Assembly (NCBI GenBank): GCA_951812895.1
Contig: OX638333.1
Coordinates: 3,266,001-3,330,000 of the forward strand
Length of the DNA: 64,000 nt
DNA from: an uncultured Roseovarius sp.
GTDB lineage: Bacteria; Pseudomonadota; Alphaproteobacteria; Rhodobacterales; Rhodobacteraceae
Reading direction: 5' to 3'
The notes under the pieces were generated by a model, which searched no databases, was not told where the DNA came from, and saw only the letters and a program-made list of their open reading frames with translations. Below are positions 1 through 64,000 of the stretch, piece by piece. How positions within the stretch are numbered: the first letter of the stretch is position 1; every line of letters starts with the position of its first letter. The translations under genes and the position numbers were made by a program.

Positions 1-210
1 GTGGCGACGGCTGGCGGTATCGATGTTTGTTTTGATGATGGCCGGCCGTTTCATCATATAGGGGTACAGGCAACGGGTGACCGGCATTGGTGTGATCCTG
101 ACACCTATGTTGTCGAATATGATTTTAGCGATTGGCCGAAATGGCGAAGCGAGTGGGCCGTAACCGGGCCGCGCAAAAATTACCGGATGAGTAGTTTTTA
201 TACAAGGTAA
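1..210 (+). CDS. DUF6314 family protein, C-terminal part (5' end outside window)
   Basis: This reading frame is open from the first base and ends at a TAA at 208-210, so only the last 69 or so residues are visible and the GTG at base 1 is probably an internal codon. The tail has alternating His/Trp/Tyr-rich strands, with HWCDPDTYVVEYDF followed by a W-x2-W-x3-WAVTGPRK stretch. I recognise this from DUF6314 proteins of Rhodobacterales, a small lipocalin-like beta-barrel family of unknown function. No operon partner is visible downstream: about 245 bp without a convincing gene follow. The family assignment is from memory of the pattern and moderately sure; the function is unknown. Confidence 0.6.
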   Translation: MATAGGIDVCFDDGRPFHHIGVQATGDRHWCDPDTYVVEYDFSDWPKWRSEWAVTGPRKNYRMSSFYTR

Positions 211-454
211 TACCTCTTAAAGGTTTTTTCGACGGATGCGGTAGCCATTTGTTTGGCAATGCAAAGGCATTGTTCAGTTGCTCAGTTTGAAGAGAAATCG
301 GTGGAAACATAGCCTTTTCGGGCCAATATTGTTTGTTGCCAATTGTGAACCAATAGCCTTAATCCGGGCGAATTGCCCCATTAGTTCCATATTTGAAACA
401 AACTGATTTCTCCTTTTACGGGCAAAGTTAACGAAACAAAACAAAGAGCAGAAC

Positions 455-1297
455 ATGTCACAGGACGAAAAATGGATGGAAGCGGGATTGGTGTTCCAAG
501 GGTATCGGGAGCTCGATATCGTTCAGATTGCCAACCGCGTCGTAAATTGTTTTGAGATGATGGAACAGGAAGTGACGGGTGTGAGCGTCTTGAGCGACAC
601 TGCCGCGCAGGTGAGTTCCTATGATCACTTGATCGAAATGAAGATCGACGAAGACGTGCATGTGCATTCTTTACACAATCCTGCAGAGTTCTACTTGTCG
701 ATTGCGATTCAGGATGTAGACGCAGCTGGGCAAACTGAGAAAAGCCAGGAAACAATTATGGCTATGATGCTGAAAATGCTTCATTTCTCTCTGTCCCCTG
801 ACTTTATTAAATGGATCAAGGATGACATTCTTCTGAACAGTGCAGATTTTGTTATGGCCACGACACAACCAGATGCGCCTAAGCCGGTGCGACCGGTTCG
901 CCGGTTGGCGGCCCGCGCGTCATTGCCTGCCGTAGAAGAAACCAATGAGATCCTGCAGCAGCGGGTGGCTGAAGATGTTACTCCGGGTCTTGAAATTCAG
1001 GCGGCGAGCGTGGCCTTTCGATCGGTCTTTAGAGAGGCCGGAGAGGCGCCCACACTTGCAGAGGGTGATGAGGCCGATGACAACGCCCGTTTGCGCCTGT
1101 CGGCGTGGATGCTATCTATTGCAGTGGCGGTACTTGCCCTTCCAATTGGCGCCGCATTGATCGTATTCAATCTTCTTAAAGGCGAAAACCTGCGCCTGAC
1201 ATCGCAAACAGCTGCGCTGACCGGAACATTCATTGCCTTCCAGGCGATGGGTACGACCGCGCAGGCCATGGATACGCTGCAGACGTTTATGAACTAA
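455..1297 (+). CDS. Hypothetical membrane-anchored protein (unknown family)
   Basis: A 280-residue protein I do not recognise. The first 140 residues look like a soluble alpha/beta domain (ELDIVQIANRVVNCFEMMEQ, then an acidic strand region). A low-complexity, Ala/Pro/Glu-rich linker follows (about 145-205). The C-terminus has one clear hydrophobic segment (about 212-240, LSIAVAVLALPIGAALIVF) and a second, weaker one in the last 30 residues. There is no signal peptide, so the N-terminal domain should face the cytoplasm. The ATG at 455 follows an A-rich leader (acaaagagcagaac) with only a weak Shine-Dalgarno. The neighbour beyond the lytic transglycosylase (2309-3091) has the same order of soluble domain, disordered linker and C-terminal membrane segment, and may be a distant paralog. 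Confidence 0.7.
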   Translation: MSQDEKWMEAGLVFQGYRELDIVQIANRVVNCFEMMEQEVTGVSVLSDTAAQVSSYDHLIEMKIDEDVHVHSLHNPAEFYLSIAIQDVDAAGQTEKSQETIMAMMLKMLHFSLSPDFIKWIKDDILLNSADFVMATTQPDAPKPVRPVRRLAARASLPAVEETNEILQQRVAEDVTPGLEIQAASVAFRSVFREAGEAPTLAEGDEADDNARLRLSAWMLSIAVAVLALPIGAALIVFNLLKGENLRLTSQTAALTGTFIAFQAMGTTAQAMDTLQTFMN

Positions 1298-1329
1298 CGC
1301 AGGGTAATAAACCCTTTGTCCGGATTGAG

Positions 1330-1370
1330 GGCTCCGTTACACTCTGATCAGAGTTGTTGCGGAGCCTTTT
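1330..1370 (+). promoter_or_regulatory. Terminator-like hairpin sequestering the downstream Shine-Dalgarno
   Basis: GGCTCCG at 1330-1336 pairs perfectly with CGGAGCC at 1360-1366, and TTTT follows. An inner palindrome, CTCTGATCAGAG, sits in the loop. The structure looks like a Rho-independent terminator for the 455-1297 gene. Its 3' arm also contains the GGAG (1361-1364) that would be the Shine-Dalgarno for the ATG at 1371, so folding would hide that site. It could act as a terminator, a translational switch, or both. Confidence 0.6.
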
Positions 1371-2185
1371 ATGTTTAAGAAACTACCACTTCCCCCCTCC
1401 TATTATCTGCCTCATTGGCGTTTGCTATGGCCGCCGGAGCCCACGCGGCGACCTGTGGCAATACCTCTGCCGGATTTGCGAAGTGGAAGACTGAATTCGC
1501 CAAAGAGGCAAAGCGTGCGGGCGTCGGTAAGGCCGGTCTAAAGGCGTTGGCAAGTGCGCAGTATGCCACCCGCACAATTGCCGCGGATCGCAATCAAAAA
1601 AGCTTTAGATACAGCCTTGAGAAATTCATGCAGGTCCGCGGGTCGACCACGATCATCGCGCAGGGGCGTAAACGCAAAACACGCAACGCTGATTTTTATG
1701 CATCCTTGGAACGTCAATATGGTGTGCCCGCCGGTGTATTAATCGCAATCCATGGTATGGAAACGGCCTTTGGTGGCTTCATGGGTGACAGCGCAATTGT
1801 ATCAGCAATCACCACTCTGGCCTATGATTGCCGCCGCTCAGATTTTTTCGTACCGCATGCGATTGGGGCGCTGACGTTGGTTGATCAGGGATCCATCACC
1901 GACGCGACTAAGGGCGCAAAACACGGAGAGTTGGGTCATACCCAGTTTTTGCCGGGCAATGCATTGAAATACGGTGTGGATGGAAATGGCGACGGGCGCG
2001 TTGATTTTTACAATCAAACGGATGCAATGGCTTCAACTGCGAACTACCTTAGGCAGAAGGGCTGGAAGCCAGGCAAGGGGTATCAAGAGGGTGAGCCGAA
2101 CTTTCGCGTGATCAAGGAATGGAATGCCGCAACCGTTTATCAAAAGGCGATTGCGATCATGGGGGCCCGTATCGACGCCCGGTGA
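1371..2185 (+). CDS. Lytic murein transglycosylase, MltB/SLT_2 family, with apparent frameshift in the signal peptide
   Basis: The mature part belongs to the MltB/Slt35-type lytic transglycosylases, which cleave the MurNAc-GlcNAc bond of peptidoglycan in the periplasm and leave a 1,6-anhydroMurNAc end. Visible family marks are the METAFGGFMGD segment with the likely catalytic Glu, a TLAYDCRRSDFF segment, HTQFLPGNALKYGVDGNGDG and the DAMASTANYL helix. The continuous frame runs from about 1379, with TTG at 1415 or ATG at 1427, and lacks a full signal peptide. The ATG at 1371 has a well-placed GGAG but is out of frame. Adding one C to the C6 run at 1392-1397 would join them into MFKKLPLPPLLLSASLAFAM followed by AAGAHA, a textbook signal peptide. 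The gene is therefore either a sequencing error, recently broken, or phase-variable. Family call is firm; the state of the start is uncertain. Confidence 0.85.
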
Positions 2186-2308
2186 TGTTTCTTGGAATTC
2201 TTGCACCTTAAGCGTGCAGATTCACGAAAGCGCCACATTTTAAGCAAATTAAGCACAGATTTCTGCGGTTATCTGAAGGCCAATGATACCTTAAAGGCTT
2301 GTAAAGCA

Positions 2309-3091
2309 ATGGTTACGCAAAGACATGGTTCGGTTGTCGCGCTGGAATATCGCCGGCAGCCGCGTATGAGTTTTGCAGATATCGTCGAAGAGTTCGATAT
2401 CGCGTTTCAGATGATCGACACTCAAACCCGTGGTCTGACCTGGGATTGCGACGACATCGCGATCATTGAACGGGACGCGGTACGGGTCGCCCTGGGATGG
2501 TTGCCGTCACCTGGCCCAGGCGCATCGTGCTATCTGATCGTTGCTGTCGGGCCTATCCCGGGTGGCAAGCCTGCGCGTGCAGGTGAAGAGAGCTATGAGT
2601 TTCTGTCGCAGCGGATTATCGAGCGGACCTATGAGTTTCTGCCGTTTCAGTCGGTATTGCATGGCGATGCCAATCAACCGGTTGGTGCCGAGCTGATTGA
2701 TACAGTGTTCGACCTTCTGCGTCTGAGCGCAAATGCGATGCCGGATGACAGCCATGTCGCTGCGGGTGCAGGGCCTTCGATCGAGGATGACGAGGACCTT
2801 ACCGGTGCAGTGCCTCCTTGGATGGCAACTGCTGGTGCGGGTTCATCGAATCGCGACTATGCCAACGGATATTATGCGCATAGCGCGCGGGCAACTGGTG
2901 CCAACCAATATGAGGTTGGCGATGAGGATAATAACTGGGGCGATATGTTGCTGACGCGGGCATCACCAACCCAACCGCTGCGTCTGACCATTCACACGCT
3001 GGCATTGTCGATGGTTCTTTACCTGCCAGCGCTCGGAGCATTCCTGTTTGCATACAGCATGTTGCGCGACGTCTTTCCGGTTGGCGCCTAA
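2309..3091 (+). CDS. Hypothetical membrane-anchored protein (unknown family)
   Basis: A 260-residue protein of unknown family, read from the ATG at 2309. The frame is open upstream to a TTG at 2192, but that start has no Shine-Dalgarno and would add an unusual basic leader. The N-terminal half (SFADIVEEFDIAFQMID onward) looks like a soluble alpha/beta domain. Residues of roughly 150-215 are Gly/Ala/Asp/Asn-rich and probably disordered. One hydrophobic segment near the C-terminus (LALSMVLYLPALGAFLFAYS) should anchor it. The layout matches that of the 455-1297 protein on the other side of the lytic transglycosylase, and the first 40 residues of the two align loosely. A shared cell-envelope role is only inferred from position. 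Confidence 0.65.
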   Translation: MVTQRHGSVVALEYRRQPRMSFADIVEEFDIAFQMIDTQTRGLTWDCDDIAIIERDAVRVALGWLPSPGPGASCYLIVAVGPIPGGKPARAGEESYEFLSQRIIERTYEFLPFQSVLHGDANQPVGAELIDTVFDLLRLSANAMPDDSHVAAGAGPSIEDDEDLTGAVPPWMATAGAGSSNRDYANGYYAHSARATGANQYEVGDEDNNWGDMLLTRASPTQPLRLTIHTLALSMVLYLPALGAFLFAYSMLRDVFPVGA

Positions 3092-3109
3092 AGCCGAAAT
3101 TTCCCTGCT

Positions 3110-3868
3110 TTACTCTTTGCCTTCATGTGGCGCTTCAAAGCGCTGCATGACGTAGCTGTGTATTGAAAACACACAGGCCCGGGTTTTGGGCAGGCGCAAC
3201 ACGCTTTGTCGCTCTGAACGAACGTATGGGTATGAGCCTTCTTCATCGCGTGCCCGAGGCTCATCCCGAGAGCGTGGTTGGTGGAGCGTGGGATCGGCGT
3301 AGTAGAGCACATTGTAGCGACATAGTGGCCTGTCCGGGTGTACCCCGTCGAACAACCTCTGCACACGCCGTGCGATTCCGGGATCATATTCCGGGACTGG
3401 CACGTGAATAGTGGTCAGCGGGCGGGCGATTTTTTCCGCCAGCGTCCAGCTCGCCGGAAAGCAGAGCACAGCGGCGATCAACACGTGTTCATCACCACGT
3501 TTGTCCAGCAAACAGAAATCTTCCTGTACGATATGACCCAATGTTCCGAGCGGATCATTGCGGTCAATCGTAATGTGCACGCCGTCCGGGCGGCAGACCG
3601 TTTGCTCTGTGATCTCGTAGGAGGGTGAATGTTCGGTCAGCCAGTTCAATACGAATTCAAAAAGCTCTTCTGCCGCCTCCTGAGACCCTGAAGTGGTGGC
3701 GAGAACGTTTGATCTGTGTTGTGACAAAAGCCGCGCGCGTTCGGCCATTTGGCCCGCGAAGGCGTCATCCACCTGAAGCCAATCGGCCGCATCCAAAGGG
3801 GCGATCCCGGGCAATGGGCGCGGGGCGTGAATGTCGTGGGGAATTGAATTCTGAAAGATACCTGTCAT
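3110..3868 (-). CDS. DUF3445 / heme-dependent oxidative N-demethylase family protein
   Basis: A 252-residue protein when started at the ATG at 3868 (MTGIFQNSIPHD); 37 further upstream codons are open but look non-coding. The pattern PLDAADWLQVDDAFAGQMAER followed by the AAEELFEFVLNWL helix and the PLGTLGHIVQEDFCLL strand is typical of DUF3445. That family includes the heme-dependent oxidative N-demethylase (HODM) subunit, which removes N-methyl groups oxidatively, releasing formaldehyde. I see the domain only; no partner reductase subunits are next to it, so the substrate is unknown. It is convergent with the 2309-3091 gene (18 bp between the stops). Given the methylated-amine genes further on, a role in amine demethylation is plausible but not shown. 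Confidence 0.75.
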   Translation of the reverse strand: MTGIFQNSIPHDIHAPRPLPGIAPLDAADWLQVDDAFAGQMAERARLLSQHRSNVLATTSGSQEAAEELFEFVLNWLTEHSPSYEITEQTVCRPDGVHITIDRNDPLGTLGHIVQEDFCLLDKRGDEHVLIAAVLCFPASWTLAEKIARPLTTIHVPVPEYDPGIARRVQRLFDGVHPDRPLCRYNVLYYADPTLHQPRSRDEPRARDEEGSYPYVRSERQSVLRLPKTRACVFSIHSYVMQRFEAPHEGKE

Positions 3869-3912
3869 GGTCGCATGACTAACCGATTCAATTCGATTTT
3901 GCATTCGCAAAC

Positions 3913-3942
3913 AGAGCGGCGCAGTCAAATCTGCGCCGCTCT
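3913..3942 (-). terminator. Strong hairpin downstream of the ATP-grasp gene
   Basis: A perfect 12-bp stem, AGAGCGGCGCAG at 3913-3924 and its complement at 3931-3942, encloses a 6-nt loop just after the stop of the ATP-grasp gene at 3958. The T tract is weak on either strand. It may end the ATP-grasp transcript, or stabilise its 3' end before the DUF3445 gene. Confidence 0.55.
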
Positions 3943-3957
3943 TTGTCAATCTTTGAG

Positions 3958-5094
3958 TTAGACCTTGGTTGAACCGCAACTACGAAAGAATTCGCGGACT
4001 TCCTGTGTCAGGAATCCCCGACCCCCAGCAATCTGAGGCAGCTCGAATGCGCCACCGTAGTTAAATTCAATTTCTACTGGTCCATCATCTGTAATAGCGA
4101 TGTCCTGTGTCGAATAACGAACCGGAGAGTGCAAAGCTGCAACCCGCTCATTCAACTCACGTACTCTATCCCAATAGGGTAGACGTTGGCCCAGTATTGC
4201 GATGCCGGTTTCGGGATGAACATCGTGCTGGATCAATTCCGGGCCATCGTTACCGACGACTGTAAGAATTTCTCCTGTGTCGGTATCTAGCTGGCAAACA
4301 AGATTACCATCGCGCCAGAAATTGTCCGCCTCGTTTTTTGCAGCAGGCAGTTTGAGGATAGCGTGTGGTGTCCAAAGCCCATCATCGCGCCACATGTTGA
4401 CCATACGGACTGTCGCAGTTGTTGGCGTGTATTTGCGCAGAAATTCATGATTCTGCACAAAGTTTTGAATCAGGAATACGTGGTCGCCAACGATGTCGCG
4501 AAAAAAGGCGTCATAGCTAAGAGGGGGCTTGCCACGCAGATGGATATGGTTGGCATCGGCGCCGGTAATTATGTTGGCACCCAGGCTCCATCGACCATTG
4601 TTGAATTTACAAAAGAGTGGAAAACTCAGATCGCTGGTAAGAAAGGCACGCAAACCATCCGGTGTCTGGATCTTGTTTCCTTTCTGGTAAGCGCGGTTGC
4701 TGATATCAATTACGGCCAGAATATCGGGCTGGGGTGTATCATCAGCCGCGAGAAAGACTGAACTCAGCCATTTGTCTCCGGCGACTTCGAACCAGCCATA
4801 GTCAATGCATTCGGTTACAATCTGTCCATGCATGGCGCCCGAAATGAACTCTGCGCGCTCTTCGGTTGTGTGGCGCTCCTTGTCGTAGAACTTGTACTGA
4901 ATATATTCGGAAAATTTGAGTTTTGACGCGCCGCGAGCGTATTTCAACATTTCGCGTCCGATAGCAAACGGATTTCGCCCGCTTTTGCGTGCGGCATGAA
5001 CAATCAAGTCTGCCGCCGAATAATTGTCTTTGCTTTCGAAGGCTTTGGTTTCTTTTTCAACAATGGTGCCTGTGCCTGCCGTGATGTCGGTCAT
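3958..5094 (-). CDS. Sugar-transfer-associated ATP-grasp family protein
   Basis: A 378-residue protein resembling the 'sugar-transfer associated ATP-grasp' family (PF14397 type), known mostly from cell-surface polysaccharide clusters. Visible features are an N-terminal helical part (AADLIVHAARKSGRN), a middle section with FNNGRWSLGANI, HIHLRGKPPLSYDAFF and VFLIQNFVQNHEFL, where the last resembles the E-x-nonpolar segment of ATP-grasp folds, and a C-terminal end with TDDGPVEIEFNYGGAFELPQ, which carries the metal-binding E-x-N of ATP-grasp enzymes. It should catalyse an ATP-dependent ligation, but the substrate cannot be read from sequence. It has no polysaccharide genes around it: glnA lies upstream on the same strand after 150 bp and a terminator, so it is probably transcribed alone. 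Confidence 0.65.
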   Translation of the reverse strand: MTDITAGTGTIVEKETKAFESKDNYSAADLIVHAARKSGRNPFAIGREMLKYARGASKLKFSEYIQYKFYDKERHTTEERAEFISGAMHGQIVTECIDYGWFEVAGDKWLSSVFLAADDTPQPDILAVIDISNRAYQKGNKIQTPDGLRAFLTSDLSFPLFCKFNNGRWSLGANIITGADANHIHLRGKPPLSYDAFFRDIVGDHVFLIQNFVQNHEFLRKYTPTTATVRMVNMWRDDGLWTPHAILKLPAAKNEADNFWRDGNLVCQLDTDTGEILTVVGNDGPELIQHDVHPETGIAILGQRLPYWDRVRELNERVAALHSPVRYSTQDIAITDDGPVEIEFNYGGAFELPQIAGGRGFLTQEVREFFRSCGSTKV

Positions 5095-5196
5095 TGCCGG
5101 TTTCCTCTTTTTTGTTTATTTTTTCTCTTATTGCGGAAAAATTTGGCTAAAACATGGCGAGCAGATCCGGGTGCAGCTTAAGTTGTTTTGCCGCAC

Positions 5197-5226
5197 AAAA
5201 AAGGGACGCCCAAAATGAGCGCCCCT
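5197..5226 (-). terminator. Rho-independent terminator of glnA
   Basis: On the minus strand, AGGGGCGC and GCGTCCCT form an 8-bp stem with one G-U pair, followed directly by six T residues. It lies 21 bp after the glnA stop codon (5248). Confidence 0.8.
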
Positions 5227-5247
5227 GAAGTTTGTTCAGCTGAATAA

Positions 5248-6654
5248 TCAGCAGCTGTAATACATGCCGAATTCAACCGGATGTGGTGTGTGCTCGAACA
5301 GCTCAATCTCTTCCATTTTAAGCTCGATATACCCTTCGATCTGGCTTTTGGTGAATACGTCACCAGCCAACAGGAAGTCATGATCGGCAGCAAGGCAATC
5401 AATGGCTTCGCGCAGAGAGCCACAGACAGTCGGGATGCCGCTCAGTTCTTCGGCAGGAAGATCGTAGAGGTTTTTGTCCATCGCTTCGCCCGGGTCGATT
5501 TTGCTGCGGATGCCGTCAAGACCAGCCATCAGCAGGGCAGCAAAGCACAGGTACGGGTTGGCCGCCGGATCAGGGAAACGGGCCTCAACACGCTTGGCTT
5601 TGGGGCTTTCGGTCCATGGGATCCGAACGCAACCTGACCGGTTGCGGGCCGAATAGGCGCGCAGAACCGGAGCTTCAAAGCCGGGAATCAGGCGTTTGTA
5701 GCTGTTGGTTGCCGGGTTGGTGAAGGCGTTGAGCGTTTTGGCGTGCTTCAGGATTCCGCCGATGAAATAAAGCGCTTCCTGAGACAGGTCGGCATACTTA
5801 TCACCTGCGAAAAGTGGCTTGCCGTCTTTCCAGATCGACATGTTTACGTGCATGCCGGTGCCGTTGTCGCCGTAGATCGGCTTGGGCATGAACGTCGCAG
5901 ATTTTCCGTAGGCGGCGGCCACGTTGTGGATAACGTATTTGTATTTCTGCAGCTCATCAGCCTGTTTTGTCAGACTGTCAAAGATCATGCCCAGTTCGTG
6001 CTGGCACGAGGCCACTTCGTGGTGGTGTTTGTCGACCTTCATGCCAAGGCTTTTCATCGTCGACAGCATTTCCGAACGAATATCCTGGGCATCGTCGGTT
6101 GGGTTTACCGGAAAATAGCCGCCCTTGAGGCCCGGGCGGTGGCCCATGTTGCCCATTTCGTATTCGGCATCGGTGTTCCAGGAGGCGTCGATTGCATCAA
6201 CTTCGTAGGATACTTTGTTGATGGTATTAGAAAACCGCACATCATCGAACAGGAAGAACTCAGCCTCGGGGCCCATATAGGCCACGTCACCGATACCCGA
6301 AGATTTCAGATACGCTTCGGCCTTTTGTGCAGTTCCGCGGGGGTCGCGATCATAGGCTTCGCCGGTGTCTGGTTCTACAACCGAGCAATGCACGCACAGG
6401 GTTTTCTGGGCATAGAACGGATCAACATAGCCACTGGTCGTGTCTGGCATCAGCTTCATGTCTGAGGCTTCGATGGATTTCCATCCGGCGATGGATGAGC
6501 CGTCGAACATGAACCCCTCTTCGAGGAAATCTTCATCGACCTGATCGGCCATGACGGTGACATGCTGCAGTTTGCCGCGCGGGTCGGTGAAACGGATGTC
6601 TACATACTCGACATCCTCATCTGCGATAAGAGTGAGCAGGTCCTTGGCGCTCAT
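5248..6654 (-). CDS. glnA: Type I glutamine synthetase
   Basis: Glutamine synthetase makes glutamine from glutamate, ammonia and ATP and is the main ammonium-assimilation enzyme. The protein is 468 residues, the usual length for dodecameric GSI. It shows [11 protein letters not shown] near the N-terminus, [12 protein letters not shown] and GYFPVNP, the [11 protein letters not shown] metal/active-site stretch, and FGMYYSC at the C-terminus. Tyr397 in [12 protein letters not shown] is at the position adenylylated by GlnE in the enterobacterial enzyme, so covalent regulation by the PII cascade is expected. glnB lies immediately upstream on the same strand with a 43-bp gap, the standard alphaproteobacterial glnBA operon, normally driven by NtrC-dependent and constitutive promoters. 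Confidence 0.98.
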
Positions 6655-6697
6655 GATACTATCCTCTGACTGGAGTTCTGAATTACAGGATTAAGGG

Positions 6698-7087
<390 letters not shown>

Positions 7088-7150
7088 TCATCGGTGGGCA
7101 CAATCGGATAGGGTTATCAGGCGCGTTTCGTGCGGGTGTGAAAACGCGTT

Positions 7151-7167
7151 TGCCTAAAATTTAGGCA
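7151..7167. promoter_or_regulatory. Palindrome between glnB and nnr, candidate operator
   Basis: TGCCTAAA-A-TTTAGGCA is a perfect inverted repeat with 8-bp arms and a 1-bp spacer. It lies between the divergent glnB (start 7036) and nnr (start 7214) genes, where a regulator could act on either promoter. No protein is known to me for this exact site; assignment as an operator rests on symmetry and position. Confidence 0.45.
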
Positions 7168-7213
7168 GATTGCCGGAAGATTGAGCAGAATTGAATCTTG
7201 GAAGGTTTTGAGC

Positions 7214-8812
7214 ATGACCGAATTGCTGACAGCGGCACAGATGCGGGCGATTGAGCAGGCGGCGATTGAGTCGGGTGAGGTGACGGGTCTGGAGTTGATG
7301 GAACGTGCCGGGCGGGGTGTGGTCGAGGCGGTTTTTGAGGAATGGCCGGAGCTTGCACAGACCCCGCATATGGCGGTTGTACTATGTGGGCCCGGCAACA
7401 ATGGCGGCGACGGTTTCGTGGTGGCGCGGTTGCTGAAGGAATGGGGCTGGGAGGTGGAGGTGTTTCTCTACGGTGATCCCGAAAAGCTGCCGCCGGATGC
7501 GAAGGTGAATTATGAGCGGTGGAGCGCATTGAGCGCAGTTTTTCCAATGCGTGATTTTGACATAGAAAACTATGTACCACGTTTAGTTGAAGAGGCTGGT
7601 AAGACGTGGATTTTTGATGCGCTGTTTGGGACCGGATTGACGCGTCCAATCGACCGGGAACTAGCATCATTTTTGGGCCCATTGAAGGAATTGCCGCTCG
7701 GTGCGCGTCCCGGTGTTGTTTCAATAGATATTCCTAGTGGGGTTTGTGCAGATAGCGGCAAGATATTAGACATTTCCTTACCATCTGAAATGACGGTGAC
7801 ATTCCACTTGCCAAAGCGAGGGCACTATTTGTCAAGTGCTGCCAATAGCACATTTTCAGTCCATGAAGTCGATATTGGCCTCAAGAAGAAGTTCCCGCAT
7901 CCAATTGACGGCGTATCTCTATTAGAAGACGACGATATTGGTATGGGTGCATTTGTAAGGTGCGGGAAAGACCGAACACCTCAAAACGCGCTTCCAAGTC
8001 ACAAATTCTCCCATGGTCACGCCTTGGTCCTCTCCGGCGGTTCAGGCAAATCCGGCGCGGCAAGGCTGGCGGCGAGGGGCGCGCTCAGGGTTGGGGCAGG
8101 GTTGGTGACTTTGGGTGTGCCACCCTCTGCGCAGATGGAAGTGGCGAGCCAGATCACTGCGCTGATGCTGCAGCGGGTTGAAGGGGCTGATGGACTGGCC
8201 GGGGTGTTGGAGGATGAGCGGATCAATGCGCTTTGTCTCGGGCCCGGTTTGGGGGGTGAGCGGGCGCGAGAGTTGGTGCCGGTGGCGCTTGGCGGGGTGA
8301 AACCCCGCCCTACGGTTTTGGATGCGGATGCTTTGACGGCCTATGTCGAGGAGCCGGAAGCGTTGTTTGCTATGCTGCATGAGCATTGCGTGCTGACCCC
8401 GCATGGTGGCGAGTTTGCCCGGCTGTTTCCGGATATTGCAGAAAAGCTGAATGCCACCCCCGCCAAGGGTCCGGCCTATTCCAAGGTGGATGCCACACGT
8501 GAGGCGGCGAAGAGGGCAGGGTGCACAGTGCTGCTCAAAGGGCCTGACACAGTAATCGCCGCCCCCGATGGGCGATGTTCGATCAACTCAGCACATTATG
8601 AACGGTCTGCACCCTGGCTGGCCACGGCTGGATCGGGCGATGTACTGGCCGGGTTCATCAGCGGGCTGTTGGCGCGGGGATTTAACCCGATGCAGGCGGC
8701 GGAAACGGCGGCTTGGCTGCATGTGGAATGTGCGCGGTCCTTTGGTCCGGGGTTGATTGCCGAGGATTTACCGGAGGAGTTGCCCAAGGTGTTTCGCGCG
8801 TTGGGGCTTTAG
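7214..8812 (+). CDS. nnr: Bifunctional NAD(P)H-hydrate epimerase / ADP-dependent NAD(P)H-hydrate dehydratase
   Basis: This fusion repairs hydrated NAD(P)H: the N-terminal YjeF_N domain interconverts the R and S epimers of NAD(P)HX and the C-terminal ribokinase-like domain dehydrates the S form with ADP. It is 532 residues from the ATG at 7214 (MTELLTAAQMRAIEQAAIES). The epimerase half shows CGPGNNGGDGFVVARLL and the FDALFGTGLTRP motif. The dehydratase half shows ALVLSGGSGKSGAA, LLKGPDTVIAAPDGR and the ATAGSGDVLAGFISGLL phosphate-binding motif. The order matches fused NnrED enzymes. Roughly 7535-8015 is clearly more AT-rich, with different codon choice (atagatattcctagt, gatattagacatt), than both flanks, suggesting a recombined segment inside an otherwise intact gene. 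Confidence 0.95.
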   Translation: MTELLTAAQMRAIEQAAIESGEVTGLELMERAGRGVVEAVFEEWPELAQTPHMAVVLCGPGNNGGDGFVVARLLKEWGWEVEVFLYGDPEKLPPDAKVNYERWSALSAVFPMRDFDIENYVPRLVEEAGKTWIFDALFGTGLTRPIDRELASFLGPLKELPLGARPGVVSIDIPSGVCADSGKILDISLPSEMTVTFHLPKRGHYLSSAANSTFSVHEVDIGLKKKFPHPIDGVSLLEDDDIGMGAFVRCGKDRTPQNALPSHKFSHGHALVLSGGSGKSGAARLAARGALRVGAGLVTLGVPPSAQMEVASQITALMLQRVEGADGLAGVLEDERINALCLGPGLGGERARELVPVALGGVKPRPTVLDADALTAYVEEPEALFAMLHEHCVLTPHGGEFARLFPDIAEKLNATPAKGPAYSKVDATREAAKRAGCTVLLKGPDTVIAAPDGRCSINSAHYERSAPWLATAGSGDVLAGFISGLLARGFNPMQAAETAAWLHVECARSFGPGLIAEDLPEELPKVFRALGL

Positions 8813-9030
8813 ATGAGGAGGGGGCAGACAATTGTTGGAAACGGTCTTCTGTTGCTTTCTGAGCAAAGCACCCGCGCAGGCGATGCTCGGCATTACCACA
8901 TTTTCTGGAATGGCGCTTTAGACCATGTTCCAGATAATTGCCGTTCAGTACTGTACAAGAGCGCTCAAAAACCAACACGCCCCGGAGCGTGTGGGCAACC
9001 GAGGCGCGTCTCCAACCCTTTGAAGGAAGG

Positions 9031-9531
9031 TTATGCTGCTTTCGAAAATGAGGCGCCGCCGAAAAAGCTCGCCACTTCAAGACCGTCCGCATAGATCAGA
9101 TGCGGGCTGTCGAATTCGATTTCAAAGACTGTGATTTCCGCGCGTTCTGAGACGCTGACAAACTCGCCATCGACCAGGCGGGACGCAGGAACAAGCGCTT
9201 GTTTCGCCCCAAACAGGGTAGCCGCACGCCAGTCACGAATGAGGATCGGTTGCCCGGCTGGCAGATGAACCTCTTGTTCGGGCCGGTTATGGCCAAGTGC
9301 GCGTTCGCGGATGGTAACCATACGCGACATGACCCGGCGGCTGCGGACCGACGCGACGCGGGCTGTGCCGCTGTCACGGGTGATCACCATATCCCCGGGT
9401 TTGATATCCTGAACCTGCTTTTCGCCGTCGAGCGTCATAACTGTTGCAGATCCGATCAGCCCTGCGGCATCTTTGTGGGTCTGTGTGCTGCGCTCTCGAG
9501 AGTCCTGACGGACCACTTGTTGCGGTTTCAT
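9031..9531 (-). CDS. Hint-domain-containing protein
   Basis: A 166-residue protein consisting almost only of a Hedgehog/intein-type (Hint) domain of the form common in Rhodobacterales. It shows the opening VMTLDGEKQVQDIKPGDMVITRDSG and the characteristic PILIRDWRAATLFG, ALVPASRLVDG and VFEIEFDSPHLIYADGLEVAS strands. Such domains are often C-terminal to secreted Ca-binding repeat proteins, where they may self-process. Here the domain stands alone without N-terminal passenger, signal peptide or an evident Cys/Ser at the usual first splice position (GSATVM), so self-splicing activity is doubtful. No operon partner is adjacent. The role is unknown. Confidence 0.8.
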   Translation of the reverse strand: MKPQQVVRQDSRERSTQTHKDAAGLIGSATVMTLDGEKQVQDIKPGDMVITRDSGTARVASVRSRRVMSRMVTIRERALGHNRPEQEVHLPAGQPILIRDWRAATLFGAKQALVPASRLVDGEFVSVSERAEITVFEIEFDSPHLIYADGLEVASFFGGASFSKAA

Positions 9532-9683
9532 GATTATGTCCTGCTTTGTTGCTGCCTCAGTTTTTCCATCACATTATGGCAATTTTTAGAAATTGTCGCG
9601 CCTTTTCTGGGGTGGCAGGCTTGAAACCAGGCGTGATTTTCCGCTCGCATCCCCCTGATTCCTTTGCTATTGAGCGCCCGGAT

Positions 9684-9768
9684 GCGGGTGTGGCGGAATT
9701 GGTAGACGCACCAGATTTAGGTTCTGGCGCCGCGAGGCGTGGGGGTTCGAGTCCCTTCACCCGCACCA
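9684..9768 (+). tRNA. tRNA-Leu(TAG)
   Basis: An 85-nt gene with acceptor arms GCGGGTG (9684-9690) and CACCCGC (9758-9764), discriminator A and an encoded CCA. The anticodon loop TTTAGGT gives TAG, reading CUA leucine codons. A long variable arm (GGCGCCGCGAGGCGT) fits the class II structure of tRNA-Leu, and the T arm has GGTTCGAGTCC. Confidence 0.97.
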
Positions 9769-9914
9769 ATAGACGCGACAAATTTGCCCGGTGCGCTAAA
9801 CTACCGATATATATAGATAAAACAAGATAATACGGTATTCAGTTATCCTGTGGCTCAGATGGGTTTTGACGGCTGATTTCGATGCTCAATTGAGAGCCTA
9901 GAGGTAAGCAATTG

Positions 9915-9939
9915 AATTAGAATTTGCCGAGTTCTAATT
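9915..9939 (-). terminator. Inverted repeat after the FAD/GcvT gene
   Basis: AATTAGAA (9915-9922) and TTCTAATT (9932-9939) are perfect complements with a 9-nt loop, 16 bp past the stop of the 9955-12387 gene. No run of T follows, so it is a weak terminator candidate that would end operon A. Confidence 0.35.
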
Positions 9940-9954
9940 GGTTTCGTCACTGCT

Positions 9955-12387
9955 TCAGGTTTTCACTTGCTTCATCCCGGGATCGTAAAGCGGAGAAAGT
10001 GTAACTTCTGCCTTTTTCCGCTCTGTAGCGACTTCAAGTTCGTAGCTGCCGGACAGGACATAATCATGACCAATCACATGATCCGCGCGGATATACCCAA
10101 TGCCAATGCTCTTTCCGACTGTATGACCAAAGCCGCCTGAGCTGAGCCAGCCGCATCTTTCGCCGTTTCGATAGATGGTTTCGCGGCCTGACAGGATAGT
10201 GTTCGCATCGGTGGTGAAAGTTGCGAGAATTTTCTTAATGCCGTTTTCTCGTTGTGCCTGTACAGCGTCACGGCCTTTGAACGGTATATTGGATTGCAGT
10301 TTTGTCGCCCACCCAAGGCCAGCTTCAATAGGAGTGTGGTCCGGCCCAATGTCGGACCCCCAGGCGCGGTAGCCTTTTTCCAACCGGAGCGTTTCAATCG
10401 CACGATATCCTGCGTTTCGAAGGCCATAATCTGCACCCGCTTCGTGCAATGCATCATACACTGTTTGGGCGTATTCGGTTGGCATATGCAGCTCCCAGCC
10501 TAGCTCTCCGACATAAGTGATACGCATTGCGCGGACCGGGCACCCGGCAATGCCGATCTGATGGGCTTTGCCGAACGGGAGAGCCTGATTGCTGATGTCG
10601 TTGCTGGTTACTGAGGAAAGAATGCTCCGCGCGTTCGGGCCGAAGAGTGACAGAACTGCGTTGGAGGAGGTTACATCGAATAATTGCGCATTCATACCTG
10701 CGGGGACGTTGCGCGAAATCCAGTCAAAATTATGGGTGGCAAAGCCGGTGCCGGTTACGATGTAATACTCATCTGCCTTGGTACGAACGCATGTCAGATC
10801 GCACTCGATACCGCCATTGTCGTTCAGCATTTGTGTGTAAATGATTGAGCCAACGGGCCTGTCTACACGGTTCGCTGCGATCCATTGCAGTGCGGCCTCT
10901 GCATCCGGGCCTTTGAGGATGTATTTTGCAAAGGATGTCTGATCAAAGAGGGCAGCCGCCTCTCGCGTGGCTATGTGCTCGCGGCCAACGGGGGTGTGCC
11001 AATTTGGTTGACCAAATGTGTAAATATCATGCAGTGCTTCGCCTGTTTCTGCGAACCAGTTGGGGCGTTCCCACCCCAGTTTTTCGCCGAACACGGCACC
11101 CGCTTCCTTGAGCGTGCTGTAAAGCGGAGATCTTCGGCAGGGCCGGGCGCTGCTATGTTCTTCGGACGGCCATGCCATAGTGTAGTGTTTGCCATAAGCC
11201 TCCAACGTTCGGGCGCGGACCCAGTCTGTGTCAGTATGCGGTCGGCCAAATCGCCGGATGTCGATCGGCCAAAGATCATAGGGTGGTGCCCCATTGGTCA
11301 CCCATTCCGCCAATGCCATGCCGGCCCCGCCGCCTGACGCGATGCCAAAGGCGTTGAACCCGGCGCCCACAAACACATTTTGCATTTCGGGTGCTTCCCC
11401 AAGGATGAAATTGCCGTCGGGCGTAAAGCTTTCCGGTCCGTTTATGAGTTGTTTGACACCGGCCTCATGCAATTTTGGAACGCGTGGCAGGGCGAGTTCG
11501 ACAAGCTGCTCAAAATGGTCAAAATTACTTTCAAGCAACTGGAACTCAAACGGATCCGGGATACCGTTTTGGGCCCATGGGATTCCGTTTGGCTCGTAAC
11601 CACCCATCACCAATCCGCCGACTTCCTCCTTGTAATACGTGAGGCGATCCGGATCGCGAAGGGTTGGAAGGTTTGATGGAACGCCAAAGGGTTCTGTGAT
11701 CATGTACTGATGCTCGACCGACACCAGCGGCACGGAAACACCGATCGTCGCAGCCAGTTCGCGCGTCCATTGCCCGCAGCACAAAACCAGCTTTTCACAT
11801 GTGATCATTCCTTGGGCAGTGCTCGCACCGAGAAGTTTACCGTTCTCGGCTATGATCTTTGTAACGGGGCAATTTTCTACCAAACGGGCACCGGCATTGC
11901 GTGCACCTTTGGCCAGGGCCTGTGCGATATCGGACGGGCTCGCCTGGCCGTCGGTTGGCAGGTAGGCCGCACCGACGACGTCGCCGATATCCATCAACGG
12001 CCAAATATCCTGGGCCTCTTGCGGGGTCAGCAGTTGCATATCCAATCCAAAGCTGTGCGCGGTTGTGGCCTGACGTTTTACCTCTGTCCAGCGTTCGGTG
12101 TTGCAGGCCAGGCGAAGGCCGCCATTCATTTTCCAACCGGTTGCCAGCCCGGTCTCTGCTTCCAATTTGTTATAAAGATCAATGGAGTAGCCCAGAAGCT
12201 GCGTAACATTAGCGTTGGATCGCAGCTGCCCTACCAACCCGGCTGCATGCCACGTGGATCCCGAGGTGAGTTGTGCCTTTTCCAGCAACAACACCTCTTG
12301 CCCCATCTGGGCGAGGTGATAGGCCGTGGAACATCCGATTATCCCGCCCCCAATAATGATGATTTTTGAGGTAGAGGGGAGTGTCAT
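9955..12387 (-). CDS. FAD-dependent dehydrogenase with GcvT domain (dimethylglycine/sarcosine dehydrogenase-like)
   Basis: An 810-residue two-part enzyme. Residues 1-400 form a DAO-type FAD domain: the dinucleotide fold IIIIGGGIIGCSTAYHLA, then SGSTWHAAGL, whose His matches the covalent FAD attachment site of mitochondrial dimethylglycine dehydrogenase. The C-terminal half is a folate-binding GcvT-type region (FLKxx/DUF1989-like joiner, RSILSSVTSNDISNQALPF, YVGELGWELHMP, LRLEKGYRAWGSDI). Members oxidise N-methyl groups of amines such as dimethylglycine or sarcosine and pass the one-carbon unit to tetrahydrofolate. It is the last gene of operon A, 9 bp after the kinase-like gene, so it probably acts on the compound brought in by that operon's importer. 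The exact substrate cannot be told from sequence. Confidence 0.85.
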   Translation of the reverse strand: MTLPSTSKIIIIGGGIIGCSTAYHLAQMGQEVLLLEKAQLTSGSTWHAAGLVGQLRSNANVTQLLGYSIDLYNKLEAETGLATGWKMNGGLRLACNTERWTEVKRQATTAHSFGLDMQLLTPQEAQDIWPLMDIGDVVGAAYLPTDGQASPSDIAQALAKGARNAGARLVENCPVTKIIAENGKLLGASTAQGMITCEKLVLCCGQWTRELAATIGVSVPLVSVEHQYMITEPFGVPSNLPTLRDPDRLTYYKEEVGGLVMGGYEPNGIPWAQNGIPDPFEFQLLESNFDHFEQLVELALPRVPKLHEAGVKQLINGPESFTPDGNFILGEAPEMQNVFVGAGFNAFGIASGGGAGMALAEWVTNGAPPYDLWPIDIRRFGRPHTDTDWVRARTLEAYGKHYTMAWPSEEHSSARPCRRSPLYSTLKEAGAVFGEKLGWERPNWFAETGEALHDIYTFGQPNWHTPVGREHIATREAAALFDQTSFAKYILKGPDAEAALQWIAANRVDRPVGSIIYTQMLNDNGGIECDLTCVRTKADEYYIVTGTGFATHNFDWISRNVPAGMNAQLFDVTSSNAVLSLFGPNARSILSSVTSNDISNQALPFGKAHQIGIAGCPVRAMRITYVGELGWELHMPTEYAQTVYDALHEAGADYGLRNAGYRAIETLRLEKGYRAWGSDIGPDHTPIEAGLGWATKLQSNIPFKGRDAVQAQRENGIKKILATFTTDANTILSGRETIYRNGERCGWLSSGGFGHTVGKSIGIGYIRADHVIGHDYVLSGSYELEVATERKKAEVTLSPLYDPGMKQVKT

Positions 12388-12396
12388 ATCGGGGCC

Positions 12397-13272
12397 TCAG
12401 GAATTGCGGAAATCGGAAAGCGCGTTTTGTAACCTTGTCAGATTTTCAGCAGTGTAGTTTGCATAATCAAAGTCAAGTTTGGAATGAATTTCAGAGGTCA
12501 TTGACCACAGGGCCTCTCGCATGAGCGATGCGCATTTCATCGCCTGATAGGGTCGCCATTGGTCTTCTGCAGGTGCTTCAAAATATTGCTCCAGCATGGC
12601 GCGTTCTTGCTGCTCAGACAGACCGTTATTTCCAGCGAGACCCGCCAGATCGAACAGTGGAGAGTTGAAACCGCCGTATTCCCAATCGATCAGAAAAAGC
12701 CGTTTGCCGTCGTCAAGGATGTTTGCGGCCAAGAGATCGTTATGTCCAATCACCAGGCCCACACGACCGGTTGCGATTTCTAATATTACTGCCTGTTCAA
12801 TAAGTTGTGAGAGGATATTGATGTGAGAAGAATCATCAATTTTGAGCCGGGCCGCATATGTGCGGATGACTTGATAAGGCCAGAATGTCAGGATTGGTGA
12901 GGTCAGGTGGTCGCCGATATTCCGGTGTGTTTTCCGGATCAGTTCGATGATCCGGGGCAGGTTTGCGGTGTCGCAAACATCAGCTTCGCCAAAGGTTTTG
13001 GCCTCGATAAACTGCAGCACCAGAACGCCGGGTTCATGATGCACCACATCCGGTGAAACGTTCAAAGCCTGTGCAGCACGTGCCAGTGCCAGCTCGTTCC
13101 AGCGCAAAATGCCGTGTTCGGGAATATCGTCCCCAAGCCGCACAACGAATTTCTGTGTTCCGTCACGAACAGTCAGATTTATGTTTGTTATGCCTCCACC
13201 AAGCGGCTCAATCTCTGTGGGGTTTTTAAAGCAACTTAACTTTGCCACACGGTCGATCGCCGATTGCGTCAT
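12397..13272 (-). CDS. Choline/ethanolamine kinase-like phosphotransferase
   Basis: A 291-residue protein of the APH/choline kinase fold, which transfers the gamma phosphate of ATP to a hydroxyl or amine of a small molecule. It has an N-terminal nucleotide loop (PLGGGITNINLTVRDG), the Brenner motif GHNDLLAANILDDG with catalytic Asp and Asn, and the metal-binding IDWEYGG. This pattern is nearer to choline kinases than to aminoglycoside resistance enzymes. It starts 143 bp after the hydrolase gene and is followed at 9 bp by the FAD/GcvT gene. In a betaine-importer operon a phosphorylatable aminoalcohol such as choline or a homolog is a natural guess, but phosphorylation before demethylation would be unusual. 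Confidence 0.8.
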   Translation of the reverse strand: MTQSAIDRVAKLSCFKNPTEIEPLGGGITNINLTVRDGTQKFVVRLGDDIPEHGILRWNELALARAAQALNVSPDVVHHEPGVLVLQFIEAKTFGEADVCDTANLPRIIELIRKTHRNIGDHLTSPILTFWPYQVIRTYAARLKIDDSSHINILSQLIEQAVILEIATGRVGLVIGHNDLLAANILDDGKRLFLIDWEYGGFNSPLFDLAGLAGNNGLSEQQERAMLEQYFEAPAEDQWRPYQAMKCASLMREALWSMTSEIHSKLDFDYANYTAENLTRLQNALSDFRNS

Positions 13273-13414
13273 ATCCCCAACCCTTTGTGTTGTGCACCTG
13301 TCCAGATTTTCAATGTAACGCCGGTTCTGATTTCGATAAAGAGCGCTGACTTATCAGGGGAAGTTGGAACAGTGTGCATTTGAACGGCTTTTGTTGCAAT
13401 TGCCCCTCGAAAGC

Positions 13415-14137
13415 TCAGGCTTTCAAAAATCCCTGAATGGTCCGATTGAACAGGTCCGGTTTTTCAAGATGGGCTGCGTGTGCACAATCGGGGATCACCG
13501 CGAGGCTGGCATTGCTGATGGATTGCCATAGTTGTTCAGTCTGGCTCCAACGGTAGGTGCGATCGTGATCGCCCCACAGCACCAGCGTTTTAGACTGGAT
13601 CTGCTGCAGGCGGGATACCCCGCTCCAGGTTTGCATCGCCTTGAGGCCCGCGAAGATGGCCTGCAGGCTGCTGCGTTCTGCAATCGTGGCACAACTTTCA
13701 TAGGCCGCGGCAATCTCGCCATTCAAAAACCAAGTGGCTGCGATGCGCCTTGCCGTCGAGCGCGCACCGTCGGCGCGGGCGCGGGATTTGGTTGTTCCGA
13801 GGGATTCAAAGCGGCCGGGCAGAACACCCGTTGCGCCGGTGCCATACAACACAAGCCGTTCGATGCTTTCAGGCGCCTGTGCAATCATTTCCTGAACAAT
13901 CATACCGCCCATTGAATGCCCGATCAGGTGGAAATGGTCGATGCCGCGTGCGCTCAGGTCGTTGAGCACCCAATGGGCAAATTCGGCTATGGTGTCCGGC
14001 GCATCAAGATGTGCATTTTCACCAAATCCCGGCAGGTCAACGGCAATGATGTCAAAATCATCCCCAAGGGCGTTTTTTTGGTCTTGCCATTGTCGGCTGC
14101 CTCCCATGAACCCATGGACAAAAACCACAGGCGTCAT
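13415..14137 (-). CDS. Alpha/beta hydrolase
   Basis: A 240-residue alpha/beta-hydrolase-fold enzyme. It has the oxyanion strand FVHGFMGGSRQWQ, the nucleophile elbow GHSMGG with its Ser, a likely acidic residue in LWGDHDRTYRW and the catalytic His in DCAHAAHLEKP. It has no signal peptide, so it works in the cytoplasm. Its start overlaps the stop of the permease gene by 4 bp (ATGA), so it is translationally coupled to the importer. That coupling suggests it hydrolyses the imported compound, for example a betaine or choline ester or amide, or a lactone; this is inference, since the fold alone does not give the substrate. Confidence 0.88.
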   Translation of the reverse strand: MTPVVFVHGFMGGSRQWQDQKNALGDDFDIIAVDLPGFGENAHLDAPDTIAEFAHWVLNDLSARGIDHFHLIGHSMGGMIVQEMIAQAPESIERLVLYGTGATGVLPGRFESLGTTKSRARADGARSTARRIAATWFLNGEIAAAYESCATIAERSSLQAIFAGLKAMQTWSGVSRLQQIQSKTLVLWGDHDRTYRWSQTEQLWQSISNASLAVIPDCAHAAHLEKPDLFNRTIQGFLKA

Positions 14138-15690
14138 TTGCGCTGCCCCTGCACGATGCGATCAAGGATCATGGCGCAGAATAGGATCGCAAATCCGGCC
14201 AGAATGCCCTGGCCTACATTGGCGTATTGAAGCGCCTCAAGCACGTCTTCGCCCAACCCTTTGGCACCGATCAGAGAGGCCACCACAACCATTGCCAGCG
14301 AAAGCATGATCGTCTGATTGATACCGGCACGGATTGAGGGGCTTGCTAACGGCAAGTCAACCTTGGTCAGCAGGTACCATTTGTTGGCGCCAAAGCTGAT
14401 CGCCGCCTCGCGGACACTTTCAGGAACGCCGCGCAGTCCCAATACGGTCAGGCGCACGACGGGTGTACCGCCAAAGATCATTGTTACCACTACCGCCGCC
14501 GGTTTGCCGACGCCGAAAAATGCGATCACAGGCACCATGAAGACAAAGGCAGGCATGGTTTGCATGAAGTCCATGATGGGCTGGATGAAGGCATAAAACC
14601 GCGGTCGCCGCGCGGCGAACATACCCAGCGGAATGCCGATCACGATCGACAGGCAGGCCGCTGTGCCCAACAGTGCCAGCGTGGTCATTGCGGCCTCCCA
14701 AAAGCCCAAAAGGCCCATATACGTCAAAAAGGCCCCCGAATAGATGGCCGTTCGGATGCCTGCCGTCAGCCAGGTCAATAGAATGATCAGGCTCGCGATC
14801 ACAATCCAGGGGGTTTGGACCAGAATGACCTCCAGCGCGTCCAACAACGCACGGATGCCCATTGTCAGTCCGTCAAAGAAGACTTCGCTGTTGCGCACGC
14901 AAAACGCGATGAATTCTTCGACCCAGGTGATGCCGGTCAGGCGGATATCCGGGTCTGTTGGAAAGTGACTGAGCAATGAAAAACGGCCGGGGAAACTGTA
15001 ATGCAACATCGCTGCCGCTACGATCAGCGCCATGAAAATCGCGCTGAACACGATCTCAGGAACCGGCATGGCCGAGCGTATTGAGCGGTCTGAAAGCCAC
15101 TCGGAAAATCGTGCTTCGAGCGTCCAATTGGCCACGATGGCCTGCACCACTTTGACGATCAACAGGATTGCAAGGCCGGTCAGCGCGATACTGGGACCCT
15201 CAGCCGCCATCGCCTCGGCCTCGGCGCGTATGCCGCCGATATTTTCTTCAAGAGAGTCCACCGTTCGGCGATAGACATCGATTTTGTCGGAATTCTCCTC
15301 AATCGCTGCCGCCAGCTGCCTGCGGCGCAGCTCTAACGTACCTTCGATTGAGGCAATTCGTGCCATTGCATCAGCGGCCAGATCGCCGAAAAGACCACGT
15401 GCCATCTGCACAAAGGCCAGTGTTTCAAGGATCAGGAAGGGCAAGGCCCATGTCCACAGACCACGTGCCCCAAACCAAACCGGACCGAATATCCCGGCCA
15501 TCAGGTTGAAAGTGGGCGTGAAACGGGAAGAGGCGCCGATCTTGTCAAAATTGGAAATGTAATAGTTGGGGCTGGTTCTTACAAAAGTGCGGATGTTTTC
15601 GCGCCGCTCTTCGGCATAGGCCAGAGCCGCTTCGCTTTCGGTATCTTCCAGCGGGTTAACACCGTCCGGATTTACATCAGGTGTGCTCAT
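14134..15690 (-). CDS. Betaine-type ABC transporter permease (ProW-like) with N-terminal extension
   Basis: A 518-residue inner-membrane permease of the glycine betaine/proline ABC family. The C-terminal half has the conserved BPD_transp_1 core: PAVVVTMIFGGTPVVRLTVLGLR, VREAAISFGANKWYLLTKVDLPLA and the repeated membrane spans around it. Residues about 110-170 form a predicted coiled coil (RIASIEGTLELRRRQLAAAI) flanked by membrane segments, an extension absent from the shorter ProW proteins; related fused forms occur in marine alphaproteobacteria. It overlaps the ATPase gene by 4 bp upstream and the hydrolase by 4 bp downstream. Import of a quaternary ammonium or sulfonium osmolyte is expected. 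Confidence 0.9.
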   Translation of the reverse strand: MSTPDVNPDGVNPLEDTESEAALAYAEERRENIRTFVRTSPNYYISNFDKIGASSRFTPTFNLMAGIFGPVWFGARGLWTWALPFLILETLAFVQMARGLFGDLAADAMARIASIEGTLELRRRQLAAAIEENSDKIDVYRRTVDSLEENIGGIRAEAEAMAAEGPSIALTGLAILLIVKVVQAIVANWTLEARFSEWLSDRSIRSAMPVPEIVFSAIFMALIVAAAMLHYSFPGRFSLLSHFPTDPDIRLTGITWVEEFIAFCVRNSEVFFDGLTMGIRALLDALEVILVQTPWIVIASLIILLTWLTAGIRTAIYSGAFLTYMGLLGFWEAAMTTLALLGTAACLSIVIGIPLGMFAARRPRFYAFIQPIMDFMQTMPAFVFMVPVIAFFGVGKPAAVVVTMIFGGTPVVRLTVLGLRGVPESVREAAISFGANKWYLLTKVDLPLASPSIRAGINQTIMLSLAMVVVASLIGAKGLGEDVLEALQYANVGQGILAGFAILFCAMILDRIVQGQRK

Positions 15691-16742
15691 GATACTTCCG
15701 TCCCTTCGATGACAGTGCGCAAAAGATCAGCACGGGTAATCAGGCCTACATCCTTGCCTTTGTCTTCCACCAGAATGGCACTGCTGTTGTCGATCGCCAG
15801 ATTGATCAGCGTGCTTAGGTTTTCGCCCTCATTGACGCGCGGCGCATCTGCGTCCAGCGGGCCGTGGGTCGCGACATAGTCTTCGATGGGCTGCATGACC
15901 GCATGGGCGCGTACGACTTTGAGGCGGGAAATGCCTGCCACGAAATCGGCCGCGTAATCATCAGCAGGGTTCATCACGATGTCTTCCGCTGTGCCGATCT
16001 GCACCACCTTGCCGTCACGCATGATCGCAATCCGGTTGCCGATGCGCACCGCTTCGTCAAGGTCATGCGTTATGAAGATGGTTGTCTTTTTCAGGATTTT
16101 ACTGAGGCGGATGAACTCATCCTGTAATTGTCGCCGGATCAACGGATCCAGCGCCGAAAATGGCTCGTCCATCAGCAGAACATCGGGATTTGCTGCCAGC
16201 GCTCTGGCCAGGCCTACGCGCTGTTGCATCCCGCCGGACAATTCATGCGCGAACTTGGACCCCCATGCGCCTAACTCAACGATATCAAGGATGGCGGCAG
16301 CCTGACGCATGCGTTCGTTTTTGCTAACCTGTCGGATTTCCAGCGGCATCGCTACGTTGTCCAGAACCGAACGGTGCGGCATCAGCGCGAAGTTCTGAAA
16401 CACCATGCCGATCTTGTTGTTGCGAAACTGCTGAAGCTCTTGCGGCCCCAGTGCCATCACGTCGGTGCCTTCAATCTCGATCTTGCCGTCGGTGGGTTCC
16501 AGCAGCCGGTTGAAATGGCGTACCATAGTGGACTTTCCGCTGCCGGACAGGCCCATGATACAGAATATCTCTCCGCGATTTACCGAGAGGCTGACATCTG
16601 CGACACCGACAACACAGTTGTATTCCGCCAGTACCTCGGCCTTGCTTAACCCCCGGTCGCGGATCGCCTGCAATGCGACCTCGGGTTTGGCCCCGAATAT
16701 CTTCCAGACATTTGAAATTTCTATGACAGTTTCATCGCTCAT
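15687..16742 (-). CDS. Betaine-type ABC transporter ATP-binding protein (ProV-like)
   Basis: A 351-residue ATPase of the quaternary amine uptake family. It carries Walker A GLSGSGKSTMVRHFNRL, signature LSGGMQQRVGLARAL, Walker B LLMDEPFSALDPL and the switch His in FITHDLDEAVRIG. The stretch after the ATPase domain ends in a partial CBS-like region (SSAILVEDKGKDVGLITRADLL), which in OpuA-type transporters senses ionic strength or cyclic nucleotides. It is placed 85 bp after the binding-protein gene and overlaps the permease start. Confidence 0.93.
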   Translation of the reverse strand: MSDETVIEISNVWKIFGAKPEVALQAIRDRGLSKAEVLAEYNCVVGVADVSLSVNRGEIFCIMGLSGSGKSTMVRHFNRLLEPTDGKIEIEGTDVMALGPQELQQFRNNKIGMVFQNFALMPHRSVLDNVAMPLEIRQVSKNERMRQAAAILDIVELGAWGSKFAHELSGGMQQRVGLARALAANPDVLLMDEPFSALDPLIRRQLQDEFIRLSKILKKTTIFITHDLDEAVRIGNRIAIMRDGKVVQIGTAEDIVMNPADDYAADFVAGISRLKVVRAHAVMQPIEDYVATHGPLDADAPRVNEGENLSTLINLAIDNSSAILVEDKGKDVGLITRADLLRTVIEGTEVS

Positions 16743-16778
16743 TTTGCGGATATGTCCCTGTTGAGGGTCAATTTATGT

Positions 16779-16805
16779 GGCGGCACCAATAGTGCCGGTG
16801 CCGCC
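16779..16805 (-). promoter_or_regulatory. Intra-operon hairpin after the binding-protein gene (operon A)
   Basis: GGCGGCAC (16779-16786) pairs with GTGCCGCC (16798-16805) in the 85-bp gap between the binding-protein and ATPase genes. Such hairpins commonly protect the upstream message from 3' exonucleases or partly terminate, giving more binding protein than ATPase and permease. Confidence 0.5.
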
Positions 16806-16827
16806 GGATTTCGAGGTAAAAGGTAGC

Positions 16828-17793
16828 TTACAGCCCCAGCCACGCGTCGACGCGATCAGGGTTGTTTTCCACCCATTCGCGCGCGACCTCTGCCGGATCG
16901 CGACCTTTGCCGCTGATCTCGTAGGCAAAGCCAGAGACATCATCGGATGTCAGAGCGAAGTTCGCGAAGAATTCCGCAATGGCGGGAGAGCGGTCAACCA
17001 AAGAATTCGACCACGCGATTTGAACGTTTTTCAATGCGTCCTTGGTCGAAACGCTGGATTTTTCGTACCAATCAGGATCATCCGAAGGTTGGACCATCGT
17101 GTACTTGGCCGGATCAAAGATTGGCTCACTCAGCATCTGTACGTCGAACATGTACCAAACCGCATGGGGCTTGTAGCAGTAGAAGGCATAGCCTTCGCCC
17201 TTGGCGATTGAGTCCTTGATACGAGCCGTTTTTACGCTTTCTTCGGCGCGGACCGGTTCGATGAAGTCGAGCAGGCCATAATCACGTGTCTTGACTTCGT
17301 TCACATTGGCCGAGGCCCAACCCGGGGCGCCGATCCACATTTCACCTTTGCCGTTGCCGTCACTGTCCATCAGTGCTGCGACATCCGGGCGGCCGAGGTC
17401 GGCGATATCCGTGATGCTGTTTGCCTCGCCAAAGTCCTGAGAGACGCAGAACCCTTGATTGCCTTCATAGGGGTTTGAAGACAGGGTCACTGTGCCTGCT
17501 TCGTCAACATATTTCTTGGTAAAGCTCTCCTGATTGGGCAGCCATACGTCGGGATGCACATCAATGTCGCCTTTGCCCTGATCCATCGCCTGGAAAATTG
17601 TGGCGTTATTTCCGGGAACAAATTCGACCTCTCCGCCGATACGCATTTCGACAACCGCGCCCAAAAGATGCGCGATGGCCTGTGCACCGGTCCAGGACGG
17701 CACGCCGATCTTGACCTCTTCAGCTGCAAATGCAGGCAGCGCGAATGCGCTGACCGCGGCAGCAAAGCCGAGTGATTTCAGTTTGTTATTCAT
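16828..17793 (-). CDS. Betaine-type ABC transporter substrate-binding protein (ProX/OpuAC-like)
   Basis: A 321-residue periplasmic binding protein. It has a signal peptide ending near AFALPAFAAEE, then the OpuAC fold: VPSWTGAQAIAHLLG, GNNATIFQAMDQGKGDIDVHPDVWLPN and several conserved Trp/Tyr residues (DPDWYEKSS, KPHAVWYMFD) of the kind that form aromatic cages for quaternary ammonium groups. It is the first gene of operon A and is followed by a hairpin. The ligand may be glycine betaine, choline, carnitine, DMSP or a related compound. Confidence 0.92.
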   Translation of the reverse strand: MNNKLKSLGFAAAVSAFALPAFAAEEVKIGVPSWTGAQAIAHLLGAVVEMRIGGEVEFVPGNNATIFQAMDQGKGDIDVHPDVWLPNQESFTKKYVDEAGTVTLSSNPYEGNQGFCVSQDFGEANSITDIADLGRPDVAALMDSDGNGKGEMWIGAPGWASANVNEVKTRDYGLLDFIEPVRAEESVKTARIKDSIAKGEGYAFYCYKPHAVWYMFDVQMLSEPIFDPAKYTMVQPSDDPDWYEKSSVSTKDALKNVQIAWSNSLVDRSPAIAEFFANFALTSDDVSGFAYEISGKGRDPAEVAREWVENNPDRVDAWLGL

Positions 17794-17982
17794 AGTATTC
17801 TCCTCTGTTGGTTCGCGCCTGTTGCGGCGTCATTCTAGCTTGGTGCTTTGATTGGTGGCTTCTGGTCGGTTGAAAACGCAGACTTAGTTCTGTGAAGGCA
17901 CCAGTTGCCGGGGCTTCTTTTTCTTATTGTTACAACCCTAGTCCAGATTGAATTCGTTTCGCCAATTCAAACATTTCATCAA

Positions 17983-18026
17983 ACTATTCCGATTTTGCAT
18001 ATTGTTGAGTACACTCTCTGAATAGT
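17983..18026. promoter_or_regulatory. Inverted repeat in the operon A/LysR divergent region
   Basis: ACTATTC (17983-17989) and GAATAGT (18020-18026) are perfect inverted repeats whose centres are 37 bp apart, in the 254-bp region between the divergent operon A and the LysR gene. A LysR tetramer could bridge both arms. No classic T-N11-A half-site was verified, so this is a candidate. Confidence 0.35.
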
Positions 18027-18047
18027 AACCTTTGTAGGAGCAGAAAC

Positions 18048-18932
18048 TTGGACCTGAATTGGCTGCGTGATTTTGAATGTCTTGCCCGGACTCTGAGCTT
18101 TACCCGTGCGGCAGACGAGAGAAACATTACGCAGTCCGCTTTCAGCCGCAGGATCAAAGCACTGGAAAGCTGGGTTGGGCTGCCATTGGTCAATCGCGCC
18201 ACGTATCCTGTTCAATTGACCGATTCAGGAGAGAACTTCCTACCTATAGCCAAAGCGTCAATTTCCCAGCTGTCTGAAGCACGCCAATTGATCAGGGATG
18301 CGGACCGGGGGGACAGCAGGTTCATCCGATTTTCGGTGCTTCACACCATTTCAGTTAATTTTTTGGCGTCACGAATTGAGGGGCTTCAGCAGCAAATTCC
18401 CGATTTGCGGACGCGGGTGGTATCAGATTCATTGAACACCTGCTGTGAATTGTTGGTCGAAGGCGCGGTTGATATCATGCTGTGTTACTACCATCACGCC
18501 ATTTCCCCGATGATTGATGAAACGGCATTTGAGCGTAAAGATTTGATGGTTGATCGCCTGATTCCTGTCGCCGCCGCCGGTCCGGCACAGGCGGGTGGGT
18601 GGAACCTGGATTGCCGGGATGGTCCGCCAATCCCTTACCTGGCTTATGAGCGCTCGTCCTTTCTGGGCATGGTTGTTGAAAACACCGTAGATCGCAAACC
18701 ACTGCATGCCGAGACAATCTATGTGGACAGCTTGGTCGAAGCGATAAAGCGTCGGCTATTGGCCGGGAGTGGATTTGCCTGGATGCCGATATCCGCCGTC
18801 TCAACTGAGCTTGCTGAAGGGCAAATGGTGGCCATTGGAAGCGATGAGTGGGCCGCTAATCTGACAATCTCTGCGTTCTCTGATCCGTCATCGTTTGACA
18901 ACACCGCGAGAGAGCTTTGGGATTTTCTGTAG
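18048..18932 (+). CDS. LysR-family transcriptional regulator
   Basis: A 294-residue LysR protein with N-terminal winged helix (LNWLRDFECLARTLSFTRAA, ITQSAFSRRIKALESWVG) and a C-terminal effector domain. The start is a TTG at 18048; AGGAG at 18036-18040 gives ideal spacing and the resulting N-terminus (LDLNWLRDF) matches the family, so no ATG is needed. It is divergent from operon A, the usual arrangement for a LysR regulator activating its neighbour in response to a substrate or intermediate. Its stop is 31 bp from the convergent end of operon B. Confidence 0.9.
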   Translation: MDLNWLRDFECLARTLSFTRAADERNITQSAFSRRIKALESWVGLPLVNRATYPVQLTDSGENFLPIAKASISQLSEARQLIRDADRGDSRFIRFSVLHTISVNFLASRIEGLQQQIPDLRTRVVSDSLNTCCELLVEGAVDIMLCYYHHAISPMIDETAFERKDLMVDRLIPVAAAGPAQAGGWNLDCRDGPPIPYLAYERSSFLGMVVENTVDRKPLHAETIYVDSLVEAIKRRLLAGSGFAWMPISAVSTELAEGQMVAIGSDEWAANLTISAFSDPSSFDNTARELWDFL

Positions 18933-18962
18933 TTACGCAGCCGTTTGGATTTTGATCAAAGC

Positions 18963-19820
18963 CTAACTTTCCATCCGGTCAGCGATGGCAACAATCCGGT
19001 ACATATCCCGCAGGACAGGTTTTTCGATCAACTTGCCGTCTATCACGACAAGGCCGGTATCAGCGGCTTCAAATTCGGCAATGATCCGACGGGCGCGTGC
19101 GATTTTTTCTGCTGAGGGCGTGAATACTTCGTTTAGGGCCGCGATCTGTTTTGGATGGACAGAGCCCTTGCCTGCAAACCCCAGATCGCGCGCTTGTTCT
19201 GCAGCCACGCGCATACCTTCGGGATCATCAAGATCAAGATAGGGCACATCAATCACATCCAGCCCGGCACCTGCCGCAGCATGAACGACACGCGAGCGGG
19301 CGTATAGCAGGGGTTCCCATGCATTCTGGCACCGCAATTCGGCCGCCATATCAACGCCGCCGAAAAACATCGCATCTATGCGGTCTGAACAGTGGGCAAT
19401 GTCGTGGGCGGCCTCAAGCCCGGCATTGGTTTCAATGATAACATGCAGCCGCGTGGCGTGGCCTGCCTCTGACAATAGCTGGTCCAGCATCACCACTTCG
19501 TCGGGGGTGCGGATCTTGGGCATCATCAATGCAGGAGGAGGGGTATCTGTAGCAAGGATCGCCTGTACATCCTCGATTCCGAAACGTTCGCGCATAGAGT
19601 TGATCCGAACGATCCGTTCAACGCCATCATCGGCCTGTGGCTGCTCGAACAGCGCAAGCGCCTTTTGCCGGGCTTCGGCTTTGTCTTTAGGAGCAATTCC
19701 GTCTTCCAACTCGACACAGACAATGTCAGCACCAGACGCGAGCGCCTTGGGAAACATGTCAGGCCGCAAGCCGGGTGTGAAGATAAAGCTGCGGCGGGGG
19801 CGGGGTGCGCGGTTGGTCAT
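18963..19820 (-). CDS. HpcH/HpaI aldolase/CitE-like lyase
   Basis: A 285-residue CitE-type protein (TIM-barrel, Mg-dependent). It has RRSFIFTPGLRPDMFPKAL, VELEDGIAPKDKAEAR with the metal-binding Glu/Asp region, MPKIRTPDEV, FFGGVDMAAEL and GKGSVHPKQIAALNEVF, matching stand-alone CitE-like proteins that cleave or hydrolyse (S)-malyl-, methylmalyl- or citramalyl-CoA-type thioesters. No citrate lyase CitD/CitF partners are near, so it is not citrate lyase. It is the last gene of operon B, 46 bp after the alcohol dehydrogenase, and would split the carbon skeleton left after demethylation. Confidence 0.85.
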   Translation of the reverse strand: MTNRAPRPRRSFIFTPGLRPDMFPKALASGADIVCVELEDGIAPKDKAEARQKALALFEQPQADDGVERIVRINSMRERFGIEDVQAILATDTPPPALMMPKIRTPDEVVMLDQLLSEAGHATRLHVIIETNAGLEAAHDIAHCSDRIDAMFFGGVDMAAELRCQNAWEPLLYARSRVVHAAAGAGLDVIDVPYLDLDDPEGMRVAAEQARDLGFAGKGSVHPKQIAALNEVFTPSAEKIARARRIIAEFEAADTGLVVIDGKLIEKPVLRDMYRIVAIADRMES

Positions 19821-19866
19821 TGGTTGTCCAAGTTTCAGGTTAAGGTTTCGACTGTTGTTTCGGTGT

Positions 19867-21051
19867 TCAACGTGCCTTTTCGATGGCGGTTTCTACCAGT
19901 TTTTGCATTTCATCGAAGCTGGTTCGACGCGGGTTGGTTCCGGCTGCACTATCCAAGAGCGCCTTTTCAGCAATACGAGCGGCGCAGTCTGCAGGTACGC
20001 CAATATCGCTCAGTGATTTGGGGATATCCAGCTCATCCAGAATCCGTTCAATTTTTGTGATGAAGGCATCGACCGATGGGTCGTCGAGTCCCATTGCATC
20101 GGCCATACGCTTAACCTTGTCTTCCATCCCGGGGAGGTTGAAGCGAAGAACAGTTGGCAGGATGATTGCATTTGTCAGGCCATGCTGAGTGTCAAATTCA
20201 GCTCCGACCATATGCGAGATAGCGTGCACATGGCCAAGCCCCTGCAAGAATGCGATCCCTGCCAGACAGGAGCCCACCAGCAATCCACCACGAGCGGCAA
20301 CATTCTGTGGTTCGCGCATCACCACCGGTAACCAATGCGAAATCAGCGCCAACCCCTCAAGCGCCATCCCATCACAAAGCGGATTAAAGCCCGGTACGCA
20401 GTAAGCCTCGATCGCGTGGGTCAAGGCGTCGGCGCCTGTCCATGCGGTCAGGTTGGCAGGAAGGCCAACGGTCAGTTCTGGATCAAGCAATGCCAAGGCA
20501 GGGCGCAGGTCAGGGTGATCGGCGCAGAACTTCATGCCTTTTGACACATCCGTAACCATCGCTGTGGCTTCGGTTTCGGCACCGGTTCCTGCGGTCGTGG
20601 GAATGGTAATCAAGATCGGGAAGGCCTGATCAGCACTGATTTCAGGGGCCGGTTTTTGATAGTTGAAGTCCAAAATATCAAAGTTGTTATTCGCGATCAT
20701 GCATATGGCTTTGCCGCCGTCCATCGCACTTCCACCACCGATGGCGATGATTGCATCATGCCCGCCGTCGCGGAATTTTACCCGACCTGCGCCGATTTCA
20801 TCATCCCGAGGGTTAGGAGATATGTCATAAAACACATCCGATCGCAGCCCGGCGGCATTTAACGTGCTGCCAAGCTCGCTTATGAATGGCAGGCCATAGC
20901 TGCCCCGATCTGTTACAATCAAGGGATTGGAGAGACCCATATCGGCACATCGCTTGCCGATCTCGGCCAGACGGCCGGGACCATAGGCAATTGGGACCGG
21001 AAAAATCCAGTCCTGCGGTTTGAGTATCTCGGCTTCTGAATTGGTGTGCAT
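19867..21051 (-). CDS. Iron-containing (group III) alcohol dehydrogenase
   Basis: A 394-residue Fe-ADH. It shows GGGSAMDGGKAI for NAD binding, TTAGTGAETEATAMVTD, the metal ligands Asp and His in GADALTHAIEAY, His in LGHVHAISHMVGAEF and the fourth ligand in FDTQHGLTNA. A TTG just upstream (21063) directly abuts the stop of the GcvT-like gene, but the ATG at 21051 is the better start. These enzymes oxidise primary alcohols or hydroxyacids to aldehydes; one member, DddB, acts in DMSP catabolism. In this operon it probably oxidises an alcohol or hydroxyacid made from the imported compound. Confidence 0.93.
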   Translation of the reverse strand: MHTNSEAEILKPQDWIFPVPIAYGPGRLAEIGKRCADMGLSNPLIVTDRGSYGLPFISELGSTLNAAGLRSDVFYDISPNPRDDEIGAGRVKFRDGGHDAIIAIGGGSAMDGGKAICMIANNNFDILDFNYQKPAPEISADQAFPILITIPTTAGTGAETEATAMVTDVSKGMKFCADHPDLRPALALLDPELTVGLPANLTAWTGADALTHAIEAYCVPGFNPLCDGMALEGLALISHWLPVVMREPQNVAARGGLLVGSCLAGIAFLQGLGHVHAISHMVGAEFDTQHGLTNAIILPTVLRFNLPGMEDKVKRMADAMGLDDPSVDAFITKIERILDELDIPKSLSDIGVPADCAARIAEKALLDSAAGTNPRRTSFDEMQKLVETAIEKAR

Positions 21052-21063
21052 TGTGTTTCTCAA

Positions 21064-22245
21064 TCAAGATGCAGGTCGCGTTGGAATGGTGCGGTCTATT
21101 CCTCTGACGATGTTCTTTTCGAGGTCAAAAAATGGGACATCGACAATCTGGCCGTCATGAACACTGCCGTCAGGCAGGTGCAAGGCAAGAGTGCGCCCGA
21201 CCCAGTCACCGGGTTTGTGAAAACGGATATACCCTACACCCAAACTCAATGTGGGAGATGGAATGCCTGCGGTGATGCGGCCCACTTCGGTATCGCCATC
21301 CATCACTGCACTGCCAGCTGCGGGTGTTTCTGTAGCGCAGGTCAGACCAAAGAGGCATGAACGGGTATCTTTGCCAACCAGCGCATCGCGCCCGACAAAT
21401 TCGCCCTTGTCCATGTTGATAAATGGGGCAAGCCCGGCCTCGTACGGGGTCATGTCCGGGGTTATGTCGGTGAGGTTCCCAAGAATCCCACCTTCGATCC
21501 GGCGAATGGTCAGCGCGCGGGTTGACGAAAATTCCATCCCGTGCGGTTCGCCGCAGGCGATCAGATGATCCCATAGTGCGAGATGATCTGTGGTTGCTCC
21601 GTCGCAGTAAATCTCGAACCCAAGTTCGTTGGTGAAACCGGTACGAGAGACATAGAGCCGCTGGCCGCCAAGATCGAAATAGCCCGAGCGGAAGTATTTC
21701 ATTGTCTCGTCAACGGCCCCATTTGACGCAGCTTTCATGATCTCGATCGATGCTGGCCCCTGAATTTGCAAAACACGGCTGTGGGGGTCAGATATTGTGA
21801 CGTCAAAACCACCGGAATGGGCCAGCAGCCAGGCCTCGAACGGGCCGTCGGCCTGTACGTACCAGAACCGGTTTTCGCCCAGGCGAAACATGACGCCATC
21901 CATGAATACACCGCCCTGTGGAGTGCAGGCGATGGCGTAGTAACCGCGTCCTTCGGTCATCGTGGCGACCTTGCGGGCAAAAACCTTTTCGAGAAACGGC
22001 ACAACATCCGGCCCAGAGATTTCAATGGGCTTTTCGGGCACGTCAAAGATCAATGCCTTTTGGCGCAGGCACCAATATTTTTCGAGATAATCTTCGCCGA
22101 TGAAGATGGGGAAATACCGCCCGGCATAAACGCCACGGATCATTTCCGGGCAGTCGGTGCGTTCAATAAAGGGTGACTCTTCAAAACGCCGGGCGCTGAT
22201 AGAGACATTGTTTTCCAGGTCGGAGGCTTCTTGCAGGTTGCTCAT
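21064..22245 (-). CDS. GcvT/aminomethyltransferase-family protein (DmdA-like length)
   Basis: A 393-residue stand-alone tetrahydrofolate-dependent methyl or aminomethyl transferase of the GcvT family. It shows QGGVFMDGVMFRLGENRFW with the conserved Asp, LQIQGPASIEIMK, SRTGFTNELGFEIYCDG, RRIEGGILGNLTDITPDMTPYEAG and DKGEFVGRDALV. GcvT itself acts with P, H and L proteins, none of which is here. Relatives remove methyl groups from dimethylglycine, sarcosine or DMSP. The N-terminal GRYFPIFIGEDYLEKYWCLR differs from DmdA as I recall it, so demethylation of DMSP cannot be claimed. Position between the molybdoenzyme (9-bp gap) and the Fe-ADH suggests it handles the methyl group of the imported compound. 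Confidence 0.85.
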   Translation of the reverse strand: MSNLQEASDLENNVSISARRFEESPFIERTDCPEMIRGVYAGRYFPIFIGEDYLEKYWCLRQKALIFDVPEKPIEISGPDVVPFLEKVFARKVATMTEGRGYYAIACTPQGGVFMDGVMFRLGENRFWYVQADGPFEAWLLAHSGGFDVTISDPHSRVLQIQGPASIEIMKAASNGAVDETMKYFRSGYFDLGGQRLYVSRTGFTNELGFEIYCDGATTDHLALWDHLIACGEPHGMEFSSTRALTIRRIEGGILGNLTDITPDMTPYEAGLAPFINMDKGEFVGRDALVGKDTRSCLFGLTCATETPAAGSAVMDGDTEVGRITAGIPSPTLSLGVGYIRFHKPGDWVGRTLALHLPDGSVHDGQIVDVPFFDLEKNIVRGIDRTIPTRPAS

Positions 22246-22253
22246 GTCTGAAC

Positions 22254-24587
22254 CTATGGATCGTTGGGTGTTTCGGGTCGCAAAATTTTTGGGGGTTCGT
22301 GTGCAGTAACCGGGGGAGGGGCCTCGGTAAAAAGTTCAGCTTCAACAAGGCAGGAATGCGCAGTTGGACCCTGACCAAGTTTTGATGTGCCTTTGTCCCG
22401 GGTCAGAACGTTTGGATTGCCGTGTTTGCACAGGCTGCCGGGCGTTGTCGGGTCCTGGGGGTCGTACCAAGACCCGGTGCTCATCTGTATCACGCCGGGG
22501 CGAATGGACGGATCGATTAAGATGCCGCCAAGACAAGCCCCGCGGTCATTGAAGAGCCTAACAATGTCGCCGTCTTTCAGGCCGCGATCGGCGGCATCAT
22601 AGGGGTGGATGAGTACCGGCTCACGCCCGGTAATCTTTTTGGCTTTGCTCACACCACCATGATCAAACTGCGAATGCAGTTTGTCCTTGGGTTGGTTTGA
22701 AATCAGGTGAAGTGGCCAACGCGGGTCAGCATTGCCAAGCCATTCGTATGGTTCGCGCCAGACGGGGTGGCCCGGACAGTCGTCATAGCCAAAATCGGCA
22801 ACGGTCTGAGAGAAGATTTCGATTTTACCACTGGGCGTGGCGAGCGGGTTGGCCTGAGGGTCGGACCGGAAACTGCTTAGCATTACGACAGGGTCGGCCG
22901 GATCATCTATTTTAAACCAACCGTTCTTAAGAAAGGTATCGTATTCGGGGATTTCAATTCCGGCGGCCTTGGCCCGGATGGCTGTCTGTTCGTATATCCA
23001 GCTTTGCCAGTCTTCAGACGATCGGTCTTCGGTAAAACTTGCGTCTACACCCATTTCGCGGGCAATTCCCGAGAATATTTCGTAATCGTCTCTGGCCTGT
23101 CCATATGGTTCGGTCAGCCGGCTCATCGAAACAACGTAAGGGTCGCGCGCGGTCAGCGCGATGTCCTGTCGTTCCAGTGGCGTGGTGCAGGGCAGAACAA
23201 TATCGGCGCGTTTCGCCAGAGAATTCCAACACCATTCGTTTACAATAATGGTTTGAGGTTTTTGCCAGGCCTGCATCATCAGGTTGAGATCCTGATGGTG
23301 ATGGAAGGGATTTCCGCCCGCCCACCAGACCAGTTCGATATCGGGGTATTCGTATCGCACCCCATCGAAATCAAACGGCTCTCCGGGGCGCATCAGCAAG
23401 TCGGTGATACGTGCCACTGGGATAAAATTTTTAACCGGGTTTTCACCCTGCGGAAGAGATGCCCCCGGCAAAATGGTAAATTTGCCACCGATAAAGTTCA
23501 TCGCGCTGTAGCCAAAGCCAAAGCCACCGCCGGGTAATCCGATCTGCCCAAGCATTGCAGCGAGGGTGATCGCGGCCCAAAAGGGCTGTTCGCCGTGATC
23601 TTGCCGGGTCAGCGACCAGCTGACCGAGATCATCGTGCGCTCTGACGCCATGCGCCGGGCCAGGTTCCGGATCGTAACTGCCGGAATTTCACAGATTTCG
23701 GCAGCCCATTCGGCGGATTTGGGTACGCCGTCAGTCTCGCCCAACAAATAGGGCAGAAAATGTTCAAAACCCGTGGTGTAGCGATCCAGAAATGCGTGAT
23801 CAGCCAGCCCCTCTGTCTGCAAAGTATGGGCAAGGGCCAAAATCATGGCCACATCGGAATTTGGTCGAATTGCCAGCCAATCGCCCCCAACGTCGTCCAG
23901 CAAATCGGATTTTAGCGGGCTGATGTTAACAAAATGAATGTTAGCATTGCCTGCCGTCATCAGACCTTCGCGTTGAATGTGACGCCCGGTTCCGCCCTGA
24001 CTGATCTGCCCGTTTTTCAGTGGCACGCCACCAAAGCAGACGAAAAGCGTCGTGTGGTCGCGAATGGAATCGTAGCTGGTGCAGGTGTCCAGATAAGCAC
24101 GGAAACTGCCCAGAATATGCGGCACCATCGCCTCGGCTGCGGCGAAGCTGTAGGTGAATTTGGAGCTGGTGAAGCCACCGATACAGTTCAGGAACCTCTT
24201 GAGCTGGCTTTGGGCGTGATGAAATCGTCCGGCGCTGGCCCAGCCGTAAGAGCCGCCAAAAATGGAGGCATTCCCATGATCCGTGCGGATCCTGTCGAGT
24301 TCTGTTGCAACAATTTTGTTCGCCTTGTCCCAGCTGACTTCGACGAAGGGATCAACACCACGTAGCTCAGTTCGTGCGCCGGGGCCGTGCTCCAGCCAGC
24401 TTTTGCGTACCATCGGGGCATCAATGCGGGTGGGGCCATGTTGTACGTCAAGAATGCCAGGTCCAATCGGCGATGGATCCTTGTCGTGTTCAAAAGCTAA
24501 CAGTTCCTGCACGCGTCCGTTGCCAACCCGGGCACGGTATGTACCCCAGTGCGAGCTGGTCAGGGGCAGGTCGTTGTGGTTGGTCAT
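22254..24587 (-). CDS. Cytoplasmic molybdopterin oxidoreductase, DMSO/TMAO/biotin sulfoxide reductase type
   Basis: A 777-residue enzyme of the DMSO reductase family (TorA/DorA/BisC branch). The stretch SIFGGSYGWASAGRFHHAQS matches the Mo-ligand segment of Rhodobacter DMSO reductase, whose coordinating residue is the Ser after GG; the MGD-binding segments SWSLTRQDHGEQPFW, WWAGGNPFHHHQDLN and NDRGACLGG are present. There is no N-terminal [4Fe-4S] Cys motif and no twin-arginine leader, so it stays in the cytoplasm like BisC. Its ATG overlaps the permease stop by 4 bp, so it is translationally coupled to the importer. It should reduce, or in the reverse sense form, an S- or N-oxide; the substrate is unknown. 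Confidence 0.88.
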   Translation of the reverse strand: MTNHNDLPLTSSHWGTYRARVGNGRVQELLAFEHDKDPSPIGPGILDVQHGPTRIDAPMVRKSWLEHGPGARTELRGVDPFVEVSWDKANKIVATELDRIRTDHGNASIFGGSYGWASAGRFHHAQSQLKRFLNCIGGFTSSKFTYSFAAAEAMVPHILGSFRAYLDTCTSYDSIRDHTTLFVCFGGVPLKNGQISQGGTGRHIQREGLMTAGNANIHFVNISPLKSDLLDDVGGDWLAIRPNSDVAMILALAHTLQTEGLADHAFLDRYTTGFEHFLPYLLGETDGVPKSAEWAAEICEIPAVTIRNLARRMASERTMISVSWSLTRQDHGEQPFWAAITLAAMLGQIGLPGGGFGFGYSAMNFIGGKFTILPGASLPQGENPVKNFIPVARITDLLMRPGEPFDFDGVRYEYPDIELVWWAGGNPFHHHQDLNLMMQAWQKPQTIIVNEWCWNSLAKRADIVLPCTTPLERQDIALTARDPYVVSMSRLTEPYGQARDDYEIFSGIAREMGVDASFTEDRSSEDWQSWIYEQTAIRAKAAGIEIPEYDTFLKNGWFKIDDPADPVVMLSSFRSDPQANPLATPSGKIEIFSQTVADFGYDDCPGHPVWREPYEWLGNADPRWPLHLISNQPKDKLHSQFDHGGVSKAKKITGREPVLIHPYDAADRGLKDGDIVRLFNDRGACLGGILIDPSIRPGVIQMSTGSWYDPQDPTTPGSLCKHGNPNVLTRDKGTSKLGQGPTAHSCLVEAELFTEAPPPVTAHEPPKILRPETPNDP

Positions 24588-26659
24588 TTGATGCTCAGGC
24601 CGAGGTCTTCCTGACGCTTACGGCTCCAGGCATTTGTCATCCGGTCGGTGATGATAGCGATGATCGCCATGCCGATACCGGCAATGATGCCCACGCCAAA
24701 GTCGCCGTCGCTCAGTCCGATATAGACAATCTGTTCCAGGCCATTGGTGCCAACAAGAGCGGCAATAACCAGCATCGCGATGCCGTACATGATGGTCTGA
24801 TTTAAACCCAGCATCATCACCGGCAGGGCAAGCGGGATTTTAACCTGCCACAGCATCTGCCGGTTTGTTGCACCGATCATTGTCGCGGCTTCGATCACGT
24901 TTGAGGGCAGGCTGCGCAGCCCATGTTCGGCGTATCGGATCGCCGGAACGATTGCATATGCAATGATCGCCAGCAGCGCAGTGAACTCTCCGATTTTGAA
25001 AACCATAACAAACGGGATCAGCAGGACGAACAGCGGCATGGTCTGTAACGTGTCATTGAAGGGACGCACGATGGCCGAAACTGTATCGTTATGTGCGGCC
25101 CAGATGCCTATTGCAGTGCCGAGTAAGAAGGAAATTAAAACCGCAATTCCGCACAAATATACCGACAACATTGCTTCGGGCCATATGCCGGTTACCACAA
25201 TGAAGCCCAGGCCGAGCGCAGTGCCTACGCCCAATGCGCGCCCTCCGATTTTCCAGCCACCGACAGCACAGATGAGGAGTAGAGCCGGCCAGGGCATACC
25301 TGTTAGTCCGAAATAAATCAGGATCGCAAATATCAGGATCGCGATGCCGGTATTGGTTCGCCCGCGATACGCGGCCCAGGCCGCCAGTGCAAAAACCACG
25401 GCCGCATAACCAATTTTGTGGGCCAGCGTCAGGTCGAACCCCCATGTGAAGGGGCTGACTGCGCCCTGCAGGCCGATCTTGGCTGGCAGCATGACGAAGA
25501 AGAATGCGAGTTTTTTGACAGTTTCAATTTCGCCCCGGAAGTTCACCACGACGTAGGTCAAGCCATCATTCATGACCCCTGCCGGGCTGAATTCCCACGT
25601 CCGGGGCCAAACGTTCAGGGTTCCAAAGATTTGGGCCAGAACGAAAAACAATGCTGCGCCGAGTGCTGCGACAACCCAATAACGATGTCTTTGGGCAAAA
25701 CTTTTATCCTCTGGATCGTAATCTCCTGATCGCGCTGCCAATCCAGCTGTGACCCTGTCGATCACCATGGCCATCAGGGCGATGACCATACCCGCCAAAA
25801 GGCTTTCGCCGAACTGGGCTTTGCGAATGGTTGACAGCACCTCCCACCCGATATCGGCTGTTCCGCCGATGATCGAGGCGATGATTACCATGCTGAGTGA
25901 AGCCATTGTTGCCTGATTGACACCTAACAATAGTTGCCGCAGCGCCGAAGGGACGCGTACCTGCCAGAACAGCTGACCGGGCTTTGCACCGGACATAAGC
26001 CCGCTTTCGATAATTTCGGGCGACACGCCGCGCAATCCGACGATGGTATTTCGCACCATGGGGGGGAAGGAATAGAGTACGCTGGCAATCAATCCGACGA
26101 CAGTGCCAAAGCCAAACAGCATCAGGATGGGCAGAAGATAGGCAAAGGACGGTACGGTTTGCAGTACATCCAGCATTGGCATGATGATCCGCTCAGCCCG
26201 GTCAGAAAAGAAACCCCAAACACCAAAGGCAAAGCCTACAAGAATGGCCAGCGGCACAGAGATGGCGACCAATGACAGCGTGTTCATGCTTTCGCTCCAG
26301 TAGCCGATCATCAGCATGTAGAGCATGGAGACGAGCGTAAACGCGGCCAGCTTCCAGCCGGATGCGGCCCAAGCGACGACGCAGAATAGGAACGCAGTAA
26401 CTGACCAGGGTAATGCGTTGAGTACAAAACGCACCGCTTTGATGGGCCATTCCAATGCCCATGACACGCCAAGGAAAAACCAACCCAGATACTCAACGAT
26501 CCAGTCCATGATCACATTCAGCCAATCGGAAATCGGCAGGATCAGGTCTTTGGGATATTTTGCCATCCAGGCCCATTCGCTCTGAAGCGAGAGGCATATC
26601 AGAGTAACGGCAATTACACCCAACCAATGCAGATCATTGCGATTGAACTTGAACGGCAT
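24584..26659 (-). CDS. Betaine-type ABC transporter permease, tandem double domain
   Basis: A 691-residue permease with two copies of the binding-protein-dependent transport core, one around residues 130-320 (VWGFFSDRAERIIMPMLDVL, GLRGVSPEIIESGLMSG) and one around 500-680 (VRPFNDTLQTMPLFVLLIPF, GLRSLPSNVIEAATMIGATN), about twice the size of normal ProW. I take the ATG at 26659 (MPFKFNRNDLHW), 4 bp past the ATPase stop with GGAGGAG upstream; the frame extends further upstream but reads Pro/His-rich junk inside the ATPase gene. One polypeptide can thus supply both halves of the channel. Confidence 0.92.
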   Translation of the reverse strand: MPFKFNRNDLHWLGVIAVTLICLSLQSEWAWMAKYPKDLILPISDWLNVIMDWIVEYLGWFFLGVSWALEWPIKAVRFVLNALPWSVTAFLFCVVAWAASGWKLAAFTLVSMLYMLMIGYWSESMNTLSLVAISVPLAILVGFAFGVWGFFSDRAERIIMPMLDVLQTVPSFAYLLPILMLFGFGTVVGLIASVLYSFPPMVRNTIVGLRGVSPEIIESGLMSGAKPGQLFWQVRVPSALRQLLLGVNQATMASLSMVIIASIIGGTADIGWEVLSTIRKAQFGESLLAGMVIALMAMVIDRVTAGLAARSGDYDPEDKSFAQRHRYWVVAALGAALFFVLAQIFGTLNVWPRTWEFSPAGVMNDGLTYVVVNFRGEIETVKKLAFFFVMLPAKIGLQGAVSPFTWGFDLTLAHKIGYAAVVFALAAWAAYRGRTNTGIAILIFAILIYFGLTGMPWPALLLICAVGGWKIGGRALGVGTALGLGFIVVTGIWPEAMLSVYLCGIAVLISFLLGTAIGIWAAHNDTVSAIVRPFNDTLQTMPLFVLLIPFVMVFKIGEFTALLAIIAYAIVPAIRYAEHGLRSLPSNVIEAATMIGATNRQMLWQVKIPLALPVMMLGLNQTIMYGIAMLVIAALVGTNGLEQIVYIGLSDGDFGVGIIAGIGMAIIAIITDRMTNAWSRKRQEDLGLSIK

Positions 26660-26663
26660 TGGA

Positions 26664-27746
26664 CTACTCCTCCTGTGCGGTGGAAGAGGGGGCACAGCCC
26701 CCGGCCAATGCGGCGGCAAGACCTCGTGCGGTTGCGACCCCGAGGGTCGAGCCGTCTTCGGCCTCAACAATCACGCCTTTTTCGTGCTCTGCCAATGCGG
26801 GCAGCAGCGTTTCAACCAGAGTGCCTGCGGCCACTTTGTTTAGATCGTCTGTCGGTTTGGCTGCGCCGTCCAGAATATCTTCGGCGCGCAGGATTCGTTC
26901 CCAAGGAACATCCTGGGTGAATTCGCGCACATAATCGTCAGCCGGGTTCAGGATCAGGTCGATCGGGCGTCCGATCTGAACCACGGCGCCATCCCGCATG
27001 ATCGCCATACGGTCAGCGATGCGCAGCGCTTCCTGAAAATCATGGGTGATGAATACGATTGATTTATGCAGTTTCGACTGAATGCGCAGAAACTCATCCT
27101 GCATTTGTTTGCGGATTAGCGGATCGAGCGCAGAGAATGGCTCATCCAGAAACCAAACATCTGGCTCGACTGCCAGCGAGCGGCCAATACCAACACGTTG
27201 TTGCTGTCCGCCGGAAAGCTCTTTTGGAAAGTTGTTTTCACGCCCCTCCAAACCGACGAGTTCAATGACCCGGTTGGCTTGGGCATAGCGTTCAGTTTCT
27301 TCAACACCCTGAAGCTTAAGCGGAAAGGCGATGTTGTCGATGACATTCAGGTGCGGCATCAAACCAAAGCTTTGGAAAACCATTCCCATTTTGTGGCGGC
27401 GAATATCAATCAGCTCTGCGTCGGATTTTTTCAGCAAATCTTCGCCATCAAGCAATACTTCTCCGGCAGTCGGCTCAACAAGGCGCGAGAGGCAGCGGAC
27501 GATGGTAGATTTACCCGAACCCGACAGGCCCATGATGACAAAAATCTCACCTACATGAACATCAAAACTGACATCGGCATTGGCGACGATGTGATCGGCG
27601 TCACGAATAGCGTCGGCATGTTTATGAGCATCTTCAACCCGGCCCTGGGAACTGTCGAAGAACTGTTCTGGTTGGCTGCCGTAGACTTTCCAGACGTTCC
27701 TGCAGGACAGTTTTACATCTGTGTGATCACCTGTTGGGGTTTTCAT
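26664..27746 (-). CDS. Betaine-type ABC transporter ATP-binding protein
   Basis: A 360-residue ATPase of the quaternary amine uptake family with Walker A GLSGSGKSTIVRCL, signature LSGGQQQRVGIGRSL, Walker B WFLDEPFSALDPL and FITHDFQEALRIADR. The region after the ATPase domain (about 270-360) is partly CBS-like and ends in a variable Ala-rich tail. It powers operon B's importer; the permease gene follows 4 bp later. Confidence 0.93.
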   Translation of the reverse strand: MKTPTGDHTDVKLSCRNVWKVYGSQPEQFFDSSQGRVEDAHKHADAIRDADHIVANADVSFDVHVGEIFVIMGLSGSGKSTIVRCLSRLVEPTAGEVLLDGEDLLKKSDAELIDIRRHKMGMVFQSFGLMPHLNVIDNIAFPLKLQGVEETERYAQANRVIELVGLEGRENNFPKELSGGQQQRVGIGRSLAVEPDVWFLDEPFSALDPLIRKQMQDEFLRIQSKLHKSIVFITHDFQEALRIADRMAIMRDGAVVQIGRPIDLILNPADDYVREFTQDVPWERILRAEDILDGAAKPTDDLNKVAAGTLVETLLPALAEHEKGVIVEAEDGSTLGVATARGLAAALAGGCAPSSTAQEE

Positions 27747-27855
27747 GGGCTGCTCCGATGGGATTGCCGTTGTGCAAAGCGTGGTTCTCAGGTGGAACCT
27801 GAAACGATCACACGAATTCTGGCGGCTTTGGGCAAGAAGGGGTTTGTTTTAGCAA

Positions 27856-27886
27856 TCGGGGCGGCGTACTTGGCGAGCCGCCCCGA
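27856..27886 (-). promoter_or_regulatory. Intra-operon hairpin after the binding-protein gene (operon B)
   Basis: TCGGGGCGGC (27856-27865) pairs perfectly with GCCGCCCCGA (27877-27886) around an 11-nt loop, in the 163-bp gap between the binding-protein and ATPase genes. As in operon A it probably sets a high ratio of binding protein to the rest; T residues after the stem are few. Confidence 0.6.
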
Positions 27887-27909
27887 CGTAACAAGTTTTG
27901 CAGAAGCGT

Positions 27910-28860
27910 TTACTGCTTGGCTTCGTCGATCCAGCCTTGCCATTTGGCTTCGTTATTCGCCAGCCACTCAGCAACGACTTCGTCCAGATCGCGGCCCTGA
28001 TTGTCGACCGCAAGGATCGCAGCGTTCTCTTCTTCATTCGTGAGATTGTAGAGCGTCAGCATCTTGAAGGCAGCAGGCCACTTTTCTTCAAAGCCACCCC
28101 AGACAACCTTATCAACAGAGGCTTGCTGGAAACCACAAGCGGTGTCGCGTTCTTGCTCTTCTTCGACACATTCACCATCAACGGGGTTCCATTCCACCCA
28201 GTTCAGATCGAGTTCCGCAAAGATCCAATGCGGCTGCCACATCATCATCAGGATCGGGTCACCAGCTGCGTAAGCTGATTTGAGTTCGGCCATCATCGCG
28301 CCTTCGCTGCCGCCGGCAACAGCACTATAAGGCAGGTCGATCCCGGCCACGATATCGCGTGAACGTGTGCCCCAGTCAGCCGGGTAAGTGATCAGGCGGC
28401 CATTGGGGAATGTTTCTGCGTTGGCAAAGGCCTGCGCGCAGTCGTAAAGCGCCTGATAACTGGGCAGTCCCGGGCATTTTTCTTCCATGTAAGGTGGATA
28501 AATCCAACCTTCGCGCGGCTCCAGACCGAGGCTGCCTAGTACAACAATGTCGCCTGCCTCAACCGCTTTGGGGTAGAGGTCGCCGATATTGTTGGTCCAG
28601 ACTTCGGTTTGGAAATGCAGATTGCCCTGAGCAAGTCCGGCATGTTGCGGCAGCGCGCCAGCGCTGACATATTCGATGTTGTAGCCCATTTTCTTGAGCA
28701 ACTCGCCTGCAATCTTGGTCGAGACGTGCTGGCCGGTCCAGTCATTCAGGATGACTTTGATGGGGTCGCTGTTTTCCGGCACATCGCCCGCGATGGCAAC
28801 GCCGGTTGATGTGAGCAGTGCAAACGCTATTGCGCTCACAGTTTTTGAAAAAATCTTCAT
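27910..28860 (-). CDS. Betaine-type ABC transporter substrate-binding protein
   Basis: A 316-residue periplasmic protein from the ATG at 28860 (MKIFSKTVSAIAFALLTSTG, a clear signal peptide cleaved near GVAIAGD); the frame upstream is not family-like. The OpuAC-type fold shows LNDWTGQHVSTKIAGELLKK, AQGNLHFQTEVWTNN and several Trp (MMMWQPHWIFAELDLNW, WQGWIDEAKQ). The ligand-cage aromatics are plentiful, consistent with a trimethylammonium or dimethylsulfonium ligand. It is the first gene of operon B and is divergent from the BetI-like regulator. Confidence 0.92.
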   Translation of the reverse strand: MKIFSKTVSAIAFALLTSTGVAIAGDVPENSDPIKVILNDWTGQHVSTKIAGELLKKMGYNIEYVSAGALPQHAGLAQGNLHFQTEVWTNNIGDLYPKAVEAGDIVVLGSLGLEPREGWIYPPYMEEKCPGLPSYQALYDCAQAFANAETFPNGRLITYPADWGTRSRDIVAGIDLPYSAVAGGSEGAMMAELKSAYAAGDPILMMMWQPHWIFAELDLNWVEWNPVDGECVEEEQERDTACGFQQASVDKVVWGGFEEKWPAAFKMLTLYNLTNEEENAAILAVDNQGRDLDEVVAEWLANNEAKWQGWIDEAKQ

Positions 28861-28917
28861 GGTTTCTCCCTTTTGGTGATGTCTGTGCATTTAAAGATAT
28901 GCCTTCGTTTTCGATTT

Positions 28918-28946
28918 CAAAAAACTTACCATTGGAAAGTTTTTTG
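28918..28946. promoter_or_regulatory. Perfect inverted repeat upstream of operon B, candidate operator
   Basis: CAAAAAACTT (28918-28927) and AAGTTTTTTG (28937-28946) are perfect complements around a 9-bp spacer, 58 bp upstream of the operon B start codon and 86 bp upstream of the BetI-like start. TetR-family repressors bind such symmetric sites, and the position suits repression of operon B. Confidence 0.5.
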
Positions 28947-28961
28947 TGTCAATGGTTGATT

Positions 28962-28973
28962 AATTGGCCAATT
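28962..28973. promoter_or_regulatory. 12-bp palindrome and GATTAATT direct repeats in the same region
   Basis: AATTGGCCAATT at 28962-28973 is a perfect palindrome. Two copies of GATTAATT (28958-28965 and 28987-28994) flank it 29 bp apart. They lie between the operator candidate and the BetI-like start, so they could belong to autoregulation. Confidence 0.35.
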
Positions 28974-29031
28974 CCGAAGATCATTCGATTAATTGTTCAT
29001 GGTGGTTGTGCTTCAGAAAGGCGTTTCATCA

Positions 29032-29715
29032 ATGCGATCCAAGTCTATTCGCTCTATCAGACGCGCAGAATTGTCCCGAGCGGCGTTTGAGGCAGTGATT
29101 CGCTATGGTTTGCGAAAGACGACACTTGATAAGGTAGGCGACATTGCCGGTGTCTCAAAGGGTGTTGTTCTGCACCATTTCAAAGACAAGAGCGCGTTGT
29201 TGGAGGCGGTGTTTCGCAGATCAAACTCGCTGCTTAGCGAATCTGTCATTGAATTGTACCGTTATGCAGAAAATCCTTATGAACGGCTCTGGGCCATAAT
29301 CGTTGCCAATTTCTTTGAAACGATCTTTACCCGCAGGGTTTGTCAGGCTTGGGTGTCGTTGATTTCCGAAGTGCCCCATAACGAAGGCTGCCAGCGTATT
29401 CAGATTGCTTGTAACGAGCGAATCCAAAGCAACCTGCGGCACGAATTAAAGCATTTCCTCACTTCTGAAGAGGCTGCAAGCGCCGCCCGCCACCTGGGAA
29501 TGTTGATTGACGGCGTCTGGGTTAGGGCTGGTTTGCTGCCCGAGCCTGTTGAGAGCAGTACAGCAATTTCCGAGTTAGAATATGCAATTTCAAAGCTGTT
29601 GCCATTTGATGAAATCAGTGCTGCCAAGCACAAGGATGCTCGCAAGAAGATAGAAACGATTGCAGGGATCGCACTTGGCTCAAAGGCGTTTAAGGAAAAA
29701 TCCCTGCAAGTCTGA
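29032..29715 (+). CDS. BetI-like TetR-family transcriptional regulator
   Basis: A 227-residue regulator from the ATG at 29032 (MRSKSIRSIRRAELSRAAFE); a TTG at 28993 and an ATG at 28999 are also in frame. The N-terminal helix-turn-helix reads TTLDKVGDIAGVSKGVVLHHF, followed by KDKSALLEAVFRR, like BetI, the choline-sensing repressor of betaine genes. The long C-terminal tail past residue 190 (KHKDARKKIETIAGIALG) exceeds BetI. It is divergent from operon B and is the obvious regulator of it; choline or betaine aldehyde is a possible effector by homology. Confidence 0.85.
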   Translation: MRSKSIRSIRRAELSRAAFEAVIRYGLRKTTLDKVGDIAGVSKGVVLHHFKDKSALLEAVFRRSNSLLSESVIELYRYAENPYERLWAIIVANFFETIFTRRVCQAWVSLISEVPHNEGCQRIQIACNERIQSNLRHELKHFLTSEEAASAARHLGMLIDGVWVRAGLLPEPVESSTAISELEYAISKLLPFDEISAAKHKDARKKIETIAGIALGSKAFKEKSLQV

Positions 29716-29733
29716 TTCGGGGCACGAGATGTC

Positions 29734-30630
29734 TTAGACTGCGTAGCGTCTTCTGTTTATGAGGCTTGCCAGCGGTTCCAAAAGGCTGGCGCCTGCAATC
29801 AAGGCAATTCCGGTTATCTCGCGGCTGCCAAAGGGTTCACCCGCGAGTAAAGCGACAGAGATTGCCCCGACGATGATTTCTGTCATGAACAATAGGCCCA
29901 CCAACCCGGGACTCAGGTGTTTGGGGCCCCAAAGTGACGCAATCGTTCCGGGCAAGATCAAGAGTGCCATGAATGTCAGAAGCAACGGCATCGCTGGCAA
30001 TGTCTGTGCAACCGAAGGAATAAAAGAAGGCGCCAGTATGAAGGCGGCACCAGATGACAAGATCAGCGACCACATGAAAAAGCCCAGTGTTAATTCAATG
30101 GCGGAATGGCTGCTGTCGTGACGAATGCGAACCATCGCAATGGCCCATACCATTCCTGACCCCAACCCCATCCAATCTCCGACGTTTTGCGGAATGGGAA
30201 AACGTACACCCAGCCCGAAAATGGTCAACATGCCGACAACGGCCAAAACCATAGCGACAATGCGCATTGGTGTTACGGCATCCCCCAAAAAGATGCGCGC
30301 CAGAATCGTGCCCCAGAGTGGTGTCAGGTAAAACAGCAGCATCGCGCGCACAACGTCGGTGTAAACAATCGAGGTTGAATACAACAACAAGGCAATGCCA
30401 GAGATCATTGCCGTGATCTGCAGGTTCACTCCTCCGTGCAATACATGCCGCCATCGCCAAACGGCCACGGGCAACAGGCAAACCGTGGGCACCAGAAAAT
30501 AGACCATTGTGATCCAAAGGCCATGCAGCCCGGCTTGCTCGAGTTCTCTAAGCGGGATCCAGAACAATCCCCAGATGCCCCCTGCGTAAAGGCAGGCAAG
30601 TTTTGCCCTGGTTTCGAGAGATGGGATCAT
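29734..30630 (-). CDS. DMT-superfamily (EamA-like) transporter
   Basis: A 298-residue integral membrane protein with ten predicted spans in two five-span repeats (KLACLYAGGIWGLFWIP..., then LTLGFFMWSLILSSGAAF...), typical of DMT drug/metabolite transporters, which mostly export amino acids or nucleosides. The ATG at 30630 (MIPSLETRAKLACLY) gives the expected start; the frame extends 50 codons further with no family resemblance. It is convergent with the BetI-like gene (18 bp) and divergent from the BetA-like gene. The substrate is unknown. Confidence 0.88.
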   Translation of the reverse strand: MIPSLETRAKLACLYAGGIWGLFWIPLRELEQAGLHGLWITMVYFLVPTVCLLPVAVWRWRHVLHGGVNLQITAMISGIALLLYSTSIVYTDVVRAMLLFYLTPLWGTILARIFLGDAVTPMRIVAMVLAVVGMLTIFGLGVRFPIPQNVGDWMGLGSGMVWAIAMVRIRHDSSHSAIELTLGFFMWSLILSSGAAFILAPSFIPSVAQTLPAMPLLLTFMALLILPGTIASLWGPKHLSPGLVGLLFMTEIIVGAISVALLAGEPFGSREITGIALIAGASLLEPLASLINRRRYAV

Positions 30631-30821
30631 TTGGACGTGTTCGTTTCTTGGGATGCTGAGTCGGGCATGATCTGGTGTTGAAATTACACTGACCAACGGT
30701 AAGTATATTGTCAAATGGTAAGTCTGGCGATAACTTCGACCGGGCGAAACTTTAAGTCTGCGACCATGCGCTATGGGCAATATCAGCCATTTCTGTAGCG
30801 CGGTGAAAGTTCCAGGAGGAT

Positions 30822-32483
30822 ATGAAGTTGGAATTTGACTACATCATCGTTGGGGCAGGCTCGGCCGGATGTGTGCTGGCCAATCGGTTGACCGAGAATG
30901 CCGATAACAAAGTATTGCTGCTTGAAGCAGGCCAGGAAAACAACGCCTTATCGCTGAAAATGCCCGCCGCAGTGCTGTCTAACCTCAACAGCACCAAACA
31001 TAATTGGGCGTTTCAGGGCGAACCTGAACCCGAACTGAACGGGCGCAGTGTTCAGCATGACCGCGGCAAGGTTATCGGAGGCTCGTCGTCGATCAATGGC
31101 ATGGTGTTCATTCGCGGTCATGCACTGGACTATGAAGGGTGGCGGCAGGCGGGTTGCGAAGGATGGGGATATGCGGACGTATTGCCCTATTTCAAACGGC
31201 TTGAGTCATATGGTGGCGGCGCGGATGACTTTCGCGGATCTGAGGGCCCGCTGTTTGTACATCGTGCGCAGCCAAAAGATCCGCTGACGCTGGCCTTTCT
31301 GAAAGCGGGCGAAGAAGCGGGGTATCCTGTCACGGATGACATCAGCGGTTTTTGCCAGGAAGGTTTTGGTGTCTCCGACCGCAATGTCTATAACGGCGAA
31401 CGCTGGGGCACTGCGCGTGCTTATCTAGACCCGGTGCGCGACCGTTCGAACCTGACGATCCTGACACGTGTGCATGTACATCGCCTGGCTTTTGAGGGGC
31501 GGAATGCTTCGGGCGTTGTTTTCAGCGATCAAAATGGGAAAACGGTTGCGGCACAGGCTCGAAAAGAAGTCATTCTTAGTGCAGGGGCTGTTGGCTCTCC
31601 GCATTTGCTGATGCTTTCAGGGATTGGGCCGGCCAGGCATCTCAAGGAAGTTGGAATAGAGGTCCTGCACGACATGCCAGGTGTTGGTCAGAATTTGAAT
31701 GACCATCCAGATTTCGTACTTAAATTTAAATGCCTGAAACCGGTTTCCTTGTGGCCAAAGACCAAGAGACTTGCCAGTTTGGCGGCAGGCGTACAGTGGT
31801 TGCTGACGCGGGGTGGTATATGTGCATCCAACCACTTTGAAGCGGTTGCCTGTGTCAGGTCAGGTCCCGGAGTTGAGTATCCGGACCTTCAGATCATCAT
31901 TTCGCCAATTGCCGTGGACGATGAAACCTGGGAACCGTTGCCCGAACATGCGTTTCAGATCCACGTGGGATTGATGCGCGCGCATAGCAGGGGAAGTATT
32001 ACACTTCGGTCTTCCGACCCGACCGATCCCCCTCGGATCCTGGTGAATTATCTGAAAGACAAGCGGGATAGGGATTTGATGCGCAAAGGTATCCGGCTGG
32101 TGCGCGAGATCGTCGAACAACCTGCGTTTTCAGACCTTTGCGGCGAAGAAATTTTTCCAGGACAGGCCGTGCAATCGGATGATGGATTGGACGTGATTCT
32201 CAATTCTCACACGACCACTCAATGGCACCTTTCCTGCACAGCACGCATGGGTCTTAAATCCGATAAAGGTGCGGTCGTGGATGCCCGCGGTCGTGTCCAT
32301 GGCTTTACAGGGCTGCGGATTGTTGATGCGTCAATCATGCCATTCGTTACAAATGGCAACACCAATGCCCCAACGATCATGCTGGCAGAAAAGCTGAGCG
32401 ATGACATATTGGGGCGTGCCCCATTGCCCCGGATCGAGGCGGATATCTGGAAGAATAAGAAGTATGAAACCTGTCAGCGCTGA
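30822..32483 (+). CDS. GMC oxidoreductase, choline-dehydrogenase-like
   Basis: A 553-residue FAD-dependent GMC enzyme, a strong match in length and motifs to bacterial choline dehydrogenase (BetA). It has the FAD fold [22 protein letters not shown] signature 1 [21 protein letters not shown], signature 2 [19 protein letters not shown], and the C-terminal active-site region [16 protein letters not shown] with the catalytic His. A perfect AGGAGG precedes the start. Choline dehydrogenase oxidises choline to betaine aldehyde, but relatives use other alcohols; no BetB aldehyde dehydrogenase is beside it, so the betA symbol is withheld. Confidence 0.88.
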
Positions 32484-32604
32484 CAGGTTTAGTTCAAGCT
32501 ATTATGTGTTTTGAAGCAATAACTTGCCATGAGTAATGCGGTCAAACGATCGCGTTGTCTGCGACGTCTAGCGGAAAACTTAATTGAAAAAAGAGGGAAG
32601 TGGT

Positions 32605-32679
32605 TGGCTGGGGTGGAAGGATTCGAACCTTCGATCTCCTGTACCAAAAACAGTTGCCCTACCGCTAGGCCACACCCCA
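32605..32679 (-). tRNA. tRNA-Gln(TTG)
   Basis: A 75-nt gene read on the minus strand with acceptor TGGGGTG (5' end at 32679) and CACCCCA, discriminator G and an encoded CCA at the 3' end (32605-32607). The anticodon stem ACTGT/ACAG holds a loop with TTG, reading CAA glutamine codons. The T arm contains GGTTCGAATCC. Confidence 0.97.
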
Positions 32680-32806
32680 ATTGTGAGGGGCTAACTACTC
32701 TGGACATCGGCGCGGTTCAAGAGCGGATTCAAAAAAAATTGCATCCAAATCAGGTCAAGCTATCGCGTAGGGCATTTTGGTAAATGTAGTGCTGAGCAAG
32801 TTGTCT

Positions 32807-33304
32807 TCATTCCAGCAGTTCAGCAGGTTTAACACCCCAAAGATGCTGTTTCGGTGCCCAGCCTTTGTAGCCATCAGCCTGGAGTTTGCACCAATCCGCT
32901 CTGCACTCTTCAATTCTCGCAATCACGCCGATTTCAAGCCGGGCCACGACGAGCGCGTTTTGCGAGGGTTGTGCAAGAATATCCAACATATCTTTCTCAA
33001 TGATTGCTGTCCGAACACCTGAAAGCAGTGAATAGTGCACCCACCCACCCATACCGTCGCGATCACGGACCCTGCGCCAATGGCCGTGCTCTGCCGTAAT
33101 TTCCAGTGGCATATCTTCGCGTTTGAACACCCAATCAATGCGATGTGTGAGGCTCGGGCCACGACGAACATTTGCCTCGTTGGCTTTCATTGAAACATAG
33201 CGTGGCAAAGGCAGTTTGGTAATCGGCCCGCGTTCCTGACTCCAGCATGGAAGACAAGAGATGGCAAAAATTGCCGCACTGCAAAGACCCGTTTTAAAGA
33301 TCAT
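32807..33304 (-). CDS. Secreted SH3-domain protein
   Basis: A 165-residue exported protein from the ATG at 33304 (MIFKTGLCSAAIFAISCLPC, a signal peptide); upstream in-frame ATGs at 33325 and 33376 are also possible. The mature part has two tandem bacterial SH3-like repeats: VSMKANEANVRRGPSLTHRI followed by GGWVHYSLLSG, and QNALVVARLEIGVIARIEEC followed by DGYKGWAPKQHLWG. Such domains are thought to bind peptidoglycan or other envelope targets. It is divergent from the 2-hydroxyacid dehydrogenase. Confidence 0.88.
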   Translation of the reverse strand: MIFKTGLCSAAIFAISCLPCWSQERGPITKLPLPRYVSMKANEANVRRGPSLTHRIDWVFKREDMPLEITAEHGHWRRVRDRDGMGGWVHYSLLSGVRTAIIEKDMLDILAQPSQNALVVARLEIGVIARIEECRADWCKLQADGYKGWAPKQHLWGVKPAELLE

Positions 33305-33409
33305 TTCCCGATTCCTGCTCATCATTTTCAAAGGGGTTCTTGTGCCCCGACCGTTACTGCGCCACTCTGACATCAACGCACCGGTTTTGAAAGAACAAGG
33401 AGGGGCTTT

Positions 33410-34396
33410 ATGTCATCTGTACGTCTGAGTGTTGTTGTTACGCGACGCTTGCCGGAGCCGGTTGAACGCCGGATGGCGGAATTGTTTGATGTAACATTGC
33501 GGGACGAAGATCGAGCAATGACACGCGAAGAGTTGGTTCGCGCGGTTAAAACTGCTGACGTGCTGGTGCCGACAATTACTGACAAGATCGATGCCGCACT
33601 TATCGCCCAGGCAGGAGACCAGCTAAAACTCATCGCGAATTACGGCGCCGGGGTAGACCACATTGACGTTAACACCGCGCGGCAGCATGGAATTCTGGTG
33701 TCCAATACGCCAGGTGTCCTAACAGATGATACCGCAGACATGACCATGGCCCTGGTGCTGAGTGTGACGCGGCGCTTGCCGGAAGGGTTATCGGTCATGC
33801 AGTCGGGAGATTGGGACGGGTGGTCGCCCACGGCATTATTGGGTGGCCGTGTCGCGGGGCGCAGGTTGGGCATTTTGGGAATGGGCCGCATCGGTCAGGC
33901 GGTTGCCAGGCGCGCTGCTGCGTTTGGCATGCAAATTCACTATCACAACCGGCACCGTCTGCGAAATGAGATCGAGGAAGAAATTGGAGCGACATACTGG
34001 GAAAGCCTTGATCAGATGGTGGCACGTATGGACGTGATCAGCGTCAATTGTCCGCATACACCGTCCACATTTCATCTGATGAATGCGCGTCGATTAAAAC
34101 TGATGAAAGCGGACGCTGTTATTGTGAATACATCCCGGGGTGAGGTGATTGACGAAAACGCTTTGACACGCATGTTGCGCAGTGGCGAAATCGCTGGCGC
34201 AGGCTTGGATGTTTATGAAAACGGGACGGACATTAATCCCCGCCTGCGCGATTTGAAAAACGTGGTGCTGTTGCCGCATATGGGGTCGGCGACGTTGGAA
34301 GGCCGTATTGAAATGGGTGAGAAAGTTCTTTTGAATATCAAGACCTTCGATGATGGGCACCGCCCGCCTGATCAGGTTGTGCCGTCGATGTTGTAG
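33410..34396 (+). CDS. D-isomer-specific 2-hydroxyacid dehydrogenase
   Basis: A 328-residue NAD(P)-dependent enzyme of the glyoxylate/hydroxypyruvate reductase type. It has the NAD-binding GILGMGRIGQAVARRA, the Arg in NTSRGEVIDENAL, the Glu in GLDVYENGTD, and the catalytic His in LLPHMGSATLE. These enzymes reduce glyoxylate, hydroxypyruvate or other 2-oxoacids to D-2-hydroxyacids. AAGGAGG precedes the ATG at 33410. In an organism that demethylates glycine betaine to glycine, glyoxylate reduction would fit, but the substrate is not certain. Confidence 0.92.
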   Translation: MSSVRLSVVVTRRLPEPVERRMAELFDVTLRDEDRAMTREELVRAVKTADVLVPTITDKIDAALIAQAGDQLKLIANYGAGVDHIDVNTARQHGILVSNTPGVLTDDTADMTMALVLSVTRRLPEGLSVMQSGDWDGWSPTALLGGRVAGRRLGILGMGRIGQAVARRAAAFGMQIHYHNRHRLRNEIEEEIGATYWESLDQMVARMDVISVNCPHTPSTFHLMNARRLKLMKADAVIVNTSRGEVIDENALTRMLRSGEIAGAGLDVYENGTDINPRLRDLKNVVLLPHMGSATLEGRIEMGEKVLLNIKTFDDGHRPPDQVVPSML

Positions 34397-34478
34397 ATCA
34401 TCACCAGCCCGAAAAATTATACGGTGATGCATTGGGCAATGGCCAAAACTGAAAGTGACAGTCAAAAGGGGCAGCGTC

Positions 34479-36272
34479 ATGCGAACGAACCAGATAATGA
34501 TTGTGGCAATGGCTTTGATGTTGAGCTGCCCTGTGAACGCGCAGGAGGCCGCGGATGGGGTTGCCCCGGAAGCGGCAACAGAACTCGGCGAAGCTGCGAT
34601 ATCCAATGAAGTTTCTCTGGCGATAAAAGCCAAGCAGGAAAATGTACCAGTTGTTGCACATGATTGGATGATCGCGGCTGCGAATCCGCATGCTGTGGAG
34701 GCTGGGGCCAGCATTCTTCGGGCAGGGGGCACCGCAGCGGATGCGGCCGTTGCTGTACAGGCGGTGCTGGGGTTGGTTGAGCCGCAAAGCTCGGGTTTAG
34801 GCGGTGGGGCGTTTTTGGTTTGGTATGACGGGCAAAGTGGAGAAATCACGACCCTTGATGGTCGCGAAACTGCGCCACTTGCTGCAACGCCACAGCTGTT
34901 TCAGGATCAAGATGGCGAACCTTTGGGCTTTTACAATGCCGTTGTTGGCGGTCGGTCGGTAGGGGTGCCCGGAACGCCGGCTTTGTTGGAAGACGCGCAT
35001 GCCAGATGGGGGCAGATGGGTTGGGCCGGGTTGTTCGATGATGCAATCCGTTTGGCGGAAGGTGGGTTTGATATCAGTCCAAGAATGGCAGCAATGGTCG
35101 CGGGGGATGCGAAACGTCTGGCCCGTTACGAAGGTGCCCGCGAATACTTTTTCTCTGACGATGGCATCCCGCTCGAGGCCGGACACCGATTGTCAAACCC
35201 AGCCTATGCAGAAACTTTGCGCATCCTGGCCGCACAAGGCTCGGCGCCGTTTTACGTGGGCGAAATTGCTGCAGATATTGTTCGGACCGTAACAGAACTG
35301 CCCGACAACCCCGGTGTTTTGAGCGAAGTTGACCTGTCTATTTACCGGGTGAAGGAGCGCGCGGCTGTGTGTTCAGAATACCGGGAATTTCAGATTTGCG
35401 GCATGGGGCCTCCATCTTCCGGGGCGCTGAGCGTTGGGCAGATTTTGGGCGTGTTGCAGCCCTTTGATCTTGCCAGTCTCGGGCCCGACAGCGCCGAGAG
35501 CTGGCGATTGATCGGTGATGCAACGCGTTTGGCTTTTGCGGATCGTGGGCGATACATCGCTGATACGGATTTTGTACCCGTTCCAGTGCAGGGTCTGATT
35601 GACCCCGAATATTTGAAATCGCGGGCTGCTTTGTTGCCGGAGGGTATGGCCTTGCCAAATGTTCTGCCCGGAAAGCCCGAATTTGATCACACACTCAATT
35701 GGGCCGATGATGATGCGATGGAGCTGCCTTCGACATCGCACATTTCGATTTTTGACAGTTATGGCAACGCCTTGTCGATGACAACAACAATTGAAAACGC
35801 CTTTGGATCCCGGGTGATGGTCCGGGGTTTTTTGCTTAACAACGAACTGACGGACTTTTCGTTTCGCAGCCATGTTGACGGTATACCTGTTGCCAACCGG
35901 GTAGAGCCGGGCAAACGACCGCGGTCCTCGATGGCACCCACAATTGTTCTCAAAGATGGTCGCCCGGTATTGATTGTGGGAAGCCCGGGGGGAAGTCGGA
36001 TCATTCCCTATGTGGCCAAGACAATCGTTGCCTATCTGGATTGGAACATGGATGTGCAACAGGCCGCCGCACTGCCTCACCTGGTGAACCGTTTTGGTGT
36101 ATATGATGTTGAAGCCGGGAAAGTGTCGCCATCATTGGCTGGGGCACTTGCCGAGATGGGGTATGAAATCAATCAGCGGGATTTGAATTCTGGGCTACAC
36201 ATCATATCGATAGGGGAACATCTTGAAGGCGGCGCAGATCCAAGGCGCGAAGGGGTGGTTTTAGGCGAATAG
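34479..36272 (+). CDS. ggt: Gamma-glutamyltransferase
   Basis: A 597-residue precursor from the ATG at 34479 with a signal peptide ending near CPVNAQEA; a GTG at 34455 is in frame but lacks support. Gamma-glutamyltransferase removes the gamma-glutamyl group of glutathione and similar peptides in the periplasm. Autocatalytic cleavage should occur before the Thr in LPSTSHISIFDSYG, aligned with the nucleophile Thr of the enterobacterial enzyme, giving a large and a small subunit. Other marks are EPQSSGLGGGAFLV, GVPGTPALLEDAH, SRVMVRGFLLNNELTDFSF and RPRSSMAPTIV with GSPGGSRI. It stands alone, about 80 bp after the 2-hydroxyacid dehydrogenase. Confidence 0.95.
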   Translation: MRTNQIMIVAMALMLSCPVNAQEAADGVAPEAATELGEAAISNEVSLAIKAKQENVPVVAHDWMIAAANPHAVEAGASILRAGGTAADAAVAVQAVLGLVEPQSSGLGGGAFLVWYDGQSGEITTLDGRETAPLAATPQLFQDQDGEPLGFYNAVVGGRSVGVPGTPALLEDAHARWGQMGWAGLFDDAIRLAEGGFDISPRMAAMVAGDAKRLARYEGAREYFFSDDGIPLEAGHRLSNPAYAETLRILAAQGSAPFYVGEIAADIVRTVTELPDNPGVLSEVDLSIYRVKERAAVCSEYREFQICGMGPPSSGALSVGQILGVLQPFDLASLGPDSAESWRLIGDATRLAFADRGRYIADTDFVPVPVQGLIDPEYLKSRAALLPEGMALPNVLPGKPEFDHTLNWADDDAMELPSTSHISIFDSYGNALSMTTTIENAFGSRVMVRGFLLNNELTDFSFRSHVDGIPVANRVEPGKRPRSSMAPTIVLKDGRPVLIVGSPGGSRIIPYVAKTIVAYLDWNMDVQQAAALPHLVNRFGVYDVEAGKVSPSLAGALAEMGYEINQRDLNSGLHIISIGEHLEGGADPRREGVVLGE

Positions 36273-36419
36273 CCGGCTCAACGCTCTGAATCTTTTGGAT
36301 TATCCTCCCAATTGCATCGGTATTCATATAGCGAATGCCGAAAAACTGCCTCTCAGCAACCGAATTTCCGCCTGATTTTGGTGGCATTTTCTACCGTGAT
36401 ATTAGCGCGGAGAAAGTGG

Positions 36420-37439
36420 ATGATTAACGCCTATTCAATCGGATTTGTATGTGTCGCAGCGGTCGCCGTTGGCGGTGTCGACTATGTGATGCAAGCCCAG
36501 GCTGCCGGAAAAGCGCCGGGCCAATACTCTGTGACAGAGTATATTGGCAGTTATACGGACCGTTTTGACGAGACGATCGCAGCACACCAGAAAGCCTCGC
36601 GTCAATCAGAGCCTGCCCGTACTCATTTACCTGAGTTCGCCGATGGCTGGGAGCGTCGCGAATGGACCCCGGATACCGAGGGCCATGACGAACTGTTGAA
36701 AACCATGAACATCCTGCAGCAAGCGTCATTTAAAAAGGGCATCAGAGCCGCGCGTACAGCAGCCAAATACCAGGCTTGGGAGTATGTTCGGGGGTCAGAG
36801 ACAGTTCGGCTGACCGCGAATTTCAAGCTGAGCGATCCTGACGATGCAGAACGGCCAAGAGTCACGGCATTCATTGATCCCGGCCTTCAAATCAACATCG
36901 CGCAGGCGAAAGGGTATGGTGTTGTGAAAGGCGTGCCATTCATGAAGCTCGTGAACATCGAAACCGAAGCCGGAAGCCAGCCAGGCGGGCCAGTTTTTCT
37001 ACAAGCATTCTTAGGCGATGATATGGCCATTGGCGTCTATGCCGAAACCGATGACAAGTCATTGCGCGCGTTGCTGGAGCAGATCAATTATGATGCTCTT
37101 AATGCGATGCTGGAAACCCCGTTGCAGGGGATCGGAAGCGAAGCGCCGGTGCTGGCGCAAGAGCAAGAGGCAGAGATGATCGCCAATGCTGTCGCAGGTT
37201 TTGATGCTCTTTACTATGATACACTTGAAGCCAGGAATGCACGTACGCGTGCCGGGCTCGCTGGTAAATCCAGTAAGCGTAAAGTTGGCTCAAGTGGCGC
37301 GTCGACATTTAAGAAAGTGGAGGGTGTTGCCCCTGTTGAGAGTGCTTCACAACAAGGGCTAAAGCCTCAGCGCCTAAAGCTGTCCGGTGGCAATTCTTGC
37401 CTTTCCGGATCTGCCGGACGTCTTTGCGGCACGAATTAA
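36420..37439 (+). CDS. Hypothetical exported protein
   Basis: A 339-residue protein I do not recognise. The start at 36420 has GGAG well placed (gcggagaaagtgg) and gives a signal peptide or single anchor (MINAYSIGFVCVAAVAVGGV). The mature part has a predicted helical middle (DELLKTMNILQQASFKKG), a beta-rich region around ETVRLTANFKLSD and a Ser/Gly/Lys-rich, probably disordered tail ending in CLSGSAGRLCGTN with two Cys. A Rho-independent terminator follows 55 bp after the stop. Function unknown; position after ggt may be coincidental. Confidence 0.75.
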   Translation: MINAYSIGFVCVAAVAVGGVDYVMQAQAAGKAPGQYSVTEYIGSYTDRFDETIAAHQKASRQSEPARTHLPEFADGWERREWTPDTEGHDELLKTMNILQQASFKKGIRAARTAAKYQAWEYVRGSETVRLTANFKLSDPDDAERPRVTAFIDPGLQINIAQAKGYGVVKGVPFMKLVNIETEAGSQPGGPVFLQAFLGDDMAIGVYAETDDKSLRALLEQINYDALNAMLETPLQGIGSEAPVLAQEQEAEMIANAVAGFDALYYDTLEARNARTRAGLAGKSSKRKVGSSGASTFKKVEGVAPVESASQQGLKPQRLKLSGGNSCLSGSAGRLCGTN

Positions 37440-37494
37440 CAATGGCGGAGCCGACTTAGGGCCCATTTCAGTTCGAACCATGGCCAAAATTGCC

Positions 37495-37530
37495 AAAGGG
37501 CGCCCCTGCACAGCAGGTGGCGCCCTTTTT
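37495..37530 (+). terminator. Rho-independent terminator
   Basis: AAGGGCGCC (37496-37504) pairs with GGCGCCCTT (37519-37527), followed by further T residues to 37530; the loop holds a smaller CCTGCACAGCAGG hairpin. It closes the 36420-37439 transcript. Confidence 0.85.
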
Positions 37531-37648
37531 CATGTGTCGCAAAAGAACGCCAGCGTCGGTTTTGCACGGGTATTGGTCGGCTGGGCTGTGCGTCAAATGA
37601 CAGGATTGATAAATATGCCGCAACTTATGCTCAATGGAGTCGCGTCAG

Positions 37649-40156
37649 ATGAAAACCCAAGTCAAAGCCCTTGTTGTCGGCGGTGGTGCAGTTGGCACCT
37701 CTATTGCTTATCATTTGGCCAAGGCCGGATGGGATGATGTGATGCTGATCGAACGGGATGAGCTGACGTCGGGTTCAACCTGGCATGCTGCTGGTTTGCT
37801 GCCGTTGTTCAATATGTCCTACGCGACAACCCATATCCATAAATATTCGGTCGATTTCTACAAGCAACTGGAAGAAGAAACCGGCCTGAACGCTGGTTTC
37901 GCCGTTGTGGGCAACCTGCGTATGGCACAGACGCAGGATCGCATGGATGAATACATGCTCTATGCGTCCACCGCTGAAACCTGCGATGTCGATTACGAAT
38001 GGCTGACCCCAGAGCAGATCAAAGAACGCTGGCCGCTGATCGAAACTTCTGATCTGAAAGGCGCAATCTACCACACCGAAGACGGGTATATTAACCCTGC
38101 GGACGTGACCCAAGCGATGGCCAAGGGCGCGCGCCAGCGTGGCGTCGACATCGTGCGCAAGCTTCAGGCGGATGCCTTCCACTGGACGGGTACCCATTGG
38201 GAAGTCACCTGCACCAAGATGGTCGAAAAGGGCGGCAACCTGATTGAAAGCGACGAGCAAGTCGTGATTACTGCCGAGCACGTCGTCACAGCATCGGGCA
38301 ATCATGCACAGCGCACTGCGAAAATGCTGGGCATCAAGATGCCAGCGATTCCGGTTGAGCACACCTTCATCGTCATGGACAAAGACCCAGAGCTGGTGAA
38401 ATGGCGCGAAGCAGGCAACCCAGAGCACCCTGTCGTGCGTGATGCTGACAACGAATCCTACGCCCGCGAAGAGCGCGGCGGCTGGATTCTCGGCATCTAC
38501 GAACACGGCGCTCCGGCGCGCTTTGAACATGGTGTGCCGGACAGCTTCCGTGCCGACCTGTTCCCGCTCGATCTGGACCGGATCGCAGATCAGTACATGG
38601 CGATGGCGGAACGGGTTCCATCCTGTGCTGATTCTGGCCTGAAAGACGATTTCAACGGCCCGATCTGCTACACACCAGACGGCAACCCGTTGGTTGGCCC
38701 GGCCCCGGGCCTGCGTAACATGTGGTTGGCTGAAGGGTTCTCGTTCGGCATCACCGCTGCGGGCGGTACCGGATATTACCTTGCCCAGATGATGGTGGAT
38801 GGTGAGGCAGAGATCGACATGGCTTCGCTGGACCCGAAACGCTATTCGTCGAACTGGATGACCACCGAATTCGCAGCGCGTAAAAACGAAGAATGCTACG
38901 AACACGTCTACATCCTGCACCATCCCGATGAAGAGCGGGCGGCCTGCCGCCCGTTGCGGACTGCGCCTGCCTACGATCGGCAAAAGGCCCGTGGGGCTCA
39001 GTTCGGCTGGGTCAATGGTTGGGAGCGGCCTAACTATTTTGGGCCACTCGACGCACCGGATAATTTTGATCATGATTCCAGAAGCTTCCGCCGCGGCGGT
39101 TGGTGGCAATATGCGGTGGAAGAGGCGAAAGCGGTTCGGGAAGGTGTTGGCCTGATTGATGCCACAGCCTTTACCAAGCACGTTGTCAAAGGCCCCGGTG
39201 CGACGACGTTTCTGGATTGGTTTACCTGCAATAAACTGCCCAAAGTGGGGCGGATCAACCTGACCTATGCTCTGACCTCACATGGTACAACACGCACAGA
39301 ATATACAATCGTGCGGAATGGTGAGAACCATTATTATCTAGTGTCTGCAGGGGCTTGGACGGAATATGACGCGGACTATCTGCGTAAGGCGGCGGAAGAT
39401 ATGGCCGGTGAATTCGGTTACATCGAAATTCAGGACGTCACAACGCAATGGGGTGTCTTTGCGATTGCCGGGCCGAAATCGCGGGATGTTTTGAAAGAGG
39501 TTATCTCGGACGCCGATCCGGATTCTGCGTTGAGTAACAAGAGGTTCCCGTGGCTGAGCGCACGGCAGATCGAGCTGGGTATGTGCCCGGTCAATGCGAT
39601 CCGGGTGGCCTATACCGGTGAATTGGGTTGGGAGCTGCATCATCCGATGGAGATGCAGAACTATCTCTTTGATTTGCTTGAGAAAGCCGGCGAAAAACAC
39701 GGCATGAAACTGGTCGGGGCGCGGGCCCAAAACTGGCTGCGTCAGGAGAAATCCTATCGTGCTTTCGGAACCGAACTTGGGCGGGATGCGACGCCTTTGG
39801 AAGCGGATCTTCCACGGTTTGTAGATCTGGATAAGTCTTTCCACGGAAAGGATAAATTGATCGAAACCGGGGTGCGGGTCAAATGCTGCACGCTGCTGAT
39901 TGATGGCCCGGAAGATGCCGATCCATGGGGACGCGAAGTGCTGTACACCGAAGATGGTAGGCGTGTCGGCCGCCTGACATCTGGTGGATATTCAGTGGTT
40001 TACGGGAAATCCATTGGCATGGGCTATGTCACACCCGACCTTGCCGTTGATGGTACCAAGTTAAAGGTCAAATTGCAGGACAAGTTGTGGGATGCCGTTG
40101 TAACCTGCGACAGCCCGTATGACCCCAAGAACGAGGTCATCCGCAAAGACGGTTAA
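37649..40156 (+). CDS. FAD/GcvT-fused dimethylglycine/sarcosine dehydrogenase-like enzyme
   Basis: An 835-residue enzyme from the ATG at 37649, preceded by GGAG. The N-terminal DAO domain has ALVVGGGAVGTSIAYHLAKA and SGSTWHAAGL, whose His matches the covalent flavin site; a middle FAO_M-like region leads into a C-terminal GcvT part (RDVLKEVISDADPDSALSN, YTGELGWELHHP, RQEKSYRAFGTELG). It should demethylate N-methylated glycines with transfer of C1 units to tetrahydrofolate. It shares architecture with the 9955-12387 protein but their sequences diverge widely, so the two are probably not redundant. It is transcribed alone. Confidence 0.88.
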   Translation: MKTQVKALVVGGGAVGTSIAYHLAKAGWDDVMLIERDELTSGSTWHAAGLLPLFNMSYATTHIHKYSVDFYKQLEEETGLNAGFAVVGNLRMAQTQDRMDEYMLYASTAETCDVDYEWLTPEQIKERWPLIETSDLKGAIYHTEDGYINPADVTQAMAKGARQRGVDIVRKLQADAFHWTGTHWEVTCTKMVEKGGNLIESDEQVVITAEHVVTASGNHAQRTAKMLGIKMPAIPVEHTFIVMDKDPELVKWREAGNPEHPVVRDADNESYAREERGGWILGIYEHGAPARFEHGVPDSFRADLFPLDLDRIADQYMAMAERVPSCADSGLKDDFNGPICYTPDGNPLVGPAPGLRNMWLAEGFSFGITAAGGTGYYLAQMMVDGEAEIDMASLDPKRYSSNWMTTEFAARKNEECYEHVYILHHPDEERAACRPLRTAPAYDRQKARGAQFGWVNGWERPNYFGPLDAPDNFDHDSRSFRRGGWWQYAVEEAKAVREGVGLIDATAFTKHVVKGPGATTFLDWFTCNKLPKVGRINLTYALTSHGTTRTEYTIVRNGENHYYLVSAGAWTEYDADYLRKAAEDMAGEFGYIEIQDVTTQWGVFAIAGPKSRDVLKEVISDADPDSALSNKRFPWLSARQIELGMCPVNAIRVAYTGELGWELHHPMEMQNYLFDLLEKAGEKHGMKLVGARAQNWLRQEKSYRAFGTELGRDATPLEADLPRFVDLDKSFHGKDKLIETGVRVKCCTLLIDGPEDADPWGREVLYTEDGRRVGRLTSGGYSVVYGKSIGMGYVTPDLAVDGTKLKVKLQDKLWDAVVTCDSPYDPKNEVIRKDG

Positions 40157-40300
40157 GACTGGCATCCACCCTGTGACGAGCAGGTTGGATTTTATGCAAA
40201 GTTTCGGCGTTGTCTGTGGAGTTGCGTACATGATGTACACAAATTCCCCAAAACTGCTGATTGGTAGTTGTCACTTAAACACCAGCGGGCCAAGGTCAAA

Positions 40301-40717
40301 TCAAAGTCCGTTTGCAGGCTCGATCTCCAGCAGCTCGAATGTTGCCTTGCCGTCAGCGTTGAATTTGCGGACCGTTTCACCCTGACGCACGACTGTGAGG
40401 CATCGGTAACGCCCGGCATCTTTGGCCATGGATACACAGACCTGATTCCCATCGGTTATTGCATAGGCACCTGAGCCGGACCAGCCGCCGCCCTGTAACT
40501 CACCATTCAGAACATTTGACGGGTCGTAAAAGAAGCGAAAGGTTTTATCGCCCGCTTTAGCGGTCACGACCTTGCTGGTGATCAGATCGGCGATTTCATC
40601 AGATGTCAGAACCGTGCCCCCATCTTCGAGGGCTATTTCAAGGTCCGTTGCGGCGATGGCAACGGTTCCCGCCATCATCGCGAGGGAAGTTATGATTATT
40701 GTTCTACAGAATTTCAT
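40301..40717 (-). CDS. Small secreted protein of unknown function
   Basis: A 138-residue protein with a clear signal peptide (MKFCRTIIITSLAMMAGTVA, cleaved near AIAATDLE). The mature domain, about 115 residues, begins with EDGGTVLTSDEIADLITSKV and has a central GGGWSGSGAYAITDGNQVCV segment with two Cys residues (VCVSMAK and YRCLTVV) that could form a disulfide. The shape of a helix followed by beta strands around a strand-turn FRFFYDPS recalls small periplasmic proteins found in Rhodobacterales, but I do not know a named family. It is divergent from the CadC-like regulator, 148 bp away. Confidence 0.8.
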   Translation of the reverse strand: MKFCRTIIITSLAMMAGTVAIAATDLEIALEDGGTVLTSDEIADLITSKVVTAKAGDKTFRFFYDPSNVLNGELQGGGWSGSGAYAITDGNQVCVSMAKDAGRYRCLTVVRQGETVRKFNADGKATFELLEIEPANGL

Positions 40718-40811
40718 GGTGATTTCCTTTCAGCTAGCAGGGAGCAAATTGGTTGCCCTTGGATGCCCGTTCAGCATCTGCACGAAGAGGTGAGGTGTCT
40801 TGATGAAAGGA

Positions 40812-40840
40812 TGACTTTTGCTGACTTTTACCTGACAATT
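40812..40840. promoter_or_regulatory. Tandem direct repeats, OmpR-type box candidate
   Basis: TGACTTTT at 40812-40819 and again at 40822-40829, then TGACAATT at 40833-40840, lie about one helical turn apart just upstream of the CadC-like start codon and 95-120 bp upstream of the small secreted protein gene. OmpR/CadC-type winged helices typically bind tandem direct repeats with this spacing. Binding by the neighbour is inference. Confidence 0.5.
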
Positions 40841-40865
40841 GGTTTGAAGGGGGTGACGGCAGAAG

Positions 40866-42503
40866 ATGTACAGGTTTGGAGAATTCCAATTTGATCCTTC
40901 TGGATTGGGGCTGATGCGCAATGAAGAAGCTGTCGCCATTGAGCCTCAGGCGATGCGTTTGTTGGAGCATCTGATCCTGCACCGCGACCGTATTGTCCCG
41001 AAAGACGAGCTGGTAGAAGAGATTTGGGAGGGTCGGGCGATAACGGATGCGGCTCTTAACACACGGATCCGGTCGGTGAGGCGTGCATTAGGAGACGACG
41101 GTGCGCAGCAAAGCTTTATCAAGACATATCCGAAGCGAGGGTTTCGGTTTGTTGCAGATCTGGAGCCGGAACGAGAGCCGCCCGTAGCCTCGGGCCCACA
41201 ATCGCAATCCAAATTGGGGTTGGTGGTGGTTGTCTCGGTGTTGATTGCTGCGTTGGTTATTTGGTTTTTGTGGCAGCCCGCCACATCAATTCAGGAAGAA
41301 AAGCCATCTATCGCCGTTCTAAGATTTGACAATCTGGGTGACGAGCGCACCGACGGATATTTTGCTGATGGTTTAACCGAGGAGCTGACCACACATCTGG
41401 CGCGGTATCGCGAACTTTTTGTGATCTCGAGTGCCACAGTTTTCTCCTATGCTGCGGAAGACAGCGCCCCGGTCGAAATTGCACGTGACCTTGGGGTTGG
41501 ATATGGCTTGCGGGGGAGCGTGCGGCGTGATGAAGGGCGCATACGCGTTACCTCGGAATTGATTAACATTCCCACCGGAAAAACGATCTGGTCTGAGCAA
41601 TTCGAAAGAGAAATCACAGGGATTTTTGAATTGCAGGACGAAATTACGCAGTCTATTGCCGGGCGGCTTGTGCCGGAGATTCTTCAGTCAGATGTAGAGA
41701 GAGTGTCCGGGAACCCGACTGAAGATATGGGGGCGTGGGATTTGTTTCTGCGTGCCCGGGACAAGCAAGCCGACCTTTCGAAAGCCTCTCAGATTGAAGC
41801 GGTGAAGTTGGCGCGTCAGGCCACGCGCATCGACCCCCAGTTTGCAGCGGCCTACAGCCTTGTTGCCCGTGCGCAGGGGGCTTTGTTTTTCTTTGGTTGG
41901 GCTGATGATCCTGAAGCGACACTCGCGGCTGCGACAGAGGCGGCAAAGCGGGCGATTGAGCTGGATGAGCGGGACCCGCAGGCGCATGCCGCACTTGGTT
42001 ATATTTACCGATTCACAGGTCATGCGGATCTGGCGGTTGATAGTCTGGAGCTTGCCGCCGACCTGAACCCGAATGATGCGCGCATCAGGCTGGAGCTGGC
42101 GCATACGCTAGATTGGTTTCGACTGCAGGAGCGAGCGTTGCCGCAGATAGATATGGCGATCAGGTTAAGCCCGCGTGATCCGCTGTTGCAGAACATGTAT
42201 TTTTATAAGGGCCATATTTTGTTCCACCTTGATCGGTTCGACGAGTCGCTGGAGGCAGCGCGAAAACTACAAACCGTTGCCAAAGGCAAGACATGGCTTG
42301 TGTTTCATCAGCTGTTGCGGGCTGCAAATCTGGCGCAGCTGGACCGGATGGGCGAAGCACAGGAGGCGGTTGATGCGGCACTGGCCCTTAATCCAAATTT
42401 ATCCATCAGTGCGATGAGGCGGCAGTTTGAGGGCAGCAAAAACCACCCGGAGAACCGCCGCGCCTGGCTGGCCAGTCTGGAAATGGCAGGGATGCCGCTT
42501 TAG
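40866..42503 (+). CDS. CadC-like membrane transcriptional regulator with TolB-like and TPR regions
   Basis: A 545-residue one-component regulator. Residues about 1-100 are an OmpR/PhoB winged helix (FGEFQFDPSGLGLMR, NTRIRSVRRALGDDG, FIKTYPKRGFRFVADL). One membrane segment follows (LGLVVVVSVLIAALVIWFLW, about 118-140). The periplasmic part starts with the AVLRFDNLGDERTDGYFADG module often paired with CadC-type or class III cyclase proteins, then PTGKTIWSEQFEREITGIF, and ends in several TPR repeats (DPQAHAALGYIYRFTGHADLA, NPNDARIRLELAHTLDWF). It would sense an envelope or extracellular signal and bind DNA directly. Confidence 0.9.
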   Translation: MYRFGEFQFDPSGLGLMRNEEAVAIEPQAMRLLEHLILHRDRIVPKDELVEEIWEGRAITDAALNTRIRSVRRALGDDGAQQSFIKTYPKRGFRFVADLEPEREPPVASGPQSQSKLGLVVVVSVLIAALVIWFLWQPATSIQEEKPSIAVLRFDNLGDERTDGYFADGLTEELTTHLARYRELFVISSATVFSYAAEDSAPVEIARDLGVGYGLRGSVRRDEGRIRVTSELINIPTGKTIWSEQFEREITGIFELQDEITQSIAGRLVPEILQSDVERVSGNPTEDMGAWDLFLRARDKQADLSKASQIEAVKLARQATRIDPQFAAAYSLVARAQGALFFFGWADDPEATLAAATEAAKRAIELDERDPQAHAALGYIYRFTGHADLAVDSLELAADLNPNDARIRLELAHTLDWFRLQERALPQIDMAIRLSPRDPLLQNMYFYKGHILFHLDRFDESLEAARKLQTVAKGKTWLVFHQLLRAANLAQLDRMGEAQEAVDAALALNPNLSISAMRRQFEGSKNHPENRRAWLASLEMAGMPL

Positions 42504-42687
42504 GGCTGATCTTGAATCGCTCCCAGGATCGCCCCACCAACGCGGATTAGAGGGGCAGAGCCCGGCCGTGGCACGGCTCTAGGTGAGATGTCGAACGGTC
42601 TCTGACGGTTGCCTGCATTCCTAAAACAGGTTTTCGGGATGAATGACAGACAGAGCGGAAGAAGGAAGCCCATGTTAAACCACATTC

Positions 42688-43437
42688 TTACCGCTGTCTC
42701 CTTGCCAGCCATGCCTTCCACTTGTCTTTGTTTCCGGCAAAGACATTGAGATCAACTTCGACGTCTATGCCGGGAATGGTGCCGGTGGCGCTGTATTGCC
42801 AAAAGCTCCAGCTTTGGCCGGGATACGCGACGTCGAGGGTTTTGGCGGTAGAGCGGAGCCAGAATTCTTCGTTTAGCTTGCCGAGACCCGTTTCGCGGTA
42901 GAACTTGGGCGTTGTGTAGATGATCGGGCGCTGCCCGTAATGGCGTTCAACGATATCCATGAACCGTTTGACCAGTTTGCGGACTTTGCGTCCTTCGGGA
43001 CGTTTTTGGCAGGTAGGGGAAAACGGGTTCCATTCCATATCCAGCACCGGGGGCAGGGCACCCTTGGATTTGGGAACATTGCGGATGAACCAGCGGGCCT
43101 GCACCTCTGGTTCTGTGCAGAAATAGTAAAAGTGATAAGCCCCGCGCGGGATGCCTGCGCGTTTGGCGCCCCGCCAGTTTTGCTTGAACATCGGGTCCAG
43201 CAGATCACCGCCTTCTGTTGCCTTGATGAACGCGAATTCCACACCGGCGCGTTTGACCGCACGCCAGTCGACCTCGTTCTGGAACCGGGCAAGATCAATA
43301 CCATGAATGGCATATTTGGCCGGGCTGCGGCCGATCCAGTCAACCGGATCATTGTCGCCGAATGCCTTGGGCTGGGCGAAAAGCGGTGTCGACAGGACAA
43401 GGAAAAGGGCAAGAAACTGGAACATGGGTCTGAGCAT
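42688..43437 (-). CDS. Glycoside hydrolase family 25 lysozyme
   Basis: A 249-residue secreted muramidase from the ATG at 43437, preceded by GGAG and overlapping the DUF938 stop (TGATG); an ATG at 43425 is also possible. The signal peptide is followed by the GH25 barrel: IHGIDLARFQNEVDWRAVKR, FAFIKATEGGDLLDP, GAYHFYYFC, PPVLDMEWNPF with the catalytic Asp/Glu pair, and FWQYSATGTIPGIDVEVDLN. GH25 enzymes cleave the MurNAc-GlcNAc beta-1,4 bond. It is coupled to the DUF938 methyltransferase gene, which has no evident link to cell wall. Confidence 0.92.
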   Translation of the reverse strand: MLRPMFQFLALFLVLSTPLFAQPKAFGDNDPVDWIGRSPAKYAIHGIDLARFQNEVDWRAVKRAGVEFAFIKATEGGDLLDPMFKQNWRGAKRAGIPRGAYHFYYFCTEPEVQARWFIRNVPKSKGALPPVLDMEWNPFSPTCQKRPEGRKVRKLVKRFMDIVERHYGQRPIIYTTPKFYRETGLGKLNEEFWLRSTAKTLDVAYPGQSWSFWQYSATGTIPGIDVEVDLNVFAGNKDKWKAWLARRQR

Positions 43438-44099
43438 CAAGGGGTCTCCGATCGGTGTTCTGAAATGAAGGCGAGGTTGTTGCTGGGCATGTCGATGGTG
43501 GTGAGGAGCGAGAGGCCCGCTTCGGCAAGCCACGATTTGATTTCGCTTGTGTCTTTGTAACCGATCACGGGGTCTGAAGCCCGCAGGCGGTCATCAAAAT
43601 AGCGGTCGCCGGGAGAAGTGGCAACGCCGTTACGCAGGAAGGGGCCATAAAGGACAAAACGACCATTGGTGGCAAGGGCTTGTGCCACCTCTGATATGAT
43701 GCAGCGCGCTTGGGGTGCACTGATCAGGTGCAGCAGGTTGATGAGCACTATCAGATCCTTGCCCCCAAGCGTGTCGTGCCAGCCGGGTGTGGCGGCATCA
43801 AGGGCGATGGCGGGTTTGATATTGTCCTGATCCGCGGCCCATGCGTCAATGCTGGCGCAGCGAGTGGCGTCGATGTCAGAAGGCTGCCAGGTAATGCCCG
43901 GCAGGGCGGCGGCAAAGCTTGCCACATGCTGGCCGGTGCCGCTGGCAATTTCAAGCGCTGAGCCGTACTGCGGGGCGTGAAGCCGCAAGAGATCGGTGAT
44001 GGGTCCGGCATTGCGTTCTGCGGACGGGGCATTGAGCCGTGCGCCGTCAAGCTCATGGGCTACGGAGACGAATTCTTTGGGCGGCTGATGGCGTTGCAT
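43437..44099 (-). CDS. DUF938 SAM-dependent methyltransferase-like protein
   Basis: A 220-residue protein of the DUF938 family. It shows the family's NAPSAERNAGPITDLL opening, the SAM motif ALEIASGTGQHVASFAAALP, WQPSDIDATRCASIDAW, and LLHLISAPQARCIISEVA with YGPFLRNG and SPGDRYFDDRLR. It has the fold of class I methyltransferases; the substrate is unknown. Its stop overlaps the start of the GH25 gene, so the two are co-translated. Confidence 0.9.
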   Translation of the reverse strand: MQRHQPPKEFVSVAHELDGARLNAPSAERNAGPITDLLRLHAPQYGSALEIASGTGQHVASFAAALPGITWQPSDIDATRCASIDAWAADQDNIKPAIALDAATPGWHDTLGGKDLIVLINLLHLISAPQARCIISEVAQALATNGRFVLYGPFLRNGVATSPGDRYFDDRLRASDPVIGYKDTSEIKSWLAEAGLSLLTTIDMPSNNLAFISEHRSETP

Positions 44100-44214
44100 G
44101 TGGCTCCTGTTGGGGTCGGCTCATCAGTCCGGTGCGCGTTTATTCTGGGATGTGCATCCAGCTTTAGCAAAGCTTACTGTGTGCGAGGGTGAAATCAAGC
44201 ATGTGTCTGAAGGG

Positions 44215-45126
44215 TTACTTCAGCGTGTCGATTTCCGCCTGTGTTTCGCGTGCTTTGTTGCGCAGCCAATTGACAAAGCGCGCTATCGCTGGGCGGTTTT
44301 TGGCGTCGTGGCGCAGGGTGAGTGCGTAAGGCTGTGTTGCGGGCAAGTGCTTTGAGAAGGGGAACGGGTTTACAACGCTGCCTTGTTTTAAGTCCTGCAG
44401 GATAAGGGACAGCCCGCAGACCAGAAACCCGACATTCTGCCGTACCGCATCGAGGGCCAATCGTGCGTTGGGATAGTTCACGCCCCTGTCCTGCCCGCTT
44501 TCGCGATGGCCATATGTATTGAACCAACTGACCCAGCCGGGGTGGTCATCGCCGTCCAGCTGCGCGCGCAGGTGCAGAAGCGGCATGCCTTCCATGTCGT
44601 GATCCGGATCGCCTTCTGCGATCCGGCGGGTGTTGTCGGGGCCTGTGATGGGTACAAGGATGTCGTGAAACAGGATCTCGGCATTCCTGCTATCACAATC
44701 AATTCGCAAATCGGGAGAGCCCAGACGGACAGGAACGTCCCCCGCTCCGTTAATGCAGAACCTCAGGTTAGGGTGCTGCTCACGAAACTCCGGCAGTCTG
44801 GGGGCCAGCCAAAGCTCTGCCCAATCCGGGTCTGCGACGATGTGGATTTCGCTGACGCGTTGGAAATCGAGCAGCTCTGTCGCGCGATCAAGCGCTTCGA
44901 AGGCGACGCGCAGGTCGGCGATGGCGGCGTCCAGTTCTTTGGTCGGTTGAAGGCCTGAACGGCCACGTAAAAGCAGATCGGTGCTCAGGTAGTTCTCTAG
45001 CGCGCGAATACGTTGACCAACGGCTGCGGGGGTGATTCCCAACCTCTCGGCGGCACCTTTCAGCGATCCCTCGCGGACGGCCAGTTCCAGCGCCTGCAAG
45101 GATTTGAGATGGGTTGTTATTGCCAT
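44215..45126 (-). CDS. LysR-family transcriptional regulator
   Basis: A 303-residue LysR protein with N-terminal winged helix (LKSLQALELAVREGSLKGAA, ITPAAVGQRIRALENYLST), and a GcvA-like effector domain (IVADPDWAELWLAPRLPEF, PDLRIDCDSRNAEILF). It is divergent from the DUF4242 gene, with an inverted repeat next to its start codon. The likely target is that gene and itself; the effector is unknown. Confidence 0.92.
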   Translation of the reverse strand: MAITTHLKSLQALELAVREGSLKGAAERLGITPAAVGQRIRALENYLSTDLLLRGRSGLQPTKELDAAIADLRVAFEALDRATELLDFQRVSEIHIVADPDWAELWLAPRLPEFREQHPNLRFCINGAGDVPVRLGSPDLRIDCDSRNAEILFHDILVPITGPDNTRRIAEGDPDHDMEGMPLLHLRAQLDGDDHPGWVSWFNTYGHRESGQDRGVNYPNARLALDAVRQNVGFLVCGLSLILQDLKQGSVVNPFPFSKHLPATQPYALTLRHDAKNRPAIARFVNWLRNKARETQAEIDTLK

Positions 45127-45135
45127 TTGATAAAG

Positions 45136-45155
45136 TTTATCTTTATTCAGATAAA
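45136..45155. promoter_or_regulatory. LysR operator candidate upstream of the DUF4242 gene
   Basis: TTTATC (45136-45141) and GATAAA (45150-45155) form an inverted repeat with an 8-bp spacer, 9 bp upstream of the LysR start codon. TTGATAAAG also occurs twice as a direct repeat (45127-45135, 45168-45176). The cluster of GATAA half-sites between two divergent genes fits LysR binding. Confidence 0.5.
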
Positions 45156-45266
45156 ATTCAAGCGTGATTGATAAAGGTAGTCTTTCATTCGCTAAAGAGA
45201 ATTGAATTAGGAATTGTCCGGTCGTTGCGTCACCATAGGGTTATCCAACAGCAAACGGAGGCAAAA

Positions 45267-45542
45267 ATGAAACGCTATATGATCGAACGAGACATCCCCG
45301 GGATCGGTGAATTTTCCATTACAGAGCTGTGTGGTGCTGCACGCGCCTCGAACAATGCGCTGGCGAATATCGGATCGGACATCCAATGGCAGCATTCCTA
45401 TATCGCTGGTGAAAAGACGTTTTGTATTTATTTGGCCGAGAGTGAAGATCAGATCAAACAGCACTCGGAACAAAGCGGTATTCCGTTCACCAGCATCACA
45501 GAAGTCCCGCAGATCATTGACCCGCTGACGGCGAATAACTGA
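45267..45542 (+). CDS. DUF4242 family protein
   Basis: A 91-residue protein from the ATG at 45267 with CGGAGG at proper distance; 33 upstream codons are open but not coding-like. It shows the DUF4242 pattern MKRYMIERDIPGIGEF, GSDIQWQHSYIAGEKTFCIY, ESEDQIKQHSEQSGIP. Family members have a ferredoxin-like fold; one Streptomyces member binds nickel through His residues. Here the His in WQHSY and KQHSE could coordinate a metal. It is divergent from a LysR gene. Confidence 0.85.
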   Translation: MKRYMIERDIPGIGEFSITELCGAARASNNALANIGSDIQWQHSYIAGEKTFCIYLAESEDQIKQHSEQSGIPFTSITEVPQIIDPLTANN

Positions 45543-45584
45543 TCAGCGTGTAAGGGTTAGTATCAAATGCTTTGATCGATGCCG

Positions 45585-45604
45585 GGCGGCGCGCCTGCGC
45601 CGCC
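45585..45604. repeat. REP-like hairpin beside the IS110 element
   Basis: GGCGGCGC (45585-45592) and GCGCCGCC (45597-45604) form a perfect 8-bp stem with a 4-nt loop, a few bases outside the inferred left end of the IS. IS110/IS1111 elements often insert at or beside such repeated hairpins, so this may be the target. Confidence 0.45.
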
Positions 45605-45629
45605 TGCGAGGACCGCAATGCGGGATGGG

Positions 45630-45644
45630 GTGGATGGCTCCTGC
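45630..45644 (+). repeat. Left subterminal inverted repeat of the IS110 element
   Basis: GTGGATGGCTCCTGC, exactly complementary to the copy at 46959-46973. Subterminal inverted repeats define the IS1111 subgroup. Confidence 0.9.
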
Positions 45645-45707
45645 TCCATCGGCGTCGCAATGCGCCATAGTGCAGTTGTCATGAACTGCTAGGAGAGGAG
45701 CCACCCA

Positions 45708-46727
45708 ATGCAGGTTACAACAGTCGGCCTCGATTTGGCCAAGAACGTTTTCCATATTCACGGTGTCATGGAGGATGGATCTGTAGGGTTCAGCCGGTCT
45801 TTGCGGCGCAGTCAGATGTTTGCATTTTTCGAACGTCTGGAGCCATGTCTGATCGGCATGGAAGCGTGCGGTGCGAGCCACTACTGGGCGCGGGAACTGA
45901 CCAGGCTGGGTCATGAAGTCAGGTTGATAGCACCTGTCTATGTGAAGCCCTATGTCAAGCGCGGCAAGTCCGATGCGGCTGACGCAGAGGCGATCTGCGA
46001 GGCTGTCACCCGCCCGACCATGCGGTTCGTTGAGGTAAAGTCGCCTGAACAGCAGGCCATTCTTTCATTGCACCGAGCGCGTAGCCTAGTCGTTCGACAG
46101 AGAACCCAGACGATCAACATGCTGCGTGGTCTGTTGGCGGAGTTCGGCATCGTCTTTGCTCAGGGCGTCGGTCACGCCGTCCGGTTTGCAAAGCGTACCA
46201 CCCAAGAGCAGGCTCTGGACCTACCGCCCGTTGCGCTGGACACCATCATCGACCTTAGCGAACAGATATTGGCCCTGCATGGGCGGGTGCTCTGGTATGG
46301 CCGCAAGCTGACACAAGCTGCGAAATCCGAGCCCCGGATCGACTTGCTTCAGACAATCCCCGGCATTGGGCCGATCACGGCGTCGGCCATTGTCGCGACG
46401 GTTGGCAGTGCCGCACAGTTTAAGTGCGGCAGAGACTTCTCGGCCTGGTTGGGGCTGACGCCGATCAACCGGTCGACCGGAGGCAAAGAGAGGCTGGGCC
46501 GCATATCGAAGATGGGCGACCGCTACATACGCCACCTGATGGTCGTCGGCATGACCTCCCGCATGAAACAGATCAAAAGCGCACCTGAGCGATTTGATCC
46601 CTGGTTTGCGGACCTGCTGGAGCGCAAACCCGCAAAGCTCGCGGCAGTGGCCATGGCGAACAAGACAGCGCGGATAATCTGGGCGGTGCTCACACGAAAT
46701 GAGCCCTACAGGATCAGGACCGTCTGA
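45708..46727 (+). CDS. IS110-family transposase (DEDD recombinase)
   Basis: A 339-residue IS110 transposase. The N-terminal RuvC-like DEDD domain begins VGLDLAKNVFHIHG (first Asp) and shows IGMEACGASHYWAREL (Glu) and KSDAADAEAICEA (Asp pair). The C-terminal transposase_20 domain has TIPGIGPITASAIVATVG, FSAWLGLTPINRST and KERLGRISKMGDRYIRHLMV, with the region of the catalytic Ser. GAGGAG precedes the ATG. The frame is intact, so the element may be active. Members of this family are guided by a bridge RNA from the element's non-coding end. Confidence 0.96.
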   Translation: MQVTTVGLDLAKNVFHIHGVMEDGSVGFSRSLRRSQMFAFFERLEPCLIGMEACGASHYWARELTRLGHEVRLIAPVYVKPYVKRGKSDAADAEAICEAVTRPTMRFVEVKSPEQQAILSLHRARSLVVRQRTQTINMLRGLLAEFGIVFAQGVGHAVRFAKRTTQEQALDLPPVALDTIIDLSEQILALHGRVLWYGRKLTQAAKSEPRIDLLQTIPGIGPITASAIVATVGSAAQFKCGRDFSAWLGLTPINRSTGGKERLGRISKMGDRYIRHLMVVGMTSRMKQIKSAPERFDPWFADLLERKPAKLAAVAMANKTARIIWAVLTRNEPYRIRTV

Positions 46728-46958
46728 TACCGGAAAGGAATGAAACAGAGACAGCAAGACCAAAGAAGTGATGGCAATGAGTCAGCCGCAATCTCAAGAC
46801 ACCCCGGGCTTTGTCCAGGACGACATCTGTCCGCTTGCGAGGATGGGGACTTGGGTCGCGGAAACCATCAGGGCCAGCGGTCAAGTGCACCGCGCAAACA
46901 GGCCGAACACAAGACCGCTTCTGACAAAATGTCGATCACCTCAAAAATGTCTTGCTTT
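46728..46958 (+). ncRNA. Candidate bridge-RNA region of the IS110 element
   Basis: About 230 bp between the transposase stop and the right inverted repeat, without a convincing gene. In IS1111-type elements the long right end encodes the bridge RNA that pairs with donor and target DNA. I did not fold it; this is placement by family knowledge only. Confidence 0.35.
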
Positions 46959-46973
46959 GCAGGAGCCATCCAC
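46959..46973 (-). repeat. Right subterminal inverted repeat of the IS110 element
   Basis: GCAGGAGCCATCCAC, the exact reverse complement of 45630-45644. Confidence 0.9.
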
Positions 46974-47061
46974 ACAGGACAATGCGCCAATTCGCTGCGC
47001 TTGCGCCAAGGTCGGCTTAGGTGTGCGCACCCTGGCAATAGGGTACGCACAGTTCTTTAAG

Positions 47062-47676
47062 TCACTCGTCGCGAACGATGGTGCTGTAGTCGCCGCGCAG
47101 TTGGAGTATGACCGTAACCGCCTGGTCGTCCCGGTTGCGCCAGAACCAGCCGTGATCACCTGCGAACGGGGTCTCGAAGTTGCCTTCGCCTTCGGTCTGA
47201 CCGCGACCTTTTTCATAAGTCACGTCTTGACCGCCTGAGTGCGCGTGAAGATCGAAGTTGACCCGACCGCCGTTAGAGGTCCACGCGTAGAACAGGGTCG
47301 CGCCTTCCTCCATCGTCGCCTTGATTTCGGTGTATTCACCGGGCTGGAGAGTGAAGGTGATCTCGTCCTGCCACGCTTCCTGCGCATAAGCCGCGCCGAC
47401 AAACAGGCCGAAGATGCCATTCATCAGCGAGGAAGTCTCATCGACGCCGTGCAGCGGCTCGTCTGCCGCAGCCTCAGCCGCGAGTTGCTGTTTGATCACT
47501 CCCATCTCGGTCAAGCCAAGGATACGGCCCACGCCGGTCGGGTCTTGCCCCAGTTCAGCGGGCATGTAGACCATGACGCCGATGGCCACCGCCCCGATAC
47601 CTGCGATGATGGATGAGCGGCGAAGTTGCGCCTTTGTCGGTAGGTCTTCGAGCTTTGGTTTTGGTGCATTATGCAT
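47062..47676 (-). CDS. Transmembrane anchor protein associated with HupE
   Basis: A 204-residue protein with a cytoplasmic basic start (PKPKLEDLPTKAQLRRSS), one membrane span (about 23-42, IIAGIGAVAIGVMVYMPAEL) and a periplasmic beta-sandwich-like domain (ITFTLQPGEYTEIKATM, YAWTSNGGRVNFDLHAHSGG). It resembles the 'transmembrane anchor protein' commonly found next to HupE/UreJ in metal-resistance regions. HAHSGG may contact metal. The HupE gene lies 11 bp upstream on the same strand, so the two form an operon. The molecular role is unknown. Confidence 0.75.
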   Translation of the reverse strand: MHNAPKPKLEDLPTKAQLRRSSIIAGIGAVAIGVMVYMPAELGQDPTGVGRILGLTEMGVIKQQLAAEAAADEPLHGVDETSSLMNGIFGLFVGAAYAQEAWQDEITFTLQPGEYTEIKATMEEGATLFYAWTSNGGRVNFDLHAHSGGQDVTYEKGRGQTEGEGNFETPFAGDHGWFWRNRDDQAVTVILQLRGDYSTIVRDE

Positions 47677-47687
47677 ATTTTGATTCC

Positions 47688-48404
47688 TTATGTGCTGGCC
47701 AGAAACCCTGCCACCTGAACGTAGGTCAGCATGATACCAAGAACGACCATAATCCAGTTTGCAAAGATGGCCTGTTGCATGAAGTTGGAACTGCGCCGCC
47801 AGTATCCCATGACGATGAGGATGACGAACAGCGCGAGCAATTGCCCGACCTCGACACCCACGTTGAACGACAGAAGGTTGGCGAGAAGCCCGTCTTCGGC
47901 GATGTCATATTCGAGGATCTTCGTGGCAAGGCCGGTCCCGTGGAACAGACCGAAAATCAGTGTCGCGGCCTTGGTGTCGGGCTGGAAGCCCAGCCACTTC
48001 TGAAACGTACCAAGGTTGTCGAGCGCCTTATAGACCACCGACAGGCCAATGATGGCGTCGATGATATAGGAGTTGATGCCCCAGCCGAACCACACGCCCG
48101 CGAGCATCGTGATCGAGTGGCCAAGAGCAAAGAGGCTGACGTAAATCGCCACGTCCTTCATGTGGTAGAGGAAGAACACGACGCCCAGTAGGAACAAGAT
48201 GTGGTCGTATCCCGTGATCATGTGCTTTGCGCCAAGATAGATGAAGGGGATGATGTTCACCCCCCAAATCTCTTGAATGTAGCCTGCGTCACCGGGTGTG
48301 ACGTCATGGGCGAGGGCGACACTTGTCGTCAGTGCAAGTACCGTTAATACAAGAGGCGCGAGACGCATGGGTATGCACCAAACGCCTTTAGTGAGGGTCT
48401 TCAT
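47688..48404 (-). CDS. HupE/UreJ family membrane protein
   Basis: A 238-residue membrane protein of the HupE/UreJ family, implicated in nickel or cobalt uptake. The start at 48404 has GGAG upstream and gives a signal peptide ending near SVALAHDVTP; an ATG at 48368 is an alternative. It has about six further spans and the family His motifs: MITGYDHILFLLGVVFF, SLFALGHSITMLAG and LIFGLFHGTGLATK. The neighbours, an anchor protein and a His-rich protein, support a metal role rather than hydrogenase or urease maturation, as neither enzyme is present. Confidence 0.9.
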   Translation of the reverse strand: MKTLTKGVWCIPMRLAPLVLTVLALTTSVALAHDVTPGDAGYIQEIWGVNIIPFIYLGAKHMITGYDHILFLLGVVFFLYHMKDVAIYVSLFALGHSITMLAGVWFGWGINSYIIDAIIGLSVVYKALDNLGTFQKWLGFQPDTKAATLIFGLFHGTGLATKILEYDIAEDGLLANLLSFNVGVEVGQLLALFVILIVMGYWRRSSNFMQQAIFANWIMVVLGIMLTYVQVAGFLAST

Positions 48405-48461
48405 GGAGTAGCTCCGCATAAATTAAGAATGATCGGTTCTGTGCGGCCTGAGCCGCTCTGA

Positions 48462-48815
48462 TCATGCGCGCGGAGGTCGGTCTATTCGGAAATGGCGAGA
48501 CGGCCCATTGGAGGTTGCTATTTGCAACCAAGGCTTGCTGAACTCGGAAGACAGTTCAGCCCCGCGGCTAGGTGTTAGAAAGGCCTGATTGTGATCATGG
48601 TCCACCGCATCATGAGTGTGCCCATGCGTTGCCCAAAACAGGTCCTCTTCGAAACCGTGCGAATGTCCGTGGCTTTCGACCATTTCCAAGTGGTCTTGGA
48701 TGGTTTCAAAAACCGTGGGTGCATGGGTGAATGACGGTGTCACAGACCAGACAATCAGCGCCAAGCACGTCAGCAAGGCAAACAGCCGTCTCAATGTGTC
48801 CGTCGTGTATTTCAT
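48462..48815 (-). CDS. Small His-rich exported protein
   Basis: A 117-residue protein with an N-terminal hydrophobic segment (LFALLTCLALIVWSVTPSF) that should direct it to the periplasm or anchor it. The mature part carries about ten His residues clustered in ESHGHSHGFEED, THGHTHDAVDHDHN. Such clusters bind divalent metals. It lies 57 bp upstream of HupE on the same strand and probably belongs to the same transcript, perhaps as a periplasmic metal buffer. No named family recognised. Confidence 0.75.
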   Translation of the reverse strand: MKYTTDTLRRLFALLTCLALIVWSVTPSFTHAPTVFETIQDHLEMVESHGHSHGFEEDLFWATHGHTHDAVDHDHNQAFLTPSRGAELSSEFSKPWLQIATSNGPSRHFRIDRPPRA

Positions 48816-49034
48816 AGAACTACTGCTCTTTGCGGTTCGCTGCCGCTTCTAGTGAAGATTACCGCCAGACGCCGCGAAGAACAAGGCGATGAAATCCAGC
48901 AGACCTACTTGCGCTTATCACCTCGCCAGGGCAGACGTCCATGCATGGCGCAGCATCGGTTGAAATGGGCTCGTTGCAGTCATCGGATGCAGCGCAGCAT
49001 CAATCGAAATCTCGGTCCGTGGGTTGCTGAGGTC

Positions 49035-50578
49035 GGCTGATTCTGTTGAAAAACAACGTGTTGCTGGCGCAGAAAGCGGCGTCGTGAAGTCGGCGCAAGC
49101 GCCTTTCCTGTCAGGCTTTGCGTGTTTGCTGCGGTGCAGGAAAGATCTTAACCAATTTGCGGAGATTTTGGGCAGTTGCGGCGAGCAGGAATTCGTCGTT
49201 TGCGCCGCACGGTCCACGTAATCGGAGCCGCCCCAGCCCCAGAATGCGTTTGAGATGGGCGAAGAGCATCTCGACCTTCTTCCGCAGCTTCATCGAGATG
49301 TCATATTGGCGGGTCTTGGCGATATCGCGGGCGAATTGTCGGGCATCTTCGTGTTCTTCACGGGTGATCTTGCGCGCATCGGCGTTGGGGCAGCATTTTG
49401 CTTTGGATGGGCAGACCTGGCAGATCAGCTTAAGCGCGCGATATCGAGCCACGCCTTTGCCCGTCGGTCCGCGGTTAGGATCTGAGTAATTCCGCCGGAA
49501 CTGTTTCAATGCATGACCTTCCGGGCAGATGTATTGATTGTTCTCAGCATCCCATTCGAAGTCGGCTCTGGACCACGTGCCATCGGATCGGCCAGCCTTG
49601 TCGAAGACCGGGATGTGCGGTGCAATCTTGCGCTCAACCAACCAACCCAACATTGGGCCAGTGCCGTAGGCCGTATCAGCGATTATGCGTTCAGGCTGCA
49701 GATCGAACTTCTCTCTGACCCGCTTCAGCATGGTCTTCGTTGATCCAACCTCCGCCTGCCGGATCGAACGCGTCGCCTCGACATCGATGATCACCCCATG
49801 ATCTGTGTCGATGAGGTAGTTATCCGAATAGCTAAAGAATGCAGGGCCTTTGCGGGCTGCGGTCCATTGGCTGGCAGGATCGGAATGCGAGGTGAACTTG
49901 GGCTGGACCTCGCTGGCCGCGCCAAATGCCGCTTCATCGAGGGTTTCGAGATACTCGCGCACGGCGCGGGGCGCAGCCGCTGGATCGACGGTGGACGCAT
50001 CCCAATCGTCCTTCGATGTCGAGTTCTGCTTGTTGGCATCTGCTTCGATCAGGCTTGCATCAATCGCCATGCGCTGCCCGCTCACGAGGCCCTCTGTGAT
50101 GCACCGGGCCACGGTTGTCTCGAACAAATGACGAAGTAGCTCGCTTTCGCGGAAGCGACCATGGCGGTTCTTCGAAAAGGTCGAATGGTCCGGCACATGG
50201 TCGTTCAAATCGAGACGACAAAACCACCTGTAAGCCAGATTCAGATGCACCTCTTCGCAGAGGCGGCGTTCAGACCGAATGCCAAAGCAATAACCGACCA
50301 GCAGCATGCGGATAAGCAGCTCCGGATCGACAGACGGACGACCGGTGTGGCTATAGAAATCGGCCAAATACTGACGGATGTCGCTCAGATCAACGAACCG
50401 ATCAATCGAGCGCAGCAGGTGATCTTGGGGAACGTGATCCTCCAGCGAGAATTCATAGAACAACGCCGCCTGCGCTTCCTGCTTCGGTCCCATCATCGGT
50501 AATTCCTCCCGCTCGTTGGAAGAATTGAATCAGCAACCTACCACTCGATCAAGGAAGACTTTTTCAACAAAATACGCC
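49035..50578 (-). mobile_element. IS1182-family insertion sequence
   Basis: About 1.54 kb with one intact transposase gene. The ends are imperfect inverted repeats: GGCTGATTCTGTTGAAAAAC at 49035-49054 and, on the other strand, GGCGTATTTTGTTGAAAAAG ending at 50578, sharing 16 of 20 positions. I could not identify a target duplication with confidence. Confidence 0.75.
49111..50496 (-). CDS. IS1182-family transposase
   Basis: A 461-residue DDE transposase with the N-terminal DUF772 region (PSVDPELLIRMLLVGYCFGI, LAYRWFCRLDLNDHVPDHST), the first Asp in RMAIDASLIEADAN, the second in RIIADTAYGTG, and the C-terminal DDE_Tnp_1 part with KAKCCPNADAR and KKVEMLFAHLKRILGLGRL containing the Glu. The frame is full length. 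It separates the HupE group from the DUF1326/DUF2182 pair. Confidence 0.95.
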   Translation of the reverse strand: MMGPKQEAQAALFYEFSLEDHVPQDHLLRSIDRFVDLSDIRQYLADFYSHTGRPSVDPELLIRMLLVGYCFGIRSERRLCEEVHLNLAYRWFCRLDLNDHVPDHSTFSKNRHGRFRESELLRHLFETTVARCITEGLVSGQRMAIDASLIEADANKQNSTSKDDWDASTVDPAAAPRAVREYLETLDEAAFGAASEVQPKFTSHSDPASQWTAARKGPAFFSYSDNYLIDTDHGVIIDVEATRSIRQAEVGSTKTMLKRVREKFDLQPERIIADTAYGTGPMLGWLVERKIAPHIPVFDKAGRSDGTWSRADFEWDAENNQYICPEGHALKQFRRNYSDPNRGPTGKGVARYRALKLICQVCPSKAKCCPNADARKITREEHEDARQFARDIAKTRQYDISMKLRKKVEMLFAHLKRILGLGRLRLRGPCGANDEFLLAATAQNLRKLVKIFPAPQQTRKA

Positions 50579-50897
50579 CATTGCAGCCATTCGACATCTT
50601 TCAAATTTCCCCTGCCGGTTTCCCGAAAGCCGCCTTTCGTGCATCCTGCAGCAATTCGGTTCGGACCAACTCACACAACGCGGGACCAAGTGTAAGTTCG
50701 CTGCGCCTGCTCCAATGGCAGCAATCTGCACGTTGCGTCACGAATAGGAGTTTCATGGGGCTGTCAGAAAGCCGTTACACATGCGCCCCCACGAACACCC
50801 AGATGGGAAACCAAACTTTTGCTGCAAGATAGCGCTCTACTACACAATCGAAGCTGCAATACAGCCAGAACTCACTGAGGCGCCCGTCAGCGAAGTA
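50579..50897. other. Gene-free stretch between the IS1182 end and DUF2182
   Basis: About 320 bp with only short open frames lacking ribosome sites and coding bias. It may hold debris of a former insertion. I see no tRNA, terminator or repeat in it. Confidence 0.5.
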
Positions 50898-51725
50898 TTA
50901 AAATCCACTGATCAGGAAGTATGTTCCGGTTAGCACCAAAACGACACCCGTCAACCGAGCTATCATATCGCCGCCTGGTGCGAGTTTTTCCATAAGTACG
51001 TAGAGCGCGAGACCGGTGATCCAGTAGAGGTTCATGATCCCACCGACAAAGAGCAACGCCATCAGCGCCCAGCAGCAGCCAAGGCAATAGGCCCCGTGGA
51101 TCGCACCCATCCTCAGGGCCCCGACTGCGCCCGGGCGGTTGAATGTGGCCAAAAGCTGGGCGGGCGACCGGCAGTGCGACAGGCAGGCATTCTTGAATCG
51201 GGAAAATTGATACAGGCCAGCGACAATCAGCACCGCACCCGCAAACCAGCGCGACTTGATGGTCATCATCGCACCAGCAGACAGGCCAGCACTTTCGAGC
51301 CCAGACTGCAACATCGTTGCAGTGACGCTGAACCCTGCCCAAGCGAGAAGATAGCCAGCCAAAAGAAAACCACTCAAAAGCGCGGCCCGATCTGCGTCAG
51401 GCCCCATTTTCTTGAGCGCCGTGAACAGCAACACCATCGGAACTGCACTTGGTGTCATCATTGCAATCATCATGATCCACCACATAAAAAAAATCAGTGC
51501 GGCATAGGACATCGACCAGGCGGGCGACATGCCCATTGCCATCGGATTACCGATCGGGCGTGCCATTTTGGTCATCTCCAGGGCCGTCATATTCATGCCG
51601 ACACCAAACACCGTGTAGAGACCGGCCAGCGCGATTAGCAGGGCAGCGGATGTTGCAACGATTGCTTCATCTCGCCGGAGCAGCCTTTCGACAACTCCGG
51701 GTTTTGTTTTATGTACCTGTGTCAT
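50898..51725 (-). CDS. DUF2182 integral membrane protein
   Basis: A 275-residue membrane protein of the DUF2182 family, sometimes annotated as a predicted metal-binding membrane protein. It has about seven spans and the family's MSYAALIFFMWWIMMIAMMT segment and AIHGAYCLGCCWALMALLFV with paired Cys. FKNACLSHCRSP adds two more Cys. It starts at the ATG at 51725, 15 bp after the DUF1326 gene. The DUF1326-DUF2182 pair recurs together in many bacteria but has no established function; metal or redox handling is a guess from the Cys and Met content. Confidence 0.88.
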   Translation of the reverse strand: MTQVHKTKPGVVERLLRRDEAIVATSAALLIALAGLYTVFGVGMNMTALEMTKMARPIGNPMAMGMSPAWSMSYAALIFFMWWIMMIAMMTPSAVPMVLLFTALKKMGPDADRAALLSGFLLAGYLLAWAGFSVTATMLQSGLESAGLSAGAMMTIKSRWFAGAVLIVAGLYQFSRFKNACLSHCRSPAQLLATFNRPGAVGALRMGAIHGAYCLGCCWALMALLFVGGIMNLYWITGLALYVLMEKLAPGGDMIARLTGVVLVLTGTYFLISGF

Positions 51726-51740
51726 CGCTGCGCGCACTCA

Positions 51741-52376
51741 TCAGCGGTCCATTACGCCCTGACCAGTCAGGTTCAACTTGGCCAGATGGGCGTGCGTGGC
51801 GTCGAACGTCAGGTTAATTTCACCACCTTTGGTCTGCGCACTACCCGACCCCATTTCGGCATGACGGAATTCGAACCCGTGCGGTAACTGGATAGAAATC
51901 CGGTGAGGATCGCCCGTCACAATGTTCGGGATTGGCCGGATTTCAACATCGAATATGCCATCAACCGTTGCCTGTCCGGTGCGGTTTTCGATGTCCCATT
52001 TCAGTCCGATATCAGCGCGCAGAGTGTCATGTTTGGTCGGGCTCATGAAGCTGTAGACGAACCACATCGTTGCCATTTCTTCAGTGTCCTCGCCACGCAT
52101 AATCGCCTCTAGCGCGGCGCATTGTGCATCTGTAGCCTTTGTGTCGATGATCAACTGCATCTGGCCATTGCCTTCGTGTATGGGTCCTGGCCAGTAATAG
52201 ACTCCGGCCGCGCGCAAACCGTCGAGCGAGACCTCGCCGTAATGGCCTTTTTTGATGTCATAGACGACAACCGCCTCGCAATTGCCGGTGGTCGGCAAAA
52301 CGCCGAACTGGCATGGGCAGCCGAAATTGCAGTTACAATTGGCAAGTTCCTCTCCTTCGATGTGCCAGTCTGTCAT
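51741..52376 (-). CDS. DUF1326 domain protein
   Basis: A 211-residue soluble protein of the DUF1326 family. The N-terminus carries the hallmark EELANCNCNFGCPCQFG with four Cys in a C-x-C-x3-C-x-C pattern that could bind metal or form a redox centre. The rest is beta-rich (QMQLIIDTKATDAQCAAL, IQLPHGFEFRHAEMGSG). It has no signal peptide. It precedes DUF2182 in an operon and is divergent from an HxlR regulator. Function unknown. Confidence 0.88.
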   Translation of the reverse strand: MTDWHIEGEELANCNCNFGCPCQFGVLPTTGNCEAVVVYDIKKGHYGEVSLDGLRAAGVYYWPGPIHEGNGQMQLIIDTKATDAQCAALEAIMRGEDTEEMATMWFVYSFMSPTKHDTLRADIGLKWDIENRTGQATVDGIFDVEIRPIPNIVTGDPHRISIQLPHGFEFRHAEMGSGSAQTKGGEINLTFDATHAHLAKLNLTGQGVMDR

Positions 52377-52510
52377 GATAGTCTCCTTTCAATGGTTGAC
52401 GTATTCAGACGAATGCCTGCGTCTGCCCGGGCCTCAAAAATTGGTTCAAAAATTCACGGTTCGCTACGCGACAAAGATAGTTTGGCGATTGCACCGCACT
52501 CAAGTGCAGG

Positions 52511-52543
52511 AACTGTACCAGCCTGTTGGTTCTGAAACTGTAC
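52511..52543. promoter_or_regulatory. AACTGTAC direct repeats upstream of the HxlR gene
   Basis: AACTGTAC at 52511-52518 and 52536-52543, 25 bp apart, lie between the divergent DUF1326 and HxlR genes, about 50-80 bp upstream of the HxlR start. They could be binding sites for HxlR itself; no other evidence. Confidence 0.35.
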
Positions 52544-52593
52544 TGGACGAATTCGGTGTATCCCCGCATTCTGATGGCGGGGGGACATGACAC

Positions 52594-53334
52594 ATGCCCG
52601 ACAACCGACATATGCTTTACTGCCCGGTTAGTTTGGCCAGTGATATATTGCAACCGCGTTGGACGATCCTGATTCTGGCAGAGCTTGGGTGGGGCACATC
52701 GCGGTTCAATGATCTGCGACGCGCCATACCCGGTATATCGCCCAGCCTGCTTTCGAAACGTCTGGGCGAGCTTGAGGCGTACGGTCTTGTGGGTCGTGTG
52801 GAAGACACCGATAACAACCTGATCGAGTACCTGCCAACCGAAGCCGCACAGGAGCTTGGGCCAATTATCGCCAGCCTTGGTAAATGGGCCTATCGTCATG
52901 CCGGACATGAAGAGACTCTGCCTGATGCGGATGTGAGCACTGCTGTGTGGAACATGCGCCGCTGTATTGATGTTGACGTTCTGCCCGATCGCCAGATTGT
53001 TCTGCAGTGGAACTTTCCCGATCAGGCGGCGGCGGAGCAGGATTACTGGATTTCGATCCGGCCCGGTGGCCCGGTGGATGTGTGTTTCAAGGACCCGGGA
53101 TACGACGTTGACCTCTATGTCATTACTGACTTGTCGGTCTATCTGTCGTTCTACTTTGGTTACTCCACAATCGCCCATGAGGTGGCCGAGGACCGAATGC
53201 AGTTGATTGGTGACCGGGATCTGGCACGCAGTATTGACAGGTGGCTGATCCTGAGCTCCTACGCGCAGGCGATGCGACGCGGTAACGGCACGCGATGCCC
53301 GATCAGCGGCGCGGCCACGGCGCGGGCGGGATGA
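52594..53334 (+). CDS. HxlR-family winged-helix regulator
   Basis: A 246-residue regulator. Residues 1-110 are an HxlR winged helix (YCPVSLASDILQPRWTILIL, RRAIPGISPSLLSKRLGELE, PTEAAQELGPIIASLGKWAY) with the family's early Cys in LYCPVS. A further 130-residue C-terminal domain (VLQWNFPDQAAAEQDYWISI, YDVDLYVITDLSVYLSFYFG), reminiscent of an SCP2-like fold, is longer than classic HxlR and may sense a ligand. It is divergent from the DUF1326/DUF2182 pair, its likely target, and convergent with the NTF2-like gene (11 bp). Confidence 0.9.
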   Translation: MPDNRHMLYCPVSLASDILQPRWTILILAELGWGTSRFNDLRRAIPGISPSLLSKRLGELEAYGLVGRVEDTDNNLIEYLPTEAAQELGPIIASLGKWAYRHAGHEETLPDADVSTAVWNMRRCIDVDVLPDRQIVLQWNFPDQAAAEQDYWISIRPGGPVDVCFKDPGYDVDLYVITDLSVYLSFYFGYSTIAHEVAEDRMQLIGDRDLARSIDRWLILSSYAQAMRRGNGTRCPISGAATARAG

Positions 53335-53345
53335 GCGTGGCGCGA

Positions 53346-53864
53346 TCATGGGTTTTCTTTTTCGGCAGTGTCGTCCACTACCCAGTAGTCAAAATCGAAT
53401 TGCTTGAATTCTTCGAACGGTGCAGTGCCTTTGGTTTTGACGTTTAGGATGTTGACAATCTTCCACCCGGCAGGCCCGAAATCGCCAAGCTGTAGATATT
53501 CGACAAATGCTTCGGACCAAATGCGGGCCACGGCGATATTTCGATAGACCTCCAGGATTTTGACTTCGGCCTTTTCGCGCCCGGCTTCTGTATTGTAGGG
53601 CGTATCAGACCATTGCGTGGCACCGCCATCTTCGGTGTAGCAAACCAGTTGCGCGGCGTTTATGCCATAGAGTTCATTGGTCGGTGTGCCAGTTTCCGCG
53701 TCAATGACCAGCGTACGTTCAGCAAGATCGGGGTGAAGTGCCCTGCGCATCCTACGCGCGTCCCCGGTCAACCAGCCTTCCATGTAATCAAAGGCTGAGC
53801 GAGTGATCAGACGGATGTTTTCGTCTGTTGTACCGAACGGAATGGCGTGTGCTGGGATTGGCAT
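53346..53864 (-). CDS. NTF2-like (putative lumazine-binding) protein, paralog B
   Basis: A 172-residue NTF2-fold protein. It shares the stretch DYMEGWLTGDARRMRRALHP with the neighbouring 140-residue protein, so the two are paralogs. Family members are small cone-shaped proteins that either bind ligands or catalyse isomerisation or dehydration. It lies 15 bp after paralog A and is the last gene of the TetR cassette. IWSEAFVEYLQL and GWKIVNILN are the core strands. Substrate unknown. Confidence 0.82.
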   Translation of the reverse strand: MPIPAHAIPFGTTDENIRLITRSAFDYMEGWLTGDARRMRRALHPDLAERTLVIDAETGTPTNELYGINAAQLVCYTEDGGATQWSDTPYNTEAGREKAEVKILEVYRNIAVARIWSEAFVEYLQLGDFGPAGWKIVNILNVKTKGTAPFEEFKQFDFDYWVVDDTAEKENP

Positions 53865-53879
53865 GACGGGTCTTCCTGT

Positions 53880-54302
53880 TCACTTGACAGCCCAGAATTC
53901 CATCTCGAATTCTATGTCTGGCTGATACTCACCTTCGTTCATCTGCCAGATCGCGTTGACAATCCGCCAACCGTATTCATCGAAATACGCAAGATGCAGC
54001 AGGTCTTCGAAATAAGGGCACATGGTGCGCGCCATGGCGAGGCCGCGCGAGACGTAAAGAACCTCGGCTGAGACCTCGACTCCGTCTTCCTTCATCAAAC
54101 CTTCGGCAGTGTGGCGGACAAGGGTTTCAGCGCCCCGGTCGGACCCGACCACAACCTTGCCTGAGGTAGGATCACGATGAACAAAACACTTGCGTAAATC
54201 AGGGTGCAGCGCGCGGCGCATGCGCTCTGGCTGCCCCTGAAAATACCCTTCGATATAGTCCATCGCGGTGGCGTGGATGGCTTCGATATCAGTTTGTGAC
54301 AT
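53880..54302 (-). CDS. NTF2-like (putative lumazine-binding) protein, paralog A
   Basis: A 140-residue NTF2-fold protein from the ATG at 54302, preceded by AGGAGGA; the open frame upstream lies inside the fusion gene. It has DYIEGYFQGQPERMRRALHP and GWRIVNAIWQMNEGEY, matching paralog B closely at these points. It starts 16 bp after the hydrolase/glycosyltransferase stop, so it is co-transcribed with it. Two different NTF2-like subunits made side by side could form a heterodimer. Confidence 0.82.
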   Translation of the reverse strand: MSQTDIEAIHATAMDYIEGYFQGQPERMRRALHPDLRKCFVHRDPTSGKVVVGSDRGAETLVRHTAEGLMKEDGVEVSAEVLYVSRGLAMARTMCPYFEDLLHLAYFDEYGWRIVNAIWQMNEGEYQPDIEFEMEFWAVK

Positions 54303-54318
54303 GTGTTCCTCCTGAAAC

Positions 54319-56424
54319 TCAAAGAAGATCGGCCAACATGGAAGCGGCCCGTGCCGCACCATCCGCTGCGACGGCATGGGGAACGCGGGGCGCACGAAGT
54401 TCGGACAACATGCCATCGGCAATCCGCTCTGGCGTGCTTTCGGAAAAGATCATCTTGCGCCCGGCATTGTATCGCTCCAACCGGCTGGCCACATGAAAGT
54501 TCTGTTCAAAGTGATTGCGCAGGGGGAAATACAAAAACGGTGTGCCCGCTGCCGCCAGCTCCATGCAGGTCGTCAAGCCACCTTGCACAAGCGCCAGATC
54601 ACACGCCGCCAAATGCCGGTCCAGATTGGGCACAAAGGCTCGCATTTCGACCCCGTCGGGAACCTCGAACGAATCGGGGTTCAATCGCGGACCGGTCACT
54701 ACGATCATCCGCAGGTCGGGGATACGCGCCTTGGCCAAAGGATAGGCCGCCAGAATACGCCGGATCAACGTCGCCCCGACACCTGATCCCCCTACGGCCA
54801 CGATACAGGTCTGACGCCCGTCATCATATCCAAACTCGGCCCGAAGGTCATCGCGGGTGCCAAATTCCGAAGGATGCTGGCCAATGATATAGTCTGAAAA
54901 TTCAAAATGCTTGGGGATCCAATCACGCATATTCGGTAGATCCGCACCAAATCTCTTGTCTACAATGTCTTCGGGGGTGCCGACGAAAATCGCGCGATCC
55001 CGAATGTCTGGATGCCCCTCTACATGGCCGATCATTTCGGCATTATAGTCGGTTGTCAGATAGGCCTCACGCGGGCCATTTTCTTCAAACGGAACCCACC
55101 CGACGAAATCGGTGAACCACGCCACCGGCGCCTTTTTCAGGTCGGGATGTTCATGCCAGTAATGATCAACGTCCCATGCTTCGTCGGCGATCACCAAATC
55201 ATAGCGTTCTTCTTCCAGCACCTCCTGAAAGACCATGAAATTCTTGATCAGGATCTCATCCATGCTCCGGATCGCCTGAAACGCGTTGAGGTCATGCTCA
55301 CCACACTCCGCCTCGATATGCGCGCTTTCATTGGCTAACAGAACGCTTGCCGCGTGAACCGTTTCTGCGTTGGCCTCAAGAAAACGTGTCACCGGATCCT
55401 GCGCCAACCAGTCAACCTGCAGGTCGGGGTGCAATTTCCGCAATTCCCGCGTGACCGCCAGATCGCGACGTGCATGACCAAGACCAATGGGCGAGGACAG
55501 GTAAAGCGCCCGTTTCTGCCTGGTCTTGCACGGCTTTCGCTCGGGTTTTGGCGCGCCCAGATGTCGGGCCAGAAAATCCCGCATCAACGTGTTGAACCAG
55601 GCCGGGTACCGCGCGTGAACACTATGCCCACCTCCCGGCACGATATGCAGTTCTCCATCAGTCATTTCCGCCAGTTTTCTCGACGCCTCAACTGGTGCAA
55701 CTTCATCACATTCACCGTGAACGATAAGGCTTGGGCATTTGACCTTACGGTACAATTCTTCATTCATCACGATTTTCCCGGACTCAACATCCTGTGTCAT
55801 CTTGAGCATGACACCGTCCCCTTCCAACGCCCAGGACACCGCATCTTCGTGCTGTTTGGTTGAATGGGGCTCGTTGTGGACTCTGCCCAAAAAGAAATCG
55901 ACAAAATCTCCATAGTCTTTCAGCCAATAGTCGGCATTGTACTTCTGCCAACCCTCGGGACTCGCCGGTAACTCAGAATAGTACGCATCGAAACGGTGCT
56001 TGAAGGGCGGTACAAGTAGGTAGCAAGACCCGCAAATCGAGACGACTGCACTGACACGGTCAGGGTAACAGGCTGCTGCTGCATAGCTGATACCACTGCT
56101 GAAAGAATGCCCAACAAAAACGGCGCGTTCGACGCCTAACGCATCCAGCACTGCGATCACATCCTCAACCGCTTTGTCGACCGAATAGGCATCGACGTCC
56201 TCCGGCCGACCCGACTTACCATTCCCCCTGGGATCATAGGTGATCACCCGGAAGCGGTCACTGAAATACGGCACCTGCGCCTTCCAGCTTCGCGAATGAA
56301 TGATCGACCAGGTCGGAACAAAAAGGATCGTATGCTCGCCTTCGCCGTATATGTCGTAGTGAAGCTCGACATCCCCACGATCGATTTTTCCGGATGTATG
56401 TGGAAACTTGGCGCGCATGTTCAT
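54319..56424 (-). CDS. Fusion of alpha/beta hydrolase and glycosyltransferase
   Basis: A 701-residue fusion. Residues 1-295 are an alpha/beta hydrolase with Ser107 in VGHSFSSG, Asp240 in HGECDEVAP and His267 in GGGHSVH. After a basic linker (about 285-304), residues 304-701 are a glycosyltransferase of the MurG/UDP-glucuronosyltransferase type: ALYLSSPIGLGHARRDLAVT (donor-side G-x-GH), VAVGGSGVGATLIRR, and QGGLTTCMELAAAGTPFLYF with NHFEQNF. The donor-binding motif has Gln where many members have His. The start overlaps the TetR stop by 4 bp (ATGA); a second ATG at 56418 has better spacing to AGGAGG. One chain may both hydrolyse and glycosylate, or deglycosylate and reload, a small molecule. 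Substrates are unknown. Confidence 0.85.
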   Translation of the reverse strand: MNMRAKFPHTSGKIDRGDVELHYDIYGEGEHTILFVPTWSIIHSRSWKAQVPYFSDRFRVITYDPRGNGKSGRPEDVDAYSVDKAVEDVIAVLDALGVERAVFVGHSFSSGISYAAAACYPDRVSAVVSICGSCYLLVPPFKHRFDAYYSELPASPEGWQKYNADYWLKDYGDFVDFFLGRVHNEPHSTKQHEDAVSWALEGDGVMLKMTQDVESGKIVMNEELYRKVKCPSLIVHGECDEVAPVEASRKLAEMTDGELHIVPGGGHSVHARYPAWFNTLMRDFLARHLGAPKPERKPCKTRQKRALYLSSPIGLGHARRDLAVTRELRKLHPDLQVDWLAQDPVTRFLEANAETVHAASVLLANESAHIEAECGEHDLNAFQAIRSMDEILIKNFMVFQEVLEEERYDLVIADEAWDVDHYWHEHPDLKKAPVAWFTDFVGWVPFEENGPREAYLTTDYNAEMIGHVEGHPDIRDRAIFVGTPEDIVDKRFGADLPNMRDWIPKHFEFSDYIIGQHPSEFGTRDDLRAEFGYDDGRQTCIVAVGGSGVGATLIRRILAAYPLAKARIPDLRMIVVTGPRLNPDSFEVPDGVEMRAFVPNLDRHLAACDLALVQGGLTTCMELAAAGTPFLYFPLRNHFEQNFHVASRLERYNAGRKMIFSESTPERIADGMLSELRAPRVPHAVAADGAARAASMLADLL

Positions 56425-57032
56425 TTCCTCCTGCTGTTTTCGGCCTGTGCGATGATATCGCCGAACCGGCGCAACGCGGCGCGGGCCGGATGTTTGGCGT
56501 CATCAAAGCCAAGTAGAATTAGCGATTCCGCACCGATAAATGCGGCACCGACCAGTGATGCTATTTCTTCGGAAGTAAACGGGCCGAGTGTTCCGGCGCG
56601 CTCTTCCACTTCCTCGACAAGAGTTTTGATTAGGGCGTTCCATTTGCTGATCGCCGCACGAACGGCATCGCCAACTGCTGGGTTCGACCAGCCAACGGCT
56701 ATCAGCTCCTGAAGAACACGCACGTAGCCAGATGCAAGATCGTCCTCCAGGAAATCACAGGATAAGGCCCACTTTTCTGCAATGCTGAGGTCGCTCCGGC
56801 CGAAGGTCTTTTTCTGACGGTCGATTAGCGCTGCATCCATGAAGTCAAAGAGCGCAAGAACCAATCCTTCTTTTGAGCCGAAATGATACCGTATCTGGCT
56901 CATTTGCGTCTCTGCTTGGGCGGCGACCGCCCGGGTAGAAAGCCCGGCAAAGCCGTGCTCAAGAAGAACCTGTTTAGCGGCTTCTAGTAACACGACCTTG
57001 GCATCTGGCCGGGATTTAGACTGCGTTTTTAT
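56421..57032 (-). CDS. TetR-family transcriptional regulator
   Basis: A TetR protein with helix-turn-helix LSTRAVAAQAETQMSQIRYHF followed by GSKEGLVLALFDFMD. No ATG, GTG or TTG lies between the upstream stop (57048) and a GTG at 56993, yet starting at the GTG leaves a very short first helix and a poor ribosome site. An ATA at 57032 follows GGAGTAAGGACC and would give a normal basic N-terminus (KTQSKSRPDAKVVLLEAAKQ), 203 residues in all. I report the ATA start as more likely but unproven. The gene is translationally coupled to the hydrolase/glycosyltransferase and probably represses the cassette. Confidence 0.8.
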   Translation of the reverse strand: MKTQSKSRPDAKVVLLEAAKQVLLEHGFAGLSTRAVAAQAETQMSQIRYHFGSKEGLVLALFDFMDAALIDRQKKTFGRSDLSIAEKWALSCDFLEDDLASGYVRVLQELIAVGWSNPAVGDAVRAAISKWNALIKTLVEEVEERAGTLGPFTSEEIASLVGAAFIGAESLILLGFDDAKHPARAALRRFGDIIAQAENSRRK

Positions 57033-57188
57033 GGTCCTTACTCCTGCTTAAATGCTGTCATCCTGGTTAAGTCAGATTGCAACAAGCTCACCCCAGAGTG
57101 GCCGTCACCTTCAGTTACCCGGACTCCCAACAGCGGTAATCTGTATCACCTCGGCCAATTGATCTAGTTACATGCAATATCACAAACA

Positions 57189-57208
57189 TAATTCATTCGA
57201 ACGAATTA
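57189..57208. promoter_or_regulatory. 20-bp near-perfect palindrome, TetR operator candidate
   Basis: TAATTCATTCGAACGAATTA has 9 of 10 base pairs symmetric. It lies about 160 bp upstream of the TetR-led operon, with no gene in between. Symmetric sites of this size are typical for TetR dimers. Confidence 0.5.
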
Positions 57209-57444
57209 CGTCAACTATCCTTTACTGGATGGTTGGTTAACACTTAGCCCAATATTGTTGCCAATGTAGCGCTCGATTGAAATCAACAAATACAAAGCAT
57301 GCTACCAAAGGGAAGCTTCAGAAAAGTTACGGTGCAGCGTCATCAAAATCGATCAATTACAATATTGAGCTGATAATTCGCAGGGCAATGATCGCTTTAT
57401 GCAACTTGCTGTCGCTTAAACTTTTCGCAGCATTGGTCAAAGTG

Positions 57445-57669
57445 GGCTGATTTTGTTGAAAAACTTCGAAATCTGAAATCAGTGATTTTCCGCTAAAACC
57501 CCATCGACAGCGAAAGTCAGACCGGATTGTGGATCAGAGATCACGAGGTGGTCCAAGAGGGCCTGAGATTGAATTTGGTCGACCCCCCTTGCCAAATTTT
57601 TTATCAGTCTGTGGCGTGAAAAAATTCGCCAATCAGTCCCGAAATAGGAGTTTTTCAACACAATCAGCT
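57445..57669. mobile_element. Small non-autonomous element (MITE-like) related to the IS1182 element
   Basis: GGCTGATTTTGTTGAAAAAC (57445-57464) and its near-perfect complement ending at 57669 form terminal inverted repeats (18 of 19 innermost positions). The left end differs from the left end of the IS1182 element at 49035 by one base. Only 225 bp are enclosed; a 68-codon frame on the minus strand spans most of it but lacks a credible ribosome site. It was probably mobilised in trans by such a transposase. Confidence 0.65.
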
Positions 57670-57693
57670 CGAAGCCGACATTCATCTCACCCG

Positions 57694-57722
57694 AAAAAAA
57701 AGCCCCGCCGGAGCGGGGCTTT
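57694..57722 (-). terminator. Rho-independent terminator of the BMP transporter operon
   Basis: On the minus strand AGCCCCGC and GCGGGGCT form an 8-bp stem followed by eight T residues. It lies 21 bp past the stop of the BMP binding-protein gene. Confidence 0.92.
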
Positions 57723-57742
57723 GCAGTAACATATATGGCGGG

Positions 57743-58816
57743 TTATTGCGGAATGTCGCCTTCGAGGCCTTCGACATAGAAGTTCATGCCGGCCAGCGTG
57801 CCGTCATCGGCAACCTCACCTTCGGCAAGCCAGTCAGAGCCGTCCTGTTTTTTCAGCGGGCCGGTGAAGGGGTGGTATTCGCCTGCGGCCATGGCGTCTT
57901 TCATTGCCAGGGCTTCGGCTTTGACATCGGCGGGCACCGCGTCGGTGATTTCACCAATGCCGACCATGCCTTCGCGGATACCGTCCCACGTGTTGACCGA
58001 TTCCCAGCTGCCATCCATCACGGCCTGGGTGCGGGCGATATAGTAAGGTGCCCAGTTGTCGATGATCGAGCTTACCCGTGGATGCGGGGCGTATTCTGAC
58101 ATATCGGACGCCTGGCCAAAGGTAATGACGTTTTCGGCTTTTTCGGCAGCGGCCTGTGGCGCAGTCGAGTCGGTGTGTTGCAGGATCACGTCGGCGCCCT
58201 GTTCAATAAGGGCGGTGGCAGCGTCGGCCTCTTTCGCGGGATTGAACCATGTATAAGCCCAAATCACTTTGAACTGGACGTCCGGGTTGACCCGCTTGGC
58301 GTGGATATAGGCCGAGTTGATGCCACGGATCACTTCGGGAATTGGGAAGGACGCAATATAGCCGATGATGTTCGTCTCGGTCATCTTACCGGCGATATGG
58401 CCCTGAACTGCGCGCCCCTCGTAGAAGCGGGCGGAATAGACCGACACGTTCGGCGCGGTTTTATAGCCTGTTGCGTGTTCGAATTTCACATCGGGGAATT
58501 TAGAGGCGACGCCAACAGTGGCATCCATGTAGCCAAAGGATGTGGTAAAGATCAGGTCTGCGCCCTGAAGCGCCATCTGAGTGATGGCGCGGCTGGCATC
58601 GGCACCTTCCGGGACGCTTTCCTGATACACGGTTTCAACCTTGTCGCCAAAGGCCTCTTCGACGGCAAGGCGGCCCTTGTCATGTTCATATGTCCAGCCG
58701 CCGTCGCCGATGGGACCGACATAGATAAAGCCGACCTTGGTTATGTCCTGGGCGAGCGCGCTTGTGGCCAGACCAAGGGCCATGGCGGCACCGGTTAGAA
58801 ATGAGGTTAGTTTCAT
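57743..58816 (-). CDS. BMP-family ABC transporter substrate-binding protein (nucleoside/purine type)
   Basis: A 357-residue periplasmic protein with signal peptide MKLTSFLTGAAMALGLATSA ending near LAQD (no lipobox Cys). It belongs to the BMP/Med family, which binds nucleosides and purines: VGFIYVGPIGDGGWTYEHDK, TTSFGYMDATVGVASKFPDV, GADVILQHTDSTAPQAAAEK. It is the last gene of a run xdhB-xdhC-ATPase-permease-permease-binding protein and is followed by a strong terminator. The neighbour xanthine dehydrogenase genes suggest purines such as xanthine or hypoxanthine as ligand. Confidence 0.93.
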   Translation of the reverse strand: MKLTSFLTGAAMALGLATSALAQDITKVGFIYVGPIGDGGWTYEHDKGRLAVEEAFGDKVETVYQESVPEGADASRAITQMALQGADLIFTTSFGYMDATVGVASKFPDVKFEHATGYKTAPNVSVYSARFYEGRAVQGHIAGKMTETNIIGYIASFPIPEVIRGINSAYIHAKRVNPDVQFKVIWAYTWFNPAKEADAATALIEQGADVILQHTDSTAPQAAAEKAENVITFGQASDMSEYAPHPRVSSIIDNWAPYYIARTQAVMDGSWESVNTWDGIREGMVGIGEITDAVPADVKAEALAMKDAMAAGEYHPFTGPLKKQDGSDWLAEGEVADDGTLAGMNFYVEGLEGDIPQ

Positions 58817-58854
58817 GTGTAATTTCTCCCTGAGTTATTTTGTTATGTGTGGCC

Positions 58855-59775
58855 TCAGCCCGAGGCATGAAAGATGCGGCCCAGCGATGCGGGAGCGCGT
58901 GAGCGGTCCGATGACATGATGACCAGTACAAGGATGGTGATCAAGTAGGGTGACATGGAAAGATATTCGACGGGGATGGCCACGCCCGCCGCCTGAAGGT
59001 TGAGCTGCAGCACAGTGATCCCGCCAAAGAGCCATGCGCCCAGCAAGACGCGTCCGGCTTTCCAGCTGGCAAACACCACCAGCGCAAGAGCGATCCAGCC
59101 TGCACCGGCGGTCATGCCTTCGGTCCATTGCGGGACACGGACGAGGCTGATGTAAGCGCCGCCTAATCCGGCGCAGGCGCCGCCAAAGCCAATGGCCATC
59201 AGGCGCACGCGCACCACCTTGTAGCCTAGCGCATGGGCGGCATCGTGGTTTTCACCCACCGCCCGCAGGATCAGCCCCGCACGGGTGTATTTCAGCATGG
59301 CCCAGACCGCCGCAACCAGCGCGATGCCGAAATAGACCATCAGGTCATGGGAAAAGAGCACGGGGCCAAAGAAGGGCAGATCGCTGAGCAAGGGAATGTC
59401 GAGCTTGGGCGTTGGGGGCGGTTTGATGCCAACATAACCCTGACCCATCAATGCGCTGACGCCGAGGCCAAAGAGCGTGAGGGCCAGGCCGCTGGCCACC
59501 TGGTTTGCCAACGCAAAGAGTGTGAGCAGGGCGAATAGCATGGACAAAAGCGCGCCGCCAATGGCCGCGGCGATAAACCCAAGCAGGGGCGAGCCGGTTT
59601 CGACCGCGATGATAAACCCGCAAATTGCGCCGGTGATCATCATCCCCTCAACCCCGAGGTTCAGAACACCTGAGCGTTCCGCCACCAGCTCACCAATTGC
59701 GGCGATCAGGATAGGGGTGGCCGCAACGAGGAGCGAGGCCAAAAGGAGGGTGGGATTGATTGAGGACAGGTCCAT
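58855..59775 (-). CDS. BMP-type ABC transporter permease, subunit 2
   Basis: A 306-residue membrane protein from the ATG at 59775 (MDLSSINPTLLLASLLVAAT); the first permease's stop overlaps this start (TAATG), so they are coupled. It has the BPD_transp_2 core, GELVAERSGVLNLGVEGMMI and GENHDAAHALGYKVVRVRLM with GLGGAYISLVRVPQW. With its partner it forms the inner-membrane channel of the nucleoside/purine importer. Confidence 0.95.
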   Translation of the reverse strand: MDLSSINPTLLLASLLVAATPILIAAIGELVAERSGVLNLGVEGMMITGAICGFIIAVETGSPLLGFIAAAIGGALLSMLFALLTLFALANQVASGLALTLFGLGVSALMGQGYVGIKPPPTPKLDIPLLSDLPFFGPVLFSHDLMVYFGIALVAAVWAMLKYTRAGLILRAVGENHDAAHALGYKVVRVRLMAIGFGGACAGLGGAYISLVRVPQWTEGMTAGAGWIALALVVFASWKAGRVLLGAWLFGGITVLQLNLQAAGVAIPVEYLSMSPYLITILVLVIMSSDRSRAPASLGRIFHASG

Positions 59776-60857
59776 TATGCAGCCTCCGCTTTCGCCAGTC
59801 TGATACGGTAATTGGTGAGCAGATCGACCGCCAGAAGGAAGAACAAGAGCATGCCCTGAAACATCTGGATAGCGGCGGCGGGCAGGCCGAGATTGGACTG
59901 GGCGATTTCCCCCCCGATATAGGTCAGCGCCATCAGCAGTCCTGCGAGCAGGATGCCCACCGGGTGCAGGCGGCCGAGGAAGGCCACGATGATGGCGGTA
60001 AAGCCGTAGCCAACATTGAAGTCGATATTGATCTGTCCGGCGGGGCCTGAAACCTCGAACATGCCTGCAAGGCCCGCCAACGCGCCGGAGGCGCCGAGGC
60101 AGAACAAGATCAGGCGGGTGGGCCGGACCCCGGCAAAGCGGGCTGCACGCGGCGCCTGGCCGGTCAGGCGAATGTGATAGCCGAGGATATGCCGGTTGAG
60201 CAGAACATAGGCAAAGATTACGGCAATAAAGGCCGCGACCACGCCCCAATGCATGCCGGAGCCTGCAATGATTTCGGCATTATGACCTGACGGGTATTGC
60301 TGAAAATTGCGCGAGCCGGGAAAGCCGAACCCGTCGGGGTTTTTCAGAGCGCCCAATGCCATTTTTGCCAGCAACTGCTCGGCCACGTAGACCAGCATAA
60401 GCGAGACAAGGATTTCATTGGTGCCGAAGCGGGTTTTGAGGATGGCCGGGATCATCGCCCAGGCCCAGCCTCCAAGCGCACCTGCAAGCACCATCAGGGG
60501 AAAGATGATCCAGCTTTCCATCGGGTAAAACGCAAGGCCCACTGCGGCACCCGTTATGGCCCCGATAATATATTGCCCTTCCGCGCCGATATTCCAGATG
60601 CCTGCACGAAACCCAAGGCTGAGCCCGATGGCGATCAGGATCAGCGGCGCGCCTTTGACCAGCATTTGCGGGCGGTAATAAAAGGCGAATTCCCCAAAGA
60701 GAGGATCCCAGAATATCGTGCGGATCACCTCGACCGGATTGTTGCCCATCAGCGAAAACAAGGCACCACCTACGATCATTGTGATCACAACTGCCAGCAA
60801 TGGTGTCAGATACGTCCAGCTGCGCGAGGGCTGTGGCCGTTTTTCTAGTTTCAGCAT
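59775..60857 (-). CDS. BMP-type ABC transporter permease, subunit 1
   Basis: A 360-residue permease from the ATG at 60857 (MLKLEKRPQPSRSWTYLTPL). Motifs are SLGFRAGIWNIGAEGQYIIG, KTRFGTNEILVSLMLVYVAE and GFTAIIVAFLGRLHPVGIL, typical of YufP/NupP-like subunits. It lies 165 bp after the ATPase gene, a gap that carries several hairpins. Confidence 0.95.
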   Translation of the reverse strand: MLKLEKRPQPSRSWTYLTPLLAVVITMIVGGALFSLMGNNPVEVIRTIFWDPLFGEFAFYYRPQMLVKGAPLILIAIGLSLGFRAGIWNIGAEGQYIIGAITGAAVGLAFYPMESWIIFPLMVLAGALGGWAWAMIPAILKTRFGTNEILVSLMLVYVAEQLLAKMALGALKNPDGFGFPGSRNFQQYPSGHNAEIIAGSGMHWGVVAAFIAVIFAYVLLNRHILGYHIRLTGQAPRAARFAGVRPTRLILFCLGASGALAGLAGMFEVSGPAGQINIDFNVGYGFTAIIVAFLGRLHPVGILLAGLLMALTYIGGEIAQSNLGLPAAAIQMFQGMLLFFLLAVDLLTNYRIRLAKAEAA

Positions 60858-60900
60858 GGTGGCGTTCCTTTGCTGGCTTGTCTGTGGGGGCGCTGCCCCC

Positions 60901-60992
60901 ATCGCCCGTCGGGCGATCCCCCCGGGGGTATTTGACGCAAGAAAGAAGCTGTTGTGGATTGAATGGTTTCTTTCTTGCCTGAAATACCCCCG
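60901..60992. repeat. Composite inverted repeats between ATPase and permease genes
   Basis: The gap holds ATCGCCCG-T-CGGGCGAT (60901-60917), then CCCCCGGGGG (60919-60928), then a long imperfect inverted repeat: CGGGGGTATTTGACGCAAGA onward (60923-60947) against its complement (60968-60992), with three mismatches in about 25 bp. The last resembles short repeats found between genes in many Rhodobacterales. It may tune expression of the permeases relative to the ATPase. Confidence 0.65.
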
Positions 60993-61022
60993 CCGGAGGC
61001 ATAAATTCTGTATTGAAACAGA

Positions 61023-62540
61023 TCATCCATGTGCAACCTCCATCCCATGCGCCCCGCCCATCATCAGGCCGATTTCATCGACGGTCAGACCCTGGGCCGG
61101 GCGAATGTCGGACAGGCGCCCCTCGTTCAGAGCGCCAAAGCGATCGGATATCTCCATCAGCTCATCAAGATCCTGGCTGATACAGATCACAGCGGTGCCC
61201 CCTGCGGCCAGATCGAGCAGGGACTGGCGGATAGAGGCGGCCGCGGCGGCATCCACGCCCCAGGTAGGCTGATTGACGACCAGAACTTTGGGGTTTTGCA
61301 GCACTTCGCGGCCAATGACGAATTTTTGCAGGTTGCCGCCGGAAAGCGAACGTGCCGCGTTTTCCGGGCCGGGGGTGCGCACGTCGAATGCTTCGATCAC
61401 GCGGTTGGCAAAGCTGCGGGTGTCGGCCCATTTTAGAAAGCCGCGATGCATCAGGTTTTCGCGTTGGGCCGCGGTCAGGAGGGCGTTTTCAATCAGGCTC
61501 ATGTCGGGTGCTGCGGCATGACCCAGCCGTTCTTCGGGGGCGGTCAGCAGGCCCATTTCGCGCCGGGCTGTGGGGCCGAGGCGGCCGACGGGCTGCCCCA
61601 TGAACTTTACCGCGTCATGATCGGTGGTGACCTCACCGGAGAGAGCTGTCAAAAGTTCGTCCTGACCGTTGCCGGCGACGCCGCCAATTCCGAGGATTTC
61701 ACCTTCTTGTACGGTCAGATGAATGTTGCGCAAGGGCGTGCCAAAAGCACCTGTTGAAGCGACGGACAACCCGGAGATATCGAGTGCGATCTCACCCAGC
61801 TCTCGATCTGCGCGGGCCGGGGAGGCAAAGGCGCTGCCAACCATCAGTTCGGCCATGTCCCGGGCCGAGGTTTCAGCGGGGATACAAGTGCTGACATTTT
61901 TGCCCAAACGCAGGATCGTGGCGTGATCACAAAGGGTGCGGATTTCTTCCAGTTTATGGGAAATATAGAGGATGGCCACGCCTTCGGAGGTCAGTTTGCG
62001 AAGGGTCTGAAACAGGATTTCCACCTCTTGTGGGGTGAGAACCGAGGTGGGTTCGTCCATGATCAAAAGCTTGGGATCCTGTAACAGACAGCGGATGATT
62101 TCCACGCGCTGACGTTCTCCCGCCGAAAGGTCCCCCACCGTGCGAAAGGGATCAAGCGGCAGGCCGTAGTTTTCCGACACTTCGCGGATGCGGGAGGCAA
62201 GATCGCCCATCGGCGGCGGGTTTTCCATACCGAGTGCTATGTTTTCGGCCACGTTCAGCGCATCGAAAAGTGAAAAGTGCTGGAACACCATCGCCACGCC
62301 CGTGGCCCGGGCGGCGCGTGGTTCGGGTGGGGCAAAAACTTCGCCCCGCAGGGTCATGGTGCCACTGTCGGGTTTGACAAGACCATAGATCATCTTGACC
62401 AGTGTGGATTTTCCAGCACCATTTTCACCCAGAAGGGCGTGAACTTCACCTTCTTTTATCTCGAACGAAACAGTGTCGTTGGCCACCACACCGGGATAGG
62501 CCTTGGTCAGTCCGGATATGGTCAGAAGAGTGTCTGTCAT
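61023..62540 (-). CDS. BMP-type ABC transporter ATP-binding protein (two ABC domains)
   Basis: A 505-residue protein from the ATG at 62540 (MTDTLLTISGLTKAYPGVVA) with two ABC domains in one chain. The first has Walker A GENGAGKSTLVKMI, signature LSAGERQRVEI and Walker B LLIMDEPTSVLTP. The second has a degenerate Walker A GVAGNGQDELLTAL and LSGGNLQKFVIGREV. This is the NupO/RbsA-like arrangement of nucleoside and sugar importers. Its ATG overlaps the xdhC stop by 4 bp. Confidence 0.95.
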   Translation of the reverse strand: MTDTLLTISGLTKAYPGVVANDTVSFEIKEGEVHALLGENGAGKSTLVKMIYGLVKPDSGTMTLRGEVFAPPEPRAARATGVAMVFQHFSLFDALNVAENIALGMENPPPMGDLASRIREVSENYGLPLDPFRTVGDLSAGERQRVEIIRCLLQDPKLLIMDEPTSVLTPQEVEILFQTLRKLTSEGVAILYISHKLEEIRTLCDHATILRLGKNVSTCIPAETSARDMAELMVGSAFASPARADRELGEIALDISGLSVASTGAFGTPLRNIHLTVQEGEILGIGGVAGNGQDELLTALSGEVTTDHDAVKFMGQPVGRLGPTARREMGLLTAPEERLGHAAAPDMSLIENALLTAAQRENLMHRGFLKWADTRSFANRVIEAFDVRTPGPENAARSLSGGNLQKFVIGREVLQNPKVLVVNQPTWGVDAAAAASIRQSLLDLAAGGTAVICISQDLDELMEISDRFGALNEGRLSDIRPAQGLTVDEIGLMMGGAHGMEVAHG

Positions 62541-63496
62541 GCCGATATCCTTTGCGTAAAGCATTGATTGTTTTTATGTTTCATCAGGTCTGCGGTCACA
62601 CCTACCGCAATTGCCTGCGGGTGTTTGCCAAGTTCGGGTGCGCCGATCGGGCATTGGATGCGCTCAATCTGTTCCGCCGTATGGCCCAACTGAGACAGGC
62701 GGCTGCGAAAGCGTGCCCATTTGGTGTCCGATCCGATCAACCCGGCAAAAGCGAATTCCTGTTGCAGCAGCGTATGGCATAGTTCCAGATCGTAGTCATG
62801 TTCGGGGGTCATAATCAGATGCATGGCCTCTGGCGGTGCGGACTGCATCACTTCAGTGGGTAGCGAGACCCAGCTTTGGCGGAGCGTGTCGGGCAAGCCC
62901 GCAAACTGGCTTTCGCGCACATCGACCAAAAACACCTCGAACTGCGGCAGTTCGATCAAAACAAGGGCCAGCGCGCGCCCGACATGGCCCGCACCGTAGA
63001 TGTAGACCGGTGTGCGGTTGCGCCAGACCGGTTCGATCAGCCAGCCGCTGGTGAGGGTGGTTGGAATCGGGGTGTCGTCATGCTGAACCTTTTCGATTTT
63101 GCGTCGTGCGCTGGCAGAGAGGGGCCCTGCATCGGGCGCAATCGGGCGGGCCCAGATACCCTGATATTCGAAACCCTGATCCAGGGCGCGGTAGCGGGCA
63201 GCGTCAAACACCTCTGTCACCAGAGTGGCCGCGCCGCCGCAGCACTGGTTGCGGGCCGGGCCTAACGCGATACGGGCCAGATGAGTGCCGGGCCCTTCGC
63301 TGATCATCTCAAGTGCGTGAGTTTGCGCTTCAAGCTCCAGCCGGCCGCCGCCGATCGTGCCGGCGCTGCCACCTTCCCAGACCAGCATTTCGGTGCCGGC
63401 TTCGCGCGGGGTGGAGCCTTTGGTTTCGGCGATCACGATACGTGCGACTATCTTATGTGCCTCCAGCGCGTCAGAGAGGGCTTCGATGTCAAACAT
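62537..63496 (-). CDS. xdhC: Xanthine dehydrogenase accessory protein XdhC
   Basis: A 319-residue protein from the ATG at 63496 (MFDIEALSDALEAHKIVARI); the frame is open further upstream inside xdhB but not coding there. XdhC binds and sulfurates the molybdenum cofactor and hands it to xanthine dehydrogenase. It shows AETKGSTPREAGTEMLVW, GTIGGGRLELEAQ, QCCGGAATLVTEVF and the Rossmann stretch VYIYGAGHVGRALALVL. The start lies within the last codons of xdhB (8-bp overlap). Confidence 0.95.
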   Translation of the reverse strand: MFDIEALSDALEAHKIVARIVIAETKGSTPREAGTEMLVWEGGSAGTIGGGRLELEAQTHALEMISEGPGTHLARIALGPARNQCCGGAATLVTEVFDAARYRALDQGFEYQGIWARPIAPDAGPLSASARRKIEKVQHDDTPIPTTLTSGWLIEPVWRNRTPVYIYGAGHVGRALALVLIELPQFEVFLVDVRESQFAGLPDTLRQSWVSLPTEVMQSAPPEAMHLIMTPEHDYDLELCHTLLQQEFAFAGLIGSDTKWARFRSRLSQLGHTAEQIERIQCPIGAPELGKHPQAIAVGVTADLMKHKNNQCFTQRISA

Positions 63497-64000
63497 CGGC
63501 GGCCTCCTGTACCTGCTGAACTGTTTTGAGGATACGTTCGGCTGTGGCCGGAGCATCCAGCGCCGGGTAGGCCGCACCACAAGCCGCGATGGCGTCTGAC
63601 AGGGCGAGATAGGCCGAGATACCCAGCATGAAGGGCGGTTCGCCCACGGCCTTGGACCGGTAAATGGTCTCTTCACGGTTTTCACCATCCCAGAGGGCGA
63701 CATTGAAGATGTCGGGCCGGTCCGAACAGGCCGGGATTTTGTAGGTGGAAGGGGCGTGCGTGGTGAGCTGGCCATGGTCGTCCCAGACCAGTTCTTCCGT
63801 GGTGAGCCATCCGGCGCCCTGGACATAGCCGCCTTCGACCTGACCAATGTCGAGTGCCGGGTTCAGGCTGGCGCCTGCGTCGTGGATGATATCAGCCCGC
63901 AGGATGCGGTTTTCGCCGGTCAGCGTGTCGATCACCACTTCGGTCAGGGCCGCGCCATAGGCAAAGTAGAAAAATGGTCGCCCTTCGCCCTTGATCCGGT
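63489..64000 (-). CDS. xdhB: Xanthine dehydrogenase molybdopterin-binding subunit, C-terminal part (5' end beyond window)
   Basis: The last 169 or so residues of the large molybdenum subunit are visible, running in frame past the window edge. EGRPFFYFAYGAALTEVVID, RADIIHDAGASLNPALDIGQ, EGGYVQGAGWLTTEELVWD and STYKIPACSDRPDIFNVALW are typical of XdhB. KAVGEPPFMLGISAYLALSD includes the active-site Glu region (GEPP). The enzyme oxidises hypoxanthine and xanthine to urate. It is first of the visible purine operon. Confidence 0.95.
   Translation of the reverse strand, partial: RIKGEGRPFFYFAYGAALTEVVIDTLTGENRILRADIIHDAGASLNPALDIGQVEGGYVQGAGWLTTEELVWDDHGQLTTHAPSTYKIPACSDRPDIFNVALWDGENREETIYRSKAVGEPPFMLGISAYLALSDAIAACGAAYPALDAPATAERILKTVQQVQEAADV

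Follow-up and report, generated by a model that had tools for sequence, protein, structure and literature searches.

Which compound is handled by an operon that joins a betaine-type importer to a molybdoenzyme and a GcvT-like protein? Such an operon lies in the window, the whole 64,000-nucleotide stretch of Roseovarius DNA analyzed here. An earlier note on this DNA had described seven tightly spaced minus-strand genes, and this was borne out by the ORF list and profile searches, which placed all seven at 18963-28860 with the families as named. The 4-bp overlap given for the genes of the permease and the molybdoenzyme (MoR) was also found (24584-24587), whereas the gap between MoR and the GcvT-like gene is 8 bp (22246-22253) and not 9 bp. 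The remaining spacings are 0 bp for GcvT-FeADH (with Fe-ADH taken as the longest ORF), 46 bp for FeADH-CitE, 4 bp for permease-ATPase, and 163 bp for ATPase-binding protein, the last gene starting with the ATG at 28860, preceded by GGGAGA. In a promoter and terminator scan, sites were no more numerous than in shuffled sequences. The features are as follows.

18963-19820, minus: CitE/RipC-like HpcH_HpaI lyase, accessory, 285 aa (PF03328, 143 bits)
19867-21063, minus: iron-containing alcohol dehydrogenase (Fe-ADH), 398 aa at most (PF00465/PF25137)
21064-22245, minus: GcvTa, GcvT-fold protein, probably a folate-dependent methyltransferase, 393 aa (PF01571, 148 bits; tree)
22254-24587, minus: MoR, BisC-family molybdopterin S/N-oxide reductase, 777 aa (TIGR00509; residues)
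24584-26659, minus: betaine-type permease containing BPD_transp_1 twice, about 691 aa when read from the ATG at 26659
26664-27746, minus: ProV-type ATPase, 360 aa (TIGR01186, 334.6 bits, over the cut-off of 326.6)
27910-28860, minus: OpuAC-family binding protein with a four-Trp cation box (PF04069)
28921-28943: operator-like 23-bp palindrome AAAACTTTCCAATGGTAAGTTTT, between the BetI-like gene and the binding-protein gene
28993-29715, plus: TetR regulator resembling BetI; the genome's choline BetI is a paralogue (TIGR03384, PRK00767)
29734-30780, minus: EamA-family permease, ATG near 30630 (PF00892)
30685-30726: two tandem operator-like sites between EamA and the BetA-like gene (20.4 and 12.0 bits)
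30822-32483, plus: GMC dehydrogenase resembling BetA; the genome's choline dehydrogenase is a paralogue (TIGR01810, PRK02106)

The cluster is larger than the earlier note saw, as it includes the BetI-like repressor, the EamA permease and the BetA-like dehydrogenase at 28993-32483. The note had missed these divergent genes and also the palindrome, which links them to the operon. The BetI-like protein scored under the TIGR03384 cut-off (162.8 versus 201.3 bits) and satisfied the model PRK00767 (139.9 over 118); similarly, the BetA-like protein was under the TIGR01810 cut-off (652 versus 732.1 bits) and satisfied the subfamily PRK02106 (734.2 over 605). Elsewhere in the genome, a BetI of 234.7 bits and a BetA of 819.6 bits, both over these cut-offs, adjoin each other with a BetI-box-like sequence before them. 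The possibility that the cluster is the genome's choline operon was therefore rejected. Since the genome owns both a choline operon and a DmdA (see below), the cluster is a paralogous module, probably with a substrate different from theirs.

The tandem sites at 30685-30726 are weaker copies of the palindrome, each with one mismatch to the genome-wide pattern. A fourth site in the genome with no more than one mismatch (2462736) was discarded because it lies inside an unrelated ORF, and at two mismatches the pattern was at chance level (14 matches versus 15 in the reversed control). A site matrix was then built solely from the sites before the binding-protein gene (ProX). In relatives, this matrix found sites before GcvT in 9 of 20 cases where GcvT was placed separately and in 0 of 28 where it immediately followed MoR or the permease, and at BetA in 10 of 19; only 5 other sites appeared in 707,809 bases. 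The matrix scan left 3 of 21 loci without a site before ProX. If the reading preferred below is right, the palindrome offers a direct way to find the inducer.

We examined the conservation of this neighborhood, which was found at 80 loci. A conserved unit joining the importer, MoR, the GcvT-like protein and Fe-ADH, as proposed earlier, held up across these loci, and the recurrence of the same gene set in other genera and classes indicates that the arrangement is beyond chance. MoR adjoins GcvT in 57 of the 80 loci (31/31 with a SAR11-type permease and 26/49 of the others), and in some relatives MoR is at another place in the cluster or genome or was not found. A cultured species, Roseovarius aestuarii (L043), is among the carriers. 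The adjacency occurs in Rhodobacteraceae, SAR11, other alphaproteobacteria and gammaproteobacteria, with a patchy distribution within families. Several cases count against the reading preferred below: two genomes (G301 and G302) have MoRs only elsewhere, at 44-56% identity; one locus (L220) has the permease and MoR with no GcvT within 1.5 kb; another (L072, genome G305) has GcvT with neither MoR nor an importer of the cluster's type; and L064 has the importer and GcvT with no MoR match, in a single-cell genome (G296) that may be incomplete. EamA is present in 14 of the 49 loci with the window-type layout, and ALDH genes occur in relatives' clusters. In the SAR11 layout, no BetI, ALDH or CitE was found in 31 of 31 loci, BetA is limited to a 42% relative in 2 loci, and identity in the binding protein drops to about 27%. 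These missing genes and the divergent binding protein suggest that the substrate may differ among groups.

The pairing of MoR with GcvT-type genes extends to MoRs of separate tree clades: the window/SAR11 clade, a SAR116-type clade beside GcvTb, and a Granulosicoccaceae clade. In the Roseovarius genome itself, MoR37 shares one operon with GcvT37. The second such operon of this genome contains MoR, GcvT, an acyl-CoA synthetase and an acyl-CoA dehydrogenase, a gene set parallel to DmdA/B/C. Its acyl-CoA dehydrogenase was rejected as DmdC because AidB-like chains headed the PDB search (450.8 and 428.1 bits), with 6ijc, which we take to be DmdC, at 61.9.

Next, the individual proteins were considered. 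MoR had been proposed to be a cytoplasmic enzyme acting on S- and N-oxides. Reading its N terminus by eye revealed no twin-arginine or other signal peptide, which makes the cytoplasmic placement reasonable. BisC is likewise cytoplasmic. MoR scored 941.4 bits against TIGR00509 (bisC_fam), under the cut-off of 1017.55, and this was nonetheless its nearest family. Alignment showed that it carries the selectivity tyrosine in GGSYGW (equivalents of Tyr114 and Trp116) and the conserved serine. According to the available text of PMC5122715, these equivalents mark combined S/N-oxide reductases of the DorA/BisC/TorZ type, and the true N-oxide reductase TorA is without the Tyr114 equivalent. Of 70 MoR-family proteins aligned, 69 had the tyrosine, Escherichia coli BisC among them; the only one without it was the E. 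coli TorA control (TAS-GW), and MoR was rejected as a TorA on this basis. MoR is thus predicted from its residues to be able to reduce S-oxides, in agreement with the earlier proposal, and the same tyrosine would also permit N-oxides. It resembles BisC/TorZ/DorA in family, tyrosine and serine but differs from them in being operonic with a GcvT-type gene; BisC and TorA of E. coli are each 39% identical to it, and in the tree it does not group with the three E. coli enzymes.

GcvTa is not DmdA: it scored about 155.7-155.8 bits against the DmdA model NF009133 (cut-off, 410), the genome's DmdA, encoded elsewhere, reached 571.4 bits, and in the tree GcvTa and GcvTb formed their own clade (support, 100/99), while ten DmdA rows formed a separate open group (80/99) and one DmdA row fell outside on a very long branch. 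It also scored under the cut-off of the glycine cleavage GcvT model TIGR00528 (112.2 versus 235.85 bits), and its best NCBIfam score was with the GcvT part of the TMAO demethylase (181.3 bits; cut-off, 1100). Among solved structures, a GcvT profile matched best to 3tfh (164 bits), presumably DmdA. With the window GcvT as the sole query, a glycine-cleavage T-protein came first (126.8 bits), and 3tfh (107.4 bits) was level with TMAO demethylase (107.8 bits). That 3tfh came first solely with the profile query counts against the reading preferred below. Copy counts in genome samples led us to reject identity with the aminomethyltransferase beside opuA in HTCC1062: a close GcvTa copy (82-100%) occurred in 5 of 247 SAR11-family sample genomes, the query's own included, and in 1 of 101 genus-sample genomes, again the query's own. 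Other matches in the samples, 35-39% identical to the GcvTa query, were taken as other paralogues.

The nearest PDB relative of the binding protein was TmoX (4xz6), whose pocket consists of Trp55, Trp102, Phe106, Glu131, Trp177, Phe220 and Trp222. The Trp residues and Glu are kept, Phe106 is replaced by Ile92 and Phe220 by Met206, and the pocket residues were invariant in 22 of 22 cases. In DmpX, Tyr200 and Thr64 serve DMSP binding (available text of PMC10030565); a phmmer alignment showed Met and Ala at these positions. Neither full pocket being present, the protein was rejected as TmoX or DmpX. The TmoXWV-Tdm and DmpXWV systems share with the cluster an OpuAC-family binding protein with a four-Trp box, and Tdm has a GcvT-fold part, but both TmoX and DmpX differ from the window protein in pocket residues. 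The same source text states that dmpXWV of Ruegeria pomeroyi is not adjacent to known DMSP catabolic genes.

The best NCBIfam match of Fe-ADH was 4-hydroxybutyrate dehydrogenase (271.7 of 500 bits), and the CitE-like lyase was under the cut-offs of both RipC NF038242 (264.8 versus 375 bits) and CitE TIGR01588 (167.9 versus 443.4 bits). The earlier suggestion that a CoA ester is split is unsupported in that form. CitE occurs in 16 of 80 loci and in none of those 31 that have a SAR11-type permease, which makes it accessory, and no CoA ligase or transferase was found in the window operon, which leaves this step unproven.

The reading that we prefer, with as much doubt as confidence, is a substrate-inducible module by which a methylated onium compound would be taken up and broken down; the compound would resemble choline or DMSP and is likelier a sulfonium than an ammonium. 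The four-Trp box of the binding protein would hold a quaternary cation, and the BetI-like protein would bind the palindrome, with the compound itself or one of its intermediates as effector. Oxidation of an alcohol group could fall to the GMC dehydrogenase and/or Fe-ADH, with ALDH in addition in relatives; MoR may reduce an S-oxide (or N-oxide) form of the substrate or an intermediate; GcvT might pass one methyl group to tetrahydrofolate, like DmdA on DMSP; and CitE, where present, may act late on a C-C bond. Against this onium module, choline itself is a known effector of BetI proteins. The ddd clusters for DMSP cleavage contain dddB (Fe-ADH), dddA (GMC) and dddC (ALDH), a set resembling that of the cluster, with Fe-ADH like DddB by family only; unlike them, the window cluster has no DMSP lyase or CoA-transferase recognized by profile searches. 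No described pathway of this kind was found in the openly licensed literature searched, as the earlier note had held, and searches on homarine and DMSOP brought up no such cluster. If the onium module is real, an organosulfur or methylated-nitrogen nutrient is used through a pathway common to roseobacters, some SAR11, SAR116 and marine gammaproteobacteria. This pathway would be absent from present accounts of sulfur and one-carbon flow in the ocean, and the oxide-reductase/demethylase pair would be a biological route for oxidized sulfonium compounds.

A distinctly unlikely specific substrate is a sulfonium choline analogue, either sulfocholine or a sulfonium alcohol such as gonyol, degraded in a sulfur mirror of the choline-betaine pathway. 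Sulfocholine is 2-hydroxyethyl-dimethylsulfonium, the headgroup of phosphatidylsulfocholine in diatoms. The BetI/BetA/ALDH branch would take the alcohol to a dimethylsulfonio acid, which GcvT would demethylate to a methylthio acid, with MoR bringing sulfoxides back into the pathway. Among the papers listed for sulfocholine, none dealt with bacterial breakdown, judged by title.

Among the alternatives, ordinary choline or glycine betaine uptake and oxidation under a second BetI, with MoR, GcvT and CitE for glycine betaine demethylation or housekeeping, is unlikely. The cluster shares BetI-like, BetA-like GMC and betaine-type importer genes, and ALDH in relatives, with the bet/cho system (betI, betA, betB, choXWV), and it is common for Alphaproteobacteria to have two BetIs, the R. 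pomeroyi BetI2 having a non-canonical box and sensing choline (available text of PMC12442346). However, the better copies of BetI and BetA lie elsewhere behind a BetI-box-like sequence, the cluster palindrome is unlike the BetI1 box, MoR, GcvT, Fe-ADH and CitE are additions, and choline offers MoR no oxide.

Rather unlikely is the DMSOP/DMSP pathway favored by the earlier note, in which MoR would make DMSP from DMSOP and GcvT would demethylate DMSP or a product. It is consistent with the predicted S-oxide competence of MoR, the nearness of the GcvT profile to 3tfh and the marine hosts; the available text of the DMSOP cleavage paper (PMC10686828) does not contain the word "reductase" and raises the question of whether DMSOP is a substrate of DmdA. 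As in dmdA/dmdB/dmdC, GcvT-fold methyl transfer to THF would be expected, but the window cluster has an importer and MoR and no CoA ligase in the operon. The host already has an over-cut-off DmdA, the binding protein is without Tyr200 and Thr64 of DmpX, and DMSP has no alcohol, so that the presence of a GMC dehydrogenase, an Fe-ADH, an ALDH and a BetI-type regulator is not accounted for.

We consider improbable an N-oxide pathway, in which MoR would reduce TMAO-like compounds or tertiary amine N-oxides of choline analogues and GcvT would handle the methyl group. The likeness of the binding protein to TmoX, Glu included, and the sub-cut-off match of GcvTa to the TMAO demethylase argue for it; the replacement of Phe106 and Phe220, the difference between MoR and TorA at the selectivity tyrosine, and the release of volatile TMA that TMAO reduction would bring argue against it. 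Least probable is that MoR only serves repair, as a reductase of methionine sulfoxide or biotin sulfoxide, and is in the operon by chance: it does belong to the BisC family, and among the matches listed in the window's family, 18 of 24 MoR places had no system partners within 1.5 kb (no GcvT or acyl-CoA synthetase, the exceptions being one permease and distant ABC, ligase and lyase relatives), but MoRs from different clades adjoin GcvT-type genes of the GcvTa/GcvTb family.

The seven minus-strand genes at 18963-28860 of the window were found where the earlier note had placed them. Family-model searches bore out the families that it had named, namely a CitE-like protein, an Fe-ADH, a GcvT-like protein (GcvTa), a BisC-family molybdopterin S/N-oxide reductase (MoR) and the permease (ProW), ATPase (ProV) and binding protein (ProX) of a betaine-type importer. 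Their spacing was operon-like, with a MoR-GcvTa gap of 8 bp instead of the 9 bp noted. The window is positions 3266001-3330000 of a genome consisting of a single 4.54-Mb contig. Neighboring the cluster, at 9955-17793 (minus strand), are a second betaine-type importer, an alpha/beta hydrolase, a kinase-like protein (148.6 of 357 with the GntI model) and an FAD-GcvT fusion oxidase.

Next, conservation was examined by scanning GTDB contigs with a GcvT profile, which gave 175 relatives. The best 80 of the 175 loci, several from MAGs, were kept, and their gene order was read with a custom ORF caller and BLAST. They span Rhodobacteraceae, Roseovarius-like genomes, SAR11 single cells, SAR116, other alphas, Arenicellales, Granulosicoccaceae and other gammas. 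A MoR-labelled ORF directly adjoined GcvT in 57 of these best 80 loci (31/31 with a SAR11-type permease and 26/49 others), including five with short MoR pieces (235-556 aa), one with a 183-aa fragment (L069) and two of the Granulosicoccaceae MoR type (49-50% identical). MoR was adjacent in 49 of the 65 loci whose upstream sequence extends 2.5 kb or more; where 7 kb upstream and 4.5 kb downstream are available (42 loci), 32 had adjacent MoR, 39 importer genes and 29 Fe-ADH. CitE and ALDH occurred in only 16/80 and 21/80 of the best loci and are therefore accessory. Contig ends truncate many of the loci, and some of the single cells are closely related, so these counts are not independent. Among 295 genomes sampled from the window's family, GcvT was found in 11 (E<=1e-110; two only 57-58% identical) and MoR in 22 (E<=1e-290). 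GcvTa lay beside MoR at 5 of the 24 MoR places listed in this family and was not found within 1.5 kb at the other 19, one of which is MoR37 of the window's own genome, with its GcvT37 further away within the same operon. In G033 and G224, the contig stops within MoR just ahead of GcvT (the G224 piece is 128 aa). Of the gene set of the earlier note, MoR-GcvT with the importer and Fe-ADH recurs across relatives. The module is real, although unevenly distributed, and it is often missing where MoRs of the window's clade occur. At one locus (L220, G054:C73), an importer permease (76% to the window's ProW) lies about 0.9 kb ahead of MoR, with no GcvT in the 1.5 kb after MoR.

Two layouts were seen. 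The fullest Roseobacter/SAR116/gamma layout (L039) has BetA-EamA-BetI and, across the divergence, ProX-ProV-ProW-MoR-GcvTa-FeADH-CMD-ALDH-CitE; three SAR116 genomes and two Rhodobacteraceae single cells differ in having MoR on the far side, by a second GcvT (GcvTb) near BetA. All 31 loci of the SAR11/alpha layout have ProW-MoR-GcvT; SAR11-type ProX was seen in 30, ProV in 29, Fe-ADH next to an amidase in 25, SDR in 16, a beta-keto acid cleavage enzyme (BKACE) in 13 and an AMP-ligase in 11. The binding protein of this layout shares only about 27% identity with the window's. The amidase adjoins Fe-ADH in all 25 loci showing Fe-ADH (e.g., L077:832-3444, minus strand). In two alphas (L112:11184-15573 and L105), MoR-GcvT is followed by SDR, BKACE, a binding protein and an AMP-ligase, which suggests a beta-hydroxy or beta-keto onium acid, e.g., carnitine or gonyol. 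In a MoR tree made by a quick method without bootstrap, the Granulosicoccaceae, SAR116-type and window/SAR11 MoRs formed different clades, all adjoining GcvT-type genes. A second operon in the window's genome (3635590-3642936; L037:3591-10937, minus strand) encodes MoR37 (58-59% identical), an NDP-forming acyl-CoA synthetase, GcvT37 (41%) and an AidB-type acyl-CoA dehydrogenase, with a divergent LysR gene; the set resembles DmdABC but is built from other families. Our best argument that MoR and GcvT may act on the same chemistry is this repeated pairing across MoR clades, which falls short of proving separate recruitments.

GcvTa is neither DmdA nor the glycine-cleavage GcvT according to model cut-offs. 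Its best NCBIfam score was with the GcvT part of TMAO demethylase (181.3). Against the PDB, the profile matched best 3tfh, which we take to be DmdA (164.2 bits), followed by T-protein (158.6) and TMAO demethylase (145.8), and the single sequence matched T-protein (126.8 bits) above TMAO demethylase (107.8) and 3tfh (107.4).

We propose, with no order of steps implied, that an onium compound would be imported and its alcohol group oxidized by GMC, Fe-ADH and ALDH; an S-oxide, or else an N-oxide, would be reduced, and folate would accept a methyl group. A sulfonium substrate is favored over an ammonium one, because DmdA provides a precedent for redox-neutral transfer of a sulfonium methyl group to THF and MoR is predicted to be S-oxide competent. 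The tyrosine of combined S/N-oxide reductases was present in 69 of 70 aligned MoR-family proteins, including the window's MoR and E. coli BisC, the exception being TorA; PMC5122715 gives the rule that combined reductases have it and TorA lacks it. The binding protein keeps Trp41, Trp88, Glu117, Trp163 and Trp208 in 22/22 aligned sequences, equivalent to the cation boxes of TmoX (PMC8918994) and DmpX (PMC10030565). Mapped on alignments with these two proteins, the window's protein differs in having Met206 and Ile92 at Phe positions of TmoX, and Met and Ala at Tyr200 and Thr64 of DmpX. The cluster's GMC and BetI-like proteins each rank second in their genome, after a BetA and a BetI above the cut-offs.

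The intergenic region ahead of ProX contains the following feature.

28921-28943: near-perfect palindrome AAAACTTTCCAATGGTAAGTTTT, between the BetI-like gene and ProX

Of 23 stretches compared, five duplicated others in the set (L143-L147). Among the 18 distinct stretches, 17 carried a site matching the palindrome at 16 or more of 23 positions, and L043, the exception, has one beyond the borders drawn for the comparison. A weight matrix trained on ProX-side sites alone was run at 16 bits on the 49 loci without a visible SAR11-type permease, a few being shortened SAR11 contigs. Sites of at least 16 bits were found at ProX, the training case, in 18/21 testable loci (none ahead of ProX in L054, L071 and L108), at BetA in 10/19, and at GcvTa separated from MoR or ProW in 9/20 testable loci, so that BetA and GcvT sites were missing in about half; GcvTa directly behind MoR or ProW had none (0/28). 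The background was 5 sites in 707,809 bases, or about 0.002 per test stretch. The nine sites at GcvT belong to five SAR116 genomes, three Rhodobacteraceae genomes and one genome of another alpha, and some of these are close relatives. Within the window's genome, the cluster contains the only perfect match to the palindrome and two of the three matches with one mismatch. A possible BetI box, one base off the R. pomeroyi BetI1 box (ATTGACG*CGTCAAT, PMC12442346), precedes this genome's BetI, a 502-aa gene (a putative choline sulfatase, as read from its N terminus) and BetA. The window's regulator may be linked to BetI2, because the BetI2 boxes in that paper also depart from the BetI1 consensus and share the flank AAACTTGAAC.

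Among titles and abstract beginnings of journal articles in the open-licence PMC library, including work on homarine, DMSOP, sulfocholine and SAR11 with TMAO, betaine and Fe-ADH, we found no description of the cluster, of GcvT with molybdopterin enzymes, or of a SAR11 sulfoxide reductase with an aminomethyltransferase. A 2011 paper reports SAR11 aminomethyltransferases of unknown substrate, one adjoining a betaine transporter (PMC3160333).

A selenoprotein resembling PrdB/GrdB, whose gene has a TGA in frame within the motif I-P-(I/V)-U-P-F-C-T-R (89 bits with the PrdB model, cut-off 300), adjoins the cluster at four loci and also occurs elsewhere in the window's genome.

L146:3284-4519, minus strand: selenoprotein beside the cluster
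L147:11257-12492, plus strand: selenoprotein beside the cluster
L069:1671-2921, plus strand: selenoprotein beside the cluster
L108:8-910, plus strand: selenoprotein beside the cluster
Own genome, 2720718-2721947: selenoprotein near SelA- and SelB-like genes (read from N termini)

It might contribute a reductive cleavage of a C-N or C-S bond. In the L039 genome, it lies about 13 kb from GcvT. Of the 21 genomes searched, 12 gave a match at E<=1e-20; in ten, among them that of the query and that of the window (85%), the match was full-length at 67-100%.
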